Origin: Arthrobacter agilis
GTDB taxonomy: Bacteria; Actinomycetota; Actinomycetes; Actinomycetales; Micrococcaceae
DNA: 64,000 nucleotides
Direction of reading: 5' to 3'
Assembly (NCBI RefSeq): GCF_030816075.1
Contig: NZ_JAUSXO010000001.1
Location: 2,356,001 to 2,420,000, forward strand
Both the position numbers and the translations under genes were made by a program. Each line of letters opens with the position of its first letter. Positions within the stretch are counted from its first letter, which is position 1. Under the pieces are notes generated by a model. It was not told where the DNA came from and did no database searches. It saw nothing but the letters and a program-made list of their open reading frames with translations. Below are positions 1-64,000 of the stretch, one piece after another.

Positions 1-641
1 TCTTCGGCGTCGTCCAGGTGCCGATCATGCTGGGCCTCGCCCTCCTGTTCGCACTGCTGCTGGACTCGCCCCTGCTGAAGGGCAAGAAGTTCTTCCGGCT
101 CGCGTTCTTCGCCCCCTACGCCGTCCCCGGTGTGATCGCCGCGATCATGTGGGGCTTCCTGTACTCGCCGTCGCTCTCCCCGTTCGGCGCCGTCACCTCG
201 AACGTCGACTTCCTGGGCGGCAATCTCGTGCTCTGGGCGATCGCGAACATCGTCACCTGGGTGTACGTCGGCTACAACATGCTGATCATCTACTCGTCGC
301 TGCTCGCGATCCCCACGGAGATCTACGAGGCGGCGCGGCTCGACGGCGCCAGCAACATCCAGATCGCCTGGCGCATCAAGATCCCCCTGGTGATCCCGGC
401 CATCATCCTGACGGCGGTGTTCTCCATCATCGGCACGCTCCAGCTCCTGGCCGAACCGCAGACGCTGCGCAGCTTCAGCTCGGCGATCAACAGCACGTTC
501 ACGCCGAACCTCGCGGTCTACACCACGGCGTCGGTCCCGAACTACAACCTCGCCGCGGCGTTCTCGGTGGTCCTCGCCCTCGCCACGTTCATCCTCTCCT
601 TCGTCTTCCTGAAGTCCACCCAGCGGAAGGTAACCCAGTGA
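1..641 (+). CDS. Carbohydrate ABC importer permease, MalF type (5' end outside window)
   Basis: Membrane-spanning half of a CUT1-type sugar ABC importer. The frame is already open at base 3, so the N-terminus and first membrane segments lie outside the window. The visible part has several long hydrophobic segments and the EAA loop that docks on the ATPase (EIYEAARLDGAS, from about base 318). The stop overlaps the GTG start of the second permease, and a binding lipoprotein follows, giving a permease-permease-binding protein order. No ATPase is visible; such importers often share an MsiK-type ATPase encoded elsewhere (family knowledge). The substrate cannot be told from sequence. Confidence 0.93.
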   Translation, partial: FGVVQVPIMLGLALLFALLLDSPLLKGKKFFRLAFFAPYAVPGVIAAIMWGFLYSPSLSPFGAVTSNVDFLGGNLVLWAIANIVTWVYVGYNMLIIYSSLLAIPTEIYEAARLDGASNIQIAWRIKIPLVIPAIILTAVFSIIGTLQLLAEPQTLRSFSSAINSTFTPNLAVYTTASVPNYNLAAAFSVVLALATFILSFVFLKSTQRKVTQ

Positions 642-1570
642 CGGCAGCCCCAGCCACCGCGTCCAGGCGCCAGCGCGACGGGAGCTCGACGGCGGACAGC
701 GCCGACCACCGTTCCCGCGGACCCCGCCAGAGCATCATGTCCCGCAGCGCGGCCATGCTCATCATGGGTGTCTTCACCCTGTACTTCCTCACCCCCATCT
801 GGTGGCTGCTCACCACGTCCACGAAGACGGGCGGCGAGATCAGCTCCACCGCTCCCCTGTGGTTCACGGCGAACTCGGCCGGGACGTTCTTCACGAACCT
901 CGGACGCCTGTTCGCCTACGGCGACGGCCTGTTCGGCCGGTGGCTGCTGAACTCCGCCCTGTACGCGGGGGTCGGTGCGCTGATCGGCACGGTCATCGCG
1001 GCGATGTGCGGGTACGCCCTCGCCAAGTACGAGTTCAGGGGACGCGAGGCGATCTTCAACATCGTGCTCAGCGGCGTCCTGGTGCCCGCCACCGCGCTGG
1101 CGCTCCCCCTGTTCCTGATCTTCAGCCGCGTCGAGCTCACCAACACCATGTGGGCCGTGTTCCTGCCGAGCCTCGTCAGCCCCTTCGGCGTGTACCTGGC
1201 CCGGATCTACGCGGCGGCCAGCGTGCCCGGCGAACTGCTCGAAGCCGCCCGCCTCGACGGCTCCGGCGAGATCCGCACGTTCTTCACGGTGTCCACGCGC
1301 CTCATGGCACCGGCCCTCGTGACGATCTTCCTCTTCCAGTTCGTCGCGATCTGGAACAACTTCTTCCTCCCCCTGATCATGCTCCGTGACCAGGCGCTCT
1401 TCCCCGTGACGCTTGGCCTGTACGCCTGGAACAGCCAGATCAGCCAGATCCCCGAGCTGCGCTCCCTCGTGATCGTCGGTGCGCTCGTGTCGATCCTGCC
1501 GCTGATCATCGCCTTCCTCGCCCTCCAGCGCTTCTGGAGCAGCGGCCTCGGCGCGGGCGGCGTGAAGTAG
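638..1570 (+). CDS. Carbohydrate ABC importer permease, MalG type
   Basis: Second membrane subunit of the sugar importer, 310 residues from the GTG at 638. That GTG shares four bases (GTGA) with the stop of the upstream permease, which argues for translational coupling. An ATG at 737 is a possible alternative start just before the first membrane segment. About six hydrophobic segments are visible, with the EAA loop as ELLEAARLDGSGE near residue 205. The roughly 35 polar residues before the first membrane segment would be cytoplasmic. A binding-protein gene follows after 74 bases, probably in the same transcript. Confidence 0.93.
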   Translation: MTAAPATASRRQRDGSSTADSADHRSRGPRQSIMSRSAAMLIMGVFTLYFLTPIWWLLTTSTKTGGEISSTAPLWFTANSAGTFFTNLGRLFAYGDGLFGRWLLNSALYAGVGALIGTVIAAMCGYALAKYEFRGREAIFNIVLSGVLVPATALALPLFLIFSRVELTNTMWAVFLPSLVSPFGVYLARIYAAASVPGELLEAARLDGSGEIRTFFTVSTRLMAPALVTIFLFQFVAIWNNFFLPLIMLRDQALFPVTLGLYAWNSQISQIPELRSLVIVGALVSILPLIIAFLALQRFWSSGLGAGGVK

Positions 1571-1644
1571 CAGCCCTTCCTGACCAGCACCTCGGGTGCA
1601 GGGGCGACCGCCCCCGCACCGCACTACCACCGATAGGAAAGACA

Positions 1645-2979
1645 ATGCGCGCGCATTACGGAAAAGTCACCGCGGCCTTTGCCATGATCTCTGCGCTGGC
1701 TCTCTCCGGCTGCTCAGCCGGCGGAGACAGCACGGAGGCAGGCGCCGACGCGGCTCCCTGCGAGGCCTCCGAGGGCCCCGTCACCCTGAACTTCACCACC
1801 TGGGTCCCCGGCATGGACAAGGTCGTCGAGCTGTGGAACGCCGACAACCCGGACATCCAGGTGCAGGTGCAGACCAGCCCCAACGGCAACTCGGGCACCT
1901 ACCAGAACTTCTTCAACCAGATCCAGGCGGGCAACGCCCCCGACCTGGGCCAGGTCGAGTACGACGCCCTGCCGAACTTCCGCGTGCAGGACGGCCTGGA
2001 GAACATCGCCGGCTGCGAGGGCGTCGCCGATGCCGAGGACAAGTTCGTCGACTGGACCTGGGGCCAGGTGACCTTCGGCGAGGAGGACGCCGTCTACGCC
2101 GTCCCGCAGGACAGCGGCCCAATGGCCATGTACTACCGCGCCGACCTCTTCGAGCAGGCCGGCATCGAGGTCCCCACCACGTGGGAGGAGTACGCGGCCG
2201 CAGCGGAGAAGATCAAGGCGCAGGGCTCCTACATCACCAACTTCCCGAAGCAGGACGTCAACTGGTTCGCCGGCATGGTGTGGCAGAACGGCGGCCAGTG
2301 GTTCGCGAACAACGGCGAGAGCTGGGACGTGGACCTGACCAGCCCCGAGTCCGAGGAGGTCGCCACCTACTGGCAGGACCTCCTGTCCAAGGATCTCGTC
2401 TCCACCCTGCCGTCCTTCTCGGACGAGTGGAACGCCTCGTTCAACGAGGGCCAGCAGTGGACCTGGGTGTCCGCCGTCTGGGGCGCCACGACACTGTCCA
2501 CCGGCGCACCCGACACCGCGGGCAAGTGGGCCGTCGCCCCGATGCCGCAGTGGGAGGACGGCGGGACGGCCGCCGGCAACTGGGGCGGTTCGTCCACCGC
2601 CGTGCTGAAGGGCTCCGACCACCCGGCTGAAGCGGCCAAGTTCGCGCTCTGGCTGAACACCGACCCCGAAGCCCTCGCGCTCGCCAACGAACTCGGCGGT
2701 ATCTACCCGGCGGCGACGTCGGCGACCGAGCTGGACGCCTTCTCCGGCGGCGTCGACTACTACGGCGGACAGAAGATCTACGACGTCTTCGCCGACGCAT
2801 CCGCGAACGTGAACCCCGACTTCACCTGGGGCCCCACCATGACGCAGACCTACACCGACGTCTCCGACGGCTTCGGTGCTGCCATCGGCGGCTCCGGCAC
2901 CCTTATGGACGCCCTCGAGAACGGGCAGCAGAAGACCATCGACTCCCTGAAGTCGCAGTCCATCCCGGTCGCCGAGTAG
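1645..2979 (+). CDS. Sugar-binding lipoprotein of ABC importer
   Basis: Extracellular substrate-binding protein, 444 residues, partner of the two permeases upstream. It opens with a lipoprotein signal: two basic residues, a hydrophobic core and the lipobox LSGC, with Cys23 as the predicted lipidated residue. The mature part has the usual family-1 features, including a TTWVPGMDKVVELWN opening strand and many exposed aromatic residues suited to sugar stacking. An AGGAAAG ribosome site lies five bases before the ATG. Two further cysteines (in APCEAS and AGCEG) could form a disulfide (inference). A strong hairpin follows the stop. Substrate unknown; the adjacent amylosucrase-type gene hints at sucrose or an alpha-glucoside, but that is only context. 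Confidence 0.93.
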   Translation: MRAHYGKVTAAFAMISALALSGCSAGGDSTEAGADAAPCEASEGPVTLNFTTWVPGMDKVVELWNADNPDIQVQVQTSPNGNSGTYQNFFNQIQAGNAPDLGQVEYDALPNFRVQDGLENIAGCEGVADAEDKFVDWTWGQVTFGEEDAVYAVPQDSGPMAMYYRADLFEQAGIEVPTTWEEYAAAAEKIKAQGSYITNFPKQDVNWFAGMVWQNGGQWFANNGESWDVDLTSPESEEVATYWQDLLSKDLVSTLPSFSDEWNASFNEGQQWTWVSAVWGATTLSTGAPDTAGKWAVAPMPQWEDGGTAAGNWGGSSTAVLKGSDHPAEAAKFALWLNTDPEALALANELGGIYPAATSATELDAFSGGVDYYGGQKIYDVFADASANVNPDFTWGPTMTQTYTDVSDGFGAAIGGSGTLMDALENGQQKTIDSLKSQSIPVAE

Positions 2980-3009
2980 TCGATTCCGGCGGTCCCCACC
3001 GCAGCATCG

Positions 3010-3039
3010 AGCGCCGCGTCCCGGAAGGGGCGCGGCGCT
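3010..3039 (+). terminator. Hairpin terminator after the ABC operon
   Basis: A perfect 9-bp stem (AGCGCCGCG with CGCGGCGCT) closes a 12-base loop, 30 bases after the lipoprotein stop. There is no T-run after it, so it is a GC-rich hairpin of the kind common in actinobacteria rather than a textbook intrinsic terminator. Confidence 0.55.
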
Positions 3040-3128
3040 TCGTGCATCGTGCGGGGCCACGTCCGCCTGCCCGGGTCGTCGTCACCCGTGGTCCTTCGCA
3101 CGACGGTGGTGCCGGGGGCCGGCTGCCA

Positions 3129-3134
3129 TAGGCT
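3129..3134 (+). promoter_or_regulatory. -10 box of a leaderless promoter for the amylosucrase-type gene
   Basis: TAGGCT lies exactly six bases before the ATG at 3141, so transcription should begin at or next to the start codon. No ribosome-binding sequence is present between them. The -35 region is poor. Confidence 0.5.
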
Positions 3135-3140
3135 TGCGGG

Positions 3141-5048
3141 ATGAGTTCTCCGCAGACGCTGACCGTGGACCGCATCCGGACAGAGCTCAGGGCGGCGCGC
3201 CGGGAGGACACCCCGGACGCCGACTGGCTGTCCTTCGAGGCGCGCTTCGAGGCGGAGGTCCCCCGCCTGCAGTCGCTCTTCCACCGCCTCTACGGGCCCG
3301 GCGCGGACGGGGAACTGCTGCAGGTCGTCCTCGACGCCGCCGCGTCGTGGCAGGACCGCCCCGCGGACCTGAAGGCCATCGATGCGTCCCGTGCCATGGC
3401 GCCGGACTGGTTCCAGTCCAACAGGATGCTCGGCGGGGTCTGCTACGTGGACCTGTACGCCGGCAGTCTCGCCGGTCTCCGCGACCGCATCCCCTATTTC
3501 CGCGACCTCGGGCTGACCTATCTGCACCTGATGCCGCTGTTCCTGGCACCGGCGGAGAACTCCGACGGCGGCTACGCGGTCTCCAGCTACCGCCAGGTCG
3601 AGCCGTCCCTCGGCACCATGGACGACCTCGCGGACCTCGCCCGGGAGCTGCGCGGGGAGGGCATAGCGCTCGTGGTCGACTTCATCTTCAACCACACCTC
3701 CGACGAGCACGAGTGGGCCCGCCGGGCCCTCGCGGGCGATCCCGACTACGAGGACTTCTACTGGATCTACCCCGACCGTACGATGCCCGACGCCTACGAG
3801 CAGACGGTGCGGGAGATCTTCCCCGACGACCACCCCGGTTCCTTCGTGCAGCTCGACGACGGACGGTGGATCTGGGCCACGTTCCACTCGTTCCAGTGGG
3901 ACCTCAACTACCGCAACCCGCGGGTGTTCCGGGCGATGGCGGGCGAGATGCTGTACCTCGCCAACCAGGGCGTGGACATCGTCCGCATGGACGCCGTCGC
4001 GTTCATCTGGAAGCAGCTGGGCACCGCGTGCGAGAGCCTGCCCGAGGCACACCTCCTGCTGCAGGCGTTCAACGCGGTCTGCCGGCTCGCCGCCCCCTCC
4101 CTGCTGTTCAAGTCGGAGGCGATCGTGCACCCGGACGAGGTGGTGCAGTACATCGACCCGGGTGAGTGCCGGCTCAGCTACAACCCGCTGCAGATGGCGC
4201 TCATCTGGAACTCGCTGGCCACCCGCGAGGTCTCCCTCCTCGCCCAGGCCCTCGAGCGCCGGCACGAGATCCCAGAGGGCACCGCGTGGGTGAACTACGT
4301 GCGCAGCCATGACGACATCGGCTGGACGTTCTCGGACGAGGACGCCGCGGAGCTCGGGATCGACGGGTACGACCACCGCCGGTTCCTCAATGCGTTCTTC
4401 GTGGACCGGTTCCCCGGGAGCTTCGCGCGCGGCGTCCCCTTCCAGGACAACCCGCGGACCGGGGACTGCCGCATCTCGGGCACGACGGCGTCGCTCGCCG
4501 GGCTGGAGGCGGACGAGGCAGGGACCGGCGCCGGGGTGGCGCGGATCCTCCTGGCGCACTCCATCATCCTGAGCACCGGCGGGATCCCGCTGCTCTACCT
4601 CGGCGACGAGGTGGGTCAGCTCAACGACTACTCCTACCTCGCCGACCCGGCCAAGACGTCCGACAGCCGCTGGGTGGGCCGCCCCGCCTACCCGGCGGAG
4701 CGCTATGCGGCCCGGCAGGACCCCTCGACGGACGCCGGCGCCGTCTTCGCCGGGCTCACCCGCCTCGTCGAGGTGCGCCGGCAGACCCCGGAGTTCGCAG
4801 GCGGCCGGCTGGTGCCCTTCCACACCAACAACCCGCACGTGCTCGGCTACCAGCGCCCGGGCGTGCTCGACGGCGAGGACTCCACCGTCGTCGTGCTCGC
4901 GAACTTCGCCGACACGCCCCAGTCCGTCAGCGCCGAGACGCTCTCGGGCCTGCCCCGGACCGCCCTCGAACTCATCGGCGCGGAGCACGCGCTCCTGGCC
5001 GCGGGCGTGACGATCGAGCCGCACGGCATGCGCTGGTACCGGCTGTAG
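3141..5048 (+). CDS. Amylosucrase-type GH13 enzyme
   Basis: Cytoplasmic GH13 alpha-glucosidase/transglucosidase, 635 residues, close to the length of Neisseria amylosucrase (636). Catalytic residues sit at nearly the same numbers: nucleophile Asp284 in VDIVRMDAV, acid/base Glu326 in LFKSEAI, and third aspartate Asp391 in RSHDDIGW. The N-terminal helical region (about 1-90) precedes the barrel, and NHTSDEH near residue 185 is the first conserved region. Amylosucrases split sucrose and build alpha-1,4-glucan; related GH13_4 enzymes simply hydrolyse sucrose or transfer glucose, and sequence alone does not separate them. There is no signal peptide. The gene stands alone, probably from a leaderless transcript, and converges on the next gene. 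Confidence 0.88.
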   Translation: MSSPQTLTVDRIRTELRAARREDTPDADWLSFEARFEAEVPRLQSLFHRLYGPGADGELLQVVLDAAASWQDRPADLKAIDASRAMAPDWFQSNRMLGGVCYVDLYAGSLAGLRDRIPYFRDLGLTYLHLMPLFLAPAENSDGGYAVSSYRQVEPSLGTMDDLADLARELRGEGIALVVDFIFNHTSDEHEWARRALAGDPDYEDFYWIYPDRTMPDAYEQTVREIFPDDHPGSFVQLDDGRWIWATFHSFQWDLNYRNPRVFRAMAGEMLYLANQGVDIVRMDAVAFIWKQLGTACESLPEAHLLLQAFNAVCRLAAPSLLFKSEAIVHPDEVVQYIDPGECRLSYNPLQMALIWNSLATREVSLLAQALERRHEIPEGTAWVNYVRSHDDIGWTFSDEDAAELGIDGYDHRRFLNAFFVDRFPGSFARGVPFQDNPRTGDCRISGTTASLAGLEADEAGTGAGVARILLAHSIILSTGGIPLLYLGDEVGQLNDYSYLADPAKTSDSRWVGRPAYPAERYAARQDPSTDAGAVFAGLTRLVEVRRQTPEFAGGRLVPFHTNNPHVLGYQRPGVLDGEDSTVVVLANFADTPQSVSAETLSGLPRTALELIGAEHALLAAGVTIEPHGMRWYRL

Positions 5049-5059
5049 CCGGGCCGCGT

Positions 5060-5082
5060 CCGGCGGGCGCTACGCCTGCCGG
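5060..5082. terminator. Hairpin between convergent genes
   Basis: CCGGCGGGCG and CGCCTGCCGG can pair over ten positions with one wobble around a 3-base loop. The hairpin covers the stop codon of the minus-strand gene and lies 12 bases after the plus-strand stop, so it could stop both transcripts. No T-run. Confidence 0.4.
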
Positions 5083-5888
5083 CGGGAGAACTCCCCCGCC
5101 GCGCGCACCTGATCCGGTGTGGGCCGCACCCCGGTGTAGAGGACGAACTGCTCCTCCGCCTGGAGGGCGACCACTTCGGCGCCCGTGATGACCGGCTTGC
5201 CGGCCTGCCGGGCCGCGAGGATCAGCGGCGTCTCGGACGGCGATGCGACGACGTCGAACACCACCTGCGCGGCGTCGATCGCGGCCTGCGGGAAAGCGAC
5301 CGCATCAGCATCGGCACCGGCCATGCCGAGCGGCGTGACGTTGAGGATCAGGTCGGCCGTCGACTCCCCCACCTCCTGCTGCCAGGTGAAGCCGTACAGC
5401 TCGGCGAGCGCACGGCCGGTGCGCTCGTTCCGGGCGACGACGGCCACCCGCGTGAAGCCGGAGTCGCGCAGGGCCGCGACGACGGCCTTGGCCATGCCGC
5501 CGGAACCCCGGACGAGCACCGAGTGCGTGGGAGGGACGGCGTGCTCGCGCAGCAGCCGCTCCACCGCGAGGTAGTCGGTGTTGTAGGCCGTGAGGACGCC
5601 GTCGTCGTTCACGATGGTGTTGACGGAGTCGATGGCCCTCGCGGAGGGGTCGAGGTGGTCCACGAGCGCGATCACGTCCTCCTTGTACGGCATGGAGACG
5701 GCGCAGCCCCGGATGCCGAGCCCGCGCAGGCCCGCAATGGCCGAGGGCAGGTCCTTGGTGGTGAACGCCTTGTAGATGTAGTTGAGCCCCAGCTCCTCGT
5801 ACAGGTAGTTGTGGAAGCGCGTGCCGATGTTGCTGGGCCGCGCGGCCAGGGAGATGCAGAGGGTCATGTCTTTGTTCAGGATGGGCAC
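5070..5888 (-). CDS. Shikimate dehydrogenase-like protein (HI0607/SDH-L type)
   Basis: NAD(P)-dependent oxidoreductase of the AroE fold, about 272 residues. It matches the SDH-L branch (Haemophilus HI0607) better than housekeeping AroE: an NKD-x2-LC opening, GTRFHNYLYEELGLNYIYKAF, then IRGCAVSMPYKE and IDSVNTIVND for the shikimate site, and GSGGMAKAV for the nucleotide-binding loop. SDH-L enzymes turn over shikimate slowly and their true substrate is unsettled (family knowledge). I prefer the GTG at 5888, which restores the short residue lead before NKD; an ATG at 5867 is the alternative. It is divergent from the YbdK-type gene, with 132 bases between. Confidence 0.85.
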   Translation of the reverse strand: MPILNKDMTLCISLAARPSNIGTRFHNYLYEELGLNYIYKAFTTKDLPSAIAGLRGLGIRGCAVSMPYKEDVIALVDHLDPSARAIDSVNTIVNDDGVLTAYNTDYLAVERLLREHAVPPTHSVLVRGSGGMAKAVVAALRDSGFTRVAVVARNERTGRALAELYGFTWQQEVGESTADLILNVTPLGMAGADADAVAFPQAAIDAAQVVFDVVASPSETPLILAARQAGKPVITGAEVVALQAEEQFVLYTGVRPTPDQVRAAGEFSRRQA

Positions 5889-5942
5889 CCCACCATCATT
5901 GCAGCAGTGCCCCCGGCCGTGCCGCACGCGCGTGCCACGTAC

Positions 5943-5948
5943 TAGCAT
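5943..5948 (+). promoter_or_regulatory. Possible -10 box for the YbdK-type gene
   Basis: TAGCAT fits the actinobacterial TANNNT pattern and would give a leader of about 65 bases before the TTG start at 6021. No convincing -35 was seen. Confidence 0.3.
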
Positions 5949-6020
5949 GGGGACGAGTCTCTTCCGCGACGGCGCGTTGCCGAGGCACCACCATCCCAGC
6001 ACCGCTCCAGGAGCCAGCCC

Positions 6021-7160
6021 TTGAAGATCGACTTTGCGCAATCGGCCCAGTCCACGCTCGGCGTCGAGTGGGAGCTCGCGATCGTGGACCGCTACAACGG
6101 CGAGCTCGTCTCCGTCGCCGACCAGGTGCTGCGCGGCGTCAGCGCGAACCACCCCGAGCTCCAGGACGACGACGAGCACCCGCACATCAAGCAGGAGCTG
6201 CTGCTCAACACCGTGGAGCTCGTCACCGGCGTCTGCACGACGGTCGAGGAGGCGAAGGCCGACCTGTCCCGATCACTCGCCGCCGTACGCGAGGTCACCG
6301 ACCCCATGGGCGTCGAGCTGTTCTGCGCCGGTTCGCACCCCTTCAGTGCACCCCGCTCCCAGCAGGTCACGGACAAGGAGCGCTACGCCAAGCTGATCGA
6401 CCGCACGCAGTGGTGGGGACGGCAGATGGTCATCTACGGCGTGCACGTCCACGTGGGTCTCGACCACCGGGACAAGGCCCTGCCCGTGGTGGACGGCCTG
6501 GCCAACTACTTCCCGCACTTCCAGGCCCTCTCCGCCTCGTCACCGTTCTGGGGTGGCGAGGACACGGGGTACGCCTCGCAGCGGGCCCTCATGTTCCAGC
6601 AGCTGCCCACCGCCGGGCTGCCGTTCCACTTCGACGACTGGGCCGCGTACGAGTCCTACGTCGAGGACATGTTCACCACCGGGGTGATCGACTCCGTGAG
6701 CGAGATCCGCTGGGACATCCGCCCCGTGGGCAACCTCGGCACGGTGGAGATGCGCGTGTGCGACGGGCTCTCGACCCTGCAGGACGTCGGAGCCGTCGCC
6801 GCCCTGACGCAGTGCCTCGTCCACGAGTTCTCGACCACGCTCGACGCCGGCGGCACCATCCCCACGATGCCGCCGTGGCACATCCAGGAGAACAAGTGGA
6901 GGGCCGCACGGTACGGCCTCGACGCCATCATCATCCTCGACGCCCAGGGCAACGAGCAGCTCGTCACCGAGCACCTCGTCGAGGTCCTGGACCGGCTCGA
7001 GCCGGTCGCCGCGAAACTCGGTTGCAGCAGTGAACTCGCGGACGTGGAGGGCATCCTGCAGCGCGGCGCGGGGTACCAGCGCCAGCGGAGGATCGCCGAG
7101 GACAACGACGGCGACCTCCGGGCCGTCGTGCTCGACATGGTGCAGCAGCTGCGCGGTTAG
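6021..7160 (+). CDS. YbdK-family carboxylate-amine ligase (glutamate-cysteine ligase 2 family)
   Basis: ATP-dependent ligase of the GCS2 family, 379 residues, cytoplasmic. Family marks are the GVEWELAIVD strand near the N-terminus, HPHIKQELLLNTVELVTG, the WWGRQMVIYGVHVHVG histidine segment, ASSPFWGGEDTGYASQR and the late IQENKWRAARYGLDA. Members attach an amino compound to a carboxylate; E. coli YbdK has weak gamma-glutamylcysteine activity, and the real substrates in actinobacteria are not settled. The start is a TTG preceded by AGGAG seven bases upstream; the conserved N-terminus leaves no better choice. Gene order gives no pathway. Confidence 0.88.
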   Translation: MKIDFAQSAQSTLGVEWELAIVDRYNGELVSVADQVLRGVSANHPELQDDDEHPHIKQELLLNTVELVTGVCTTVEEAKADLSRSLAAVREVTDPMGVELFCAGSHPFSAPRSQQVTDKERYAKLIDRTQWWGRQMVIYGVHVHVGLDHRDKALPVVDGLANYFPHFQALSASSPFWGGEDTGYASQRALMFQQLPTAGLPFHFDDWAAYESYVEDMFTTGVIDSVSEIRWDIRPVGNLGTVEMRVCDGLSTLQDVGAVAALTQCLVHEFSTTLDAGGTIPTMPPWHIQENKWRAARYGLDAIIILDAQGNEQLVTEHLVEVLDRLEPVAAKLGCSSELADVEGILQRGAGYQRQRRIAEDNDGDLRAVVLDMVQQLRG

Positions 7161-7254
7161 GCACGCAGGCGCGCCCTCGCCGGGAGTGCGGGCGTTTTGG
7201 TCCGACCCGGGGAGGCGACCCCCTGGCGGGCAGGGGCTCCGTCCTCGGCCTCCG

Positions 7255-7500
7255 CTAGCGCGAGCCGCCGGTGAAGCGGTCGTCCGTCGTCGGGTTGTCC
7301 GCGGGAGAGTCCTCGAGTCCGATGTTCCCTGCGAGCGTCTCGACGGACGGGTCCGCGTCCGGGACGACCTGGTTCGAGATGAGGTCCACCTCGTCCGCGG
7401 CGGTCAGCGGCCCGTCCTGGATCTGCCCGACGTCCGTCGGATCGATGCCCTCCGTGCTGCCGAGGTCCTTCAGGTGGTGTTCTTCGGTCGGCTGGTCCAT
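7255..7500 (-). CDS. Small acidic protein of unknown function
   Basis: An 81-residue hydrophilic, acidic protein with no membrane segment and no recognised domain, rich in Asp, Thr, Pro and Gly and probably partly disordered. The reading frame is in phase with the N-terminal part of the GH42 gene upstream but is separated from it by the GH42 stop region. A TACGCT box seven bases before the ATG supports independent leaderless expression. I cannot assign a function. Confidence 0.6.
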   Translation of the reverse strand: MDQPTEEHHLKDLGSTEGIDPTDVGQIQDGPLTAADEVDLISNQVVPDADPSVETLAGNIGLEDSPADNPTTDDRFTGGSR

Positions 7501-7507
7501 GCCTCCG

Positions 7508-7513
7508 AGCGTA
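7508..7513 (-). promoter_or_regulatory. -10 box (TACGCT) of a leaderless promoter for the small acidic protein
   Basis: On the minus strand TACGCT is followed by seven bases and then the ATG at 7500. The -35 is weak. Confidence 0.45.
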
Positions 7514-7613
7514 GGACCGCAGGCCGCTCCCCCGCAGTCCCCGTCGAAGCGGGCGGCCCGTCTTGCACCTGCCGGGCGTCCGGTGTAGCCGGGGCAGGAC
7601 CCCTCGGCCCGGG

Positions 7614-9591
7614 TCAGCGGTCGGTCAGCACGAGGGCGTAGTCGAAGGGCTGCAGCGTGACGCCGTCCACGGTGTCCCCCGTGAGGGCGTCCTCGCCCTC
7701 CACCCGGATCTCCGCGGCTTCGTCGCCGTGGTTGATGACCGTGAGCAACCGGCCACGGCGGATCGCCTCGACCATCGGCGGGAGCCCGGGAAGCACCGGC
7801 TCCACGCCGGCCGCCGCGAACAGGTGCCCGAGTACCTGCCGTGCGCCGTCGTCGTCCGGCACGGTGGCGAGGTAGTAGGCGGCTCCTGCACCGCCGGGGC
7901 GCACGGTCAGCGCCGGCGCGCCGTGCCGGCGGGCCCCGTCGAAGGTCGCGAGGACCTCGGCGTCGATCACGTGGCCCTCCTCCGCGATGAGGGAACCCGT
8001 GAAGGCGAAGCCGGCGCCGGCGACCCGCGCCTCCTGCTGCCCGGGTCCCTGCGAGCCCGGCGCGACGAGGGCGCCGAAGTCCTCGACGACCACCCCGAGC
8101 AGATCGCGCACCTGGGTGCCGAATCCGCCGGCGCGGAAGCGGTCGTTCTCGTCGACCACGTCGCTGAAGGCCGTCACCAGCAGGTGTCCGGCCTGCTCCA
8201 CGAAGGCGACGAGGTTGCCGGCGGCCTGCTCCGTGAGCAGATAGAGGTGCGGCGCGATGACGGCGGCGTATCGGGTGAGGTCCGCTGTGGGCGGCAGGAT
8301 GTCGACCTGGACGTGGAGGCGGTGTGCGGCGTCGTACCAGCCCCGCACGAGGGACAGGTAGTCGAGGGAGGTGGGGTGGTCCGGGTTCTCGATGGCCCAC
8401 CAGTTCTCCCAGTCGAGCAGGATGGCGACGCGCGCGGTGCCGTCGTCGGCCGGAAGTCCCGGCAGCCGGCCGAGCTCCCCACCGAGCGGCCACCACCTCG
8501 CGCCAGGTCCGCGTCCCTGTCCCGGCGTGCGGCAGCATGGCGGAGTGGAACTTCTCCGACCCCGCCCGTGACTGGCGCCACTGGAAGAACAGGATGCCGT
8601 CGGCTCCGCGGGCCACGGCCTGCACGCTCTGGGCCGCGAGCTGCCCCGGCGCCTTGGGCGCGTTGGACGGCCGCCAGTTGACGGCGCTGGAGGCCTGCTC
8701 CATGAGCAGCCACGGGGTTCCCGGCTTGAGCGAGCGCATGAGGTCCCCGTGGAAGGCGCCCTCGCGGAAGCTCTCGGGATCGTTGGGGTCCGGGTACAGG
8801 TCGTCGCTGATGACGTCCAGCTCCGGCGCCCACTGCGCGTAGTTCGCCGGCTTGAAGGCCCCCATGAAATTGGTGGTGACGGGCTGCGTCGCCCCCGCGG
8901 CGCGGATGATGTCGCGCTCCATGCGGTAGCACTCGAGGAGCATGTCGGAGGTGAACCTGCGGTAGTCGAGGAGCTGGCCGGGGTTGTGGCTGTAGGGCGC
9001 GTGGCGGGGCGGGAAGACCTCACCGAAGGTGCCGTAGCGCTGGGACCAGAACATGGTGCCCCAGGCGTCGTTCAGTGCGTCGACCGTCCCGTAGCGCTTC
9101 TCCAGCCAGCCCCGGAAGGCGTCCCGCGCCGCATCGGAGTAGTCCACGTTCAGGTGGCAGCCGTACTCGTTGTTGACGTGCCAGAGCACGACGGCGGGGT
9201 GCTGCGCGTAGCGCTCCGCGATCCTCGTCACGAGGGCGGCGGCGAGCTTCCGGTAGGCCGGCGACGACGGCGCGTAGTGCTGGCGGCTGCCATGCCAGTA
9301 GGGTGATCCTTGCTCGTCGGCGGCCAGCATCTCCGGGTAGGCGACGGTGGCCCAGGGCGGCGGCGACGCCGTCGCGGTGGCGAGGTCCACGACGATGCCT
9401 CCCTCGTGGAGGAGGTCGATGATGCGGTCGAGCCAGTCGAAGTCGAACTCGTGCTCCGACGGCTGGATCCGGGCCCACGCGAAGATCCCGAGGCTGACCA
9501 TGGTCACCCCGGCCTCGCCCATGCGAGCCACGTCGTCCGGCCAGATCTCCTCGGGCCACTGTTCGGGGTTGTAATCGCCGCCGTAATGCAC
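7614..9591 (-). pseudogene. GH42 beta-galactosidase, interrupted by a +1 frameshift
   Basis: The first 368 residues are a typical GH42 barrel: opening MHYGGDYNPEQWPE, acid/base Glu142 in HVNNEYG and nucleophile Glu298 in LLMEQAS. At about 8484-8490 one extra base moves the frame; removing it joins TWREVVA to LGGELGRLPG and gives a continuous 658-residue protein with the trimerisation and C-terminal beta domains. As written, the N-terminal frame runs on as nonsense. There is no signal peptide, so it would act in the cytoplasm on imported galactosides, as Bacillus YesZ does for rhamnogalacturonan side-chain pieces (family knowledge). It is last in the operon of importer and DUF624 genes. A sequencing error and a real mutation are both possible. 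Confidence 0.88.
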
Positions 9592-9639
9592 GCGAGCTCC
9601 AGGGGTAGTCGGGGTGAACGGGGTTACCGGGGTGATCGG

Positions 9640-10278
9640 TCAGGACCGGGTTCGGCGGTCCCGGACGGAGGTGGCCAGCGCCGCGAACACCAGGCACCCG
9701 ATGCCGGGGACCACGAGCGGCGGCAGCTGCCAGGCGACGAGCGCGGTCAGGGCCACCGCGAAGACGAGCCACGCGACGCCGGCCGGGTCGTGCCGCGCGT
9801 CGCGGAGCCACTGGAGACCGGCGGTGCGCCAGGAGCACGAGGCCTGCCAGCGCGCCGTCGTCCCGGCAAGGCTCGCGAGCAGGCCGACGAGCAGGACGAC
9901 GCCCAGCGCCAGGACGAGCTGCCATCCCGGCAGGATCCGCGCAGCGGCGACGAGGATGTCGAGCAGCAGCAGCGCGACGCCCACGGCGACGCCGAGGCCC
10001 AGGAGCCAGCCGGTCCGCAGGGCCGCGGTGAAGTCCGCGGCGACATGCCGGAGCGGCGAGTCCTCGGCGCGGAGGAAGCGGTGGAGATGGGCCGAACCGG
10101 CGGCGAGGGCCGCAGGGATCGTGACGATCCCGAGCCCTGCCACACAGCACAGCACCCCGACCCACAGGACCTCGCCGAACAGGGCGAAGCGGGCACTCGC
10201 CCCGGGCCAGCGCAGGCCGCTTCCGTCGCGGGTGGCGGCTTCGCGCCCGCGGACGGCCTCGCGCTGGCGCCGGCTCAT
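9640..10278 (-). CDS. DUF624 (YesL-like) membrane protein
   Basis: A 212-residue integral membrane protein with about five hydrophobic segments (roughly residues 30-60, 88-110, 118-138, 168-185 and 188-205). The composition and the setting between CUT1 permeases and a glycosidase fit the DUF624 family, which includes Bacillus YesL of the rhamnogalacturonan locus. Its role in transport is not known. The ATG shares four bases with the stop of the upstream permease, so it belongs to the same operon. The GH42 gene starts 48 bases further on. Confidence 0.78.
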   Translation of the reverse strand: MSRRQREAVRGREAATRDGSGLRWPGASARFALFGEVLWVGVLCCVAGLGIVTIPAALAAGSAHLHRFLRAEDSPLRHVAADFTAALRTGWLLGLGVAVGVALLLLDILVAAARILPGWQLVLALGVVLLVGLLASLAGTTARWQASCSWRTAGLQWLRDARHDPAGVAWLVFAVALTALVAWQLPPLVVPGIGCLVFAALATSVRDRRTRS

Positions 10279-11195
10279 CCCTTGAGGCCCTGGGTGGCGA
10301 CGCCGTCGACGAGGAAGCGCTGGAAGATCACGAAGAACAGCATGACCGGCAGCAGCGCGAGCACGGAGATCGCGATGGTGGCGCCGTAGTCGGAGGTGCT
10401 CGTCTGGTCGTTGAAGATGCGCAGGGCGAGCGGCAGCGGGTACTTGTCCGGCGAGTTCAGGTAGAGCAGCGGACCGAGGAAATCGTTCCAGCTCCAGATG
10501 AACGCGAAGATCGACGACGTGATGATGGCGGGCTTGATGAGCGGCAGCGTGATGGAGAAGAAGATCCGCGTGTGGCCGCAGCCGTCGATGCGCGCGGCCT
10601 CGTCCAGCTCACGGGGCAGGTTACGGATGAACTGGACCATCAGGAACACGAAGAACGCCTCGGTGGCCAGGAACTTGCCGGCCAGGAGGGGCCAGAAGGT
10701 GTCGATCAGTCCGAGGTTCCGGAAGATGATGTACTGCGGGATGATCAGCACGTGGAACGGCAGGAGCAGCGTCCCGATCATGGCGGCGAAGAGCACCTTG
10801 CTGCCGCGGAAGTTGATGCGCGAGAAGGCGTACGCGGCCATCGAGGACGAGATGACGGTGCCGATGACAGCGCCGACCCCGAGGAGCAGGGAGTTGAGGA
10901 AGAACTTCCAGGTGGGGATCCCCGCGATGCCCTGCATCACCTTCACGAAGTTGTCGAAGGTCGGGTTCTCGGGGAAGAAGCCCTGGTTGCTGCCGAACTC
11001 GGCGTTCGGCTTGAGCGACGCCGAGACCATCCACAGCAGCGGGTAGAGCACGATGGCCGTGAGCGCGACGATGCCGATGATCCAGATGGCGGTCGGGATG
11101 TGCCGGCGCATCGGACGGCGGCGGGGCGCCCGCAGCGTGGGATCGCCGGGGTTCACGGGAACGGGGACGGCAGGGTTGGATTCGATCGTGGTCAC
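10275..11195 (-). CDS. Carbohydrate ABC importer permease, MalG type (YesQ-like position)
   Basis: Second permease of the importer, 306 residues from the GTG at 11195, which overlaps the stop of the first permease as GTGA. About 40 polar residues rich in Pro and Arg precede six membrane segments. The EAA loop is ELDEAARIDGCGHTR, near residue 200. It corresponds to YesQ in the Bacillus yes order. No ATPase is encoded here. Confidence 0.93.
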   Translation of the reverse strand: MTTIESNPAVPVPVNPGDPTLRAPRRRPMRRHIPTAIWIIGIVALTAIVLYPLLWMVSASLKPNAEFGSNQGFFPENPTFDNFVKVMQGIAGIPTWKFFLNSLLLGVGAVIGTVISSSMAAYAFSRINFRGSKVLFAAMIGTLLLPFHVLIIPQYIIFRNLGLIDTFWPLLAGKFLATEAFFVFLMVQFIRNLPRELDEAARIDGCGHTRIFFSITLPLIKPAIITSSIFAFIWSWNDFLGPLLYLNSPDKYPLPLALRIFNDQTSTSDYGATIAISVLALLPVMLFFVIFQRFLVDGVATQGLKG

Positions 11196-12178
11196 TTGGA
11201 GTCTCCTGCGTAGTGGACCCAGCTCTTGGAGGTGCGGAACAGGATGAAGGCGAGGACGCCGACGGCCAGCAGCAGGACCCATGCCATCGCCGACGCGTAG
11301 CCCATCTGGTTGTTGGCGAAAGCCCTCGTGTAGAGGTAGACGGTGTAGAAGTTCGTCGCACCGCCCGGGCCGCCCGTGCCGGACCCGATGATGTAGGCCG
11401 AGGCGAACACCTGGAAGGCGTTGATCATCTCGAGCAGCAGGTTGAAGAAGATGACCGGGGAGAGCATCGGCACGGTCACGCTGAGGAACTTGCGCCAGGC
11501 GCGGGCGCCGTCCACCGATGCCGCCTCGTACAGCTCGGCGGGGACCCCTTTGAGCCCGGCCAGGAAGATGACCATGGGGGCGCCGAACTGCCAGATGGCG
11601 AGGAGGATCATCATCGGCATGATGAGCGACGGATTACCGATCCAGCCGCCGAGGTTGATGCCGAAGAGGTTGAGCGTCCCGTCGACCGGGCCGTCGGTGG
11701 AGAACATGGCACGCCACACGATGGCGATGCTGACACTCGCTCCGATGAGGCTCGGTGCGTAGAACGCCGACCGGAAGAAGCCCGTGCCGCGTGCCTTGTA
11801 GTTGAGGAGCATCGCGACCCCGAGTGCGGCTGCGAGCTTGATGGGTGTTCCCACCAGCACGTAGATCAGGGTGATCCGCACCGAACTCCAGAACTTCTCG
11901 TCCCCGGCCATGCGGGTGAGGTTCTCGAGCCCGGTCCACTCGGGAGCGGTGAAGAGGTTGTAGTCGGTGAACGCGAGGTACAGCGACGCCACCATGGGGC
12001 CGAGGGTGAGGCCGATGAATCCCAGCAGCCACGGGGAGAGGAAGACGTAGCCTGCCACCGTGTCGCGGTTGCGGGGACGGCGGGGCCGGGGCGTGCCCGT
12101 CCGGCGGCCTGCCGCCGGACGGGCACCGGAATCGGCGGTGCGGGCTGTTGCTGGCGCGTGCGCCGAGTCCGTTGTCAC
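11192..12178 (-). CDS. Carbohydrate ABC importer permease, MalF type (YesP-like position)
   Basis: First permease of the importer, 328 residues. An Arg- and Pro-rich cytoplasmic tail of about 45 residues precedes the first membrane segment (VAGYVFLSPWLLGFIGLTLG). The EAA loop is ELYEAASVDGARAWRK. It starts 20 bases after the binding-protein stop and overlaps the next permease by four bases. Confidence 0.93.
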   Translation of the reverse strand: MTTDSAHAPATARTADSGARPAAGRRTGTPRPRRPRNRDTVAGYVFLSPWLLGFIGLTLGPMVASLYLAFTDYNLFTAPEWTGLENLTRMAGDEKFWSSVRITLIYVLVGTPIKLAAALGVAMLLNYKARGTGFFRSAFYAPSLIGASVSIAIVWRAMFSTDGPVDGTLNLFGINLGGWIGNPSLIMPMMILLAIWQFGAPMVIFLAGLKGVPAELYEAASVDGARAWRKFLSVTVPMLSPVIFFNLLLEMINAFQVFASAYIIGSGTGGPGGATNFYTVYLYTRAFANNQMGYASAMAWVLLLAVGVLAFILFRTSKSWVHYAGDSK

Positions 12179-12198
12179 GATCTAACTCCTTTGTCTGC

Positions 12199-13491
12199 CT
12201 AGCTACCGAGCGTGACGGAGGCTTCGTCGAAGAACTGCTTCGCGGCATCCTCCGGGGTCACGGCGCCCAGGCCGATGGACTTGCCGAGATCCCAGAAGGT
12301 CTGCTCGATGGCGCCGAAGCCGGAGACAGGTGCCGCCGGGGCGTCGCCCATGCGGTCCGAGACGGAATCGAGGTAGTCCTTGACGGCCTTGTCCGGTCCT
12401 TCGAGGTTCGCACCCTCGAGCTGCGTCTCCGAGGCGGGGATGCCGAGTGTCGCACCGAAGATCTCGCCGACCTCCGGGCTGTTGATGAGGAAGTCGACGA
12501 AGGCCGCCGCTGCCTCGGGGTGCTCCGTCGAGGACGACGCCGCCTGCATCAGGCCGACCTTGCGGTACAGGTCCTTCTCGTCCGGGTTGTCGGTGGGAGG
12601 AGCCACGATCGTGATCTCTTCGGCTCCGGAGTCACCCAGGTACCCGCCGAGGAAGTTGCTCCAGCTCATCTCGCTCGTGGTCAGGTTGCCACCGAAGCCG
12701 GACACGGGGTTGATCTCCTCGAGCTTGCTCTGCGGAACGGTGACCTTGTCGCGGTTCGCCTGGCCCTCGGTCCAGTGCTCGACGAGCTCCTCCTGCGTGA
12801 AGTTGAGCTCACCGTCCTCGGTGAACAGTTCGCGGCCCTGCTGGCGCAGCTTCAGTTCGAGATCCTGGATGCGCTGGGTGGTGTCGGTTCCTCCGTACAC
12901 CTTCCCGCCCGTGGCGTCGGTGACGGAGGCCATGTACGTGTCGTAGTCGTCCCAGCTCGTGCCGCCCTCGTAGGGTTCGACGCCGGCATCGGCGAGGAGC
13001 CCCGGGTTCTGGAAGACCGACCACGCGCTGTAACCGGTGGGGATGGCGAAGGTGCCGTCCTCGAGCTTGCCGGTGGTCAGCAGGCTCTCGTCGATGGCGT
13101 CGGTGGTGATGCCGTTGTCGAAGTAGTCCTCGAGGTTGAGGAGCAGGCCGTTGTCGCCGTACTGGCGGAGGTAGGTGTAGTCGAACTGCATGACGTCCGG
13201 CAATCCGCCGCCCGCCGCCTCGGTCTGGCGCTTCTCCCAGTACGAGGGGTAGTCGGTGAACGTGTCGTTGATCGTGATGTTCGGGAACTTCTCCTCGAAC
13301 GCCGCGATGGCCTCGTCGTAGCGGGCGGCGCGGTCGTCGTTGCCCCAGAACGTGTAGTTCAGGGTGATCTCTTCTTCGGTGTCGAGTGCTGCGGGTTCGC
13401 CCCCGCCGCCGCCACAACCGGTCAGGGCCAGGCCCGTGGCGGCCAGGGCTGCAACGCCCGTCAGGGTGCGCCTTGAGAGTGTGCGGAACAT
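12199..13491 (-). CDS. Sugar-binding lipoprotein of ABC importer (YesO-like position)
   Basis: Extracellular solute-binding protein, 430 residues, first gene of the importer-DUF624-GH42 operon. The ATG at 13491 was chosen because AGGAGG lies six bases before it and it gives a clean lipoprotein signal (MFRTLSRRTLTGVAAL, then the lipobox LTGC); in-frame codons further upstream would add about 30 non-signal residues. The mature part starts with a Gly-rich linker and then the family-1 strand ITLNYTFWGNDDR. The promoter shows a LacI-type operator and a second palindrome. Substrate is inferred from the neighbours: oligosaccharides of rhamnogalacturonan or galactan. Confidence 0.93.
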   Translation of the reverse strand: MFRTLSRRTLTGVAALAATGLALTGCGGGGGEPAALDTEEEITLNYTFWGNDDRAARYDEAIAAFEEKFPNITINDTFTDYPSYWEKRQTEAAGGGLPDVMQFDYTYLRQYGDNGLLLNLEDYFDNGITTDAIDESLLTTGKLEDGTFAIPTGYSAWSVFQNPGLLADAGVEPYEGGTSWDDYDTYMASVTDATGGKVYGGTDTTQRIQDLELKLRQQGRELFTEDGELNFTQEELVEHWTEGQANRDKVTVPQSKLEEINPVSGFGGNLTTSEMSWSNFLGGYLGDSGAEEITIVAPPTDNPDEKDLYRKVGLMQAASSSTEHPEAAAAFVDFLINSPEVGEIFGATLGIPASETQLEGANLEGPDKAVKDYLDSVSDRMGDAPAAPVSGFGAIEQTFWDLGKSIGLGAVTPEDAAKQFFDEASVTLGS

Positions 13492-13537
13492 CTTTGTCCT
13501 CCTGGAAAACTTCTTCGTCGGCCATCGCGGTACGCCT

Positions 13538-13555
13538 TGGGAAAGCGTTATCCCA
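13538..13555. promoter_or_regulatory. LacI-type operator downstream of the importer promoter
   Basis: On the minus strand it reads TGGGATAACGCTTTCCCA, an 18-bp palindrome with 5-bp perfect outer arms. It begins one base after the -10 box, so a bound repressor would cover the start of transcription. Sites of the same type occur before the PL11 lyase and the two oxidoreductase operons. Confidence 0.75.
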
Positions 13556-13556
13556 C

Positions 13557-13585
13557 AGCGTAGATTGAATCGTATCAATGGTCAA
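13557..13585 (-). promoter_or_regulatory. Sigma-70 promoter of the importer-GH42 operon
   Basis: On the minus strand, TTGACC at 13585-13580 and TACGCT at 13562-13557 are separated by exactly 17 bases. The start of transcription would fall inside the LacI-type operator. Confidence 0.7.
13564..13579. promoter_or_regulatory. Second palindrome filling the -35/-10 spacer
   Basis: ATTGAATCGTATCAAT has 5-bp perfect arms and 12 of 16 positions symmetric. It fills 16 of the 17 spacer bases of the importer promoter, so a protein bound here would compete with RNA polymerase. It differs from the GGGA-type operators, which suggests a second regulator (inference). Confidence 0.45.
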
Positions 13586-13654
13586 CAGTCTGATCCGGGA
13601 CCAGCTTGTCCGCGCTCTATCTTCGCTCATCGAAGCCGTGAAAGGATGCACCCC

Positions 13655-14638
13655 ATGCCCCAATTCGACCTGCCCCTGTCCCAGCTGCGGACCTATCTGC
13701 CCGATCGCGACGAACCCGCGGACTATGACGCCTTCTGGGACAAGACCCTCGCCGAGCAGCGGACCCACGCCGCCGCCCCCTCCTTCGAGGAGGTGGACGC
13801 GGGCTACACCCAGCTGGTCACGGAGGATGTCACGTTCGCCGGCTACGACGGCCAGCCGGTGAAGGGCTGGCTGCTCACCCCACGCCATCTTGCCGGCCCC
13901 CTGCCCACCGTCGTCACCTACATCGGCTACGGGGGCGGACGCGGACTGCTCGGCGAATGGACCGGACTGCCGAGCGCAGGATTCGCGCACTTCGTCATGG
14001 ACCTCCGGGGCCAGGGCTCGGGCCACCGGACCGGCGACACCGCGGACGGCACCCTCAACGGGCCACACTTCGGTGGATTCATGACGCTCGGCGTTCAAGA
14101 TCCCGAGACCTACTACTACCGCCGGCTGTTCGTGGACGCCGTGCACGCCGTCGAAGCCGCGCAGGCGCACCCCGCCGTCGACCCCTCCCGCGTGGTGATC
14201 TCCGGAGGCAGCCAGGGCGGGGGCATCACCCTCGCCGCAGCAGCCCTCGCGCAGCGCGTCATCGACACCCCGCCCGTCGGCGCCATCATCGATGTCCCGT
14301 TCCTCGCACACATGCGGCACGCCACGGAGATCGTCGACACGGCCCCGTACTCGGAGATCGCGAAGTATCTCGGCACCCGCCGGGACGCCGTCGACTCCGT
14401 CTTCCGTACACTCAGCTACTTCGACGGCGTGAACTTCGCGACGCGCAGCAGCATGCCGGCGATGTTCTCGGTCGGCCTGCTCGACGACGTATGCCCGCCG
14501 TCGTGCGTGTTCGCGGCCCACAACCACTACGCCGGCCCCAAGCGCATGAAGGTGTACCCGTACAACGGGCACGAGCAGGGCGGCGCCTTCCAGGACGTCG
14601 AGCACTTGGCCTTCATCCGGGAGCTCACGGGGGCCTGA
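13655..14638 (+). CDS. Acetyl esterase, AXE1/cephalosporin-C deacetylase family
   Basis: Alpha/beta-hydrolase of 327 residues, the usual size of AXE1 carbohydrate esterases, which remove acetyl groups from xylo-oligosaccharides and other sugars. Visible landmarks are DLRGQGSG, the nucleophile elbow GGSQGG (Ser near residue 188), the acid LLDDVCPP and the catalytic His in YNGHEQGG near the C-terminus. There is no signal peptide, so it acts on imported sugars. AAAGGA lies nine bases before the ATG at 13655; an in-frame ATG three codons earlier overlaps that site. Divergent from the importer operon, it fits as the deacetylase for acetylated pectic oligosaccharides, the job of YesT/YesY in Bacillus (inference). 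Confidence 0.87.
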   Translation: MPQFDLPLSQLRTYLPDRDEPADYDAFWDKTLAEQRTHAAAPSFEEVDAGYTQLVTEDVTFAGYDGQPVKGWLLTPRHLAGPLPTVVTYIGYGGGRGLLGEWTGLPSAGFAHFVMDLRGQGSGHRTGDTADGTLNGPHFGGFMTLGVQDPETYYYRRLFVDAVHAVEAAQAHPAVDPSRVVISGGSQGGGITLAAAALAQRVIDTPPVGAIIDVPFLAHMRHATEIVDTAPYSEIAKYLGTRRDAVDSVFRTLSYFDGVNFATRSSMPAMFSVGLLDDVCPPSCVFAAHNHYAGPKRMKVYPYNGHEQGGAFQDVEHLAFIRELTGA

Positions 14639-14640
14639 CC

Positions 14641-14654
14641 GCCGGGCGCCCGGC
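14641..14654. terminator. Short palindromic hairpin after the esterase
   Basis: GCCGGGCGCCCGGC is a perfect 14-bp palindrome two bases after the stop codon. A 5-bp stem with a 4-base loop can form. No T-run. Confidence 0.35.
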
Positions 14655-14666
14655 AGCACCCGCGTC

Positions 14667-14971
14667 CGGGCGTCCGATGGCGCCGCACCATGCCTGCCGA
14701 CACCCGGAGGGCCTGGTACCCGGGCGCCCGACGGCGCCGCACCCGCGTACCTTTCCCCGGGGCCCGTACCCGGATGCCCGAGGTCACCGCGCCCGGAAGT
14801 CCCACCCTCGAGGGCGGGGGACGATCGCACCGTCACCCCTGCTCGTCGACGCGCAGGGATCGTTCCCTCCGGTGAGCCTCTCGCCCCTGACCCTGGCGCC
14901 CGATCCGGCGCCTTGCGACGTCCGCGCCGTCGGACCCGGCCTGTGCCCGATCCGGCGCCGTACGACGTCCG
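14667..14971. repeat. Two degenerate direct repeats in a gene-free stretch
   Basis: The 416-base gap between the esterase and the PL11 lyase holds no supportable gene. A 23-base block at 14667-14689 recurs at 14721-14743 with two mismatches. A different 26-base block at 14899-14924 recurs at 14946-14971 with two mismatches, 47 bases on. The rest is GC-rich sequence with many CCCGG and GGCGCC elements. Origin unknown. Confidence 0.6.
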
Positions 14972-15054
14972 GCACCGACATGCTGCAGGAACAGGTCCGG
15001 CAGGACCGCGTGCCCGTCCGCACGCGATCCTGCCGGAGGTTCTGCCCGACGCCG

Positions 15055-17625
15055 TCAGTTCAGTGTGGCGAGGACCGCCGACCCCGCGTATCCGAGCTGG
15101 ACCCGGGCGTCGTCCGACACAGTGCCCGGTTTCGTCTGCTCCAGCCGGTCGAGGAACTTCTGCAGGGCACGGGCCGCATTGCCGGACTGGTCCCGCTCCA
15201 CGGCGCGCTGGGCCTGGTCGAGCGAAGCGCGCAGCTGCTGCGCGGCCGGGCCGGACACGCCGCCTCCTGCAACGGCCTGCTCCAGCTGTCGCTGCAGGGC
15301 GGGGAGCGCACCGGGCAGGAAGGCGTCCGGGACGGGCACGTCCGTGAAGTCGGTATCCGACGCCAGGTAGAAGCTGGTGTAGGCCGGCTGGTTGTAGGCC
15401 GTGTTCTGGCGGGCGATCTCCGCGCGGTACTGCGGATCGTGCATCAGGGTGTACAGCTTCCGGTCGGTCACCTCGGTGCTCATGAAGATCCGGATGGCGG
15501 AGCTGTCCGCCGTCCGGACGAGCAGCTCCTCGCGCCAGTCGCCGAGGACATCCGCAACGAGCGACGGGTTGCCCTTGGTGCCGTTGTTCGTCCGCGTGTC
15601 GGTCGCGGTGAGGAGGCGTCCGCGCCTCGCGTCGTCGATGGTGGTGGACTGGTTGGCCGTGCCGTTGACGAGCTGGGTGGTGCCATCGGCGGCCCACCGG
15701 ATGCTCATGTTCGTGCCCGGGCCGCTGCCCGGAAGGAGCTGTCCCGACGCCGAACGGAGCCCCACGGCCCAGTTCTCGATACCGCGGACCGAGGGATCGA
15801 TGTCACCGATCATGCCGCGGCCGGTGTCCTTGCCGGTGTAGCCGCCGAACAGGACCTCGCCGTTCGATGCGTCCCGCATGGCCCAGCCGTAGGGCGCACC
15901 CGTCGCACCCTCGTGCACGGAGAAGATCTCCTGGCCCGGGCGGTCGGGGTCGATGTCGGTGACGTGGATCGCGTCGCCGTGGCCCAGCTTCGCCTCCGTG
16001 CCGGGGGCGGCACTGCCGGCGGGGAGGGTGTCGAACGAGCTGTAGAGCAGCGAGCCGTCGTCGTCGATGGTGGCGCTGCCGTAGACGATCTCCTGCCGGC
16101 CGTCGCCGTCGACGTCCGCGGCACTCAGCGAGTGGAAGCCCTGCCCGGACAGCGCGCCGAACTCCTCGCTGCTGCCCCTGCCGCCGTGCGGGCCGTCGTT
16201 GAACGGGTTGGACATGGGCACGTGGCCCGAGTCGACGGCCCAGTCCTGGACGAGGTGCTCCCCGTCCCAGGTGTAGGCGACGACGTTGGCCCGCGTGTAG
16301 TAGCCCCGGGCGAAGACGGCCGACGGGTTCTCGCCGTCGAGATAGGCGACACCGGCCAGGAACCGGTCCACGCGATTGCCGGGCTCGATGCGCGCCATGG
16401 CGTAGTCCCCCCACAGCAGACCGTCGTCTCCCCGGCCCGGCTCGTAGGGGACGGTTTCGAGTTCGGCGCCGGTGGCTCCCTCGAACACGCTCAGGTATTC
16501 CGGGCCGTCGACGATGAAGCCCTCGAAGGCGCGGAGGTTGTTCCGCGCGCTCCGGGACGGGGCGTAGACGTCGATGAAGTAGTCCGCCATCGCGCGGGCA
16601 TCGGCGTCGGACAGCGGGTAGTCGTAGCGCTGCGCGATCCCGAAGGCCTCCTCGAGCGTGGCGGGCCAGTTCCCTGCAGCGACCTCGGGGTGGTCCTGCC
16701 AGTCCCTGAACATCCCGACGACGTGCTCGTAGTACCCGGCGGCACTCAATCGGTAGTCGTCCGTATCCGTGTAGCCGGCGGCGAGGTCGGCCTCCGGCAA
16801 CATCACGTAGCGCTCCGAGGTGATTGCACCGTCGGGTCCGTAGGTGGTCGTCTTCGTACCGGGCGCCGTCTTCAGCATCAGTTCGGACCGGCCGTCGCCG
16901 TCGAAGTCCGACACCATGAACTGCGTGTAGTGGGCGCCGGAACGGATGTTGACGCCGAGATCGATCCGGCTCAGCAGGCGCCCCTCCGCCGTGTAGGTGT
17001 CGATGTAGGTGTTGCCCGTGTAGCCGATCTGCGAGACGTCCTTCGAGTTCGAGGGATCCCACTTCACGAAGTACTCGTAGGCGCCGTCCCCGTCGACATC
17101 GCCGACGCTCATGTCGTTCGCCGCATAGGTGTAGGCCTCGCCCGTCGGCGTCACGCCGTCGGCCGGCCTGGTCAGCGGCAGGTCGGTGTACGCCTGCGTC
17201 CAGGGCGTGACCTCGGCACTCAGCTCCACCTCCACGCCGTTCACGACGGCGCCCACGCTGTACCGTGCAGCGGCGGCGGCCCCCTCCCCGGTCACGGCCG
17301 CATCGAGGTAGTTGGTGCTGTCCGTGACGGTGGCGACGGCTTCGCCGTTCCGGTAGACCGTGAAGTCCGTGCCCGTGAGGCCGTCCGACGTCGCGCCGGA
17401 CACCTCGCCGGCCTTGAGCCGCCAGCTGAGGAACACGCCCTGCGGCGTCGCGGCGGCCACCAGCCCCCGGTCCAGGTACTCCAGGTGCACTCCCCCGATC
17501 GGAGCGGTGTTGCCGGCCCCCTGGCCCTGCGCCATGGCGGGGACGGCGAGACCGCTGAGGGTGAGGAGGGTGCCCGTGGCGAGGGCGACGCAGGTTGAGA
17601 CCGCGGTTTTCTTGGCCGAACTCAT
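15055..17625 (-). CDS. Secreted rhamnogalacturonan lyase, PL11 family, with C-terminal FIMAH-like domain
   Basis: Extracellular enzyme of 856 residues that cleaves the rhamnogalacturonan-I backbone by beta-elimination. A Sec signal (MSSAKKTAVSTCVALATG, cleavage after AMA near residue 32) comes first, then a beta domain, then a propeller with repeated calcium-binding loops such as DVDGDGAYEY and DFDGDGRSE, and ADVDGDGRQE. This is the architecture of Bacillus YesW/YesX. The last 90 residues are helical and resemble a FIMAH domain. No LPXTG or membrane anchor was seen. The second of two adjacent ATGs was chosen for its seven-base spacing from AAAGGA. A promoter and a LacI-type operator lie directly upstream. 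Confidence 0.9.
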   Translation of the reverse strand: MSSAKKTAVSTCVALATGTLLTLSGLAVPAMAQGQGAGNTAPIGGVHLEYLDRGLVAAATPQGVFLSWRLKAGEVSGATSDGLTGTDFTVYRNGEAVATVTDSTNYLDAAVTGEGAAAAARYSVGAVVNGVEVELSAEVTPWTQAYTDLPLTRPADGVTPTGEAYTYAANDMSVGDVDGDGAYEYFVKWDPSNSKDVSQIGYTGNTYIDTYTAEGRLLSRIDLGVNIRSGAHYTQFMVSDFDGDGRSELMLKTAPGTKTTTYGPDGAITSERYVMLPEADLAAGYTDTDDYRLSAAGYYEHVVGMFRDWQDHPEVAAGNWPATLEEAFGIAQRYDYPLSDADARAMADYFIDVYAPSRSARNNLRAFEGFIVDGPEYLSVFEGATGAELETVPYEPGRGDDGLLWGDYAMARIEPGNRVDRFLAGVAYLDGENPSAVFARGYYTRANVVAYTWDGEHLVQDWAVDSGHVPMSNPFNDGPHGGRGSSEEFGALSGQGFHSLSAADVDGDGRQEIVYGSATIDDDGSLLYSSFDTLPAGSAAPGTEAKLGHGDAIHVTDIDPDRPGQEIFSVHEGATGAPYGWAMRDASNGEVLFGGYTGKDTGRGMIGDIDPSVRGIENWAVGLRSASGQLLPGSGPGTNMSIRWAADGTTQLVNGTANQSTTIDDARRGRLLTATDTRTNNGTKGNPSLVADVLGDWREELLVRTADSSAIRIFMSTEVTDRKLYTLMHDPQYRAEIARQNTAYNQPAYTSFYLASDTDFTDVPVPDAFLPGALPALQRQLEQAVAGGGVSGPAAQQLRASLDQAQRAVERDQSGNAARALQKFLDRLEQTKPGTVSDDARVQLGYAGSAVLATLN

Positions 17626-17642
17626 CATTGAATCCTTTGATT

Positions 17643-17656
17643 GGAAAACGCTTTCC
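17643..17656. promoter_or_regulatory. LacI-type operator upstream of the PL11 lyase
   Basis: GGAAAACGCTTTCC has perfect 5-bp arms. It begins six bases downstream of the lyase -10 box and so would cover the transcription start, the same arrangement as at the importer promoter. Confidence 0.7.
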
Positions 17657-17662
17657 TTCATC

Positions 17663-17691
17663 AACCTAGGATTCGGGGCCGCCCACGTCAA
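17663..17691 (-). promoter_or_regulatory. Sigma-70 promoter of the PL11 lyase
   Basis: On the minus strand TTGACG (17691-17686) and TAGGTT (17668-17663) are 17 bases apart. Confidence 0.65.
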
Positions 17692-17703
17692 GGCCCGGTG
17701 ACG

Positions 17704-17733
17704 AAAAAGGGAGCAGCCGGAGCTGCTCCCTTT
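17704..17733 (-). terminator. Intrinsic terminator of the mannitol operon
   Basis: A perfect 12-bp stem (AAAGGGAGCAGC with GCTGCTCCCTTT) and a 4-base loop lie 18 bases after the mtlD stop. On the minus strand the stem runs into a row of T residues, making this the clearest rho-independent terminator in the window. Confidence 0.85.
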
Positions 17734-17751
17734 CCCGTCCGATCGCTGCGA

Positions 17752-18906
17752 TCAGGCGTGATGGCCCGGCGCGTGCCGCGCGATGATCTCGCGTACCGAC
17801 CCGTACAGCGGGTGATCCGGCTCGAGACCCGTGATCGACGTCGTCGCCTCCCCCGGCTCCTGGGCCGCCAGGATCTCGGCGAGTGCCGCGACCTCGGGAT
17901 CGTCGGGCGCCGCGAAGGACAGCGCCGCCTGCATCGCCTCGAGCAGGGCGACGGGCTTCACCCCGGTTTCGGCCAGTTCGGCGGCCGGGCCGACGAACCG
18001 CTCGTGCCGGCTCAGCTTGCGCAGCGGTGCCCTGCCCACGCGCACCACCGTGTCCGGCAGGTGCTGGTTGGTGAAGCGGCGCAGGATCTTCTGCACGTAG
18101 GCCTCCTGCTCCGCGTCGTCGAACCCGTGCTTGGAGACCAGCAGCTGCTTCGTCTCCTCGAGCACGGCGCGGACCCGGGCAGCGATCTCCTCGTCGGCCA
18201 TGGCGTCGGCGATCTTCTCTACACCGGCGGCGTAACCGAAGTAGGCCGCCGACGCGTGACCCGTGTTCACCGTGAAGAGCTTCCGCTCGATGTACGGCTC
18301 GAGGTCGTCGACATACGTCGCCCCGGGGATCTCGGGCGCGTTGCCCTTGAACGGGGTGCGGTCGATGACCCACTCGAAGAAGGTCTCCACGGTGACGTCC
18401 AGTCCCTGCCCGGCCGCCTGGTTCGGGACGATCCGGTCCACTGCCGTGTTGGCGAAGACCGCCTTCGAGGCGAGGTCCAGCGCGGCGCCGTCGTAGGTCT
18501 GCTCGACCTCACGGTGCAGGATGTCCGTCGCGTTGATGGCGTTCTCGCAGGCCATGACCTGCAGGGGTGCCAACCCGTCACCGCGCCGGGCGATCCCCCG
18601 CGCGATGACCGGAGCCAGGAACTTCAGGACATTCGGTCCCACGGCCGTGGTGACGATGTCCGCGCTTCCGATCTCCGCGACGACGTCCTCCTCCTGCGAC
18701 CGTGAGTTGAGCGCCCGGTAGTTATCCACCGTCTTCACGGCCGGGTCCTCGCCGACCTCGTGGACGTCGTAGCTGGGCGTCGAAGCCAGCTGGTCGATCA
18801 GGGCGTCCGCGACGTCGGCGAAGACCACCTCGTACCCGGCCTCGTGGAGCAGGAGCCCCACGAAGCCGCGCCCGATGTTGCCCGCACCGAAATGTACTGC
18901 CTTCAC
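17752..18906 (-). CDS. mtlD: Mannitol-1-phosphate 5-dehydrogenase
   Basis: NAD-dependent oxidation of mannitol-1-phosphate to fructose-6-phosphate in the cytoplasm. At 384 residues it has normal MtlD length. The N-terminus holds the nucleotide-binding pattern KAVHFGAGNIGRGFVG; the middle has ACENAINATD and the catalytic stretch IVPNQAAGQGLDVTVE. The GTG start shares one base with the TAG stop of mtlA, so the two are tightly coupled. A strong intrinsic terminator follows. Confidence 0.96.
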   Translation of the reverse strand: MKAVHFGAGNIGRGFVGLLLHEAGYEVVFADVADALIDQLASTPSYDVHEVGEDPAVKTVDNYRALNSRSQEEDVVAEIGSADIVTTAVGPNVLKFLAPVIARGIARRGDGLAPLQVMACENAINATDILHREVEQTYDGAALDLASKAVFANTAVDRIVPNQAAGQGLDVTVETFFEWVIDRTPFKGNAPEIPGATYVDDLEPYIERKLFTVNTGHASAAYFGYAAGVEKIADAMADEEIAARVRAVLEETKQLLVSKHGFDDAEQEAYVQKILRRFTNQHLPDTVVRVGRAPLRKLSRHERFVGPAAELAETGVKPVALLEAMQAALSFAAPDDPEVAALAEILAAQEPGEATTSITGLEPDHPLYGSVREIIARHAPGHHA

Positions 18907-20885
18907 TAAGCATTGACCTTTCCGAAGAGCGCGAGGACTTCGTCCACCGTGGTCGCCTCGTCGAGCTTGGCGACCTGGTCCTTGTCGGAGAACACCCGGG
19001 CGATCGCGGACAGGATGGACAGGTGCTCGTTGTTCACGCCTGCGACGCCGACCACGAACTTCACCTGCTTGCCGTTCCAGTCGATGCCTTCGGGGTAGCG
19101 GACGATCGAGACGGCCGAGCGCTTGATGAGGTCCTTCGCGGCGTTGGTGCCGTGCGGGATGGCCAGGAAGTTGCCCATGTAGGTGGGCACGGACTTCTCG
19201 CGCTCGTGCATCGCCGCCACGTAGCTCGAGTCGACCGCACCGCGGTCGACCAGCAGGCGGCCGGCCTCGTTGATGGCGTCCTCCTGGGTGGTCGCCCTGC
19301 CGTCGAGCACGACGCTCTGCTCGGCGAGGACGTCGTTGGCACCGGTGCCTGCGCCGTCGACGTCGGCCTCGGCTGCCACGGCGGCCGGCGTCGGGTTCTT
19401 GGGATCGACCCCGCCCTCGGCTGCCGCACTGGCACGGACCAGTTCCACGATCTCGTCGTAGCGCGGGCTGTTCATGAAGTTGTCGACGGAGACGTGCGTC
19501 GCACTCTGCGTCAGGGGCTCGGCGCGGGCGGCGAGGTCCTGGTGCGTCACGACGACGTCGTAGTCGTCCTTCAGGTTGGCGATGGCGAGGTTGACGACCT
19601 TGACGTCCGGGAAGCCGGCCGCCCTGATCTTGTTGCGGAGTACCGACGCGCCCATGGCGGAGGAGCCCATGCCGGCGTCGCAGGCGAACACGATGTTGCG
19701 GATCGGGCCCGTGGTCGCCGACGTGGAGCGGAAGGTGCCGGCGACGGAGCTCTTCTTGCCCTTCATGGTCTCCATCCGGGAGGCAGCACCCGCGAGGTCG
19801 CCGTCCGCCTGGTTCTTGCCCGTCTTGAGGATCACGGAGGCGACGAGGAAGGAGACGGCGGTGGCGAGGACGACGGCGAGGACGACGCCGAAGTAGCTGT
19901 CACGGGCGGTCTGGGCGATCACGGCGATGATGGATCCGGGAGCCGCCGGGGCCACGAGGCCCGCGTTGGTGATGCTGAGCGTCGCGATGCCCGTCATGCC
20001 GCCGGCGATCGCGGCCAGGATCAGCAGCGGGCGCATGAGCACGTAGGGGAAGTAGATCTCGTGGATGCCACCGACGAAGTGGATGATGGCTGCGCCGGGG
20101 GCGGAGGCCTTGGCAGCACCCTTGCCGAAGAACATGTACGCGAGCAGGATGCCGAGGCCCGGGCCCGGGTTCGCCTCGAGCAGGAACAGGATGGACTTGC
20201 CCTGCTCCAGGGACTGCTGGACACCGAGCGGCGTCAGCACCCCGTGGTTGATCGCGTTGTTGAGGAAGAGCACCTTGGCGGGCTCGATGAAGATGCTGGT
20301 CAGCGGGAGCAGCCCGTTGTTGACGAGGAACTGCACCACGTTGCCGGCGGCCGTGCTGAAGCCCTGCACCAGCGGTGCGACGCCGTAGAAGCCGAGCATC
20401 GCCAGCAACGCGCCCCAGATGCCTGCGGAGAAGTTGTTGACGAGCATCTCGAAGCCGGGCCGGATCTTGCCGTCCCAGATCGCGTCGATCCGCTTCATGG
20501 TCCAGCCACCGAGGGGGCCCATGATCATGGCGCCGATGAACATCGGGATGCCGGCCCCGACGATGACACCCATCGTCGCGATCGCGCCGACGACGCCGCC
20601 TCGGACGTCGTAGACCATCCGGCCACCCGTGTAGGCGATCAGGAGGGGCAGCAGGTACGTGATCATGGGGCCCACGAGCCCCGTATTGGCCACCCCGTCG
20701 GTCTCACCGAATCCGCCGAGCTGCGGTACGGGCAGCCACCCCTTCTCGATGAAGAGCGCCGTGATGAGTCCCCAGGCGATGAAGGCGCCGATGTTGGGCA
20801 TGATCATCCCGGACAGGAACGTCCCGAATTTCTGCACGCGGACCCGGGCGCTGGTACCGGACCTCGCTTCTGTCTGAGTAGCCAC
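18906..20885 (-). CDS. mtlA: PTS mannitol transporter subunit IICBA
   Basis: Membrane permease that imports mannitol and phosphorylates it to mannitol-1-phosphate. The 659 residues hold an N-terminal IIC domain (about 1-350, starting KFGTFLSGMIMPNIGAFIAW), a IIB domain whose Cys lies in VFACDAGMGSSAMG, and a C-terminal IIA domain whose His lies in FLAIPHGTN. The full C-B-A fusion means only EI and HPr are needed from elsewhere; ptsI lies nearby. The start is GTG with AAGGA about seven bases before it. A 14-bp palindrome (CCGCAGCATTGCGG, 20906-20919) sits in the gap to the tetR gene. Confidence 0.96.
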   Translation of the reverse strand: MATQTEARSGTSARVRVQKFGTFLSGMIMPNIGAFIAWGLITALFIEKGWLPVPQLGGFGETDGVANTGLVGPMITYLLPLLIAYTGGRMVYDVRGGVVGAIATMGVIVGAGIPMFIGAMIMGPLGGWTMKRIDAIWDGKIRPGFEMLVNNFSAGIWGALLAMLGFYGVAPLVQGFSTAAGNVVQFLVNNGLLPLTSIFIEPAKVLFLNNAINHGVLTPLGVQQSLEQGKSILFLLEANPGPGLGILLAYMFFGKGAAKASAPGAAIIHFVGGIHEIYFPYVLMRPLLILAAIAGGMTGIATLSITNAGLVAPAAPGSIIAVIAQTARDSYFGVVLAVVLATAVSFLVASVILKTGKNQADGDLAGAASRMETMKGKKSSVAGTFRSTSATTGPIRNIVFACDAGMGSSAMGASVLRNKIRAAGFPDVKVVNLAIANLKDDYDVVVTHQDLAARAEPLTQSATHVSVDNFMNSPRYDEIVELVRASAAAEGGVDPKNPTPAAVAAEADVDGAGTGANDVLAEQSVVLDGRATTQEDAINEAGRLLVDRGAVDSSYVAAMHEREKSVPTYMGNFLAIPHGTNAAKDLIKRSAVSIVRYPEGIDWNGKQVKFVVGVAGVNNEHLSILSAIARVFSDKDQVAKLDEATTVDEVLALFGKVNA

Positions 20886-20944
20886 ATTCTTTCCTTACCG
20901 TCGTTCCGCAGCATTGCGGGGGGATGAATGCAGGTCGGGAAGCG

Positions 20945-21673
20945 TCAGCTTCCCGACCTGCTGGAGATGCGCTGGAGCCATTCGAGGAAGAGCTTGAGCT
21001 CCGAACTGGAGAGCTGGTCGGGGTGTGAGGACTGCAGTGCGGCGTTGAGCGCTATGGCGGCCACGACCACCGAGGGTGTCCCCTCCGTGTCCGTCGTCGG
21101 ATCGCCCTCGGAATCCGTCGCCACCGCCGAGATCACGGCTTCCCGCGTCATCGCCGAGAGCTCGAGGTTGCGCTTCGCCGCCGGTTCCGCGATCAGCATG
21201 AGCGTGACGCCGATGTTGGCGGCGAGAACGCTGCGCGCGGCTTCGTGCGGTGTCACCACGAGGCGTGCCGCCGCGGCTGCCCGCACCAGGACCTCCTCGA
21301 GGAAGGCCTCTGCGCTGGCCACCATCGATGGCCGGCGCTCGGGCCGGATGTTGCCGAACATGACCAGGTACAGATGCGGATGGTCGAGGCCGAACTGCAC
21401 GTGGTTGTCCCAGTGCATCCGGAGGTCCTCGACCGGCTGTCCCGACGTCGGGAGGTTCCTCTCGGCGTCGAGGTACTCGGAGAAGCCTTCGGCGACGACC
21501 GCGTCGAAGAGGCCCTCCTTGTCACCGAAGTGGTGGTAGAGGGTGGGTGCGGTGACGCGCGCAGCCTGGGTGATCTGCCGCGTCGAGACGGGTTCGCCGT
21601 TGGACTCCGCGAGCAGTGCCGCGGCGGCCCGGAGAAGCCTGGCCTTAGGCGTGGGTTCGCCTACTTTCTTCAT
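20945..21673 (-). CDS. TetR-family regulator of the mannitol operon
   Basis: A 242-residue repressor-type protein with an N-terminal TetR helix-turn-helix (about residues 10-60): RLLRAAAALLAE, then TRQITQAARVTAPTLYHHFGDKEGLF. The rest is the helical ligand domain. It is the first gene of a tetR-mtlA-mtlD unit, 59 bases ahead of mtlA, and divergent from ptsI. A palindrome in the shared gap lies between its own -35 and -10, so autoregulation is likely. Control of mannitol genes by a TetR protein is inferred from position only. TACGGT lies seven bases before the ATG, indicating leaderless translation. Confidence 0.88.
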   Translation of the reverse strand: MKKVGEPTPKARLLRAAAALLAESNGEPVSTRQITQAARVTAPTLYHHFGDKEGLFDAVVAEGFSEYLDAERNLPTSGQPVEDLRMHWDNHVQFGLDHPHLYLVMFGNIRPERRPSMVASAEAFLEEVLVRAAAAARLVVTPHEAARSVLAANIGVTLMLIAEPAAKRNLELSAMTREAVISAVATDSEGDPTTDTEGTPSVVVAAIALNAALQSSHPDQLSSSELKLFLEWLQRISSRSGS

Positions 21674-21680
21674 GGCTGCT

Positions 21681-21710
21681 ACCGTAGCACCTATAGCGCT
21701 GTTATATGAA
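21681..21710 (-). promoter_or_regulatory. Leaderless promoter of the tetR-mtlA-mtlD unit
   Basis: On the minus strand TTCATA (21710-21705) and TACGGT (21686-21681) are 18 bases apart, and TACGGT is seven bases before the ATG at 21673. Confidence 0.55.
21692..21706. promoter_or_regulatory. Palindromic operator in the tetR/ptsI gap
   Basis: TATAGCGCTGTTATA has TATA arms and ten of fifteen symmetric positions. It lies in the tetR spacer and also touches a possible TATATG -10 (21703-21708) for ptsI, so one regulator could control both directions. Confidence 0.5.
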
Positions 21711-21788
21711 CTGGGTCACACGAACTTCCTGCCGAAGGCGTCACAATGGAGGAAGACGAACCAACCGGCAAGGAAGCGAGGACGTTCA

Positions 21789-23474
21789 ATGGTGAATTTC
21801 GCAGGAGTCGGAGTCAGCCCGGGCCGCGTGATCGGTCCCGTACGCCACATGCCCTCCCCGGTCGGCGAACCGCCGGCAGGTGAACGCCATGAGACCCCCG
21901 ACGCACCCGAGCAGGCGGTGGCCGCCCTCAAGGTCGCCTCCAAGGCGGTCCAGGAGGAGCTCAAACGGAGGGCCGAGATCGCCAAGGGCGACGCCCGGGC
22001 CGTCCTGCAGGCGACCTCCCTCATGGCCGCCGATCCCATGCTGCTGAAATCCGCCACGAAACTCATCAACAACGGCACCTCCCCCGCCCGTGCGGTCTGG
22101 GAGGCAGGCGCATCCGTCGCCGAGATGCTCCACAACCTCGGCGGCTACATGGCGGAGCGCACCGCGGACGTGCTCGACGTCCGTTCCCGCATCGTCGCCG
22201 AGCTGCGCGGACTCCCCGCACCCGGCATCCCGTCGTCGGACGTACCCTTCATCCTGGTCGCCGAGGATCTCGCGCCGGCCGACACCGCCACCCTGGACCC
22301 GGCGATGGTCCTCGCCCTCGTCACCTCCGGCGGCGGTCCGCAGTCGCACACGGCGATCATCGCCCGCTCCCTGGGGCTGCCCGCCGTCGTGGCCGCCACG
22401 GGCGTCGAGGCGATCGACAGCGGGGCCCTCGTGTTCGTGGACGGAGCCGCCGGGACCCTCACCCTCGACCCGGGGGACGAGGAGGAGGCGGCAGCCGAGG
22501 CCTACCGGGCCGCCGCGGCGGCGCTCACGGTATTCGACGGCGTCGGCATCACCGCGGACGGGCACGAGGTCCCCCTGCTGGCCAACGTGGGCGGAGCGAA
22601 GGACGCCGTCAAGGCCGCCGAGGCCGGAGCGCAGGGCGTGGGCCTGCTCCGGACGGAGTTCTGCTTCCTCGAACGTGACACGGAGCCCACGGCGGAGGAG
22701 CAGATCGAGGCCTACAAGGGTGTCTTCGACGCCTTCCCCGGCAGGAAGGTGGTGGTGCGCACGCTCGACGCCGGCGCCGACAAGCCGCTGCCCTTCCTCA
22801 CCGACGCGTCCGAACCGAATCCGGCCCTCGGCGTCCGCGGCTACCGTACCGACCTGACCTCCCCCGGCGTCCTCGAACGCCAGCTCAAGGCCATCGCGGA
22901 CGCCGCGTCGCAGGCCACTGCGGACGTGTGGGTCATGGCCCCGATGATCTCGACCGCCGAGGAGGCCGCCGACTTCGCGAAGCTGTGCAGCAACGCGGGC
23001 CTGCAGACCCCCGGCGTCATGGTGGAGGTCCCGTCCGCGGCACTGATGGCCGAGGCGATCCTCGGGGAGGTGTCCTTCGCGAGTCTCGGCACGAACGACC
23101 TCACGCAGTACACGATGGCGGCGGACCGTCAGCTGGGCTCCCTCGCCGCCCTGAACAACTCCTGGCAGCCGGCGGTCCTCCGCATGGTGCGGCTGACCGT
23201 CGAGGGCTCGGCAGCCGAGGGTTCCGCGAAGCCCGTGGGAGTGTGCGGTGAGGCGGCCGCGGACCCCGCACTCGCCGTCGTCCTGGTGGGCCTCGGGGTG
23301 TCGACCCTCTCGATGACGCCACGCGCGCTCGCCGGCGTCGGAGCCGTCCTCAACAGTGTCACGCTCGCCGAGGCGCAGCGCATCGCAGGCATCGCTGTGG
23401 CCGCACCCACCGCCGCGGAGGCCAAGGCGCGTGCCCGCGCCGAACTGCCCGCACTCGAGGCGCTCGGACTGTAG
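21789..23474 (+). CDS. ptsI: Phosphoenolpyruvate-protein phosphotransferase (PTS enzyme I)
   Basis: Cytoplasmic enzyme I, 561 residues, which takes phosphate from PEP and passes it to HPr. The phosphorylated His is His187 in SGGGPQSHTAIIARS; the PEP-binding barrel shows GVGLLRTEFCFLER, FASLGTNDLTQYTMAADR and a C-terminal GVCGEAA. GAGG lies about seven bases before the ATG. It is divergent from the mannitol operon, which needs its product. The HPr gene often found after ptsI is not present in the window. Confidence 0.96.
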   Translation: MVNFAGVGVSPGRVIGPVRHMPSPVGEPPAGERHETPDAPEQAVAALKVASKAVQEELKRRAEIAKGDARAVLQATSLMAADPMLLKSATKLINNGTSPARAVWEAGASVAEMLHNLGGYMAERTADVLDVRSRIVAELRGLPAPGIPSSDVPFILVAEDLAPADTATLDPAMVLALVTSGGGPQSHTAIIARSLGLPAVVAATGVEAIDSGALVFVDGAAGTLTLDPGDEEEAAAEAYRAAAAALTVFDGVGITADGHEVPLLANVGGAKDAVKAAEAGAQGVGLLRTEFCFLERDTEPTAEEQIEAYKGVFDAFPGRKVVVRTLDAGADKPLPFLTDASEPNPALGVRGYRTDLTSPGVLERQLKAIADAASQATADVWVMAPMISTAEEAADFAKLCSNAGLQTPGVMVEVPSAALMAEAILGEVSFASLGTNDLTQYTMAADRQLGSLAALNNSWQPAVLRMVRLTVEGSAAEGSAKPVGVCGEAAADPALAVVLVGLGVSTLSMTPRALAGVGAVLNSVTLAEAQRIAGIAVAAPTAAEAKARARAELPALEALGL

Positions 23475-23505
23475 CGGGAGCGCCCGGCTCTCCCGGCCCG
23501 ACGAC

Positions 23506-23538
23506 GCCCCTGCCGGGCAGCCCCGGCGCGGTAGGGGC
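23506..23538. terminator. Hairpin between ptsI and the DUF6807 gene
   Basis: GCCCCTGCCG pairs with CGGTAGGGGC over ten positions (one wobble) around a 13-base loop. It lies between the two converging stop codons and could serve both strands. Confidence 0.45.
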
Positions 23539-23562
23539 GGGGAACGGGAGTGCTCGCCCTGC

Positions 23563-24531
23563 CTAGGGCCGCGCGGCTTCGGCCGGTCCCCCGGCGTGCT
23601 CTGCTCCCGCGACTCCCGCTGCATCGACGAAGGCGGAGTCCGGCATCCGTCCGTCGGCGACGAGCAGGGACCAGCCCCAGTCGAACGTCTCGCCCGCGCC
23701 GAGGCGCAGTTCCGCGTGGAAGAACGGTGCGGCGCACAGCATGGGAGTGCCGGAGCTGCGGACGAACCACGGCGAGAGTCCGCCCGGGTTGCCCGGCGCC
23801 GGCACCATGAGCACCGATGCGGTGGCCGACCGGAGCCCCAGCCAGGCGCGTCTGCTGCCCATGGCGTCCTCCTCGCTGACGGACCCGGCGTCACCGGACG
23901 TCACGCGGAAGGACCCGGTCGGGGAGCCGGGACCACCCGATCCGACCGCAGCGCCGGCGACGATGTCGGCGCCGTCGAACGACGGTGCCAACCGGAGGAA
24001 GAAGCCCCCGTACCCCGCGTTCGGCCGACCGGCCGTCGTCGGGCTCCCGAACGCGACCACACCCGCGCTCGTGTTGATCCACCGGCTCCGCACCGAGGTG
24101 AGGACCCAGTCCGCACCGCCGGCGCGGACGGTCTCCGCATCCCACGTCCGCTCCTCGTGCAGGAACGCGCTCCCGTCCGCCGCGCACCACTCGAGCCGCT
24201 GCAGCACACCGGCGTCCGCGGGGGCGGTGGCGCCCCGCTGGGACCCGTTGTTCGGCAACTGCACATAGCCCTGCCCGTCGCTGTAGGTCGGTCCGCCCCA
24301 GAGATTGACCGGGTGCCGTTGGCCTGCGACCGCGATGGTGGACACCGCGATGCCGAGGCCCCAGTGCCAGGGGTGGTCCGCCGGCGCGTAGTCGCTGACG
24401 ATGCCCCCGCCGGGCGTCGACACCGGATGGAGGAACGGGCGGGGTGAATGCTCGGCGGGCTCTCCCCCGCCGTCGTGCAGGACGCCGGCGAGCCGGCCGT
24501 CCGCGGTCCGGACCGGCGTCGGACCGGTCAC
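23563..24531 (-). CDS. DUF6807 (PmoA-like) protein
   Basis: A soluble 322-residue protein with no signal peptide. The sequence matches the DUF6807 group, often labelled PmoA-like: an early HPVSTPGG turn, DHPWHWGLGIAV, VNLWGGPTY and a late LRLGAGETFDWGWSLLVADG. The family is uncharacterised but commonly neighbours Gfo/Idh/MocA oxidoreductases, as here. The GTG start shares four bases (GTGA) with the stop of the oxidoreductase, so the two proteins are made together. I infer a role in the same sugar pathway; the reaction is unknown. Confidence 0.75.
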   Translation of the reverse strand: MTGPTPVRTADGRLAGVLHDGGGEPAEHSPRPFLHPVSTPGGGIVSDYAPADHPWHWGLGIAVSTIAVAGQRHPVNLWGGPTYSDGQGYVQLPNNGSQRGATAPADAGVLQRLEWCAADGSAFLHEERTWDAETVRAGGADWVLTSVRSRWINTSAGVVAFGSPTTAGRPNAGYGGFFLRLAPSFDGADIVAGAAVGSGGPGSPTGSFRVTSGDAGSVSEEDAMGSRRAWLGLRSATASVLMVPAPGNPGGLSPWFVRSSGTPMLCAAPFFHAELRLGAGETFDWGWSLLVADGRMPDSAFVDAAGVAGAEHAGGPAEAARP

Positions 24532-25691
24532 GCCGCGGGTCCGTCCGGGCGGGCCTCCGGGCGGCCCTCGACGACCGGCGCCGTGAGGGCGCCGCGCACT
24601 GCGGGGTCGGCGAGGTCCGCCCTCGAGATCCAGCGGCCCTCGCGGACGGAGGCGTACATGGCGGTGACGATCTCCAGTGCGCGGGCCGGATGACCCACGA
24701 TGCCGGGCATGCCGCGTCCGGCCAGCAGCGATCCGTAGATCTCGGCGAACAGGGCATCGTGCCCGCTCGGGACCTCCTGGTCGGGCAGTGCCCACGACGC
24801 CGCCGTCTGCTCGTCCACATGGGGTGCCGGTGTGATCCTCCAGTTCGCGTGCCCGTGGCCGTAGAGGTGCTCCAGCTCGATCGTCGCGTTCGCGGTGTCG
24901 ATCCGCAGGAGGCTCGACTCCCGCGGCGCGAGGACCGTGGTCACCACGGAGGCGACGGCCCCCGACGCGAAGACGAGGGACGCGTGGGACAGGTCCTCCG
25001 TCTCGACGTCCCGACCGAGCCGCCACATCGTGGCGTGGACGGCGGACCACTCGCCCAGCAGGTAGGCCAGCAGGTCCACCTGGTGGCTGCCGTGGCTGAG
25101 CGTGGTGCCGCCTCCCTCGGTGGCCCAGGTACCGCGCCAGGGAACGGCGAAGTACTCGGCCGTGCGGTACCAGTTCGTCTGGCACAGCGCCGAGAGGGTC
25201 CGCCCGAAGGCACCCGAGTCCAGCAGCCCCTTCACGTGGGCCGCAGCCGTTCCCGAGCGCTGCTGGAAGACGACGGCGAGGCCGCGTCGGGCGGCGCGGC
25301 CGACCTCGACCATGGTGTCGAGCTGGGTGAGGCTCAGGGCTGCGGGCTTCTCGACCACCACGTGGGCTCCCGCCCCGAATCCTGCGGCCGTCTGTTCCGC
25401 ATGACCGCCGGGCGGCGTGCAGATGTGCAGCACGTCGACGGGCACGTCCGCAAGCATGTCCTCGAGCGATGCGTGGCGCGAGTCCACGCCGTACGCCTCG
25501 GCGAAGGCCGCGAGGTGCTGCTCCGAGGGATCCGCGGCCGCGACCAGTTCCACGCCGGGCAGGAGGCGCAACGCCCGGGCATGGAGGTGGGCCACGCCGC
25601 CGGTTCCCAGGATGGCCGCCCTGAGTGGCGTGGCCGAGGAGGCGGTGGACGCGGCGGCTGGGCTCGGCAGGGGCACGGGGACCTCCATCAT
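24528..25691 (-). CDS. Gfo/Idh/MocA-family oxidoreductase
   Basis: NAD(P)-dependent sugar oxidoreductase of about 387 residues. The dinucleotide fold begins AAILGTGGVAHLHARALRLL, followed by the EKP-type motif VVVEKPAALSLTQL and the long sheet of the C-terminal domain with GGGTTLSHGSHQVDLLAYLLG. Two adjacent ATGs (25691, 25688) are possible starts and neither has a clear ribosome site; about 25 residues precede the fold. It is divergent from lacI with a LacI-type operator between, and overlaps the DUF6807 gene by four bases. The substrate is unknown. Confidence 0.87.
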   Translation of the reverse strand: MMEVPVPLPSPAAASTASSATPLRAAILGTGGVAHLHARALRLLPGVELVAAADPSEQHLAAFAEAYGVDSRHASLEDMLADVPVDVLHICTPPGGHAEQTAAGFGAGAHVVVEKPAALSLTQLDTMVEVGRAARRGLAVVFQQRSGTAAAHVKGLLDSGAFGRTLSALCQTNWYRTAEYFAVPWRGTWATEGGGTTLSHGSHQVDLLAYLLGEWSAVHATMWRLGRDVETEDLSHASLVFASGAVASVVTTVLAPRESSLLRIDTANATIELEHLYGHGHANWRITPAPHVDEQTAASWALPDQEVPSGHDALFAEIYGSLLAGRGMPGIVGHPARALEIVTAMYASVREGRWISRADLADPAVRGALTAPVVEGRPEARPDGPAA

Positions 25692-25722
25692 CGGCAGGGT
25701 TGCGGTCTTCGGAACCCTAACA

Positions 25723-25738
25723 GAGAAAGCGCTTACCC
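25723..25738. promoter_or_regulatory. LacI-type operator between the oxidoreductase and lacI
   Basis: The core AAGCGCTT (25727-25734) is a perfect palindrome. Read on the minus strand, the 15 bases TGGGTAAGCGCTTTC are identical to those in the operator of the oxidoreductase-DUF993 operon at 29293. A weak promoter (GATTGG, 17 bases, TAGGGT on the minus strand) has this site in its spacer. Confidence 0.75.
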
Positions 25739-25848
25739 AATCGGGGTGGCGGACGTCGCCGCCCGCCGGAGCCGTGCAAGAATGAGCCTTTCCGCAGTTC
25801 GCAGGGCGCGGCCCGAGGCTACTGCCCCCATCATCAGGAGTGCACGCG

Positions 25849-26898
25849 ATGTCTGCACCGGCAAGCAAGAGTCCCGCGACACTGCACGACGTCGCCCGGG
25901 AGGCGGGCGTCTCCCTCGCGACGGCGTCACGGTCCCTGAACGGCAGCGCGCGCAAGGTGAACGAGGCCTACCGGCAGCGCGTGGTGGAGGCGGCCCAGCG
26001 GCTCGGCTACACCACCAATCTCTTCGCGCAGGCCGTGGCCAAGGGCAGCACCACCACGGTGGCCCTGCTCGTGGCCGACATCGCGGACCCGTACTTCTCC
26101 AGTATCGCGGCCGGCGTGATCGATGCGGCGAGCGAGGAGGGGCTCGTGGTGACGATCGCCGTCACGGGCCGCAACGCCCAGCGTGAACTCGACACGGTCC
26201 GGGCCCTGCGCGGGCAGCGTCCCCGCGTTCTGATCCTGGCGGGCTCCCGGACCACCGGGTCCGCCTTCGAGGAGCACCTGCGGGCGGAGCTCTCCTCCTT
26301 CGAGGACACGGGCGGGAAGGTCGCCTTCATCAGCCAGGACGCAGCGCCGTTCGCGACCGTCCTGCTGGACAACCGCGGAGGCGCGCACGACCTCGCCGTC
26401 TCCCTGGCGGGGCTCGGCTACCGCGACTTCGCCGTCATCGCCGGACCCTCCGAGATCAGGACCTCCGAGGAACGCCTGGACGGCTTCACGGCGGGACTCG
26501 CGGAGCACGGCATCTCCCTTCCCCCCGAGCGCGTCGTCCACGCCGACTTCACGCGCGACGGCGGCTACCGCGGCACGCAGGAGCTGCTGGCATCGGGAGC
26601 GCACATGGACCTGGTGTTCGCCGCGAACGACGTCATGGCCGTGGGCGTCGTCTCCGCGCTGCGTGACGCCGGGATCGCCCCGGGTGAGGGGATCGGCGTG
26701 GCGGGCTACGACGACATCCCGACGGTCCGGGACATCACGCCCGCCCTGACCACCGTGCGCATCCCCCTCGAGGACGTCGGACGGCGCGCCCTCCAGCTCG
26801 CCACGGGGTCGGCGTACGACGGCGGCGCCGACAGCGGCGCCGGCCCGACCCCCATCACCACGGAGACGATCATCCGGGGCAGTACACCGCGTCGCTAG
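25849..26898 (+). CDS. LacI-family transcriptional regulator
   Basis: Repressor-type regulator of 349 residues. The helix-turn-helix and hinge occupy about residues 10-60 (TLHDVAREAGVSLATASRSLNG, then RVVEAAQRLGYTTN), followed by a periplasmic-binding-protein-like sensor domain with the usual ADIADPYFSSIAAG and GVAGYDDIPTVRDITPALTTV. AGGAG lies eight bases before the ATG at 25849; a GTG three codons earlier overlaps it. It is divergent from the oxidoreductase-DUF6807 operon, and a matching operator precedes the operon at 29345, so both are probable targets. It is the only LacI protein in the window, and could also act on the pectin-locus operators (inference). Confidence 0.92.
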   Translation: MSAPASKSPATLHDVAREAGVSLATASRSLNGSARKVNEAYRQRVVEAAQRLGYTTNLFAQAVAKGSTTTVALLVADIADPYFSSIAAGVIDAASEEGLVVTIAVTGRNAQRELDTVRALRGQRPRVLILAGSRTTGSAFEEHLRAELSSFEDTGGKVAFISQDAAPFATVLLDNRGGAHDLAVSLAGLGYRDFAVIAGPSEIRTSEERLDGFTAGLAEHGISLPPERVVHADFTRDGGYRGTQELLASGAHMDLVFAANDVMAVGVVSALRDAGIAPGEGIGVAGYDDIPTVRDITPALTTVRIPLEDVGRRALQLATGSAYDGGADSGAGPTPITTETIIRGSTPRR

Positions 26899-26907
26899 CA
26901 CCGGACC

Positions 26908-27132
26908 TCACAGGGGCAGGATCGGCCCCGGGTCGGCGTTCCGGGCGGCGAGCTTCGCGACATCGTCCACCGGCAGTTCGGCGACCTCGGCGACGACCTC
27001 GATGTCCTCGCCGTGGCTGAGCGCCTCGGTCACGGCTTCCTTCAGGACCAGTTCGGCGCGGTCGAGCTCGAACTCGACGTCCTCCTTGTCAGCTGCTGCG
27101 ACGCGGATCTTCTGCAGGTCATCGTTCGTCAT
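26908..27132 (-). CDS. Small protein of unknown function
   Basis: A 74-residue, mostly helical, acidic protein beginning MTNDDLQKIRVAAADKEDVE. A repeating hydrophobic pattern (ELVLKEAVTEAL, VAEVAELPVDDVAKLA) would fit a small helical bundle or a helix-turn-helix, but no domain is recognised. It converges on lacI, with nine bases between the two stops. Codon use is like its neighbours. Confidence 0.6.
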   Translation of the reverse strand: MTNDDLQKIRVAAADKEDVEFELDRAELVLKEAVTEALSHGEDIEVVAEVAELPVDDVAKLAARNADPGPILPL

Positions 27133-27508
27133 GGCGTTGCGGGTCCCTCACTTCCTGGCTCGACGGCATCGACGGCGGCACACGCGCTCCGGAGGGCCTC
27201 CGGAGGATCGTCCGGACTACGGTGCCGGGTGACATCGTCGCGATCATCCTAACCAGACACCGGTCTGCAGGACATGGAGGGCGGGCGACGAGTACCGTGC
27301 ACCGCGGGTGGACCGGCACCGGACCGGGCCGGGCCGTCTCCCCGGCCTCCCTGCAGGATGTCCGGTCCAACAACCCCTGTGTTCCGGCACCCGATCCGCT
27401 CGCGCCCGGCTAGGATGGGGGCAGCGGATCGGCGGCAACGTGCGATCGTGGTCTAGCAGAAGGCCCGTGGCGCCGGAATCACATCCGGCATGACGTCCGA
27501 GGCTACTG
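27133..27508. other. Gap of 376 bases with no gene seen
   Basis: Between two divergent genes. It contains a TAGGAT box (27411-27416) that could be the -10 of a promoter for the GAF-ANTAR gene with a leader of about 90 bases. Two copies of CTGCAGGA occur 80 bases apart. No RNA gene was recognised. Confidence 0.35.
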
Positions 27509-28240
27509 ATGGACCTATTTCCCCCCTCCAACGAGTTGGGCGCGACGCTCGGTCGCATCCGCGGGCTGCTCCTCACGCAGGAGACGGCGCAGCACGCCGT
27601 GGATCTCCTCGCCGAGGTCGCACAGGAGACGACACCCAATGCGTCGGGCGCGGGCGTCTCGCTCATCCACGAGTCGCAGCGCACCAGCGTGGGTGCGACG
27701 GACGCACTCGTCCGCACCGCGGACGACCTCCAGTACACCCTGTCCGAGGGTCCGTGCCTGACGGCGTGGTCCACGCGGATGCCGGTGACGATCGAGGACA
27801 CGGCCGCGGACACGCGGTTCCCGCGGTGGAGTGCGGCGGCGGCGGAGGCGGGCGTGCGGTCCTGCTTCAGCGTCCCCCTCCTGAGGGGCCACGACTCCCT
27901 GGGCGCCATGAAGGTGTACTCGACCCTCCCCGCCGCCTTCGACGACGCCGACCGCGCGCGCCTCACGAACCTGTCGATCGCCGCCTCCGCCCTGCTCGGC
28001 CACGTGCAGACCTCGGAGACGTCGACCCGGATCAGCAGCGAACTGCGGGAGTCCCTGCGCTCGCGCGATCTGGTCGGGATCGCGAAAGGGGTCCTGATGG
28101 CACGTGAAGGTCTCACGGAGGCCGAGGCGCTCGCAGCACTGACCGCGCGCGCCCGCAGCACGGGGGTCCCGTTCCGGCAGCTCACCGCCGACATCGTGAA
28201 CGGCCACGGGGACGCCGGGACCAGGGATGCGTTCCGATGA
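27509..28240 (+). CDS. GAF-ANTAR regulatory protein
   Basis: A 243-residue cytoplasmic regulator. Residues about 20-165 form a GAF domain (LLAEVAQETTPNASGAGVSL, then TLSEGPCLTAW, FPRWSAAAAEAGVRSCFSVPLL). The C-terminal 60 residues are an ANTAR domain (LRSRDLVGIAKGVLMARE, then AEALAALTARARSTGVPF), which binds paired hexaloop RNA hairpins to prevent termination (family knowledge). The signal sensed by the GAF domain is unknown, and I did not find a clear two-hairpin target nearby. The stop overlaps the start of a 97-residue protein, suggesting a partner. Confidence 0.87.
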   Translation: MDLFPPSNELGATLGRIRGLLLTQETAQHAVDLLAEVAQETTPNASGAGVSLIHESQRTSVGATDALVRTADDLQYTLSEGPCLTAWSTRMPVTIEDTAADTRFPRWSAAAAEAGVRSCFSVPLLRGHDSLGAMKVYSTLPAAFDDADRARLTNLSIAASALLGHVQTSETSTRISSELRESLRSRDLVGIAKGVLMAREGLTEAEALAALTARARSTGVPFRQLTADIVNGHGDAGTRDAFR

Positions 28241-28530
28241 CGTTCCCCTACTCCGAGGAACAGCGGGCGCTGATCAACGCGGCCGTCGTCGAGTCCGGCT
28301 TCTCGGCGGGCGAGGTGTGGCTCCACTACTTCTCGATGAGCGGCGAGGTCGACGAGTACGAGGTGGAGGCGTACCTGGTGGGCCTGATGCCGATGCCCGC
28401 CCTCGACTGCGACCTGCTCGCCCTCGCCGTGAACGAGCTCATTGACGGACTGCCGCCGAGGAGGCGCGCACCGTTCAGCGATGAGCTCGCCCGGGCGCAC
28501 GCCGGAGCCGGGGACGCCCGATCGGGGTGA
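28237..28530 (+). CDS. Unknown protein coupled to the GAF-ANTAR regulator
   Basis: A 97-residue acidic protein starting at an ATG that shares four bases (ATGA) with the stop of the ANTAR gene. The first 75 residues look folded, with aromatic-rich helices (FPYSEEQRALINAAVVESGF, VWLHYFSMSGEVDEYEVEAY); the tail is Arg/Ala-rich. No domain recognised. Coupling suggests work with the regulator. Confidence 0.65.
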   Translation: MTFPYSEEQRALINAAVVESGFSAGEVWLHYFSMSGEVDEYEVEAYLVGLMPMPALDCDLLALAVNELIDGLPPRRRAPFSDELARAHAGAGDARSG

Positions 28531-28547
28531 CTGTCGGACCTGCGGCA

Positions 28548-28553
28548 TACCCT
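28548..28553 (+). promoter_or_regulatory. -10 box (TACCCT) of a leaderless promoter for the first paralogue
   Basis: Six bases separate TACCCT from the ATG at 28560. No ribosome site and only a weak -35. Confidence 0.4.
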
Positions 28554-28559
28554 CGTCGC

Positions 28560-28847
28560 ATGGCAGAACGACCGGGGTGGCACGGCATCCCACCCAGCGC
28601 TGACAGGTACGTCCCACCGCTCCAGCTCGACGCTCCTCCGGGCGGCATCACGGAGCCCGTGCGATCGCCCGCACTGTGGGTGGACCTCGACTACCCCGAC
28701 GGCTCCCGCCGCACCCGGAAGGGGTTCGCCATGGCCTGGACGGACACGGCCGTCCGGGCCCAGTGGATCGAGTACTCCCGGGCGCGGGAAGCGTGGGTCG
28801 ACGCCGCACGCTGCCGGCGTCGGGACCTGACGACCCAGGCGGCGTAA
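28560..28847 (+). CDS. Unknown protein, first of two tandem paralogues
   Basis: A 95-residue soluble protein with no recognised domain. It shares most positions with the gene 98 bases downstream: GWHG[IL]PP, PLQL-x-AP-x-GGITE, PALWVDL-x-YP and GFAMAWT, then AQW and AREAWV. The spacing of Trp residues suggests a compact beta fold. The basic C-terminus (CRRRDLTTQAA) differs from that of the paralogue. Probably leaderless. Function unknown. Confidence 0.68.
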   Translation: MAERPGWHGIPPSADRYVPPLQLDAPPGGITEPVRSPALWVDLDYPDGSRRTRKGFAMAWTDTAVRAQWIEYSRAREAWVDAARCRRRDLTTQAA

Positions 28848-28890
28848 CCGCCGGGGAGCCTCGCTCCCGGGCTTCCCACCGGGGCCCTCG

Positions 28891-28896
28891 TAGAGT
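28891..28896 (+). promoter_or_regulatory. -10 box (TAGAGT) before a short leaderless frame
   Basis: TAGAGT is six bases before an ATG at 28903, the spacing seen at other leaderless genes here. Confidence 0.4.
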
Positions 28897-28902
28897 GGGC
28901 GC

Positions 28903-28953
28903 ATGGACAAGCCCACCCCGTGCATCGCGGTGCACGCAGGCGCGCGTGGCTAG
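28903..28953 (+). CDS. Possible 16-codon leader frame overlapping the second paralogue
   Basis: From the ATG at 28903 a frame of 16 codons ends at TAG 28951-28953, five bases inside the next coding region, in a different phase. It could be a leader peptide that couples translation, or the true start of the paralogue separated from it by a one-base error. Only the promoter spacing supports it. Confidence 0.3.
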   Translation: MDKPTPCIAVHAGARG

Positions 28954-29245
28954 GGCCGCCGGCTGGCACGGCCTCCCGCCGACCACGCATCGGTTCGTCG
29001 CTCCGCTCCAGCTCGAGGCGCCCACCGGGGGCATCACCGAATCCGCCTCCCCCGCACCGGCGCTCTGGGTGGATCTCGAGTATCCCGGCGGCGTCCGGCA
29101 GACCGTCCGGGGTTTCGCCATGGCATGGACCGCCTCGGCGGTCCTCGCCCAGTGGGTCGAATTCTCCATCGCCCGCGAGGCGTGGGTGCGCCCGGACCAG
29201 TGCACGCGGCGCGAGATCCCGCGCCGTCCGGGTCCGGACGACTGA
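28946..29245 (+). CDS. Unknown protein, second of two tandem paralogues
   Basis: About 99 residues from the GTG at 28946, the only plausible in-frame start close to the conserved AGWHGLPP opening. It is about 60 percent identical by eye to the upstream paralogue across GWHG, PLQLEAP-x-GGITE, ALWVDLEYP, GFAMAWT and AREAWV. There is no clear ribosome site; a leaderless ATG at 28903 in another frame overlaps the start. Function unknown; a local duplication made the pair. Confidence 0.62.
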   Translation: MARAAGWHGLPPTTHRFVAPLQLEAPTGGITESASPAPALWVDLEYPGGVRQTVRGFAMAWTASAVLAQWVEFSIAREAWVRPDQCTRREIPRRPGPDD

Positions 29246-29262
29246 CCGTCCGTCTGCCCTTA

Positions 29263-29291
29263 TTGTCACGCCCTCCTTCTTCCCCTACACT
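29263..29291 (+). promoter_or_regulatory. Sigma-70 promoter of the oxidoreductase-DUF993 operon
   Basis: TTGTCA (29263-29268) and TACACT (29286-29291) are separated by 17 bases. The LacI-type operator begins two bases later. Confidence 0.72.
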
Positions 29292-29292
29292 C

Positions 29293-29309
29293 TGGGTAAG
29301 CGCTTTCCA
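29293..29309. promoter_or_regulatory. LacI-type operator of the oxidoreductase-DUF993 operon
   Basis: TGGGTAAGCGCTTTCCA is centred on AGCGCT and covers the expected transcription start. Its first 15 bases are identical to the site beside lacI at 25723, pointing to one shared repressor. Confidence 0.8.
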
Positions 29310-29344
29310 GAACGGCGTAACCCCCCCGGAACCAAGGAGTATCG

Positions 29345-30532
29345 ATGTCGACGAGGACAATTGGGATCATCATGAACGGCGTCTCCGGACGCATGGGATA
29401 CCGCCAGCACCTGGTCCGTTCCATTCTCGCGATCCGCGACCAGGGCGGTGTCCTCCTCTCCGACGGCACCAAAGTCCAGGTCGAACCGATCCTCGTCGGT
29501 CGGAACGAGGCCAAGCTCGCCGAACTCGCTGCGAAGCACGGCATCGAGCACTACTCCACCGACCTCGACAGCGTCCTCGCGGACCCGACCTGGGAGATCT
29601 ACGCCGATTTCCTCGTCACCAAGGCACGCTCCGCAGCGATCCGGAAGGCGATCGCGGCGGGCAAGGCCATCTACACCGAGAAGCCGACCGCCGAGACCGC
29701 GGAGGACGCCCTCGAGCTCGCCAATCTGGCCGAGGCCGCCGGCATCAAGAACGGCGTGGTGCACGACAAGCTGTACCTGCCCGGCATGCAGAAGCTCAAG
29801 CGGCTCGTGGACTCCGGTTTCTTCGGCCGCATCCTCTCCGTCCGCGGCGAGTTCGGCTACTGGGTCTTCGAGGGCGACTGGCAGGATGCGCAGCGCCCCA
29901 GCTGGAACTACCGGGCGGAGGACGGTGGCGGGATCGTCGTCGACATGTTCCCGCACTGGAGCTACGTCCTGGAGAACCTCTTCGGGAAGGTCGAGTCCGT
30001 CTACGCCCGCGCCGTCACGCACATCGACGAGCGCGTCGACGAGCAGGGCCGCCCCTACCGCGCGACGGCCGACGACGCCGCCTACGCGGTGTTCGAGCTG
30101 GAGGGCGGCATCGTCGCCCAGCTCAACTCCAGCTGGACCGTGCGCGTGAACCGCGACGAGCTCGTGCAGTTCCAGGTGGACGGCACGCACGGCTCGGCCG
30201 TCGTCGGGCTGTTCGGCTGCAAGATCCAGCCGCGCAACGCCACCCCGAAGCCGGTCTGGAACCCCGACCTCGAGGAAACCCACGACTACGACGCCGACTG
30301 GATCGACGTGCCCACCAACGAGGTGGTCGAGAACGGCTTCAAGACGCAGTGGGAGGAGTTCCTGCGGCACGTGCTGGAGGACGGCCCGCACCCGTACGAC
30401 TTCCTCGCCGGCGCGCGGGGCATGTACCTCGCGGAGCAGGGGCTGGAGAGCTCACGCACCGGACGCCGCCTCGACCTAGAGGACGTGCGCACCACGGCAC
30501 TCCCCCTCGAGGAAGCGGTCACGTCGGCATGA
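29345..30532 (+). CDS. Gfo/Idh/MocA-family oxidoreductase
   Basis: NAD(P)-dependent sugar oxidoreductase of 395 residues. The first strand and loop read TIGIIMNGVSGRMGYRQH, the EKP motif is IYTEKPTAETAEDAL, and the C-terminal sheet includes EDGGGIVVDMFPHWSYVLENL. The GVSGRMGY loop differs from the usual GxGxxG, a mark of a particular branch. AAGGAG lies five bases before the ATG. It is the first gene of a three-gene operon whose members overlap by four bases each. Substrate unknown. Confidence 0.88.
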   Translation: MSTRTIGIIMNGVSGRMGYRQHLVRSILAIRDQGGVLLSDGTKVQVEPILVGRNEAKLAELAAKHGIEHYSTDLDSVLADPTWEIYADFLVTKARSAAIRKAIAAGKAIYTEKPTAETAEDALELANLAEAAGIKNGVVHDKLYLPGMQKLKRLVDSGFFGRILSVRGEFGYWVFEGDWQDAQRPSWNYRAEDGGGIVVDMFPHWSYVLENLFGKVESVYARAVTHIDERVDEQGRPYRATADDAAYAVFELEGGIVAQLNSSWTVRVNRDELVQFQVDGTHGSAVVGLFGCKIQPRNATPKPVWNPDLEETHDYDADWIDVPTNEVVENGFKTQWEEFLRHVLEDGPHPYDFLAGARGMYLAEQGLESSRTGRRLDLEDVRTTALPLEEAVTSA

Positions 30533-31683
30533 TCACGCTCGTCGATGCGGCCGGGGCCACCTCCGCCGTCGAACTGAATCCGGCGCCGGCATTCTCGAAG
30601 CCCTCGGCGCCCCTGCGCAGCCGCACGGTGTACGCCGCGGCGCACGTGGTCCCCCGGACCACGGGGGAGAACGTCCCCGGCTCACCGGCGGATCTCGACT
30701 GGGATGCGACCCTCGCGTTCCGGCACCACCTGTGGTCGTGGGGCCTGGGTGTGGCCGATGCCATGGACACCGCACAGCGCAACATGGGGCTCGACGCCGC
30801 TGCGACGCGCGAGCTGATCGCGCGCAGCGCCGCGGAGGCCCGCTCGGTGAACGGCGCACTGGTGGTCGGGGTGAACACCGACCACGTCGACGACGCCGTC
30901 ATCGGGCTCGAGGCGGTCATCGACGCCTACAAGGAACAGCTCCACCTCACCGAGGACGCCGGCGCCTCCGTCGTCCTCATGGCGAGCCGCCACCTCGCAC
31001 GTGCCGCCCGCACCGCCGAGGACTACGAGAGGGTGTACTCGGAGGTTCTGGCCGCCGCCGGCGCCCCCGTGATCCTGCACTGGCTCGGCAGCGCCTTCGA
31101 CCCGGAGCTCGGCAGCTACTTCGGCTCCCCGGACACGGACGCGGCGTCGTCGACCCTCCTCAAGATCATCGCCAACGCGCCCGACAAGGTGGCCGGCGTG
31201 AAGATGAGCCTGCTGAACGCGGACTCCGAACGGGCGGTCCGGTCGCAGCTCAACGCACCGGCCCGCATGTTCACCGGGGACGACTTCAACTACGTCTCGC
31301 TCATCGGCGGGGACGCCTCGGGCTACTCCGATGCCCTCCTCGGCGCCTTCGCGGCCCTCGGCCCCCATGCCTCGGCAGCGGTCCAGGCACTCGACGCCGA
31401 CGACCGCGCGGCCTACGAGCGGATCCTCGGACCCACCGAAGCGCTGTCACGCCAGATCTTCTCGGCGCCCACGTTCTACTACAAGACGGGCGTGGCCTTC
31501 CTCAGCTGGCTCAACGGACACCAGGCCGGCTTCGGCATGGTCGGTGGCCTGCAGGCCGCGCGGAGCCTGCCGCACCTGTCGGAGATCGTCCGTCTCGCCA
31601 ACGCGTGCGGGGCCCTCGAGCAGCCGGAGCTCGCCCGGGAACGCTGGCACGCCCTGCTGGCCGTGAACGGGGTGGCAGCATGA
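30529..31683 (+). CDS. DUF993 family protein (aldolase-like TIM barrel)
   Basis: A soluble 384-residue protein of the DUF993 family, related to dihydrodipicolinate synthase-type barrels by annotation habit rather than proven chemistry. Recognisable stretches are HHLWSWGLGVADAMDTAQRN, ILHWLGSAFDPELGSYFGS, KVAGVKMSLLN with a lysine at the position expected for a Schiff base, and TGDDFNYVSLIGGD. It overlaps both neighbours by ATGA. With an oxidoreductase before it and an isomerase after it, a carbon-carbon cleavage of an oxidised sugar is plausible (inference). Confidence 0.78.
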   Translation: MITLVDAAGATSAVELNPAPAFSKPSAPLRSRTVYAAAHVVPRTTGENVPGSPADLDWDATLAFRHHLWSWGLGVADAMDTAQRNMGLDAAATRELIARSAAEARSVNGALVVGVNTDHVDDAVIGLEAVIDAYKEQLHLTEDAGASVVLMASRHLARAARTAEDYERVYSEVLAAAGAPVILHWLGSAFDPELGSYFGSPDTDAASSTLLKIIANAPDKVAGVKMSLLNADSERAVRSQLNAPARMFTGDDFNYVSLIGGDASGYSDALLGAFAALGPHASAAVQALDADDRAAYERILGPTEALSRQIFSAPTFYYKTGVAFLSWLNGHQAGFGMVGGLQAARSLPHLSEIVRLANACGALEQPELARERWHALLAVNGVAA

Positions 31684-32570
31684 GCACGCCGAACGGGCGC
31701 CTGTCCATCAACCAGGCCACCATCAAGTACGCCCCGCTCGCCGACGCCCTCCGGGTGACCGCCGACGCCGGGATCACCAGTATCGGACTGTGGCGCGACT
31801 CCGTGCAGGCCGCGTCACTGCCGGAGGCCGGGCGGCTGCTCGCGGACTCCGGGCTGCGCTTCTCCAGCCTGTGCCGGGGCGGGTTCTTCACCGTGCCGGA
31901 GGGCCGCGCACGCCGTGCGGCCATGGACGACAACCGGCGGGCCATCGAGGAGGCCGCGCACCTCGCGGCCTCGGGTGCTCCCGGCTCCGTGGCGGTCCTC
32001 GTCATGGTCGCCGGCGGGATCCCCCAGGGATCGCGGGACCTCGCGGGTGCCCGCGCCATGGTGCAGGACGCCCTCGCCGAACTGGTGCCCGATGCCGAGG
32101 CGGCGGGAGTGACGCTCGCCCTGGAGCCGCTCCATCCCATGTACGCCTCGGACCGCGCCGTCATCTCGACCCTCAAGCAGGCCCTCGACCTGTCCGCGCC
32201 CTTCTCCCCCGCGGCCGTCGGCGTCGTGGTCGACACCTTCCACGTCTGGTGGGATCCCGAGCTGTTCCCGCAGATCGAACGGGCAGGCGCCGAAGGCCGG
32301 ATCGCGAGCTACCAGGTGTGCGACTGGACGACGCCGCTCGCGGCGGACGTCCTGCTCTCGCGCCACTACCCCGGGGACGGCGTCATCGATTTCGCCGCCA
32401 TCACCCGGGCGGTGCAGGCCGCGGGATACGCCGGCGACATCGAGGTGGAGCTCTTCAACCAGGACATCTGGGACACTCCCCCGGCCGAGGCCGTCGCGCG
32501 CACGGTCGAGGGCTACGAGGCCCACGTCGCAGCACACCTGGGGCACCTGAGCGGGGACCTCCGCCGGTAG
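31680..32570 (+). CDS. Sugar phosphate isomerase/epimerase-like TIM barrel
   Basis: A 296-residue barrel of the AP-endonuclease-2/xylose-isomerase-like family, cytoplasmic. Metal-ligand positions are visible: Glu in LALEPLHPMY, Asp and His in VVDTFHVWWDPELF, and the late Glu in DIEVELFNQDIWD. Members isomerise or epimerise sugars, or eliminate from 3-keto-glycosides. It is last of the LacI-controlled operon and overlaps DUF993 by four bases. The specific reaction is unknown. Confidence 0.86.
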   Translation: MSTPNGRLSINQATIKYAPLADALRVTADAGITSIGLWRDSVQAASLPEAGRLLADSGLRFSSLCRGGFFTVPEGRARRAAMDDNRRAIEEAAHLAASGAPGSVAVLVMVAGGIPQGSRDLAGARAMVQDALAELVPDAEAAGVTLALEPLHPMYASDRAVISTLKQALDLSAPFSPAAVGVVVDTFHVWWDPELFPQIERAGAEGRIASYQVCDWTTPLAADVLLSRHYPGDGVIDFAAITRAVQAAGYAGDIEVELFNQDIWDTPPAEAVARTVEGYEAHVAAHLGHLSGDLRR

Positions 32571-32573
32571 CAT
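32568..32573 (+). promoter_or_regulatory. -10 box (TAGCAT) overlapping the isomerase stop codon
   Basis: TAGCAT includes the TAG stop of the isomerase and ends six bases before the next ATG, so the SnoaL-like gene probably has its own leaderless start. Confidence 0.45.
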
Positions 32574-32579
32574 CGGGCC

Positions 32580-32969
32580 ATGGAATCTACCGAGGTCGTC
32601 CGACGCTACTGGTCGTCGGTATGGAGCAGGGACTGGAACGCCGTGGGTGAGGCCCTCGCGGAGGACGTGGAGGTGTTCTGGCCCGTCACGCGCGAGGTCA
32701 TCCGCGGCCGGGACAACATGGTGGCCGTGAACTCCGAGCATCCGAACGGATGGAGCATCGACGTCCTCAACGTCTACGATGCCGGCGAGGTCGTGGTGTC
32801 GGAGGTCCAGGTGCCGCAGGAGGACGTCGGGATCTTCCGGGTCGTGTCGATCTGGACCGTGGCCGACGGCGTCATCGCCTCCGGCCGTGAGTACTGGACG
32901 CTGTACGGCGGCGAGGAGGGCAGGGACTGGCGCCGCAAGTACGCGAGCGTCGGCGACCTGCCCTCCTGA
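32580..32969 (+). CDS. SnoaL-like/NTF2-fold protein
   Basis: A 129-residue single-domain protein of the NTF2-like fold: an opening helix STEVVRRYWSSVWSRDWNAV, then LAEDVEVFWPVTREVIRGRDNM and a sheet ending ASGREYWTLYG. Such proteins serve as small enzymes or ligand binders, and function cannot be told. It follows the sugar operon by nine bases but seems to have its own promoter. Confidence 0.8.
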   Translation: MESTEVVRRYWSSVWSRDWNAVGEALAEDVEVFWPVTREVIRGRDNMVAVNSEHPNGWSIDVLNVYDAGEVVVSEVQVPQEDVGIFRVVSIWTVADGVIASGREYWTLYGGEEGRDWRRKYASVGDLPS

Positions 32970-33047
32970 GGAGCGCGGCGTCGGTTCCGGGAAGCCGCCG
33001 GGACGCCTCAGCACGATCGGTACTGGCAATAGTCCCGCGCGCACCAT

Positions 33048-33063
33048 ATGCTAAGCATGCTGA
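33048..33063. promoter_or_regulatory. Overlapping palindromes upstream of the SRPBCC gene
   Basis: ATGCTAAGCAT (33048-33058) is a perfect inverted repeat, and TAAGCATGCTGA (33052-33063) overlaps it around the core AGCATGCT. They lie 45 bases before the start codon, in a usual operator position. Confidence 0.4.
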
Positions 33064-33107
33064 TGATTTGGTCAGTGACCGCACCCACCCCAGACAAGGG
33101 AGGCATG

Positions 33108-33938
33108 ATGAGCACGAAGGTCGAAGAAACCGTTGTAGTGAATCTTCCAGTGACGACCGTGTACAACCAGTGGACGCAGTTCGAGGAATTCCCGCACTTC
33201 ATGGGCGGCATCAAGCAGATCACCCAACTCAGCGACGACCGCCTCGAGTGGGTCGCCGAGATCGGCGGCATCCGCCGTCAGTGGGAGGCGAGGGTCCTCG
33301 AGCAGGTACCCGACCGCAAGGTGTCCTGGGCTGCCACGGAGGGCGCGACCAATGCCGGCACCGTGTCCTTCGAGGATCTCGGCGGCACCACGCGCGTGAA
33401 CCTCGTCCTGGAGTACGAGCCCGAGGGACTCGTCGAGAAGGTCGGCGACAAGCTCAATGTCGTGGAGAACCAGGCCAAGGCCGATCTGCACCGGTTCAAG
33501 GAATTCATCGAGTCGGAGAGCTACGCCACCGGCGCCTGGCGCGGGACCGTGGCCGGACAGCCCGGGACCCCCACGGTGGAGGACGCCGAGCAGTCGCGCG
33601 GTGACAGCGGCAAGGCCGGCGTGTCCGGCAAGGTCGCAGCCGGGGTCGGCGTCGCGGCAGCGGCCGCGGTGGCCGGTGTGGCCGCGGCGGCGGCCAGCAA
33701 GAAGGACGAGGACGTGGACACGGTGGAAGCCGTCGACACGGTGGACGTGGGCACGGTGCCCGTCGTCGATGCCGCGCCTGTCCCCGAGACCACGCCGATC
33801 GTGGACGAGGTGGACGTCGTCGACGTCGATCCCGTGCCGGCCGTGGACGGCGTCCCGGGAACGGGCATCCCGTCCGAGACCCAGGGGTTCGGGGACGAGA
33901 CCGTCGACGGCGACGCGGGCCGTCGCGGCACGCTCTAG
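33108..33938 (+). CDS. SRPBCC-family protein with acidic low-complexity tail
   Basis: A 276-residue protein in three parts. Residues 1-150 are an SRPBCC/polyketide-cyclase-like domain (VEETVVVNLPVTTVYNQWTQ, EFPHFMGGIKQI, VSWAATEGATNAGTVSFEDL). Residues about 175-205 are Ala/Val/Gly-rich and could form a helix or membrane segment. The last 70 residues are dominated by Val, Asp and Pro (runs such as VDEVDVVDVDP) and are probably disordered. The second of two ATGs has AAGGGAGG about five bases upstream. The cyclase-like domain usually binds a small hydrophobic molecule; the role here is unknown. Confidence 0.83.
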   Translation: MSTKVEETVVVNLPVTTVYNQWTQFEEFPHFMGGIKQITQLSDDRLEWVAEIGGIRRQWEARVLEQVPDRKVSWAATEGATNAGTVSFEDLGGTTRVNLVLEYEPEGLVEKVGDKLNVVENQAKADLHRFKEFIESESYATGAWRGTVAGQPGTPTVEDAEQSRGDSGKAGVSGKVAAGVGVAAAAAVAGVAAAAASKKDEDVDTVEAVDTVDVGTVPVVDAAPVPETTPIVDEVDVVDVDPVPAVDGVPGTGIPSETQGFGDETVDGDAGRRGTL

Positions 33939-33951
33939 ACCCTGATGTCCT

Positions 33952-33985
33952 GATGGACCGGATCCCTGCGGGGGTCCGGTCCATC
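33952..33985 (+). terminator. Hairpin terminator after the SRPBCC gene
   Basis: A perfect 11-bp stem (GATGGACCGGA with TCCGGTCCATC) and a 12-base loop, 13 bases after the stop. No T-run. Confidence 0.6.
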
Positions 33986-34053
33986 GTCGTCCCGGCCGCC
34001 GTCCGCCGGCTCGTCCGGCTTCCGGAGGGACGCAGCGGACGGGCCGGGGACCT

Positions 34054-34205
34054 TGACACCTCCCCGGACCCGGGTGGTCGAATGGCTGCAGAGCTTGGCG
34101 ACGGTCAAGCAGCCGGCGGCCGCCAAGCTCCCGGAAGGGCAGCCCTGCAGTGCACCCGGCCGACCCCCGGCGGGACCGGCGGACAGGCCGGGGCCGCGTA
34201 CGCGG
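34054..34205. other. Structured gap between convergent genes
   Basis: The 273-base gap before tsaD holds a TTGACA (34054-34059) with TCGAAT 19 bases later, an inverted repeat GAGCTTGGCG (34091-34100) with CGCCAAGCTC (34121-34130), and a 12-bp perfect palindrome CCGCGTACGCGG (34194-34205) six bases from the tsaD stop. The hairpins could end the tsaD transcript; the promoter-like pair could instead drive a small RNA. No known RNA family was recognised. Confidence 0.35.
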
Positions 34206-34211
34206 CGAGTC

Positions 34212-35309
34212 TTAGGATCCGCCGTCCTGGCCGGCCGCGAGGGCGATCTGCGTGACGGGCAGGGAGGGGTTCGTCCCGAAGGCGGTTCCGCTCGGTCGGC
34301 CCCCGTTCATCACGATCCGGGCCCCGAGCGCCGCGACCATGGCGCCGTTGTCGGTGCACAGCGACGGCGCCGGGACGGTCAGGGTGATGCCTGCGGCGGC
34401 ACACCGCTCGCCGGTCAGTTCGCGCAGCCGCCGGTTCGCCGCCACGCCGCCTCCGAGCAGCAGGTTCGTGATCCCGTGCTCACGGCACGCGAGCACGGCC
34501 TTGGAGGTGATGATGTCCACCACCGCCTCCTGGAAGGACGCGGCGATGTCCGCCACGGGCACCTCCAGCCCCGCCGCCTCGTACTGTTCCACAGTGCGGG
34601 CGACGGCCGTCTTCAGCCCGCTGAAGGACCAGTCGTAGCGATGCGGGCCGGGCTGCTCCGCCGTCCCCATGTACTTCGGCTGCGAGAGGCCACGCGGGAA
34701 GCGGATCGCCGCCGGATTCCCCTCCCCCGCCAACCGGTCGATCACGGGCCCCCCCGGATACCCGAGGCCGAGGATGCGCGCCGTCTTGTCGTACGCCTCG
34801 CCGGCGGCGTCGTCGATCGTGGACCCCAGGAGCTCGACGTCGCTCGTGATGTCCCCGATCCGCAGGATCTCCGTGTGGCCACCGGACACGAGGAGTGCGC
34901 CGAGGTCCGGAGGAAGCCCGTCGGCGAACGTCCCTCCGAGCATCCCGACGCCGACGTGCGCGACGAGGTGGTTGATGGCGTAGAGGGGTTTCCCGGTGGC
35001 GACGGCGAGCGCCTTGGCGGCGGACACCCCGACCATGAGGGCGCCCGAGAGGCCCGGACCGGCGGTGACGGCGATGGCGTCGATCTCGTCGAGGGAGACA
35101 CCGGCGTCGTCGAGCGCCGTCCTGAGGGTGGGCACGAAGGCCTCGAGGTGCGCGCGCGAGGCGATCTCGGGGATGACGCCGCCGAAGCGCACGTGCTCGT
35201 CCATCGAGGAGGACACGGTGTTGGTCAGCAGCTGCGTGCCGCGGACGATCCCGACGCCGGTCTCGTCGCACGAGGACTCGATGCCGAGCACCAGGGGTTC
35301 GCGTGTCAT
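34212..35309 (-). CDS. tsaD: tRNA t6A threonylcarbamoyltransferase TsaD
   Basis: Transfers the threonylcarbamoyl group to A37 of ANN-decoding tRNAs, together with TsaB and TsaE. The 365 residues have the family opening [17 protein letters not shown], the metal-binding INHLVAHVG histidines, [15 protein letters not shown] and the late [15 protein letters not shown]. The ATG overlaps the rimI stop by four bases, so it ends the alr-tsaE-tsaB-rimI-tsaD operon. It is preceded on the minus strand by its partner genes, the usual bacterial order. Confidence 0.96.
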
Positions 35310-35770
35310 GGCGTGCCTCCGTCCGCGGTGAGGACGAGCCGCATGACCCAGGCGTCCACGCCGTCGCGGTAGTACCTCTTCCTCGTGTGGATCTTCACGA
35401 AGCCGAAGCGCGTGTACAGCTCCTGGGCGCGCGGGTTGTCGGCCCGCACCTCCAGCATCACGGTGTCCGCGCCGCGGCGCCCCGCCTCGTCGAGCAGTTC
35501 GGTGAGCATGGCGCGTCCGATGCCCTGGCCCTCGAAGCGTGGCAGCACGCCGATGGTCTGGATGTCCGCCGTCGTGTCGATGACCATGACGCCCGCATAC
35601 CCCACGGCCTCGCCGTCGACCTCGGCCACGATGTAGCGCCGCGTGTCCGGCTGGAAGAACTCGGTGTAGAACATCTCGAGCGGCCAGGCGTCGGTGGGGA
35701 ACAGCTCGTTCTCGAGGCGGCCGATGGTCTCGATGTCCTCGAAGGCGAGACTGCGCAGGCTGAAGCTCAT
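35306..35770 (-). CDS. rimI: Ribosomal-protein-alanine acetyltransferase
   Basis: GNAT-fold acetyltransferase of 154 residues. The acetyl-CoA loop is [14 protein letters not shown], with the following [19 protein letters not shown] typical of RimI. It acetylates protein N-termini, in E. coli that of ribosomal protein S18. Start and stop overlap tsaB and tsaD by four bases each, fixing it in the t6A operon. Confidence 0.92.
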
Positions 35771-36447
35771 GCCGTCGCCCGTTTCCGCGGGCCCGGTACC
35801 TTCGCGTCGGACTCCCGCAGGTACAGCGGGGCGGTGTCCCGCAGCGGTTCGCCCGAGAGGAGGCGCTGCCGGGCCACGCGGCCGAGCGAGGCGGCGTCGG
35901 GGTCCGACGCCGTGAAGTCCGGCAGGCCGTCGAGGTCGTCCGGGTAGAGGCCCGCGGCACGGCCCGCGAGGGGCATGCCCTTCGGCAGGCTCGCGGCGGT
36001 GCCGACGTGCGGGCCGTCGAGGAGCAGGGGCAGGAGGCCTTCCTCCGCCGGTGCGCGGTACGCGGCCCAGTACACCTCACCGCGGCGCGCGTCCGTGCCC
36101 ACGAGGAAGGCGCTCCTGGCGGGGACGGCACCGCTCGCCGCGGCGTCGAAGGCGATCGCGTCGAGGCTGAGGACGCCGAGCAGCGGCACGTCCCAGACGA
36201 AGCCGAGGGTGCGTGCGGTGACGAGGCCGGCCCGCAGCCCCGTGAAGGGCCCCGGGCCCACGCCGGCGACGATGCCGTCCAGGTCGGAGCCGGCCACTGC
36301 GGCATCGGTGAGGATCCGCTGCACCGCGGGGGCGAGGACCTCGGCGTGGGAGCGCGTGTCGGCGCTGCCGAACCGGCCGACGACGACGTCGTCCCGCAGG
36401 AGCGCGACCGTCGCGGCAGCGGAGGTGTCGAGGGCGAGGAGAAGCAC
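35767..36447 (-). CDS. tsaB: t6A synthesis protein TsaB
   Basis: A 226-residue ASKHA-fold protein that dimerises with TsaD. It shows [29 protein letters not shown] and the conserved [20 protein letters not shown]. The metal-binding histidines of TsaD are absent, as expected. It overlaps rimI by four bases and follows tsaE by nine. Confidence 0.93.
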
Positions 36448-36456
36448 CAGTCCAGC

Positions 36457-37005
36457 CTAGTCGAGGACGATCGCCGGCGGCCCTGCATGCCAGCGCGGGC
36501 CGAAGCCCGAGAGGGTGACGATGCGCACCTCGTCCTCGCCGTCGTCGTCGAACGCGGTGGTCAGGCCGCCGGCAGCGGCTCCGGGCAGCGCCCCGCCGCG
36601 CGGCCGGAGGATCCCGACGTGCAGCCTGCTGTCGCTCAGGTGCTCCACCCGGCCCGCTCCCCACTCGATGACCGTGACGTTGGCGGCCAGCGTGGCCTCG
36701 AGGTCGAGGTCGTCGACGGCGGCGGCACTCTCGAGGCGGTACGCGTCGACGTGGATGAGGCCCGGCCCCCCACCGGCCGAGGGATGCTGGCGGACGAGCA
36801 CGAAGGTCGGCGAGATGATGCGGTCCTCGACCGCGAGGCCGCGGCCGAGTCCCTGGGTGAACGTCGTCTTGCCGGCGCCCAGTTCACCGGACAGGACCAG
36901 CAGGTCCCCGGACCGGAGCTGCGGTGCGAGGCCGGCGGCGAGGGCCTGCAGCTCGGCCGCCGAGCCGACGTCGTAGGATGCGGTCCACTCAGGCGCCGTC
37001 GTCAT
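36457..37005 (-). CDS. tsaE: t6A synthesis ATPase TsaE
   Basis: A 182-residue ATPase with Walker [17 protein letters not shown] near residue 40, then SPTFVLVRQ and HVDAYRLES. It drives turnover of the TsaB-TsaD complex. The ATG at 37005 lies inside the 3' end of alr, a 17-base overlap, so translation is coupled. The C-terminal 40 residues are longer and more acidic than in most TsaE proteins. Confidence 0.92.
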
Positions 37006-38152
37006 CGCCCGCCTCCTGCCGTCCGTCCACGTAGACCCGGTCCACGCGGTCGCTGATCCGGGTGACCACCTCGTAGTTGATGGTCTGGGCGGCGGCGGCC
37101 CAGTCCTCGACCGGCGGCGAGCCGGCACCGCCGAAGAGCACGGCGCGTCTGCCGAGGGGGCTGTCCGGGGTGTCGACCAGTCCGGTGGTCCCGAAGTCGA
37201 TGACGAGCTGGTCCATGGCGATCCGGCCGACCACCGGGTAGATGCGGGAGCCGACGAGGACCGGGGCACCCGTGGCGATGCGGGGGACGCCGTCGCCGTA
37301 GCCGACGGGGATGAGCCCGAGCGTGGTGGGCTTCTGCGTGCGGTAGGCGTACCCGTAGGAGACCCCCTGGCCCGCGGGCACCTCCTTGCAGTTCGAGACG
37401 GTGGTGCTGAGGGTCATGACGGGCCGGAGGCCCAGTTCGGCGGAGCCCTGGTCGGAGAAGGGCGAGAGCCCGTAGATGCCGAGGCCCACCCGCACGAGGT
37501 CGAAGTGGCAGTCGGGCCGCGAGAACGTGGCGGGCGTGTTCGCGAGGTGCCGCACCTCGACGTCGATCCCGGCGTTCTCCGCCGCGGCGACGGCCTCGCG
37601 GAACGCCTGCACCTGCAGGTCCGTCTCGGGCCGTGCCGGCTCGTCGGCGACGGCGAGGTGGGAGAAGACCCCGACCACCCGGATCAGCCCCTCCTCCTGA
37701 TAGGACACGGCCCGGCTGAGCAGGGCGTCCCACTGCTCCGGCGGGCAGCCGTTGCGGCCGAGGCCCGTGTCGATCTTGAGGTGCACGATCGCGGGTCGTT
37801 CCAGTTCGCGGGCGGCCGCGACGACATGCTCGAGTTCCCACCCGGAGATGCCGAGGTCCAGGCCGTGTTCGACGCCGGAGGTGAAGTCGGTACCCGAGGT
37901 GTGCAGCCAGGCGAGGATGGGGGCCTCGATGCCGGCCTTCCGCAGGGCGACGCCCTCGCTGACGTGTGCGACGCCGAGCCAGGCGGCGCCCGCCTCCAGG
38001 GCGGCCCGGGCGACCGGGAGGGCGCCGTGCCCGTAGGCGTTGGCCTTCACGACGGCCATCACCCGGGCGGGGTGGGCGACGTCGCGCACGTGCCGGATGT
38101 TGTGCCGCAGGGCGTCGAGGTCGATCTCTGCAACACGTTCGGTGGAAGTCAC
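36989..38152 (-). CDS. alr: Alanine racemase
   Basis: PLP enzyme that makes D-alanine for peptidoglycan, 387 residues from the GTG at 38152. The PLP lysine is Lys36 in VVKANAYGHG; other marks are LKIDTGLGRNG, HLANTPAT, and GVSYGYAY with the catalytic Tyr. A CAGAAT box lies seven bases before the GTG, so the transcript may be leaderless. It heads the operon that continues with the t6A genes. Confidence 0.95.
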   Translation of the reverse strand: MTSTERVAEIDLDALRHNIRHVRDVAHPARVMAVVKANAYGHGALPVARAALEAGAAWLGVAHVSEGVALRKAGIEAPILAWLHTSGTDFTSGVEHGLDLGISGWELEHVVAAARELERPAIVHLKIDTGLGRNGCPPEQWDALLSRAVSYQEEGLIRVVGVFSHLAVADEPARPETDLQVQAFREAVAAAENAGIDVEVRHLANTPATFSRPDCHFDLVRVGLGIYGLSPFSDQGSAELGLRPVMTLSTTVSNCKEVPAGQGVSYGYAYRTQKPTTLGLIPVGYGDGVPRIATGAPVLVGSRIYPVVGRIAMDQLVIDFGTTGLVDTPDSPLGRRAVLFGGAGSPPVEDWAAAAQTINYEVVTRISDRVDRVYVDGRQEAGDDDGA

Positions 38153-38190
38153 CCGCCCTATTCTGCCAGCTTGCACGGCAGCGCTCCGGG

Positions 38191-38219
38191 TTGATCGGCC
38201 GGGACGGAGGGTGAACAAT
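38191..38219 (+). promoter_or_regulatory. Leaderless promoter of the zinc-ribbon/GIY-YIG-like gene
   Basis: TTGATC (38191-38196), 17 bases, AACAAT (38214-38219), then seven bases to the GTG at 38227. Confidence 0.55.
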
Positions 38220-38226
38220 CGAAGGC

Positions 38227-38805
38227 GTGTTCGATCCTCCGCCCGCCGCCACCGTGTGCATCCTCCCGGACGCTGCGGGGCAGGCCTGCGGCAGGGCTAC
38301 CGGCGGTGCCCCTTTCCCGCTCTGCCCGGCGCACGTCGCGTCGGTCGCCGACTGGTCGGAGGCCCACTGGGGGACGACCGACCTCCTGCCGTCACCCTGC
38401 CGGGCGTGCGGCTCCCGGATCGGCGTGCGGTATCCCTCGGGCTGGGCGTGCGCGGCCTGTGAATGGCGGGTCGGCGACGTCCTCGACGACGGCCTGCCGC
38501 CCCCGCGCGTCGACGTCGTCTACTACCTCCGGTTCCGGGACCGCATCAAGATCGGGACGACGGCGAACCCGCGCCAGCGCCTCGCACGCATCTGGCACGA
38601 CGAGGTCCTGGCGTTCGAACGCGGCGACCGGCTCGTCGAGCGGCGCCGGCACGAGCAGTTCGCCGCCCTGCGCCTCGACCGCTCGGAGTGGTTCACGGCG
38701 GCACCCGACCTCGAGGAGCACGTCGGGCGGCTCGCGGCGGGCGTCGTCGACCCGTGGGCCCTGTACGCACGCTGGCTCGGCGAGGCCGCGGCCCTGCAGG
38801 GCTGA
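38227..38805 (+). CDS. Zinc-ribbon protein with T5orf172/GIY-YIG-like domain
   Basis: A 192-residue protein. Residues about 1-85 hold Cys and His positions, including the CRACGS and CAACEW pairs, that suggest a zinc ribbon. Residues about 93-165 match the T5orf172 (MUG113) branch of the GIY-YIG nuclease fold: VYYLRFRDRIKIGTTANPRQR, then the late RLVERRRHEQFAALRL and SEWFTAAPDLEEHV. Whether it cuts DNA is unknown; many such proteins have no tested activity. It is divergent from alr and appears to start at a leaderless GTG. Confidence 0.78.
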   Translation: MFDPPPAATVCILPDAAGQACGRATGGAPFPLCPAHVASVADWSEAHWGTTDLLPSPCRACGSRIGVRYPSGWACAACEWRVGDVLDDGLPPPRVDVVYYLRFRDRIKIGTTANPRQRLARIWHDEVLAFERGDRLVERRRHEQFAALRLDRSEWFTAAPDLEEHVGRLAAGVVDPWALYARWLGEAAALQG

Positions 38806-38864
38806 CCGGCCCGGGACCCGGCGTCGTCCGGCTCAGCGGCGTCCCGGCTCAGCTCGGACAGGTC

Positions 38865-40037
38865 TCAGCGCGAACAGGTGTCGCCCCGGCCGTCCGCCGG
38901 CTCACCGCCCCGATCTTCACCCTGGCCCGGAACGGCCGGACGGCCCGGCGGCGAGGCGTCGGACTGGCGGGCCATGGTCGCCGTCGCCCGGCGCAGGGCC
39001 TCCGTCGGGACGTCGGACACCAGGTCCTCGAGGAAGGCGTACCGGCGCAGCCACTGGCGCCGCACGCCGTCGCGCCCGGCATTGACCCGATGCCACCAGT
39101 CGGCGATGTCCCCCCACCCCGGCGCCGCCAGGGAACCCCCGACGTGCTGGACCGAGAGCGACGCGCAGAGGTTCGCGAAGCGGAGGCGTTCCGCGAGCGG
39201 GAAGCCCGCGAGATCGCCCATGACGAAGGCCGCCCCGAAGCAGTCGCCAGCACCCGTCGGGTCGTATGCGGACACGGGGAGCGCCGGCACCCACTCCTCC
39301 TCCCCCGTCTCCGAATCGATCGCCATCGCCCCTTGCTGGCCGACCGTCACGACGGCCACGGGCACGCGGTCCGCGAGCGCGTACAGGGCGGCCCACGGGT
39401 CGTCGGTCCGGGTGTAGGCCATCGCCTCGGCGGCGTTGGGCATGAACGCATGGAAATGCTCGAGCGAGGCCAGCGTCTCGGGCGCCCACTCCCCGGCCGC
39501 GTCCCAGCCGACGTCGCCGAACAGCTTGGTGCCGGCGGCGGCGGCCGCGCCGGCCCAGGGCTCCACCTCCCGCCCGAGGCTGACGATGGCGGCACGGCAG
39601 GACGGCGGCGTCCCGATCAGTTCGGTGGCGCTCAGCGGGGAGGGGTGCCCGTGCGTGATCATCGAGCGGTCCTGATGCACGGAGAGGGACACTGTGACCG
39701 GCGAATGCCAGCGCCCGAACACGCGCGACCGGGAGAGGTCGACGTGCTCCTGGTCCTGCAGCACGTCCCAGTTGAACTGGCCGTAGCCGTCGTCCCCGAA
39801 GGCTGCCGCGAGGGTGGTGCGCAGGCCCAGTCGGCTCGCGGCGATGGCCTGGTTGGCGATTCCGCCCGGCCCCGACCCCATGCCCTCGGTCCACACCTCC
39901 GTGCCGGGGGACGGCAACTGCTCGAGGCCCGTGAAGATGATGTCGAAGAACACCTGTCCGGCGAGCAGGAGGTCGAATTCGGGTCCGTCGGGGCTGCGCG
40001 TGGCCGCCAGCGGATCGAAACGGTGCTGTTGGAGCAT
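38865..40037 (-). CDS. PfkB-family carbohydrate kinase
   Basis: Sugar kinase of the ribokinase fold, 390 residues. The N-terminal signature is LLAGQVFFDIIFTGLE with GSGPGGIANQAIAASRLG, and the ATP/catalytic signature is SAYDPTGAGDCFGAAFV with its catalytic Asp. The C-terminal 60 residues past the fold are Pro- and Gly-rich and unusual. A TATTCT box seven bases before the ATG suggests a leaderless start. Divergent from the GH4 gene; substrate unknown. Confidence 0.87.
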   Translation of the reverse strand: MLQQHRFDPLAATRSPDGPEFDLLLAGQVFFDIIFTGLEQLPSPGTEVWTEGMGSGPGGIANQAIAASRLGLRTTLAAAFGDDGYGQFNWDVLQDQEHVDLSRSRVFGRWHSPVTVSLSVHQDRSMITHGHPSPLSATELIGTPPSCRAAIVSLGREVEPWAGAAAAAGTKLFGDVGWDAAGEWAPETLASLEHFHAFMPNAAEAMAYTRTDDPWAALYALADRVPVAVVTVGQQGAMAIDSETGEEEWVPALPVSAYDPTGAGDCFGAAFVMGDLAGFPLAERLRFANLCASLSVQHVGGSLAAPGWGDIADWWHRVNAGRDGVRRQWLRRYAFLEDLVSDVPTEALRRATATMARQSDASPPGRPAVPGQGEDRGGEPADGRGDTCSR

Positions 40038-40044
40038 GTACGGC

Positions 40045-40050
40045 AGAATA
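40045..40050 (-). promoter_or_regulatory. -10 box (TATTCT) for the PfkB gene
   Basis: On the minus strand TATTCT is followed by seven bases and the ATG at 40037. The -35 is not clear. Confidence 0.45.
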
Positions 40051-40152
40051 CTTCCCAGGAGCCGGTCGCGGGGCGACCCGCAGCCCGAAAGCCCTGTTTC
40101 GAGCCCCGGTAGCAGCAGCCCGGCGACACCCACGACGAAAGCAGGACGAACC

Positions 40153-41523
40153 TTGGCCCAGACGGTCGGAACCGGTGCGCGCCTCGTGATCGTGGGCGGC
40201 GGAGGGTTCCGTGTGCCGCTGGTGTACCGCGCGCTCGCGGAGGGCCCGTTCGCCGGGCTCGTGTCCGACGTCGTGCTGCTCGACGCCGAACCGGAGCGCG
40301 CGCGGGCCATCGCACGGGTGCTCGGGGGCCTGCCGCACACGGGTGGTGTTCCCCGGCCGTCGGTGCGCGTCGCGGACCGCCTCGAGGACGCGCTGCCGGG
40401 CGCCGACGTCGTCTTCGCCGCGGTGCGCAGCGGAGGGACCGAGGGGCGCATCCTCGACGAGCGGGTGGCCCTGGCCGCGGGGCTCCTCGGGCAGGAGACC
40501 GTCGGCGCCGGCGGGATCTCCTACGCCCTCCGCTCCATCCCCGACATGATGCAGGTGGCGCGGGCCATGCGCGACGTCGCGCCGGACGCGTGGCTCGTCA
40601 ACTTCACGAACCCCGCCGGGATGGTCACCGAGGCGCTGTCCGGGATCCTGGGTCCGCGGGTCGTCGGGATCTGCGATTCGGCCTCGGGCCTCGTGGCGCG
40701 CGCCGCACGGGCCGCCGGAGTCGACCTGCACGGCTCGCTGGCCGGCGTCGACTACGTGGGACTGAACCACCTGGGCTGGCTCCGCGGGCTCCACGACGGC
40801 GGCACGGACCGCCTCCCGGGGCTGCTCGCCGATCCGCTGCGTCTGGCCGGCTTCGAGGAGGGGCGGCTCTTCGGCCCGGACCTGCTCCGGATCCTCGGTG
40901 CACTGCCCAACGAGTACCTCTTCTACTACTACTTCCACCGGGAGGCGCTCCGCTCCATCGGCGCTGCGGACCGGACGCGCGGGGAGATCCTGCGGGACCA
41001 GCAGCGGGACCTGTACCCCCGGCTCGTCGCCGCCGAGGACCCCGCCGCCGTGTGGGAAGCGGCGCGGCTCGAGCGGGAGTCCGGCTACCTCGCCGAGGCC
41101 CGGACCGACGACGAGGAACGCGACGAGGCGGACCTCGCCGGCGGCGGCTACGAACGCGTCGCACTGCAGGTCATGCGGGCGCTGCTCACGGGCCGGCGTG
41201 CGGAGCTGATCCTCAATGTGCGCAACGGATCGGCGTTCCCCGGACTGCCGGCGGATGCGGTCGTCGAGGTGCCGTCCGTCGTGGACGCGGCCGGGGCGCG
41301 TCCCCTGCCCGCGGCACCCCTGACCGCCCACCAACTCGGGTTGATGGCGGCGGTCAAGGCCGTCGAGCAGGACACGGTGCGTGCGGCGGTGCACCGGGAC
41401 CGCGATGCCGCCCTCCGGGCCCTCGCCGGGCACCCGCTGGTCGACTCCTTCCACGCGGCGAGGGCGGCGCTCGCCGGCTACGAGGAGGCGTTCCCCGCGT
41501 TGAAGGCCTCCTGGGCCGGCTGA
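40153..41523 (+). CDS. GH4 family 6-phospho-beta-glucosidase-like enzyme
   Basis: NAD- and metal-dependent glycosidase of family GH4, 456 residues. It begins with a dinucleotide loop LVIVGGGGFRVPLVYRAL and carries LVNFTNPAGMVTEAL, the metal-binding Cys in VVGICDSASG and the His in GLNHLGW. GH4 enzymes oxidise C3 of the sugar before cleavage. A TTG start at 40153 is supported by AGGA six bases upstream; the next candidates lie inside the fold. The last 46 bases overlap the end of the convergent aldolase gene. Confidence 0.87.
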   Translation: MAQTVGTGARLVIVGGGGFRVPLVYRALAEGPFAGLVSDVVLLDAEPERARAIARVLGGLPHTGGVPRPSVRVADRLEDALPGADVVFAAVRSGGTEGRILDERVALAAGLLGQETVGAGGISYALRSIPDMMQVARAMRDVAPDAWLVNFTNPAGMVTEALSGILGPRVVGICDSASGLVARAARAAGVDLHGSLAGVDYVGLNHLGWLRGLHDGGTDRLPGLLADPLRLAGFEEGRLFGPDLLRILGALPNEYLFYYYFHREALRSIGAADRTRGEILRDQQRDLYPRLVAAEDPAAVWEAARLERESGYLAEARTDDEERDEADLAGGGYERVALQVMRALLTGRRAELILNVRNGSAFPGLPADAVVEVPSVVDAAGARPLPAAPLTAHQLGLMAAVKAVEQDTVRAAVHRDRDAALRALAGHPLVDSFHAARAALAGYEEAFPALKASWAG

Positions 41524-42281
41524 GCCGCCCCGTCCGACAGCACCCGCCGGCGTACCTCCCCGACCCCCAGGGACAGCAGGGCGGCGTCGGTGGTAGCGGC
41601 GATCCACTCGAAGCCCGCTGCGGCCAGCAGGGCGGCCCGCTCGGGTGTCCCGGCATAGGCGCCGGCGGTGATCCCGGCGTGCTTGCAGGCGCGGGTGATC
41701 CGCGTGAGGTGCGCGTCCTCCCCTGCGTGCGCCGCGAGCAGGTCATCGGGCTGCAGGCCGAGCGCGAGTGAGAGGTCGAACGGGCCGACGAAGATCATGT
41801 CGACACCAGGGACCGCGGCGATCGCCTCGACGGCGTCCAGCGCGGCAGCGGTCTCGATCATCACGGCGCACAGCGGGACGGCGTGCGGGCCGCTGTCGGA
41901 GCCCGGGCCGTGGATCGGGCGGCTGCCGTTCAGGGGCCCCCAGCTGCGCGCGCCGGCCGGGGGATAGTGACTCGCGGCCACCGCCCGCTCGGCGTCGGCC
42001 ACGCTGTCCACGAGGGGGACGACGACGCCGTCCGCTCCCGCGTCGAGCGCCCGCCCGATCAGCGCCGCGTCGTTGGCGGCGACGCGGACGAGCATCGGGG
42101 CCGCACCCGACGGGCGGAGACCGAGCGTGTCCCGGAGGGAGCGGTCGTCGAAATGCCCGTGCTGCGCGTCGAGGCCGATCCAGCCGACGCCGGACCTCGC
42201 CAGCTCGGCGGTCACGCGGGGTTCACCGAGGACCGCCCAGGCACCGAGCAGCGGATCGTGGACAGGCGATGTCGAGGTCAT
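41478..42281 (-). CDS. HpcH/HpaI-family aldolase
   Basis: Class II aldolase of the HpcH/HpaI family, 267 residues. Landmarks are WIGLDAQHGHFDD (catalytic His), PMLVRVAAND, ADGVVVPLVDSVADAE, LCAVMIETAAALDAVEAI and GVDMIFVGPFDLSLALG with metal-binding Glu and Asp positions. The family cleaves 4-hydroxy-2-oxo acids or 2-keto-3-deoxy sugar acids into pyruvate and an aldehyde. The gene is read toward the GH4 gene and overlaps its 3' end. A CACAAT box five bases before the ATG may mark a leaderless start. Confidence 0.87.
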   Translation of the reverse strand: MTSTSPVHDPLLGAWAVLGEPRVTAELARSGVGWIGLDAQHGHFDDRSLRDTLGLRPSGAAPMLVRVAANDAALIGRALDAGADGVVVPLVDSVADAERAVAASHYPPAGARSWGPLNGSRPIHGPGSDSGPHAVPLCAVMIETAAALDAVEAIAAVPGVDMIFVGPFDLSLALGLQPDDLLAAHAGEDAHLTRITRACKHAGITAGAYAGTPERAALLAAAGFEWIAATTDAALLSLGVGEVRRRVLSDGAAQPAQEAFNAGNASS

Positions 42282-42318
42282 GCCCCATTGTGTCCCGTGC
42301 GTGCAAGCGGCACGTCCC

Positions 42319-42366
42319 GGCCCGACGTGCGGACGGCCCGACGTGCGGACGGCCCGACGTGCGGAC
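42319..42366. repeat. Three perfect 16-bp tandem repeats
   Basis: GGCCCGACGTGCGGAC occurs three times without gaps or changes in the 186-base gap between the aldolase and an acetyltransferase. Related partial units follow. No gene was seen in the gap. Confidence 0.85.
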
Positions 42367-42467
42367 GTGCGAACGGTTCAGCGCGGGTCGGAGAAGGATG
42401 CGTCCTGGACACGCGGTGCGACCTGTCGTCGGGGAGCGCTGTCCCGCCGGGACTCCGTCTTCGGCAC

Positions 42468-42977
42468 CTAGAGGGAACGGTGCATGATGTGGAGTCCTGT
42501 CGGTCCGGCCGAGGGGTGCAGGAACGCCCCCGGGACCGTCCCGATAATCGCGAATCCGAGGGAGACCCACAGGGCGACGGCGCGCTCGTTGGTCTGGACG
42601 ACGGCGTTGAACTGCATGGCCGTGTAACCCGCCGCACGCGCTTCGTCGAGCACGTGGCCGGCGAGGGCGCGGCCGACACCCCGGCCGCCGGCGTCGGCCG
42701 CCACCAGGAAGGAGGCGTTCGCGACGTGCGCCCCGTTGCCGCCCCGGTTGGCGTGGAGCTGTGCCGTGCCCACCACGCGATCGGTCTCCGCGTCGACGGC
42801 CACGTGGACGACGAGCGTGGGATCGGTTCCGTCCGCCCCCGGGAGCCACTCGAGCCGACCGGCAGCCTCGTCCATGGACGTGTCCCAGCAGTAGGTCTCA
42901 CCCGCCCGGGCCACCGGCTCCATGATGGCCCAGAGGGCGGGCCAGTCCCCCGGAGCGGCACTGCGGAACTGCAGCAT
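42468..42977 (-). CDS. GNAT-family N-acetyltransferase
   Basis: A 169-residue acetyltransferase. The acetyl-CoA site is FLVAADAGGRGVGRALAGHV, followed by AMQFNAVVQTNERAVALWVSLGF. It resembles the YhhY/phosphinothricin-type branch, with TYCWDTSMDEAA near the start. The acceptor is unknown. Confidence 0.86.
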   Translation of the reverse strand: MLQFRSAAPGDWPALWAIMEPVARAGETYCWDTSMDEAAGRLEWLPGADGTDPTLVVHVAVDAETDRVVGTAQLHANRGGNGAHVANASFLVAADAGGRGVGRALAGHVLDEARAAGYTAMQFNAVVQTNERAVALWVSLGFAIIGTVPGAFLHPSAGPTGLHIMHRSL

Positions 42978-43039
42978 CAGGCGTGGCGGGCGTCGGCCCG
43001 CATGATGCGTCGAGTCTCCTGGTCCATCCATCGATGATG

Positions 43040-43654
43040 TCATGGCCGGGACGGGACCGCCGCTCCGGCCCGAGCCCGGACCCGGCGGTCGACACCGACG
43101 GCGAGCAGGAGCAGCGGGACGGCGAGGTAGGCCGCCAGGCCCGCGGCGCGCTTCGCTGCGGTCGCGGCCCCTCCGAGGTGTGCGGGCAGGTCCCCGACGG
43201 CGGGCCACGTCGACAGGAGGTGCCAGACCATCGCGTTCTCGCCGTAGTCGAGCACGGTCATCGCCACGGCGGGGACCAGCAGGAGTCGCCATGCCCGGCC
43301 GGGCAGGCGCCGGATCACCAGGGCGGACACGAGCAGCAGGGCCAGGCCGCCGAGCAGCGGGTACGCGAGATCGAGCAGTTCCAGCCGGAGATAGGCCGCC
43401 CGTCCCCCGGCCCCGCAGGCCGCGACCAAGTCCCGTGCGTCCGTGGCGGTCCAGTGGCCGCGCACATCCAGCGCGCTCCGCCCGTGGCAGGCCCGGGGCA
43501 CCGCGCCGGTCAGACCGGGGAGGCCGGGGAGGCCGAACATGGCCAGCGCGCTGAGCCCGAAGAGGAGCCAGACGGCGACGACCACCCGGGCACGGACCAT
43601 CGCACGCCACACCGTCACGGCCGCCGATGCTACGATTTCGTAATACTTTTGCAT
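43040..43654 (-). CDS. Integral membrane protein of unknown function
   Basis: About 204 residues with five hydrophobic segments and a cysteine pair in the first outside loop (RACHG and VAACG) that may form a disulfide. No family recognised with confidence. The ATG at 43654 is supported by a -10 box seven bases away and lacks a ribosome site, so a leaderless mRNA is likely; an internal ATG 18 codons later is the alternative. Divergent from a MarR regulator that may control it. Confidence 0.75.
   Translation of the reverse strand: MQKYYEIVASAAVTVWRAMVRARVVVAVWLLFGLSALAMFGLPGLPGLTGAVPRACHGRSALDVRGHWTATDARDLVAACGAGGRAAYLRLELLDLAYPLLGGLALLLVSALVIRRLPGRAWRLLLVPAVAMTVLDYGENAMVWHLLSTWPAVGDLPAHLGGAATAAKRAAGLAAYLAVPLLLLAVGVDRRVRARAGAAVPSRP
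43631..43642. promoter_or_regulatory. Possible MarR operator
   Basis: TACGATTTCGTA has perfect 5-bp arms and lies between the two divergent genes, inside the first codons of the membrane protein. Confidence 0.4.
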
Positions 43655-43661
43655 GGGAGAG

Positions 43662-43690
43662 ATAGTGCGAGATCGCAGTAATTCTGTCAA
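43662..43690 (-). promoter_or_regulatory. Leaderless sigma-70 promoter of the membrane protein gene
   Basis: On the minus strand a perfect TTGACA (43690-43685), 17 bases and CACTAT (43667-43662), then seven bases to the ATG at 43654. Confidence 0.65.
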
Positions 43691-43706
43691 GGGCGAGGAG
43701 TCGAAC

Positions 43707-44129
43707 GTGCTCTTCGACACCTGGCTCACCTCCCGCGCGGCCATCGCGCTGCTGGACGGCGCACTGGCCGGCAGCGGCCTGGACGCCGAGGACTTCGCCG
43801 TCTACTCCGTGCTGCGGCAGTCCGGAGAGATCAGCCCGGGCGACCTCGCCCGGTGGATGTCCGCCCCGGCCACCACGGTGTCCAGCCACGTCAAGCGGCT
43901 GGTCGCACGAGGGCACGTCCGGCAGGTTCCCCACCCGGACGATCGCCGGTCCTACCGCATCACGCTCACCGACGCGGGCCGGGAGGTCCATGACACGGCA
44001 GGCCGGCACTTCCGGTCCGCCCTGACCGCCGTCGAGCAGGCCCTCCCCCGGCCCGCCGGCGAGGTGCAGCAGGCACTACGGGACCTGCACACCGCGATCG
44101 GCGCGGCCGGCGCCGGCGACAAGCGATAG
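43707..44129 (+). CDS. MarR-family transcriptional regulator
   Basis: A 140-residue winged-helix regulator. The helix-turn-helix is about residues 35-75 (YSVLRQSGEISPGDLARWMS, then TTVSSHVKRLVARGHV), followed by the wing HPDDRRSYRITLTDAG. The GTG at 43707 was chosen because GAGGAG lies exactly six bases before it; an upstream ATG at 43653 would add 18 residues of no family character. It probably represses the divergent membrane protein and itself. Confidence 0.9.
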   Translation: MLFDTWLTSRAAIALLDGALAGSGLDAEDFAVYSVLRQSGEISPGDLARWMSAPATTVSSHVKRLVARGHVRQVPHPDDRRSYRITLTDAGREVHDTAGRHFRSALTAVEQALPRPAGEVQQALRDLHTAIGAAGAGDKR

Positions 44130-44205
44130 CGGGGCGCCCGCACGCCGGAGTCCGAGGGATGCCTCCACCGGATGCCGTGCCGCCCTGTCCCTACCCCGGT
44201 CGGGC

Positions 44206-44240
44206 GGTCGGTCGGTCCCCGGTCGGTCGGTCGGTCGGTC
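44206..44240. repeat. GGTC tetranucleotide microsatellite
   Basis: Three GGTC units (44206-44217), a CCC interruption and five more units (44221-44240), in the gap between the MarR and GGDEF genes. The tract lies 17 bases beyond the GGDEF stop codon. Confidence 0.85.
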
Positions 44241-44257
44241 GGGGCAGCATCCCCCGA

Positions 44258-45460
44258 TCAGGCGCCGGGCGGGCCCGCTGGGCCTGCGGAGGAGTCGCGC
44301 CCCTGCTCCAGCGCCGGGCCGACGGCCCGGACGGACCTGTCGCGGCCGCTGGCCTTCGCGGCGTAGAGCGCCCGATCCGCCGCGGCGATCGCGGCGTCCA
44401 GGTCGTAGTCGCTCGCTTCGATCGCGGCGATGCCGTAGCTGACCGTCGGCATCTCGAACCCTCCGGGGGTCGAGTGTCCGCGGAGGGCCAGGCTCACCGC
44501 CCGGGTGATGTCCTCGCTCCGGGAGACCGAGGCACCGGGCAGCAGGAAGATGAACTCCTCGCCCCCGTAGCGCCCCACGAGATCCGTGGACCGGACGGTC
44601 TCGGTGCAGGCCTCGGCGAAGGTCTGCAGCACGGTGTCCCCCGCCGCGTGCCCGTGCGTGTCGTTCACGGCCTTGAAGAAGTCGAGGTCCGCGAGGATCA
44701 GCGTGCCGGGGCGATCCGCCCGGGCGAGACGGTCGGTATGGGTGGCGGCGAGGTCGAGGAAACCCGATCGGTTGAGCAGCCCGGTCAGCGCGTCGCGGTC
44801 GGCGCGCGCCCGGAGATCGGTGGCGATCTGCTCGGCGCTCAGCGCTGCCGCACTGAAGGACACGACGACCAGCAGGAGCATGGTGACCAGCGTGGTGGTG
44901 CCCGAACCGAAGTAGGTGGTGAAGACGTAGCCGTCGGGGCCCTCGATGACGAACGCGAGGCACCGTGCCAGGTAGAGGATCGCCACCAGGCCGGAGGAGA
45001 CCGCGAGGGGAGCCTGGACCTTGCTGTAGCTGCTCGGCAGGCGCCACAGCTCCCAGGAGGCGAGGCCGATGCTCAGCGCCATCATCCCGAGGAACACCGC
45101 ACCGCCGGACCACGAATCGGCGGCGGGGTCGTCGAGTGCCGAGGCCAGCAGCGTGAGCAGCGGCGCCGCCGTCAGCTGCAGCCATGCCGGCCTGCTCGTA
45201 CGCAGGGTCCGGGCTCCTGCCCAGACGCACACCGCCCCCATGACCAGCAGCGTGTTGCCCAGGGGGTTGGCCCAGACCTGGTGCGCCGTTCCGTCCAGCA
45301 GGTAACTGGTGGTCCCCGTGAAGAAGAGGGCGATCGCCGCGCACCACCAGGCGCTGTAGGCCGAGCGCGTCTGGCGGAACGACACCGTGTAGAAGAGCAC
45401 GAAGAGCGTGATGGCGATGGCCCCGAATGCGATCTGCAGGGTCGTCGTGTCCAGGGTCAT
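44258..45460 (-). CDS. Membrane-bound diguanylate cyclase (GGDEF)
   Basis: A 400-residue protein. Residues 1-205 contain about seven hydrophobic segments, an input domain. Residues about 215-375 form a GGDEF domain: RDALTGLLNRSGFLDL, ILADLDFFKAVNDTHGHAAGD, and the active site RYGGEEF, intact for making cyclic-di-GMP. No RxxD product-inhibition site could be placed with certainty. There is no EAL domain. The gene stands alone. Confidence 0.9.
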   Translation of the reverse strand: MTLDTTTLQIAFGAIAITLFVLFYTVSFRQTRSAYSAWWCAAIALFFTGTTSYLLDGTAHQVWANPLGNTLLVMGAVCVWAGARTLRTSRPAWLQLTAAPLLTLLASALDDPAADSWSGGAVFLGMMALSIGLASWELWRLPSSYSKVQAPLAVSSGLVAILYLARCLAFVIEGPDGYVFTTYFGSGTTTLVTMLLLVVVSFSAAALSAEQIATDLRARADRDALTGLLNRSGFLDLAATHTDRLARADRPGTLILADLDFFKAVNDTHGHAAGDTVLQTFAEACTETVRSTDLVGRYGGEEFIFLLPGASVSRSEDITRAVSLALRGHSTPGGFEMPTVSYGIAAIEASDYDLDAAIAAADRALYAAKASGRDRSVRAVGPALEQGRDSSAGPAGPPGA

Positions 45461-45571
45461 GTGTCCTTGCCGCCTCGTGCCGTCCGGGTACCGCTCCCGG
45501 CGGTCACCGGCCCCGCCGGCGAGGGCGACGGGACCCGATCCGGCGCAGGGAAGAGTGTCCCGCCCAGTATG

Positions 45572-45603
45572 CCCGGGGGCGCCGACCGTTCGGCGCCCCC
45601 GGG
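45572..45603 (-). terminator. Hairpin terminator after the trehalose operon
   Basis: A perfect 14-bp stem (CCCGGGGGCGCCGA with TCGGCGCCCCCGGG) and a CCGT loop, 47 bases beyond the treZ stop on the minus strand. No T-run. Confidence 0.65.
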
Positions 45604-45650
45604 GTCAGTCCTGTCGGAACCCTTGCACAGTCCTGAACTATGCCCCCGGA

Positions 45651-47402
45651 CTACGCCCTGCCCGGGCGGAGGACGAGCGACGCATGGGGCGGGAGCTGCA
45701 CCGTGTCCGCGAGCAGCCCGACGCCGTCGACCGTCGACAGGAGCACTTCCGCGTCGGCACCCCGGACGGGCACGGTCACCATGGCGTCACCCAGGTTCAG
45801 GATGACGACGGTGCTGCCCCGGTGCAGGACGAGCCAGCGGTCCTCCTCGTCGAAGTCGACGGAGACGCTGCCGAAATCGGCGTCGTGCAGTTCGGGGTGC
45901 GAACGGCGGAGCCGGATGAGGTCGCGGTACGTGGCGAGCAGTTCGGCGTGGTGCCCCTGCCCGGCCTCCGCCCAGTTCAGCTTGGCGGACGCGAAGGTCT
46001 CCGGGTCCTGCGGATTGGGCACGTCCTCCGGGCGCCAGCCCATCCGCTCGAACTCCTTGAGCCGCCCCTCGGCCGTGGCCTTGCCGAGCTCCGGCTCCGG
46101 GTGCGAGGTGAAGAACGGCCACGGTGTGGACGCCCCGAACTCCTCGCCCATGAAGAGCATCGGTGTGAAGGGCCCGAGGATGTTCAGGACGGCCGCCTGC
46201 GCGAGCTGTGCCGGGTTCAAGGTGGCACTGATGCGGTCACCGGCGGCCCTGTTGCCGATCTGGTCGTGGTTCTGGGTCGCGACGACGAGCTGGAGCGGGG
46301 ACACCCGTGACGGGTCGATCTCGCGGCCGTGGTGACGTTCACGGAAGGACGAGTAGGTGCCGTTGTGGAAGAAGCCCTTCTCGAGGACCTTCGCCAGCGC
46401 GCCGACCGAGTCGAAGTCGGCGTAGTACCCCTCCGTCTCGCCCGTGAGGTTGACGTGCACCGCGTGGTGGAAGTCGTCGCTCCACTGCCCGGCGAGGCCG
46501 TAGCCCCCGACGTCGCGGCTCTGGATGAGGCGCGGATTGTTGAGGTCGGACTCGGCGATGAGGAACAGCGGCTTCCCGAGCTCCTCGGCCCACTCGTCGG
46601 TCCGTGTCGCGAACTCCTCGAGGATGTGGACGGCGCGCTCGTCGTGGAGCGCGTGCACGGCGTCGAGCCGGAGGCCGTCCACGTGGTAGTCCCTGAACCA
46701 CAGGGCCAGGTTCTCGATCACGTAGTTCCGCACCTCGTCCGACTGCGGTCCGTCGAGGTTGAGCGAATCGCCCCACGTGTTCGACATCCCCTCGGTGAGG
46801 TACGGGCCGAAGAGACCGAGGTAGTTGCCGCTCGGGCCCAGGTGGTTGTGGACGACGTCCTGGATGACGCCGAGGCCCTTCTGGTGTGCGGCGTCGACGA
46901 ACCGCTGGTATGCGGCGGGACCGCCGTAGGTCTCCTGCACGGCGTACCAGAGCACGCCGTCGTAGCCCCAGTTGTGGGTGCCGTTGAAGGCGTTCACGGG
47001 CAGCAGTTCCACGAACTGCACCCCGAGGTCCACCAGGTGGTCGAGCTTGCCGATCGCGGCGTCGAGCGTCCCCTCGGGCGTGAAGGTGCCGAGGTGCATC
47101 TCGTAGATGACCCCGCCGGTGAGGCCCGGGGACTGCCACGACTCGTCCTGCCACTCGTGCGCCGTCGTGTCGAAGGTGCGCGAGAGCTGGTGCACGCCCT
47201 CGGGCTGGCGGCGCGAGCGCGGGTCGGGGACCGGGGTGTCGGAGCCGTCGACGAGGTACCCGTAGGCGATGTCCGACGACGGCGGCGCGTCGGTCGGGTG
47301 CCACCAGCCGCCCTCGCCCTGCGTCATCGGGTAGTGCGTGCCGTCCGCCACGAGGGTCAGGGACTCGGCGCGGGGCGCCCAGACGTCGAACGGTGAACTC
47401 AT
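45651..47402 (-). CDS. treZ: Malto-oligosyltrehalose trehalohydrolase
   Basis: Releases trehalose from maltooligosyl-trehalose, the last step from glycogen to trehalose. The 583 residues start with a beta domain ([19 protein letters not shown]), then a GH13 barrel: nucleophile Asp in [11 protein letters not shown], acid/base Glu in [10 protein letters not shown], and [13 protein letters not shown]. The ATG shares four bases with the treY stop, so the frameshift in treY might also affect its coupled translation. Cytoplasmic. Confidence 0.95.
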
Positions 47403-49736
47403 GCTGCGTCCTCCTGGACCAGTAGGGCTGCGGGGAAGGTGGAGAAGAGGTCGGCTGCACGCACGGTGCCTCCGGTGACGGCGGTGCCGGTGAGCACGCA
47501 CGTGTAGCTGCCGGCCGGGATCTGCAGGGTGGTGTCCCCCCACCCGCCGCGCTGCGCCAGCCCGTGGGGCAGGCGCGTGATCAGGGTGACGGCACCGCCG
47601 CGGTCGAACCCGAACACGTGGTCGGCGGCGTCACCGGACGCTGCGACGGCCGTGTATCCGGTGAAGAGCTCCGGACGGTCGCGCCGCAGCTTCAGGGCGC
47701 GGGAGACGACGAGCAGCTTGGCGTGCGCGTCCGCTCCGATCTGCGGCAGGGCGCCGAAGGCGAGGTCGGTCAGCACCTGCCGGCGTGCGTCGTAGTCCAC
47801 CTCGCGGCGGTTGTCGGGGTCCACCAGCGACGTGTCCCAGAACTCCGTGCCCTGGTAGACGTCCGGAACACCCGGCATGGTCAGCTGCAGCAGCTTCAGT
47901 CCGATCGAGTTGGACCATCCCGCCGCCTGGATCCGCTCGACGAAGCCGCTGATGATGCCGGAGACGGCGCCGTCGTCGAAGGCTGCGTCCACGGCGGCAT
48001 GCATCCCGCGTTCGAAGTCCTCGTCCGGGGCGGTCCAGTGCGTGCTGAGATCGGCCTCGCGGGACGCCTTCTCGGCGTAGGCGTGCGCACGCTCCCGGCT
48101 GAGCGGCCAGGCACCGATGAGCGACTGCCAGAGCAGCGGCGCGAACGTGGGGTCGTTCACGGGGGCGAGCTCCTCGAGCCGGGCGAGGAGGGCGGTCCAC
48201 TCCTCGGCCACCTCGGAGAGGACCGAGATGCGGGCGCGGGTGTCCTCGCTCCGCTTCGTGTCGTGGGTGCTCAGCGTCGTCATGGCCAGCGGGCTGTCCG
48301 TCTCGCGCCGAAGCAGGCGCCGGTGCAGTTCCAGCGGGTCGACCGAGAAGATCCCCGGGTCCGCGCCGACCTCGTTGAGGGAGACGAGGCGCGAGTACCG
48401 GTAGAACGCGGTGTCCTCCACGCCCTTCGCCATGACCATGCCCGAGGTCTGCTGGAACCGCCGGGCGAGCTCGGTCAGCTCTCCCGTGCCGTCTCCCGTA
48501 CCGTCTCCGGTGCCGTCGAGGAAGGGATTGAGGAGCGGGTGCAGCGCGGTGATCGTGTCCGCGAGATCGGGCCGGCGCACCTGCGCGTCCCGCACCGCCT
48601 CGGCGAGGTACTCCGCGCCACCGGGGAGGTAGCTGCGGTAGACGGGGAAGCAGGTCAGCAGTTCTGCGATCGCGTCCGCTGCGGCGTCGGCCTCGAGTCC
48701 CGCGGCGGCCGGCACGAGCCGCGTCAGACGCTGCACCTCGGAGTGGAGGATGCCGTCGGTGATGCCGCGCTTGGTGCCGTGGATCATCTCGTGGAACGGG
48801 GCCACGGGCACGGACGCGGTGAGCGCGTGCTCGCCCGCCGGATCGGTGAAGAGCCGGTCGATGTCCGCGAGCGCGTCGTACCCGGTGGTCCCCTCGGTGG
48901 CCCAGTCCCCGGGGAGCTCCTCCCCCGGTTCCAGGATCTTCTCGACGAGGACGTACGCGCCGCCGGTCAGGGTGCGGAGGTCGTCGAGGGTAGCCCTTGG
49001 GATCGGCGAGGCCGTCGGGGTGGTCGATCCTCAGGCCGTCCACGAGGCCCTCGTCGAACCATCGCCTCACTTCGCTATGGCTCTCCTGGAACACCCACGG
49101 CACCTCGACGCGCAGGCCCGCGAGGGTGTTCACGCCGAAGAAGCGCCGGTAGTTGAGTTCGCGGTCGGCGCGGCGCCAGTTCACGAGCTCATAGTGCTGG
49201 CGGGCATGCACCTCGGCACCCGTGTCACCCGGATGCGCCGTACCCTCGGCGATCGGGTACCGGTTGTCGTAGTAGCGCAGCTCACCGTCGACGACCGCGA
49301 GCTGGTCCAGTTCGTCGTCGCCGTCGCCCAGGACGGGGACGCGGATCCGCCCGCCGTTGGCGTCCCAGTCGACGTCGAACGCCTCCGCCATGCGCGAGGT
49401 ACGGCCCTCCCTGAGGAGCTGCCACCACCAGGCGTTGTCGGCGGGCGTCTCGATGCCCATGTGGTTGGGCACGATGTCGACGAGCACCCCCATGCCCGCG
49501 GCCCGGGCGGCCTCGCTGAGCGCAGCGAGGCCGCCGGGACCGCCGCGGTCGGGGTCGACGGCGGTGGGGTCGGTCATGTCGTAGCCGTGGCCGGACCCCT
49601 TCTCCGCCGTCAGGATCGGTGACAGGTACACCCAGTCCACCCCGAGGTCGTGCAGATACGGCACCAGGGCCGCAGCCCGATGCAGGTCGAATTCGCTCCG
49701 GATCTGCAGCCGGTAGGTGGATTTCGGTGTCAACAC
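47399..49736 (-). pseudogene. treY: Malto-oligosyltrehalose synthase, interrupted by a +1 frameshift
   Basis: Rearranges the reducing end of maltodextrins to a trehalose unit. The N-terminal frame (from the GTG at 49736, with AGGAGG eight bases before it) reads [17 protein letters not shown] through [19 protein letters not shown], about residue 248. There an extra base in a run of three G (48988-48990, plus strand) shifts the frame. Dropping one restores [11 protein letters not shown] and a continuous protein of about 778 residues, the normal TreY length. As written, the product would lack two-thirds of the barrel. The downstream frame keeps normal codon use, so the change is recent or is a sequencing error. 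Confidence 0.9.
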
Positions 49737-49785
49737 GTGGGGGTCCTCCTGGGACGGGTGGATGGGTGTACCTGTACGGGGAGTG

Positions 49786-51972
<2,187 letters not shown>

Positions 51973-52089
51973 CAGTTCTCCTTGGTGTCTTCTGCCGTGG
52001 CCGCCCGCGGGCGGCCTCGGTGGTACTCGTGAAGCTGCGGGGTCCTGGTGCCCCGTCCCTGTGTTCCATACATAGCGCATTCATCTGTC

Positions 52090-52107
52090 GGCGCGGTTAA
52101 CTGCGCC
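52090..52107. promoter_or_regulatory. Palindrome between nnr and treX
   Basis: GGCGCGGTTAACTGCGCC is an 18-bp palindrome with one mismatched base pair, centred on GTTAAC. It lies nine bases beyond the nnr stop and in the treX upstream region, so it may be a terminator or an operator. Confidence 0.4.
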
Positions 52108-52116
52108 GCCCACTCC

Positions 52117-53676
52117 TCACATCACGGCGGCTAGGCGACGCTCCTCGTAGAGGTGCGCCATCACGGCGCCGATGTCGGTGGGCAGGTCGGAAACGACGAT
52201 CGGCCCGCGGAGCGCGGCCCGCCGGCCGGCGCGTCCGTGGATGGCGGCGCCCGCGGCGGCGACGGCTGCCCACAGGTCCTCGTCGGCGACCCCCACGCGG
52301 GCCGCCGCGCCGTCGTCCTCGGCCAGCGTCGCCGCGAGCGCCCCGAGGATGCCCGAGAGCGTGTCGCCGGAGCCGGCGGTGGACAGCCAGGGGCTCGCAT
52401 CGGTCTGCGCGAAGAGCGTGCCCGACGGCGCCGCGACGACGGTCGTGAAGCCCTTGAGCAGCACCGTGGCACCGGTCGTCTCGGCGGCCCGGAGCGCGAA
52501 GAGCGCCGGCTCGGCCTCGATGGCGGACCGGTCTGCGTCGACACCGCGCGCGGCGAGGAGCCCGCTCAGTTCCCCGGCGTGCGGCGTCAGGATCACCTGG
52601 GGTCCCACGCGCTCGGGTACCTCGGGGAGCGCGCCGGCATCCACGACGACGGGGAGTCCGGAGGCGATGGCGTCCGCAGCGCGCCGGCGCTGGTCGTGGT
52701 CGTCGACCGCGCCCGGGCCCACGAGCCATGCCTGCGACCGCGCCTCGTCGACGGAGCCGGTGGACGCGACGGCCTCGGGATTGCGCTGGTGGACGAGGGA
52801 CGCGACCTCGCCGGGACCCAGGTAGCGCACCATACCGAGCCCCGTCGCCAGCGCCGCCCCGACGGCCAGCGCGGCCGCACCGGGGTAGCGGGCGGAGCCT
52901 GCGGCGATGCCCAGCACACCCCGCGAGTACTTGTGGTCGTGCGGCGTGGGGGCGCGCAGCAGGGCGGCCACATCGGCGTCGAGCAGGGTGCGGACGGCGG
53001 GGGTGAAGGCCGCGAGGTCGAGGCCGATGTCGACGACGTCCACCTCTCCGGCGGCCAGGGCACCCGCTCCGAGGAGGAGCCCGGGCTTCGCGGCCCCGAA
53101 GGCGACCGTGACGTCGGCGTCGAGCAGCGGGCCGTCCACGCGCCCCGTGTCGACACCGATCCCGCTCGGGAGGTCGCACGCGACCACGAGGGCCGATCGC
53201 GTACCGCGCGGCCCCGCGAGGTCGTTGAAGGCTTCGACGAAGGCGGACGCGTGCCCGCGGAGTCCCCCGCTGCCGCCCGTTCCGAGGATGCCGTCGATGA
53301 CGACATCGGCGCCGGCGGCGTGCAGCGCCAGTGCACCGGGGTCGGCGCCGTCGAGCCGGACACTCGTGCCGCCGGCACGGAGGAACGCCCCGAGCGATGC
53401 GGCGTGGACGCGCTCGGAGGTGAGGACGGCCAGGACCGCGACCCCACGGCGCAGCAGCCGCTCCCCCGCGTACAGGGCGTCGGCACCGTTGTTGCCGCTG
53501 CCGGCCAGCACGACGGCCGTGGCACCGTAGACGCCGCGCCCACCGTCCCGCAGCATCCCGAGTACCACGGTGAACAGCCCGTGGGCAGCCTTCTGCATCA
53601 GGGCATCCCCGAGCCCGGCATCGATGAGGGGGCCCTCCGCAGCGCGGACGTCACCCCCGGAAAAGGCAGACAGCAT
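52117..53676 (-). CDS. nnr: Bifunctional NAD(P)H-hydrate epimerase/dehydratase
   Basis: Repairs hydrated NADH and NADPH. The 519 residues join an N-terminal epimerase (about 1-220: VVLAGSGNNGADALYAGERL, ACDLPSGIGVDTG) to a C-terminal ADP-dependent dehydratase (about 225-519: HKYSRGVLGIAAGS, VILTPHAGELSGLL and ASPWLSTAGSGDTLSGILGA). TAGGCT seven bases before the ATG suggests a leaderless transcript, although acpS ends only 44 bases upstream. Confidence 0.94.
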   Translation of the reverse strand: MLSAFSGGDVRAAEGPLIDAGLGDALMQKAAHGLFTVVLGMLRDGGRGVYGATAVVLAGSGNNGADALYAGERLLRRGVAVLAVLTSERVHAASLGAFLRAGGTSVRLDGADPGALALHAAGADVVIDGILGTGGSGGLRGHASAFVEAFNDLAGPRGTRSALVVACDLPSGIGVDTGRVDGPLLDADVTVAFGAAKPGLLLGAGALAAGEVDVVDIGLDLAAFTPAVRTLLDADVAALLRAPTPHDHKYSRGVLGIAAGSARYPGAAALAVGAALATGLGMVRYLGPGEVASLVHQRNPEAVASTGSVDEARSQAWLVGPGAVDDHDQRRRAADAIASGLPVVVDAGALPEVPERVGPQVILTPHAGELSGLLAARGVDADRSAIEAEPALFALRAAETTGATVLLKGFTTVVAAPSGTLFAQTDASPWLSTAGSGDTLSGILGALAATLAEDDGAAARVGVADEDLWAAVAAAGAAIHGRAGRRAALRGPIVVSDLPTDIGAVMAHLYEERRLAAVM

Positions 53677-53683
53677 ATGGTCG

Positions 53684-53689
53684 AGCCTA
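53684..53689 (-). promoter_or_regulatory. -10 box (TAGGCT) of a leaderless promoter for nnr
   Basis: On the minus strand TAGGCT is seven bases before the ATG at 53676. Confidence 0.45.
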
Positions 53690-53720
53690 GCGGTAAGCCG
53701 GCCGATAATCAGCACGGTTA

Positions 53721-54092
53721 CTATTTTGACCCTGTCCGCGCCCGGCCTTCCGCGACGACCATGGCCGTGGCAAGGCCGCCGTCGTGACTGATGGACAGGT
53801 GCCACGTCTCGACGCCGCGGGCCCGCGCGGCGTCCGCGACAGTGCCGTCGACGACGACGGACGGTGCGCCGGTGTCGTCGACCTCGATGGTGCAGTGCTG
53901 CCAGTTCATGCCCACGGGCGCGCCGATGGCCTTGGCGATGGCCTCCTTGGCGGCGAAGCGGGCAGCCAGCGACCGCGTGTTGAGCCCTCGCTCCGAGGGC
54001 ACGAACAATCGCTCCCGGAGGGCCGGGGTCCGCTCGAGCTGCTGCCGGAAACGCTCGATGTCCACGACGTCGACGCCGATCCCGACGATCAT
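53721..54092 (-). CDS. acpS: Holo-[acyl-carrier-protein] synthase
   Basis: Transfers 4'-phosphopantetheine to acyl carrier protein. The 123 residues begin [15 protein letters not shown] with the magnesium-binding Asp, then [15 protein letters not shown] with Glu and Lys, and end in [17 protein letters not shown]. The ATG at 54092 was chosen over an in-frame ATG five codons earlier because the conserved family begins here. It follows glmS by 54 bases and is probably co-transcribed. Confidence 0.95.
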
Positions 54093-54146
54093 GCCGGGGC
54101 CCCGCACGGTGCCGCAGCACTGCTGTGCGGCGGCACCCGGCGGGGA

Positions 54147-56087
54147 CTACTCAACCGTGACCGACTTCGCCAGGTTGCGCGGCTGGTCCACGTCGTAGCC
54201 CTTGGCGCTGGCGAGGGCGAGCGCGAAGAGCTGCAGCGGCACGGTGGTCAGCAGCGGGGCGAGGAGTGTCGGCGACGCGGGAACGTAGAAGACGTGCTCC
54301 GAGTAGGCCTCGACGGACGTGTCGCCCTCCTCGGCGATGACGATCGTGACCGCGCCGCGAGCCCGGATCTCCTGGACGTTGGAGACGACCTTCGCGTGCA
54401 GCGAGTCGCGGGTGCTCGGCGACGGCATGACCACCACGACGGGCTGGCCCTCCTCGATCAGGGCGATCGGGCCGTGCTTCAGCTCACCGGCGGCGAAGCC
54501 CTCGGCGTGGATGTAGGCCAGCTCCTTCAGCTTGAGGGCGCCCTCCATCGCGACGGGGAAGCCGACGTGCCGGCCGAGGAAGAGCACCGACTTCGCGTTG
54601 GCCATGTCCGCGCCGAGCTGCTTGACCTTGTCGGCGTCGTCGAGGATCGACTGGATCTTCGCCGGGATCGTGGCCAGGTCGTTCAGCACGTCCGCGATCT
54701 CGTCGCGGTACTTGTTGCCGCGCAGCTGCGCGAGATAGAGGCCCAGCAGGTACGCGGCGGTGATCTGCGCCAGGAACGCCTTCGTGGAGGCCACGGCGAT
54801 CTCCGGACCGGCATGCGTGTAGAGCACGGCGTCCGATTCGCGCGGGATGGTGGATCCGTTGGTGTTGCAGATCGCGACGACCTTGGCGCCCTGCTCACGG
54901 GCGTACCGCACGGCCATGAGCGTGTCCATCGTCTCGCCCGACTGCGAGACGGCGACGACGAGCGTCTTCTCGTTCACGATCGGATCCCGGTAGCGGAACT
55001 CGTGCGACAGTTCCACCTCGGTGGGGATGCGGCACCAGTGCTCGATGGCGTACTTTGCCACCTGCCCGGCGTAGGCGGAGGTACCGCAGGCGAGCACCAC
55101 GATCTTGTCGACCGAGCGCAGGATCGCCTCGTCGATGCGCAGTTCGTCGAGCACAAGGTTGCCCGAGACGTCGGAGCGCCCGAGGAGGGTCTGGCCGACG
55201 GCGTCCGGCTGGTCGTGGATCTCCTTCTCCATGAAGGAGTCGAAACCGCCCTTCTCCGCCGCGGCGGCGTCCCAGCTGACGTGGAACTCGGTGCCCTCGG
55301 CGGGAGCGCCGAAGAAGTCGGTGATGGTCACCTCGTCGGGCGTGATGCTGACGATCTGGTCCTGACCGAGTTCGACGGCGCGGCGGGTGAAATCGATGAA
55401 ACCCGAGACGTCGGAGCCGAGGAAGTTCTCGCCGTCGCCCAGACCGACGACGAGCGGGGAGTTGCGGCGGCCCGCGACGACGGTGCCGGGCTGGTCCTGG
55501 TGGATGGCGAGCAGGGTGAAGGCACCCTCGAGACGCTGGCAGGCCTGCTGCAGCGCGAGCGTGAGCAGGTCGCCCTCGGCGCCGCTCTCCACCAGGCCGC
55601 GGTACAGGTAGCCGACGAGCCCGGCGGCCACCTCGGTGTCGGTGTCGGAGATGAAGGTCAGGCCCTCACCCGTCAGTTCGGCCTTCAGCTCGGCGTAGTT
55701 CTCGATGATGCCGTTGTGGATCAGGGCGAGCCTGCCGTCGTCGGCCAGGTGCGGGTGGGCGTTCTGGTCGGTGGGCCCGCCGTGCGTGGCCCAGCGGGTG
55801 TGGCCGATCCCCGTCAGCGAGCGCGGCAGCGGGTCTGCCGCCAGTTCGCCGACGAGGTTGGTCAGCTTCCCGGCCTTCTTCCGCGACTCGATGCCCGCCG
55901 GCGTGATGACGGCGACACCCGCGGAGTCGTACCCGCGGTACTCGAGCCGGCGAAGGCCCTCCATCACGACGTCGAGCGCGCCGTGGCGCGCCTCCGCTGC
56001 TTCCCGTTCGAACGCCGGGGCGACCGAGTCAAGCGCCGACGTTCCCTGGCCGTGGTCCCGGCCTACATAGCCCACAATTCCGCACAT
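54147..56087 (-). CDS. glmS: Glutamine-fructose-6-phosphate aminotransferase
   Basis: Makes glucosamine-6-phosphate for cell-wall precursors. The 646 residues open MCGIVGYVG, with Cys2 as the glutaminase nucleophile after Met removal. An insert after residue 12 (HGQGTSALDSVAPAFE and on) lengthens the first loop relative to E. coli GlmS. Two SIS domains follow (VVLACGTSAYAG, SQSGETMDTL, FLGRHVGFPVAMEGALKLKE) and the C-terminus is NLAKSVTVE. A TACGCT box seven bases before the ATG indicates a leaderless start. No glmS ribozyme was seen upstream. Confidence 0.96.
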   Translation of the reverse strand: MCGIVGYVGRDHGQGTSALDSVAPAFEREAAEARHGALDVVMEGLRRLEYRGYDSAGVAVITPAGIESRKKAGKLTNLVGELAADPLPRSLTGIGHTRWATHGGPTDQNAHPHLADDGRLALIHNGIIENYAELKAELTGEGLTFISDTDTEVAAGLVGYLYRGLVESGAEGDLLTLALQQACQRLEGAFTLLAIHQDQPGTVVAGRRNSPLVVGLGDGENFLGSDVSGFIDFTRRAVELGQDQIVSITPDEVTITDFFGAPAEGTEFHVSWDAAAAEKGGFDSFMEKEIHDQPDAVGQTLLGRSDVSGNLVLDELRIDEAILRSVDKIVVLACGTSAYAGQVAKYAIEHWCRIPTEVELSHEFRYRDPIVNEKTLVVAVSQSGETMDTLMAVRYAREQGAKVVAICNTNGSTIPRESDAVLYTHAGPEIAVASTKAFLAQITAAYLLGLYLAQLRGNKYRDEIADVLNDLATIPAKIQSILDDADKVKQLGADMANAKSVLFLGRHVGFPVAMEGALKLKELAYIHAEGFAAGELKHGPIALIEEGQPVVVVMPSPSTRDSLHAKVVSNVQEIRARGAVTIVIAEEGDTSVEAYSEHVFYVPASPTLLAPLLTTVPLQLFALALASAKGYDVDQPRNLAKSVTVE

Positions 56088-56094
56088 GTCACCT

Positions 56095-56100
56095 AGCGTA
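56095..56100 (-). promoter_or_regulatory. -10 box (TACGCT) of a leaderless promoter for glmS
   Basis: On the minus strand TACGCT lies seven bases before the ATG at 56087. It is back to back with the coaA promoter. Confidence 0.5.
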
Positions 56101-56113
56101 CCGGTGGCTGCGT

Positions 56114-56142
56114 TTGTTAATGCGTAAGGCACCGGGCAGAAT
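56114..56142 (+). promoter_or_regulatory. Leaderless promoter of coaA
   Basis: TTGTTA (56114-56119), 17 bases, CAGAAT (56137-56142), then six bases to the GTG at 56149. No ribosome-binding sequence is present. Confidence 0.6.
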
Positions 56143-56148
56143 CATGAG

Positions 56149-57126
56149 GTGAGTGACACACGCACGGGCACGCAGCAGGCCACCAGTGCCGAATCCTTCA
56201 CCCCTTTCGTCGAACTGGACCGCCAGATGTGGTCCCGCCTGTCGCACGAGATCGAGAGCCCGCTGAATTTCGAGGACGTGCAGCGCCTCCGCGGACTCGG
56301 CGACGCACTGAACCTCGACGAGGTGCGCGAGGTGTACCTGCCGCTGTCCCGGCTGCTGAACCTGTACACGGCCGCAGCGGGACAGCTCCATGCGGCCACC
56401 AACACGTTCCTCGGCGAGACGACCACCCGGACGCCGTTCGTGATCGGCGTCGCCGGCTCCGTGGCGGTCGGCAAGTCGACGACGGCCAGGGTGCTGCGTG
56501 AGCTGCTGCGGCGCTGGCCCGGCACCCCGGACGTGGAACTCATCACGACGGACGGTTTCCTGTACCCGAACGCGGAACTCCACCGCCGCGGGCTCATGCA
56601 GCGCAAGGGGTTCCCCGAGTCCTACGACCGCCGCCGGCTGCTGCGCTTCGTCAGCGCGGTCAAGAGCGGGGCGGCCGAGGTCCGGGCGCCGTCCTACTCC
56701 CACCTCACGTACGACATCGTGCCGGACCGGGAGATCGTGGTGCGGCGACCGGATGTGCTGATCGTCGAGGGACTCAACGTGCTGGCACCCGCGCGGCCGC
56801 GGACCGACGGCATCACCGGACTGGCCGTAAGCGACTTCTTCGACTTCTCGATCTTCGTGGACGCGAAGACCGCCCATATCGAGCAGTGGTACATCGACCG
56901 GTTCCAGTCCCTGCGGTCCAGTGCGTTCGCCGATCCCGAGTCGTACTTCCACCGCTATGCGCGTCTCAGCGACGAGGAGGCGCGTCGGACCGCCAAGGGC
57001 ATCTGGGAGCGCATCAACGAGCCGAACCTCGTGACCAACGTGCTGCCCACGCGTGGACGGGCGCAGCTGGTCCTGACCAAGGACGCCGACCACTCCGTGC
57101 GTCGCATGCTCCTGCGGAAGACCTGA
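56149..57126 (+). CDS. coaA: Type I pantothenate kinase
   Basis: First step of coenzyme A synthesis. The 325 residues contain the P-loop [17 protein letters not shown] near residue 105, [30 protein letters not shown] and [11 protein letters not shown]. The GTG start matches the family N-terminus and a leaderless promoter. Divergent from glmS and followed after two bases by the VanY-type gene. Confidence 0.95.
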
Positions 57127-57128
57127 GG

Positions 57129-58004
57129 ATGCGCCGCCGGGGGCTCGCGGCGATGCTGCTCATCGCGCTGGCGCTTCCTGCCTGCTCGGGCCCCGACCCG
57201 GCAGCGACCGTCTCCTCGCCGGACGCCACAGAGCCCTCCGGCCCTGCCGCCACGGGTGGCGCGCCGACGTCCGGTCCGCCCACCGGAGAGCCGACTCCCA
57301 CCGGGGACGCCTCGCCAGGGGCGCTTCCGGCCCCGGTCCAGCGGGATCCCTCGCCGACGGCCACGGCGTCGCCGACCACGACCCCGCCGGCGACGGCTGT
57401 CCCGGCAGCGGTCGGGCACACGGATCCTGGCGCCGTCGACGTCGTCGTGAACAAGCGCCGTCCCCTCGTGCCGCTCGACTTCGCTCCCGCCGACCTGCGG
57501 CAGCCCGGTGTTGCGACGGCCACCGAGAACGCGCTCCTGCGTCCCGATGTCGCAGCGGCCGTGGAGCAGATGTTCACTGCGGCGGGGGACGATGGCGTGG
57601 GGCTGGTCCTCGTCAGCGGCTACCGCTCCTTCGCCACCCAGGAATCGACGTACGCCTCCTGGGTGGCGCAGTACGGTGACGCCGCGGGTGCGGACACCGT
57701 CTCGGCGCGGCCCGGGTACTCCGAGCACCAGACGGGGCTCGCGTTCGACATCGGGCAGGCGGACGGCGCCTGCACGCTCGTCCTCTGCTTCCGGGACACC
57801 CCCGCCGGTCAATGGGCGGCAGCCCATGCGGCGGACTTCGGGTTCATCCTCCGCTACCCGCTCGGGTTCCACGAGATCACGGGTTTCTCCGCGGAGTCGT
57901 GGCATTTCCGGTACGTGGGCAGGGATGTCTCGCTGGCGATGAAGGCGGCGGGTACGCAGACGCTCGAGGAGCACTTCGGCCTCCCCGCAGCGCCCTCCTA
58001 CTGA
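57129..58004 (+). CDS. VanY-type D-alanyl-D-alanine carboxypeptidase lipoprotein
   Basis: Cell-surface peptidase that trims peptidoglycan stem peptides, 291 residues. A lipoprotein signal ends in LPAC (Cys near residue 19), followed by a Pro/Thr/Ser-rich linker of about 80 residues. The VanY domain follows, with SGYRSFATQESTYASW, the metal-binding His and Asp in GYSEHQTGLAFDIG and the late His in ESWHFRYVG. The ATG sits two bases after the coaA stop (TGAGGATG), so the two are coupled. Its 3' end overlaps the convergent dehydrogenase by seven bases. Confidence 0.9.
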   Translation: MRRRGLAAMLLIALALPACSGPDPAATVSSPDATEPSGPAATGGAPTSGPPTGEPTPTGDASPGALPAPVQRDPSPTATASPTTTPPATAVPAAVGHTDPGAVDVVVNKRRPLVPLDFAPADLRQPGVATATENALLRPDVAAAVEQMFTAAGDDGVGLVLVSGYRSFATQESTYASWVAQYGDAAGADTVSARPGYSEHQTGLAFDIGQADGACTLVLCFRDTPAGQWAAAHAADFGFILRYPLGFHEITGFSAESWHFRYVGRDVSLAMKAAGTQTLEEHFGLPAAPSY

Positions 58005-58732
58005 CCCGCGGGCAGCGCGACCCCGGTCTCCGCGGCCAGTACGCGGAGCAGGTCGTCCTGGAACGCGGTGTCGTGCACGGCCTCGTGCGGCGCACGCCGT
58101 GCACGGTGGAACCAGTACCCGCCGCTCGTGAGGGCGTCGGGGTCATCGCTCGTCGCCAGCCACACCTGGGTCCGGTGGCCGAGGTCGAGATCGTCCGGCG
58201 CGTCGGGGCCGCCCATGCGGGTGGGCACCCACCCCGGATCGACGGCGTGTGCCAGGAGGTCCGGGCGCACGCGTGCGAGCGCCGCGACGAAGGCCGTGAG
58301 GAAGAGCTTGCTGTCGCCGTAGGAGCCGGCCACGGTACCGGTCCAGTCCACGCCCTGGAGCCTGGCATGCCCGCTGTAGTGGGAGCCGCTGCTGAGGTAG
58401 ACGTGGCGTCGCGGGCCGTCGAGCAGGGCGGTGAGGAGATACGGTGCGATGACGTTGACGGGCATCACGGCACGGCCGCTCCAGACCCCGGCGTTGTGGA
58501 TCACGGCTTCCGGTGGCTCCGCCGCGTTCAGCTCCGCCGCGATCCGCGCCACCGCGTCCCGGTCCTCGAGGTCTCCCACCACCAGAGCGGCTCCCTGCGC
58601 CGTCAGGGCGGCGAGACCGGCGGCGCGGTCCTCGTTGCGGGCGTGTACGACGACGGCGTGCCCCTGCGCCATCAGGGTCTCGGCAGCGGCGAGGCCCAGC
58701 CCGTCCGTGGATCCGGTGACGAGGATCTTCAT
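57998..58732 (-). CDS. Short-chain dehydrogenase/reductase
   Basis: A 244-residue Rossmann-fold oxidoreductase. The N-terminal cofactor loop is ILVTGSTDGLGLAAAETL; ARNEDR after strand two favours NADP. NAG in VIHNAGVWSG and the catalytic residues in YLSSGSHYSG, then GSYGDSKLF (Tyr-x3-Lys), are in place. Substrate unknown. GGGAAAGG precedes the ATG. Confidence 0.87.
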   Translation of the reverse strand: MKILVTGSTDGLGLAAAETLMAQGHAVVVHARNEDRAAGLAALTAQGAALVVGDLEDRDAVARIAAELNAAEPPEAVIHNAGVWSGRAVMPVNVIAPYLLTALLDGPRRHVYLSSGSHYSGHARLQGVDWTGTVAGSYGDSKLFLTAFVAALARVRPDLLAHAVDPGWVPTRMGGPDAPDDLDLGHRTQVWLATSDDPDALTSGGYWFHRARRAPHEAVHDTAFQDDLLRVLAAETGVALPAGQ

Positions 58733-59057
58733 GCGACGGCCTTTCCCGAAGACGGTGATGATTCGACCGACCCAGAATCCCCCGTTCCGGGGTCGCCCCG
58801 CAATGCCCGCGGGTCGAGCGTGCGCTGGTCGATGTGCCGGGTGCTTTGCCAGGTGCCCTGACGGGTGCCCTGGCGGCGTGGCGCGTCAGGTGCCCTCCGC
58901 CACCGTCGTCGAGGGATCCCGCTCGGCGGAAGTTCTCACATCCTCGCCGGGGCGTGGATAGGTGAACGTCACGGAGCGTTTACGCGGCACGCCGTGACCG
59001 GAAACGCGCGCTCACTAGCGTCGGGGGAAAGCAGGCACACCAGCCCCTGGAGGACCC
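58733..59057. other. Gap of 325 bases upstream of narK
   Basis: No gene is supportable. GGTGCCCT occurs three times (58852, 58864, 58889), and CCTGACG (58857-58863) pairs with CGTCAGG (58884-58890). Nearer narK, an inverted repeat around GCGTTT and AAACGC flanks the putative promoter and could bind a nitrogen regulator; the sequence does not match a known box well enough to name one. Confidence 0.4.
58994..59021 (+). promoter_or_regulatory. Probable promoter of the nitrate-assimilation operon
   Basis: GTGACC (58994-58999), 16 bases, and TAGCGT (59016-59021), giving a leader of about 30 bases with GGAGGA before the GTG start. Confidence 0.4.
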
Positions 59058-60464
59058 GTGAGCATCGACGACGCACCAACGCCCACCCTGACCGCGGCTC
59101 CGCCGGCGAGCGCGGCACAGCTGCGCCACCGGCCCGGCCGCTGGATCGACAACTGGGACGCCGAGGACACCGCCCAGTGGAACGGTGTCGGCAAGTCCAT
59201 CGCCAGGCGCAACCTGCGCTGGTCCATCGCCTGCGAGTTCCTCGGCTTCGTGGTCTGGCAACTCTGGTCCATCGTGGTCGTCTACCTCCCCGCTGCGGGC
59301 TTCACGTTCACGACCTCGCAGATCTTCTGGCTGATCTCCATGCCGTCCCTCGTCGGTGCGACGCTCCGCATCCCCTACACCTTCATGGTCCCGAGGTTCG
59401 GTGGGAGGAACTGGACGATCATCTCGGCCCTCCTCCTGCTGATCCCGAGCAGCGGACTGGCGCTCTGCGTCTCGAACCCGGAGACCCCGTTCGGCGTGAT
59501 GCTCGCCGTCGCGGCTCTCGCAGGCTTCGGTGGCGGCAACTTCGCCAGCTCCATGGCGAACATCACCTTCTTCTACCCGGCACGCGAGAAGGGCTGGGCG
59601 CTCGGCCTGAATGCCGCGGGCGGCAACCTCGGTGCCGCCGTCGCACAGCTCGTGGTGCCCATCGCCGTCGTGCTCGGTGCCGCCGCGACCCTGAACCTGC
59701 CGCTCGCCGGCTGGCTCTGGGTACCCCTGATCCTGATCGCCGCCTTCGGCGCCTGGAAGTACATGGACAACCTGTCGAGCGCGAAGAGCGACTTTGCGGG
59801 TTCCCTGGCAGCGGTGCGCGAACCACACCTGTGGATCATGGCGCTGCTGTACATCGGCACCTTCGGCTCGTTCATCGGCTTCGCCGGCGTGTTCCCGAAG
59901 CTGATCGCCGATACCTTCCCCGCCTTCTCCCAGATCTCCATGGGCCCGGTCACGCTGGGCCTGGCCTTCCTCGGCCCCCTCGTCGGCTCCCTCTCCCGGC
60001 CCTTCGGCGGACGCCTGGCCGACCGGTTCGGTGGGGCCCTCATCACGGTGTGTGCCTTCGCCGTCCTGGCCACGATCGCCCTCACCGTCGTCTGGACCCT
60101 GCCCCTGGCCAATTTCTGGCTCTTCCTCGGACTGTTCCTCGTCCTGTTCGCCGCTGCCGGAGCCGGGAACGGCGCCACCTATCGGATGATCCCCGTGATC
60201 TTCGCCCGGCGGGGAGCCGCGGCCGGATCGGAGGAGTTGCGGGAATCGGTCAGCACGGCCCGGAAGTCGGCAGCGGCCCTGGGCCTCATCTCGGCCGTCG
60301 GCGCCTACGGCGGTTTCCTCATCCCCCAGGTCCTCAACGCCTCGAAGGGCGCGTCCGGCAGCTACGACGGCGCGTTCTACGGTTTCGTCGGCGGGTACGT
60401 CCTGATGCTCGCGGTCACCTGGTTCTGCTACCTCCGCCGCTCCTCGCCGCTCGGCACGGTCTGA
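59058..60464 (+). CDS. narK: Nitrate/nitrite transporter, NNP family
   Basis: Major-facilitator membrane protein of 468 residues with twelve hydrophobic segments. It carries the two nitrate signatures: AGFGGGNFASSMANITFFYP with GLNAAGGNLGAAVAQ, and AAAGAGNGATYRMIPVIF in the second half. The N-terminal 55 residues are cytoplasmic, with a WIDNWDAEDTAQW segment typical of actinobacterial NarK. The GTG start has GGAGGA four bases upstream. It leads an operon with the nitrate reductase three bases downstream. Confidence 0.94.
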   Translation: MSIDDAPTPTLTAAPPASAAQLRHRPGRWIDNWDAEDTAQWNGVGKSIARRNLRWSIACEFLGFVVWQLWSIVVVYLPAAGFTFTTSQIFWLISMPSLVGATLRIPYTFMVPRFGGRNWTIISALLLLIPSSGLALCVSNPETPFGVMLAVAALAGFGGGNFASSMANITFFYPAREKGWALGLNAAGGNLGAAVAQLVVPIAVVLGAAATLNLPLAGWLWVPLILIAAFGAWKYMDNLSSAKSDFAGSLAAVREPHLWIMALLYIGTFGSFIGFAGVFPKLIADTFPAFSQISMGPVTLGLAFLGPLVGSLSRPFGGRLADRFGGALITVCAFAVLATIALTVVWTLPLANFWLFLGLFLVLFAAAGAGNGATYRMIPVIFARRGAAAGSEELRESVSTARKSAAALGLISAVGAYGGFLIPQVLNASKGASGSYDGAFYGFVGGYVLMLAVTWFCYLRRSSPLGTV

Positions 60465-60467
60465 CCG

Positions 60468-62630
60468 ATGCTGCAGCAGACCGGCGCCGGGCACGCCACG
60501 CACTGCCCCTACTGCGCCCTCCAGTGCGCCATGACCGTCACCGCGGCACCGGACGACGACGGCGTCACGGTCACCGGCCGCGCCTTCCCCACCAACCGCG
60601 GTGGCCTGTGCCGGAAGGGCTGGTCCGCCGGCGAACTGCTCCGGCATCCGGACCGCCTCACCGCGCCCCTGGTCCGGAACGGTGTCGGCGACCTGCAGGA
60701 AGCGACGTGGGACGAGGTCCTGCACCTGATCAGCGATCGGGTGCGCAGCATCCAGGCACAGCACGGCCGGGACGCCGTGGCGGTGTTCGGGGGCGGCGGA
60801 CTCACCAACGAGAAGGCCTACACCCTCGGCAAGTTCGCCCGGCTCGCGCTGCGCACCTCCCGCATCGACTACAACGGCCGCTTCTGCATGTCCTCCGCGG
60901 CAGCGGCCGGGAACCGGGCCTTCGGCGTCGACCGCGGCCTGCCCTTCCCGCTCGCGGACCTCGACGACGCCTCGGTGGTCCTGCTCCTCGGCTCGAACGC
61001 GGCCGACACCATGCCGCCGTTCGTCCAGCACCTGCGGGGCGCGCAGTCCGCCGGTGGGCTGATCGTCGTCGACCCCCGCCGCTCGGCGACGGCACGGCTG
61101 ACCGACCAGGGCAGGGGCATCCACCTGCAGCCCACACCGGGCACGGACCTCGTGCTCCTGCTCGGTCTGGCGCATGTGGTGGTCGCGGAGGGGCTCGAGG
61201 ACGGCCGCTACCTCGAGGCCCGCACACGCGGGTACGACGACGTCGTACGCGGTCTCGCGCGCTGGTGGCCGGAGCGCGTCTCAGGCATCACGGGCGTCCC
61301 GGCGGCGACGCTCCGCGCGACGGCGAGGCGGCTCGCGGCGGGAGCCCGCAGCGGAGCGGCCGGGGGTCCCGGCGCCTACATCCTCACCGGGCGGGGCATC
61401 GAGCAGCATGCGGACGGCACCGACACCACCACCGCCGCCATCAACCTCGCCCTCCTCCTCGGCCTGCCCGGGACCACGCACAGCGGGTACGGGACGCTCA
61501 CCGGCCAGGGCAACGGGCAGGGCGGGCGCGAGCACGGGCAGAAGGCGGACCAGCTGCCCGGCTACCGGAGGATCACCGATCCCGCGGCCCGCGCACACGT
61601 CGCCGCCGTGTGGGGGGTGCCCGAGGCGGCGATCCCCGGCCCCGGCCTCCCGGCCGTCGAACTCCTCGCCTCCCTCGGCGCCCCGGGTGGCACCCGGTGC
61701 CTGTTCGTGCACGGCGCCAACATCGCGGTCTCGGCCCCGGACGCGTCGACGGTGATCTCAGGGCTCCGCTCCCTCGACCTCCTGGTCGTCTCGGACTTCT
61801 TCCTGTCGGAGACCGCGGCGATGGCCGACATCGTGCTGCCGGTCCTGCAGTGGGCCGAGGAGGAGGGCACCGTGACCAACCTGGAGGGCCGGGTGCTGCG
61901 CCGGCGGGCCGCCGTCCCGCCACCCGCCGGGGCGCGCAGCGAACTGTGGGTCCTGCAGGAGCTCGCCCGGCTGCTGGCGGCTCCGTCCCTGTTCAGCGAG
62001 GACCCGGAGACGATGTTCGACGAGCTCGCCCGCGCCAGCGCCGGCGGCATCGCGGACTACTCCGGCCTCGACTACACCGTGCTCGACGGCGGGGAGCCGG
62101 CCTACTGGCCCTACCCCGCCGGCAGCACCGGCACCCCCCGCCTGTTCCTCGAGGCCTTCGCCCACCCGGCCGGACGTGCCCTGCTGGTCCCCGTCTCGCC
62201 CCGCCCCGATCCGGTCGGTGCGCGTGCTCCCGCCCCGTTGCTCCTGGCCACGGGCCGCCTCCTTGAGCACTACCAGTCGGGCACCCAGACGCGGCGCGTC
62301 CCCGAACTCCTCGCGGCGCAGCCGGCGGCGCGCCTCCAGCTCCACCCCGCCACGGCGCGGGATCTCGGCATCGCCCACGGTGATCCCGTCGTCGTCACGA
62401 GCACCTCCGGTGAGGCCCATGCCCTGGCGGACCTCACGCCCGACATCCGCCAGGACACCGTCTTCCTCGCCTTCCACTACGCGGGGGCGGGCAGCGCGAA
62501 CCTGCTCACGGGCAGCGCCACGGACCCGGTCTCGGGGATGCCCGAATTCAAGACGACGCCCGTGCGGGTCTCGTCCCTGGCCCGGCCCGTCCGTCCCGCG
62601 GGAGCCGGTCGGCTGGAGGCCATCGCATGA
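60468..62630 (+). CDS. nasC: Assimilatory nitrate reductase, molybdopterin catalytic subunit
   Basis: Reduces nitrate to nitrite in the cytoplasm for nitrogen assimilation. The 720 residues carry a [4Fe-4S] site near the N-terminus (Cys13, Cys16 and Cys20 in CPYCALQC, and Cys48 in GGLCRKG), a molybdenum-ligating Cys140 in YNGRFCMSSAAAAG, and the molybdopterin-binding domain at the C-terminus (LLLATGRLLEHYQSGTQTRR). No twin-arginine signal is present, as expected for the Nas type. It is coupled to narK and overlaps the next gene by four bases. Confidence 0.94.
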   Translation: MLQQTGAGHATHCPYCALQCAMTVTAAPDDDGVTVTGRAFPTNRGGLCRKGWSAGELLRHPDRLTAPLVRNGVGDLQEATWDEVLHLISDRVRSIQAQHGRDAVAVFGGGGLTNEKAYTLGKFARLALRTSRIDYNGRFCMSSAAAAGNRAFGVDRGLPFPLADLDDASVVLLLGSNAADTMPPFVQHLRGAQSAGGLIVVDPRRSATARLTDQGRGIHLQPTPGTDLVLLLGLAHVVVAEGLEDGRYLEARTRGYDDVVRGLARWWPERVSGITGVPAATLRATARRLAAGARSGAAGGPGAYILTGRGIEQHADGTDTTTAAINLALLLGLPGTTHSGYGTLTGQGNGQGGREHGQKADQLPGYRRITDPAARAHVAAVWGVPEAAIPGPGLPAVELLASLGAPGGTRCLFVHGANIAVSAPDASTVISGLRSLDLLVVSDFFLSETAAMADIVLPVLQWAEEEGTVTNLEGRVLRRRAAVPPPAGARSELWVLQELARLLAAPSLFSEDPETMFDELARASAGGIADYSGLDYTVLDGGEPAYWPYPAGSTGTPRLFLEAFAHPAGRALLVPVSPRPDPVGARAPAPLLLATGRLLEHYQSGTQTRRVPELLAAQPAARLQLHPATARDLGIAHGDPVVVTSTSGEAHALADLTPDIRQDTVFLAFHYAGAGSANLLTGSATDPVSGMPEFKTTPVRVSSLARPVRPAGAGRLEAIA

Positions 62631-64000
62631 GCACCGGCGCGAACGGGCCCGAGCGGATCATCGTGGTGGGCTTCGGGCCCGTCGCGGCGCGGTTCGTCGA
62701 GCACCTCGAACCACTCGTCGCCGCCGGCCGCGTGGCCCTCACCGTCATCGGGCAGGAGGACGACGCCGCCTACAACCGGGTCCTCGTCGCGGACGTGGCC
62801 GTCGGCCGCATCCGGGAAACGGCAATCCGCCTCGCCGACGCAGGAGCTCTGTCGGCCGCCGGCGTCGATGTGCGGCTCGGAACGCGCGTGGTCCGGGTGG
62901 ACAGGCCCTACCGGCGGGTCCTGCTCGCCGACGGCCGGGCCCTCGGGTACGACCGCCTCGTGCTCGCCACCGGATCCCGTCCCGTCCTGCCGCGGCTCGA
63001 CGGCCTCGACGACGCCCACCGGCTCCCGCCGGGCGTCGGCTTCCTCCGCGACCTCGACGACGCCCGCGCCGTGGCCGCGGCCCTGGCCGCGCAGCAGCGC
63101 ATCGTGGTGCTCGGCGGCGGCATCCTCGGCATCGAGGCGGCCCTCGCCGCCGCGGAGGAGGGGGGACGGGTCACCCTCGTGCACTCCGGACGCTCGCCCA
63201 TGGAACGGCTCCTCGGGGAGGGTGCCCGGGTCCTGGGGTCGGCGCTGGCCAGGGCGGGCATCACAGTGGTCGCCGGGACCTCGGCAGGCATCTGCCTCAC
63301 GGACGGCCGCTTCTCCGCACTCGCCCTCGAGGGCGGTGCCCGGGTGGACGGCGGTGCCCTCGTGCTCGCCTGCGGAGTACGGCCGCGCACCGAGCTCGCC
63401 GACGGGTGCGATCTCGCGACCGCGGACGGCATCCTCGTCGACCACGAGCTCCGGGCCCTCGGCACCGGCGGCGTCTGGGCGATCGGCGACTGCGCCGAGG
63501 TCTGCTGTGGGGTCAGCACCTGCGCGGCATGCTCCGGGACCACCGCTCCCCCGGGCCTCCTCGGTCCGGGCTGGCAGCAGGCGGACCAGCTCGGCCTCGC
63601 TTTCGTGGCGGAACTCTCGGGTCGGCCTGCCGCGGCCGCCGGACCTCCCGAGCGGCGGGACGCCGTCCTGGTCCTCAAGGCACACGGCGTGGACGCCGTC
63701 ACCGCCGGCGAGACCGACGCCGATCCGTGGACGATCGAGCCCGGTCTCGCCGTCGCCGTCTGGGCGGACCCCGGGCACGGCCGCTACGCGAAAATGGTCA
63801 CGCGCGACGGCGTCCTGACGGGCCTCGTGTGCGTGGGCATGCCGCGGACCGGCGCCGAACTGGTCCTGCTCTTCGAGCGCCGGAGCGAACTGCCGGCGGA
63901 CCGGTCGAGCCTGCTCAGCCTCGACAGCGCCGAAGGGGTGCTCGCGGCGCTGCCTCCCGGACCGGACGCGACCCTCTGCCGATGTGCGGGGATCACCCGC
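62627..64000 (+). CDS. FAD-dependent oxidoreductase of nitrate assimilation (3' end outside window)
   Basis: The frame is open from the ATG at 62627 to the window edge, 458 codons without a stop. It begins with an FAD-binding loop (IIVVGFGPVAARFVEHL), has an NAD-binding loop in the middle (IVVLGGGILGIEAALAAAEEGG) and GVWAIGDCAE for the flavin. Near the edge CRCAGITR begins a BFD-like [2Fe-2S] segment. This is the plan of the NirB/NasB type N-terminal half, so it probably passes electrons from NAD(P)H to the nitrate reductase, or is a nitrite reductase whose rest is outside. Five cysteines (289, 293, 294, 299, 302) cluster after the FAD site, an unusual feature. ATGA overlap with nasC. Confidence 0.88.
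   Translation, partial: MSTGANGPERIIVVGFGPVAARFVEHLEPLVAAGRVALTVIGQEDDAAYNRVLVADVAVGRIRETAIRLADAGALSAAGVDVRLGTRVVRVDRPYRRVLLADGRALGYDRLVLATGSRPVLPRLDGLDDAHRLPPGVGFLRDLDDARAVAAALAAQQRIVVLGGGILGIEAALAAAEEGGRVTLVHSGRSPMERLLGEGARVLGSALARAGITVVAGTSAGICLTDGRFSALALEGGARVDGGALVLACGVRPRTELADGCDLATADGILVDHELRALGTGGVWAIGDCAEVCCGVSTCAACSGTTAPPGLLGPGWQQADQLGLAFVAELSGRPAAAAGPPERRDAVLVLKAHGVDAVTAGETDADPWTIEPGLAVAVWADPGHGRYAKMVTRDGVLTGLVCVGMPRTGAELVLLFERRSELPADRSSLLSLDSAEGVLAALPPGPDATLCRCAGITR

Follow-up and report, generated by a model that had tools for sequence, protein, structure and literature searches.

Two operons in a 64,000-nucleotide stretch of the genome of the soil bacterium Arthrobacter agilis (hereafter the window) encode two Gfo/Idh/MocA oxidoreductases, a DUF6807 protein, a DUF993 protein and a xylose-isomerase-like TIM-barrel protein, and probably form one conserved unit under LacI control, judging by comparison of their sequences with those of relatives. 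We consider it rather likely that these five genes supply the central catabolic steps, inside the cell, of a single LacI-controlled regulon for handling fragments of rhamnogalacturonan-I (RG-I). They resemble the inner section of a conserved, switch-controlled system for cutting, importing and breaking down pectin fragments, with a chemistry that is undescribed. Gene content, operators, co-occurrence, fusions and folds were established by computation, and the core comprises the following features:

23563-24531, minus strand: DUF6807 protein with a galactose-mutarotase-like fold (PF14100, 1.2e-45; model pLDDT 84.6; fold matches)
24528-25691, minus strand: GfoA, Gfo/Idh/MocA oxidoreductase (Pfam; start possibly a few codons downstream)
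25725-25739, minus strand: predicted operator before GfoA-DUF6807 (exact 15-mer; kept in 10/10 genus regions with GfoA)
25849-26898, plus strand: LacI-family regulator (Pfam; start at 25840 or 25849)
29263-29291, plus strand: promoter-like TTGTCA-17-TACACT immediately upstream of the GfoB operator (consensus match only; 1 found against 0.1 expected)
29293-29307, plus strand: predicted operator before GfoB-DUF993-TIM (exact 15-mer; kept in 19/20 genus regions)
29345-30532, plus strand: GfoB, Gfo/Idh/MocA oxidoreductase (Pfam; relative of 3oqb, 1.7e-149)
30529-31683, plus strand: DUF993 protein, DapA-type TIM barrel with invariant K225 (PF06187, 1.9e-162; 4dnh, 3.4e-103; fold; alignment)
31680-32570, plus strand: TIM, xylose-isomerase-like (AP_endonuc_2; Pfam 1.5e-35; relative of 3ju2, 7vpf and 3qc0)

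Four-base overlaps join GfoA to DUF6807 on the minus strand and both junctions of GfoB-DUF993-TIM on the plus strand. Gene starts are approximate because the calls rest on a home-made codon score, which missed some genes (DUF993 is uncalled in at least five loci and in L162). In the Pfam search, PF06187 scores 541 bits on DUF993 against a curated cut-off of 24, and PF14100 scores 156.7 bits on DUF6807 against 27. The 15-base operator, TGGGTAAGCGCTTTC, is exact at both positions. Gene coordinates and exact matches thus bear out the initial annotation, which had described two operons with internal 4-base overlaps, an identical operator and a lacI gene in the locus; it had also put the operons 4 kb apart, and the distance between their operators is 3.57 kb. 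Across the whole 3,857,229-base genome, the 15-mer with up to two mismatches occurs only at these two sites, while the same pattern read backwards, used as a control, gives three. The symmetric operator core, GGAAAGCGCTTTCC, has eight genomic sites at up to two mismatches. Four are in the window, before GfoA, GfoB, the importer operon/AXE1 pair and PL11; the fifth lies upstream of the genome's second PL11 gene, outside the window. Using a matrix trained on genus sites, the motif is found upstream of GfoB in 68 of 74 distant loci, compared with 29 of 758 control genes (a set from which 13 clusters of suspected regulon genes, and any gene lying up to 600 nt from GfoB, had been removed). It is rarer upstream of DUF6807 (2/11), GfoA (2/5) and the binding-protein genes (6/12) of distant loci. 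The LacI protein encoded here may act at every predicted operator.

The two further sites in the window extend the feature beyond the limits of 23563-32570 that were first assigned to it, since they precede the importer/esterase pair and PL11:

7614-9600, minus strand: GH42 beta-galactosidase gene, apparently broken by a frame change (Glyco_hydro_42M on 7614-8348; reading frames)
9640-10278, minus strand: DUF624-like membrane protein (PF04854, 14.3 bits, under the cut-off)
10275-11111, minus strand: ABC permease 2 (gene call; clusters with annotated sugar ABC permeases of locus L159)
11192-12058, minus strand: ABC permease 1 (gene call; clusters with the same permeases of L159)
12199-13491, minus strand: solute-binding protein of the ABC importer (SBP_bac_1, 3.4e-24; in 23/38 genus genomes)
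13540-13553, no strand assigned: operator-like site in the intergenic region shared by the importer operon and AXE1 (2 mismatches; before the binding-protein gene in 20/20 relatives fetched)
13646-14638, plus strand: AXE1-type esterase, divergent from the importer (PF05448, 5.4e-100)
15055-17628, minus strand: PL11 rhamnogalacturonan lyase (RGL11_C, 5.2e-169; RGI_lyase, 1.5e-21), its N-terminal start resembling a signal peptide
17643-17656, no strand assigned: operator-like site before the PL11 gene (1 mismatch; in 18/18 relatives' regions holding PL11)

Because the motif stands before both the importer operon and PL11, an importer can be assigned to the system and RG-I proposed as its context. 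The importer operon, about 12 kb from the core, replaces the earlier view that no importer was included. A homologous importer is contiguous with the remaining genes in Demequina (L080), and in Naasia (L084) importer, AXE1, DUF6807-GfoA, LacI and triad (GfoB-DUF993-TIM) are contiguous, with the same importer operator as in the window. The binding-protein gene occurs only within the 24 of 38 genus genomes that carry DUF993. PL11 is found in 28 of 245 family genomes, 26 of which also have DUF993, but it is absent from 60 of the 86 DUF993-positive genomes; RG-I is therefore not the universal context.

The linkage itself is conserved in relatives, so the loss of linkage that would have refuted the initial annotation was not seen. 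Of the best 80 loci of one scan, 77 have the triad genes side by side; two of the 80 (L075, L076), with contigs equal in length to those of G007 and G025, very probably duplicate these genomes of the genus sample. DUF6807 is present in 65 of the 245 family genomes, every one among the 86 with DUF993, and in 34 of these 65 the two genes lie on separate contigs or more than 12 kb from each other; Fisher values for such co-occurrence ignore shared ancestry. Gfo/Idh-DUF6807 fusions were found in three proteins tested, and such a fusion occurs naturally in Curtobacterium. Other loci count against the proposed core: among 16 plasmid loci (two of the 16 lacking DUF993) the triad is contiguous in just 6, and at several places DUF993 is accompanied by CoA-transferase genes while GfoB is absent. 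PF06187 has no match in 14 control genomes, including Bacillus subtilis. Two large neighbour genes (L123:590-2275 and L090:2363-4141) have no Pfam match over the cut-off.

The fold of DUF993 is that of a DapA-type aldolase TIM barrel (Foldseek values in the 1e-9 range; TM by target 0.71-0.83 among the matches shown after 4dnh). Its K225 aligns with the Schiff-base lysine on the sixth strand of DapA/NAL in two weak profile alignments (E-values of 0.27 and 0.0011, with probabilities of 0.2% and 20.8%). DUF6807 has a galactose-mutarotase-type fold by its model and structure matches, and its sequence retrieves a single solved structure, at E 0.65. The closest solved relatives of the two oxidoreductases and the isomerase are without a named function; those nearest to GfoA are 3q2i/3q2k, and among its solved relatives are also DgpA and a glucuronide 3-dehydrogenase. 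Named dehydrogenase families were rejected: levoglucosan dehydrogenase (NF052479; GfoA 68.3 and GfoB 66.9 bits against a cut-off of 650), disaccharide 3-dehydrogenase of the BT_2159 family (NF058563; GfoB 26.5 bits against 650, GfoA not listed) and inositol 2-dehydrogenase (TIGR04380; 77.8 and 60 bits against 355).

We infer substrate, step order and products as follows. The PL11 lyase would cut RG-I outside the cell, and the ABC importer at 10.3-13.5 kb would bring the fragment in, to be trimmed by the AXE1-type esterase and the GH42 beta-galactosidase (the gene of which is apparently broken here). GfoA would oxidise a sugar hydroxyl, probably uronyl, and DUF6807 would work on the oxidised sugar as its mutarotase-fold partner. 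The resulting sugar acid would next undergo oxidation or reduction, isomerisation and aldol cleavage by GfoB, TIM and DUF993, and the C3 acids so formed would enter central metabolism, in many relatives via a neighbouring glycerate kinase. LacI would occupy the operators, of which the one at GfoB follows closely on the -10 box, and be released on binding a pathway intermediate. The route would thus handle the uronate part of RG-I fragments. C3 acids are indicated by glycerate kinase and 2-hydroxyacid dehydrogenase genes among the neighbours; glycerate kinase lies near DUF993 in 24 of 109 clustered sequences, and 8 of the 16 plasmid loci have it annotated, though none was seen in the window. 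An undescribed catabolic route remains the best reading, with its substrate better understood as part of an RG-I fragment than as the sugar originally proposed, and the earlier interpretation as a whole is partly supported.

A more specific version, which we regard as doubtful, is that the core constitutes an undescribed pathway for the unsaturated galacturonate that rhamnogalacturonan lyases release. GfoA-DUF6807 would take the place of GH105 in opening the disaccharide; TIM would correspond to the isomerase KduI, GfoB to the oxidoreductase KduD and DUF993 to a KDG-type aldolase working on an unphosphorylated substrate, with pyruvate and either glyceraldehyde or glycerate as products. In its favour, searches of the genome with PF07470 for a GH105/GH88 hydrolase and with a KduI model found nothing. 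Against it, full KduI occurs in 50 of 86 DUF993-positive and 17 of 28 PL11-positive family genomes. Plain displacement of KduI by the DUF993 system was rejected, as there is no anti-correlation (50/86 compared with 47/159 in other family genomes, five weak matches being dropped).

It is likewise unlikely that the same regulon serves 3-keto glycoside oxidation, elimination, hydration and reduction as in levoglucosan/O-glycoside pathways, the Gfo pair oxidising and re-reducing, DUF6807 and TIM eliminating and hydrating, and DUF993 acting as a hydratase, to yield free sugar without C-C cleavage. In Agrobacterium and Bacillus smithii such chemistry is carried out by operons that combine two oxidoreductases with sugar-phosphate-isomerase-like proteins (PMC10628242), and the Gfo-DUF6807 fusions and the presence of DgpA and a glucuronide 3-dehydrogenase among GfoA's solved relatives are in keeping with it. 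The aldolase-superfamily fold of DUF993, the neighbouring glycerate kinase and 2-hydroxyacid dehydrogenase genes, and scores of GfoA and GfoB far under the levoglucosan and disaccharide 3-dehydrogenase cut-offs argue against it.

Somewhat less likely still is that, within the same regulon, the triad degrades a neutral pectin sugar (galactose, arabinose or rhamnose) instead of the uronate part. Its neighbours in Microbacterium include galactose genes (read from sequences) and GH35, GH51-type, GH95 and GH127 enzymes, as such a role would suggest. However, TRAP or tripartite carboxylate transporters adjoin the triad in several Alphaproteobacteria, favouring an acid substrate, and weak rhamnose-isomerase matches (7 of 38 genus genomes) all fall in the triad-bearing subtype, so rhamnose seems to have a separate route there. 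That the two operons are unrelated, their shared LacI-type operator being generic and due to chance or to different LacI proteins, is highly improbable: the core motif belongs to the common LacI/CcpA class and a separate LacI is encoded in the second PL11 cluster, but just eight sites exist in the genome, five of them at RG-I or core genes, and in none of the 245 family genomes was DUF6807 found without DUF993, even though the pair is so often dispersed.

Open-licence literature yielded no paper on DUF993, nothing beyond one passing mention of DUF6807 in the text available, no paper on PL11 together with KduI in actinobacteria, none related to the solved-structure PDB codes, and only papers on other organisms for the Gfo-DUF993 cluster of plasmid pAO1. 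The available part of a paper concerning rhamnogalacturonan and Arthrobacter (PMC12844168) does not mention dihydrodipicolinate, KduI or LacI, and SMc gene names are present in an expression table in the portion of PMC12542648 available. DUF6807 and DUF993, curated families without known function, are now tied, together with two oxidoreductases and an isomerase, to a candidate regulator, importer and polysaccharide context, which narrows the substrates and assays to be considered for them to a few. The route reaches beyond the genus: the triad also occurs in Alphaproteobacteria (in Sinorhizobium, for example, a single gene separates DUF993 from TIM), and the nicotine plasmid pAO1 carries a Gfo-DUF993 pair.

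The RG-I genes of Bacillus subtilis (yes/yte) bring together a PL11 lyase, an ABC importer, GH42 and a DUF624-like protein, and also include a Gfo/Idh gene. The first four are common to the window (the yes/yte genes being compared by description, not sequence), whereas A. agilis has no GH88/GH105 match in its genome, LacI-type control, and DUF6807 and GfoB-DUF993-TIM in addition. The levoglucosan/O-glycoside beta-elimination operons likewise combine Gfo-type oxidoreductases with isomerase-like TIM-barrel proteins, but the accessible part of PMC10628242 does not mention DUF993, and the cut-off for levoglucosan dehydrogenase is far above the scores of GfoA and GfoB. Class I aldolases of the DapA/N-acetylneuraminate lyase superfamily have a fold like that of DUF993 and a catalytic lysine that aligns, weakly, with K225; DUF993 is longer than DapA and, as the alignment reads, has H184 where DapA has a tyrosine. 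The pAO1 cluster of Paenarthrobacter nicotinovorans resembles the triad loci in its adjoining Gfo (62%), DUF993 (50%) and glycerate kinase genes; it differs in having no TIM match, in the GMC oxidoreductase, aldehyde dehydrogenase and other ABC importer alongside, and in a GntR regulator in place of LacI.

The genome is a single contig of 3.86 Mb from an Arthrobacter-like actinobacterium. The initial annotation had described two operons with a shared operator; this arrangement is real and belongs to a larger, well-conserved regulon, for which the sequence argues strongly, and the catabolic route and substrate assigned to it are proposals. The operons encode two Gfo/Idh/MocA oxidoreductases (GfoA and GfoB), DUF6807, DUF993 and a xylose-isomerase-like protein (TIM):

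25691 to 23563, leftward: GfoA-DUF6807 operon, 4-base overlap
29345 to 32570, rightward: GfoB-DUF993-TIM operon (the triad), each pair of genes overlapping by 4 bases

All six proteins, LacI included, were given a family by Pfam. The gene coordinates bear out the four-base overlaps, and the 15-mer claimed as a shared operator, TGGGTAAGCGCTTTC, is indeed found upstream of both operons; with up to two mismatches, the whole genome contains no further copy. The GfoB operator starts at 29293, two bases past the end of the -10 hexamer; a LacI repressor bound there would be predicted to block initiation. The sigma-70-like promoter before GfoB is the sole one detected within 25600-29420. Two genes between lacI and GfoB (27509-28530), one for a GAF-ANTAR protein and one for a small protein, persist in the closest members of the genus (13 loci each) and look unrelated to the pathway. 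Two adjacent short reading frames at 28560-29245 encode similar small proteins of ~95-99 residues, one of which had no match in a Pfam search.

A matrix made from the genus sites additionally scored positions 13539 and 17642 in the window, both beyond the span first annotated. The symmetric core of the operator, GGAAAGCGCTTTCC, occurs at eight genome sites with up to two mismatches, compared with four for a reversed-pattern control. Four of the eight lie in the window, upstream of an ABC-importer operon and its divergent esterase gene (AXE1), a rhamnogalacturonan lyase gene (PL11), GfoA and GfoB; random placement would be expected to give 1.9e-5 four-site clusters within 15.8 kb. Outside the window, one site is ~150 nt upstream of a 1671-residue gene with a second PL11 match, two are within called genes, and one is in a short gap, 35 nt upstream of a called gene. 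The 1671-residue gene is part of a second cluster of rhamnogalacturonan-I (RG-I) type (L227, G000:C1:3599500-3612500), where its operator has two mismatches and where, on our own reading of the sequence, the neighbouring genes appear to encode an importer and another LacI. Elsewhere in the window, the GH42 beta-galactosidase gene of the importer operon (7614-9600) has a reading-frame change near 8.4-8.5 kb, either a genuine break or a sequencing error, and a PfkB-type sugar kinase and a GH4 glycosidase are adjacent and divergent at 38865-41523.

Conservation of the linkage in relatives had been proposed as a check on the pathway, and the linkage is kept both within the genus and beyond it. DUF993 is present in 24 of 38 genus genomes. 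Regions were compared from 20 of the 23 genomes other than the window's own, and all 20 have GfoB-DUF993-TIM in one contiguous block. Arthrobacter cheniae has the same six-gene set. GfoA, DUF6807 and LacI adjoin the triad in 10 of the 11 regions of a first subtype; in a second (nine regions), a LacI of 43-46% identity adjoins GfoB in seven. Allowing three mismatches, or four with the core retained, the operator is found upstream of GfoA in 10/10 genus regions and of GfoB in 19/20 (the exception is L036). Broken DUF993 copies, one split in two pieces (G017:C61:106327-107644) and one a second copy with two internal stop codons (G251:C1:3088476-3089381), suggest loss in some genomes.

The importer binding-protein gene is found in 23 of the 38 genus genomes (E 1e-60), every one among the 24 with DUF993 (Fisher 1.6e-9, ancestry ignored). 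The operator motif lies upstream of this gene in all 20 importer regions compared, from 22 others in the genus; 18 of these contain PL11, with the motif ~150 nt or less from the match start in 18/18. In several second-subtype genomes the importer has the motif even though it is on a different contig from the triad or separated from it by tens of kilobases.

Beyond the genus, the 80 best loci from a genome-contig scan include 77 with a contiguous triad. The exceptions are L087, L141 and L143; in the first two, the DUF993 match begins less than 500 bases from the locus end. Of the 74 usable cases in L077-L154, 68 have an operator scoring at least 16 bits no more than 250 nt from GfoB, against 29 of 758 control genes. 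One locus (L076) is of Arthrobacter type (81-94% identity) although its record is labelled Vibrio cholerae strain 35D, a title that is very probably wrong. In Naasia (L084), a cluster of ~12 kb has the order DUF624-like, permease, permease, binding protein, AXE1, DUF6807, GfoA, LacI, GfoB, DUF993, TIM, and its importer operator, GGGAAAGCGTTATCCC, is the same sequence as that of the window's importer. Similar clusters occur in Demequina (L080) and Microbacterium (L089, L117, L124). The initial annotation held that no importer was included; the window's importer operon carries the operator motif, and its homologues adjoin the core genes in clusters such as that of Naasia, so the missing component is identified.

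Among plasmid loci, only 6 of the 16 opened have a contiguous triad, and in some of them DUF993 and TIM occur alongside CoA-transferase genes and GfoB is absent. In Sinorhizobium (L163), an enolase-type gene separates DUF993 from TIM. In four loci (L156, L157, L161, L162), DUF993-TIM is found with genes for a CoA-transferase, a ketoacyl-reductase-like protein and glycerate kinase, and in three of them also for an acyl-CoA dehydrogenase, perhaps a CoA-dependent form of the route. On the nicotine plasmid pAO1 of Paenarthrobacter nicotinovorans (L160), Gfo, DUF993 and glycerate kinase genes are side by side and adjoin an ABC importer, a GMC oxidoreductase and an aldehyde dehydrogenase.

Across 245 family genomes, DUF993 is found in 86 and DUF6807 in 65, all 65 of which also have DUF993 (Fisher 2.8e-41, ancestry ignored); the 159 without DUF993 gave no DUF6807 match. 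The two lie within 12 kb in 31 of the 65. A Gfo/Idh domain is fused to DUF6807 in all three proteins tested, from Curtobacterium (L126, L134) and Paeniglutamicibacter (L147), so GfoA and DUF6807 probably act on the same molecule. The DUF6807 proteins of L129, L131 and L231-L233 are also longer, and their length suggests further fusions.

The DUF6807 model (pLDDT 85) has a galactose-mutarotase fold, with P50, D52, H53, W55 and H56 invariant (12/12 aligned). The best solved relatives of GfoA are 3q2i and 3q2k, which we take to be WlbA, a UDP-sugar-uronate 3-dehydrogenase; DgpA and a glucuronide 3-dehydrogenase rank lower. The closest structures to GfoB (3oqb) and TIM (3ju2, 7vpf, 3qc0) are named only as an oxidoreductase and as an uncharacterised protein, xylose isomerase and sugar isomerase, respectively. 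DUF993 (AlphaFold model, pLDDT 81) is closest to the uncharacterised 4dnh, followed by dihydrodipicolinate synthases, 2-keto-3-deoxyarabonate dehydratase (in one entry as a complex with hydroxypyruvate) and sialic acid aldolases. Its K225, in GVK, is invariant (11/11 aligned); two profile comparisons, weak in each case, place it opposite the DapA-type lysine. Judged by their locus numbers in Sinorhizobium meliloti, SMc04130 for 3ju2 and SMc04132 for 4dnh, these relatives of TIM and DUF993 with solved structures are encoded close together.

Neighbour clusters from the window and 108 loci include 24 glycerate kinase and 11 2-hydroxyacid dehydrogenase sequences, one representative of each Pfam-confirmed, and 8 of the 16 plasmid loci carry an annotated glycerate kinase. 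In some loci the triad is flanked by TRAP or tripartite carboxylate transporters, in others by enolase-type genes. Taken together, these neighbours would fit a sugar-acid route that yields C3 acids and glycerate as its end products.

PL11 occurs in 28 of the 245 family genomes, one match being below cut-off, and 26 of the 28, including that one, have DUF993. In three genomes of another genus (L231-L233), the triad, the gene of a ~700-residue DUF6807 protein and a giant PL11 gene are all neighbours. Because 60 of the 86 DUF993-positive genomes lack PL11, RG-I is the context here and not a universal one. GH88/GH105, KduI-family and RhaA-family searches of the window's genome gave no match; in the genus, they matched 1/38, 9/38 (some weak) and 7/38 genomes (all weak), respectively. 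All seven RhaA-like genomes are of the second subtype, with several matches close to the importer, so rhamnose probably has a separate route there. DUF2264 proteins, candidate uronide hydrolases replacing GH105, are encoded no more than 10 kb from the triad in several genera, at loci L123, L103, L106, L091, L141, L142, L146, L154 and L159 (one Pfam-confirmed, L159 by annotation). No description of the catabolic core was found in the open-licence literature searched; with this core, apparently undescribed in the literature searched, the regulon is filed as one of the gram-positive RG-I utilisation type.
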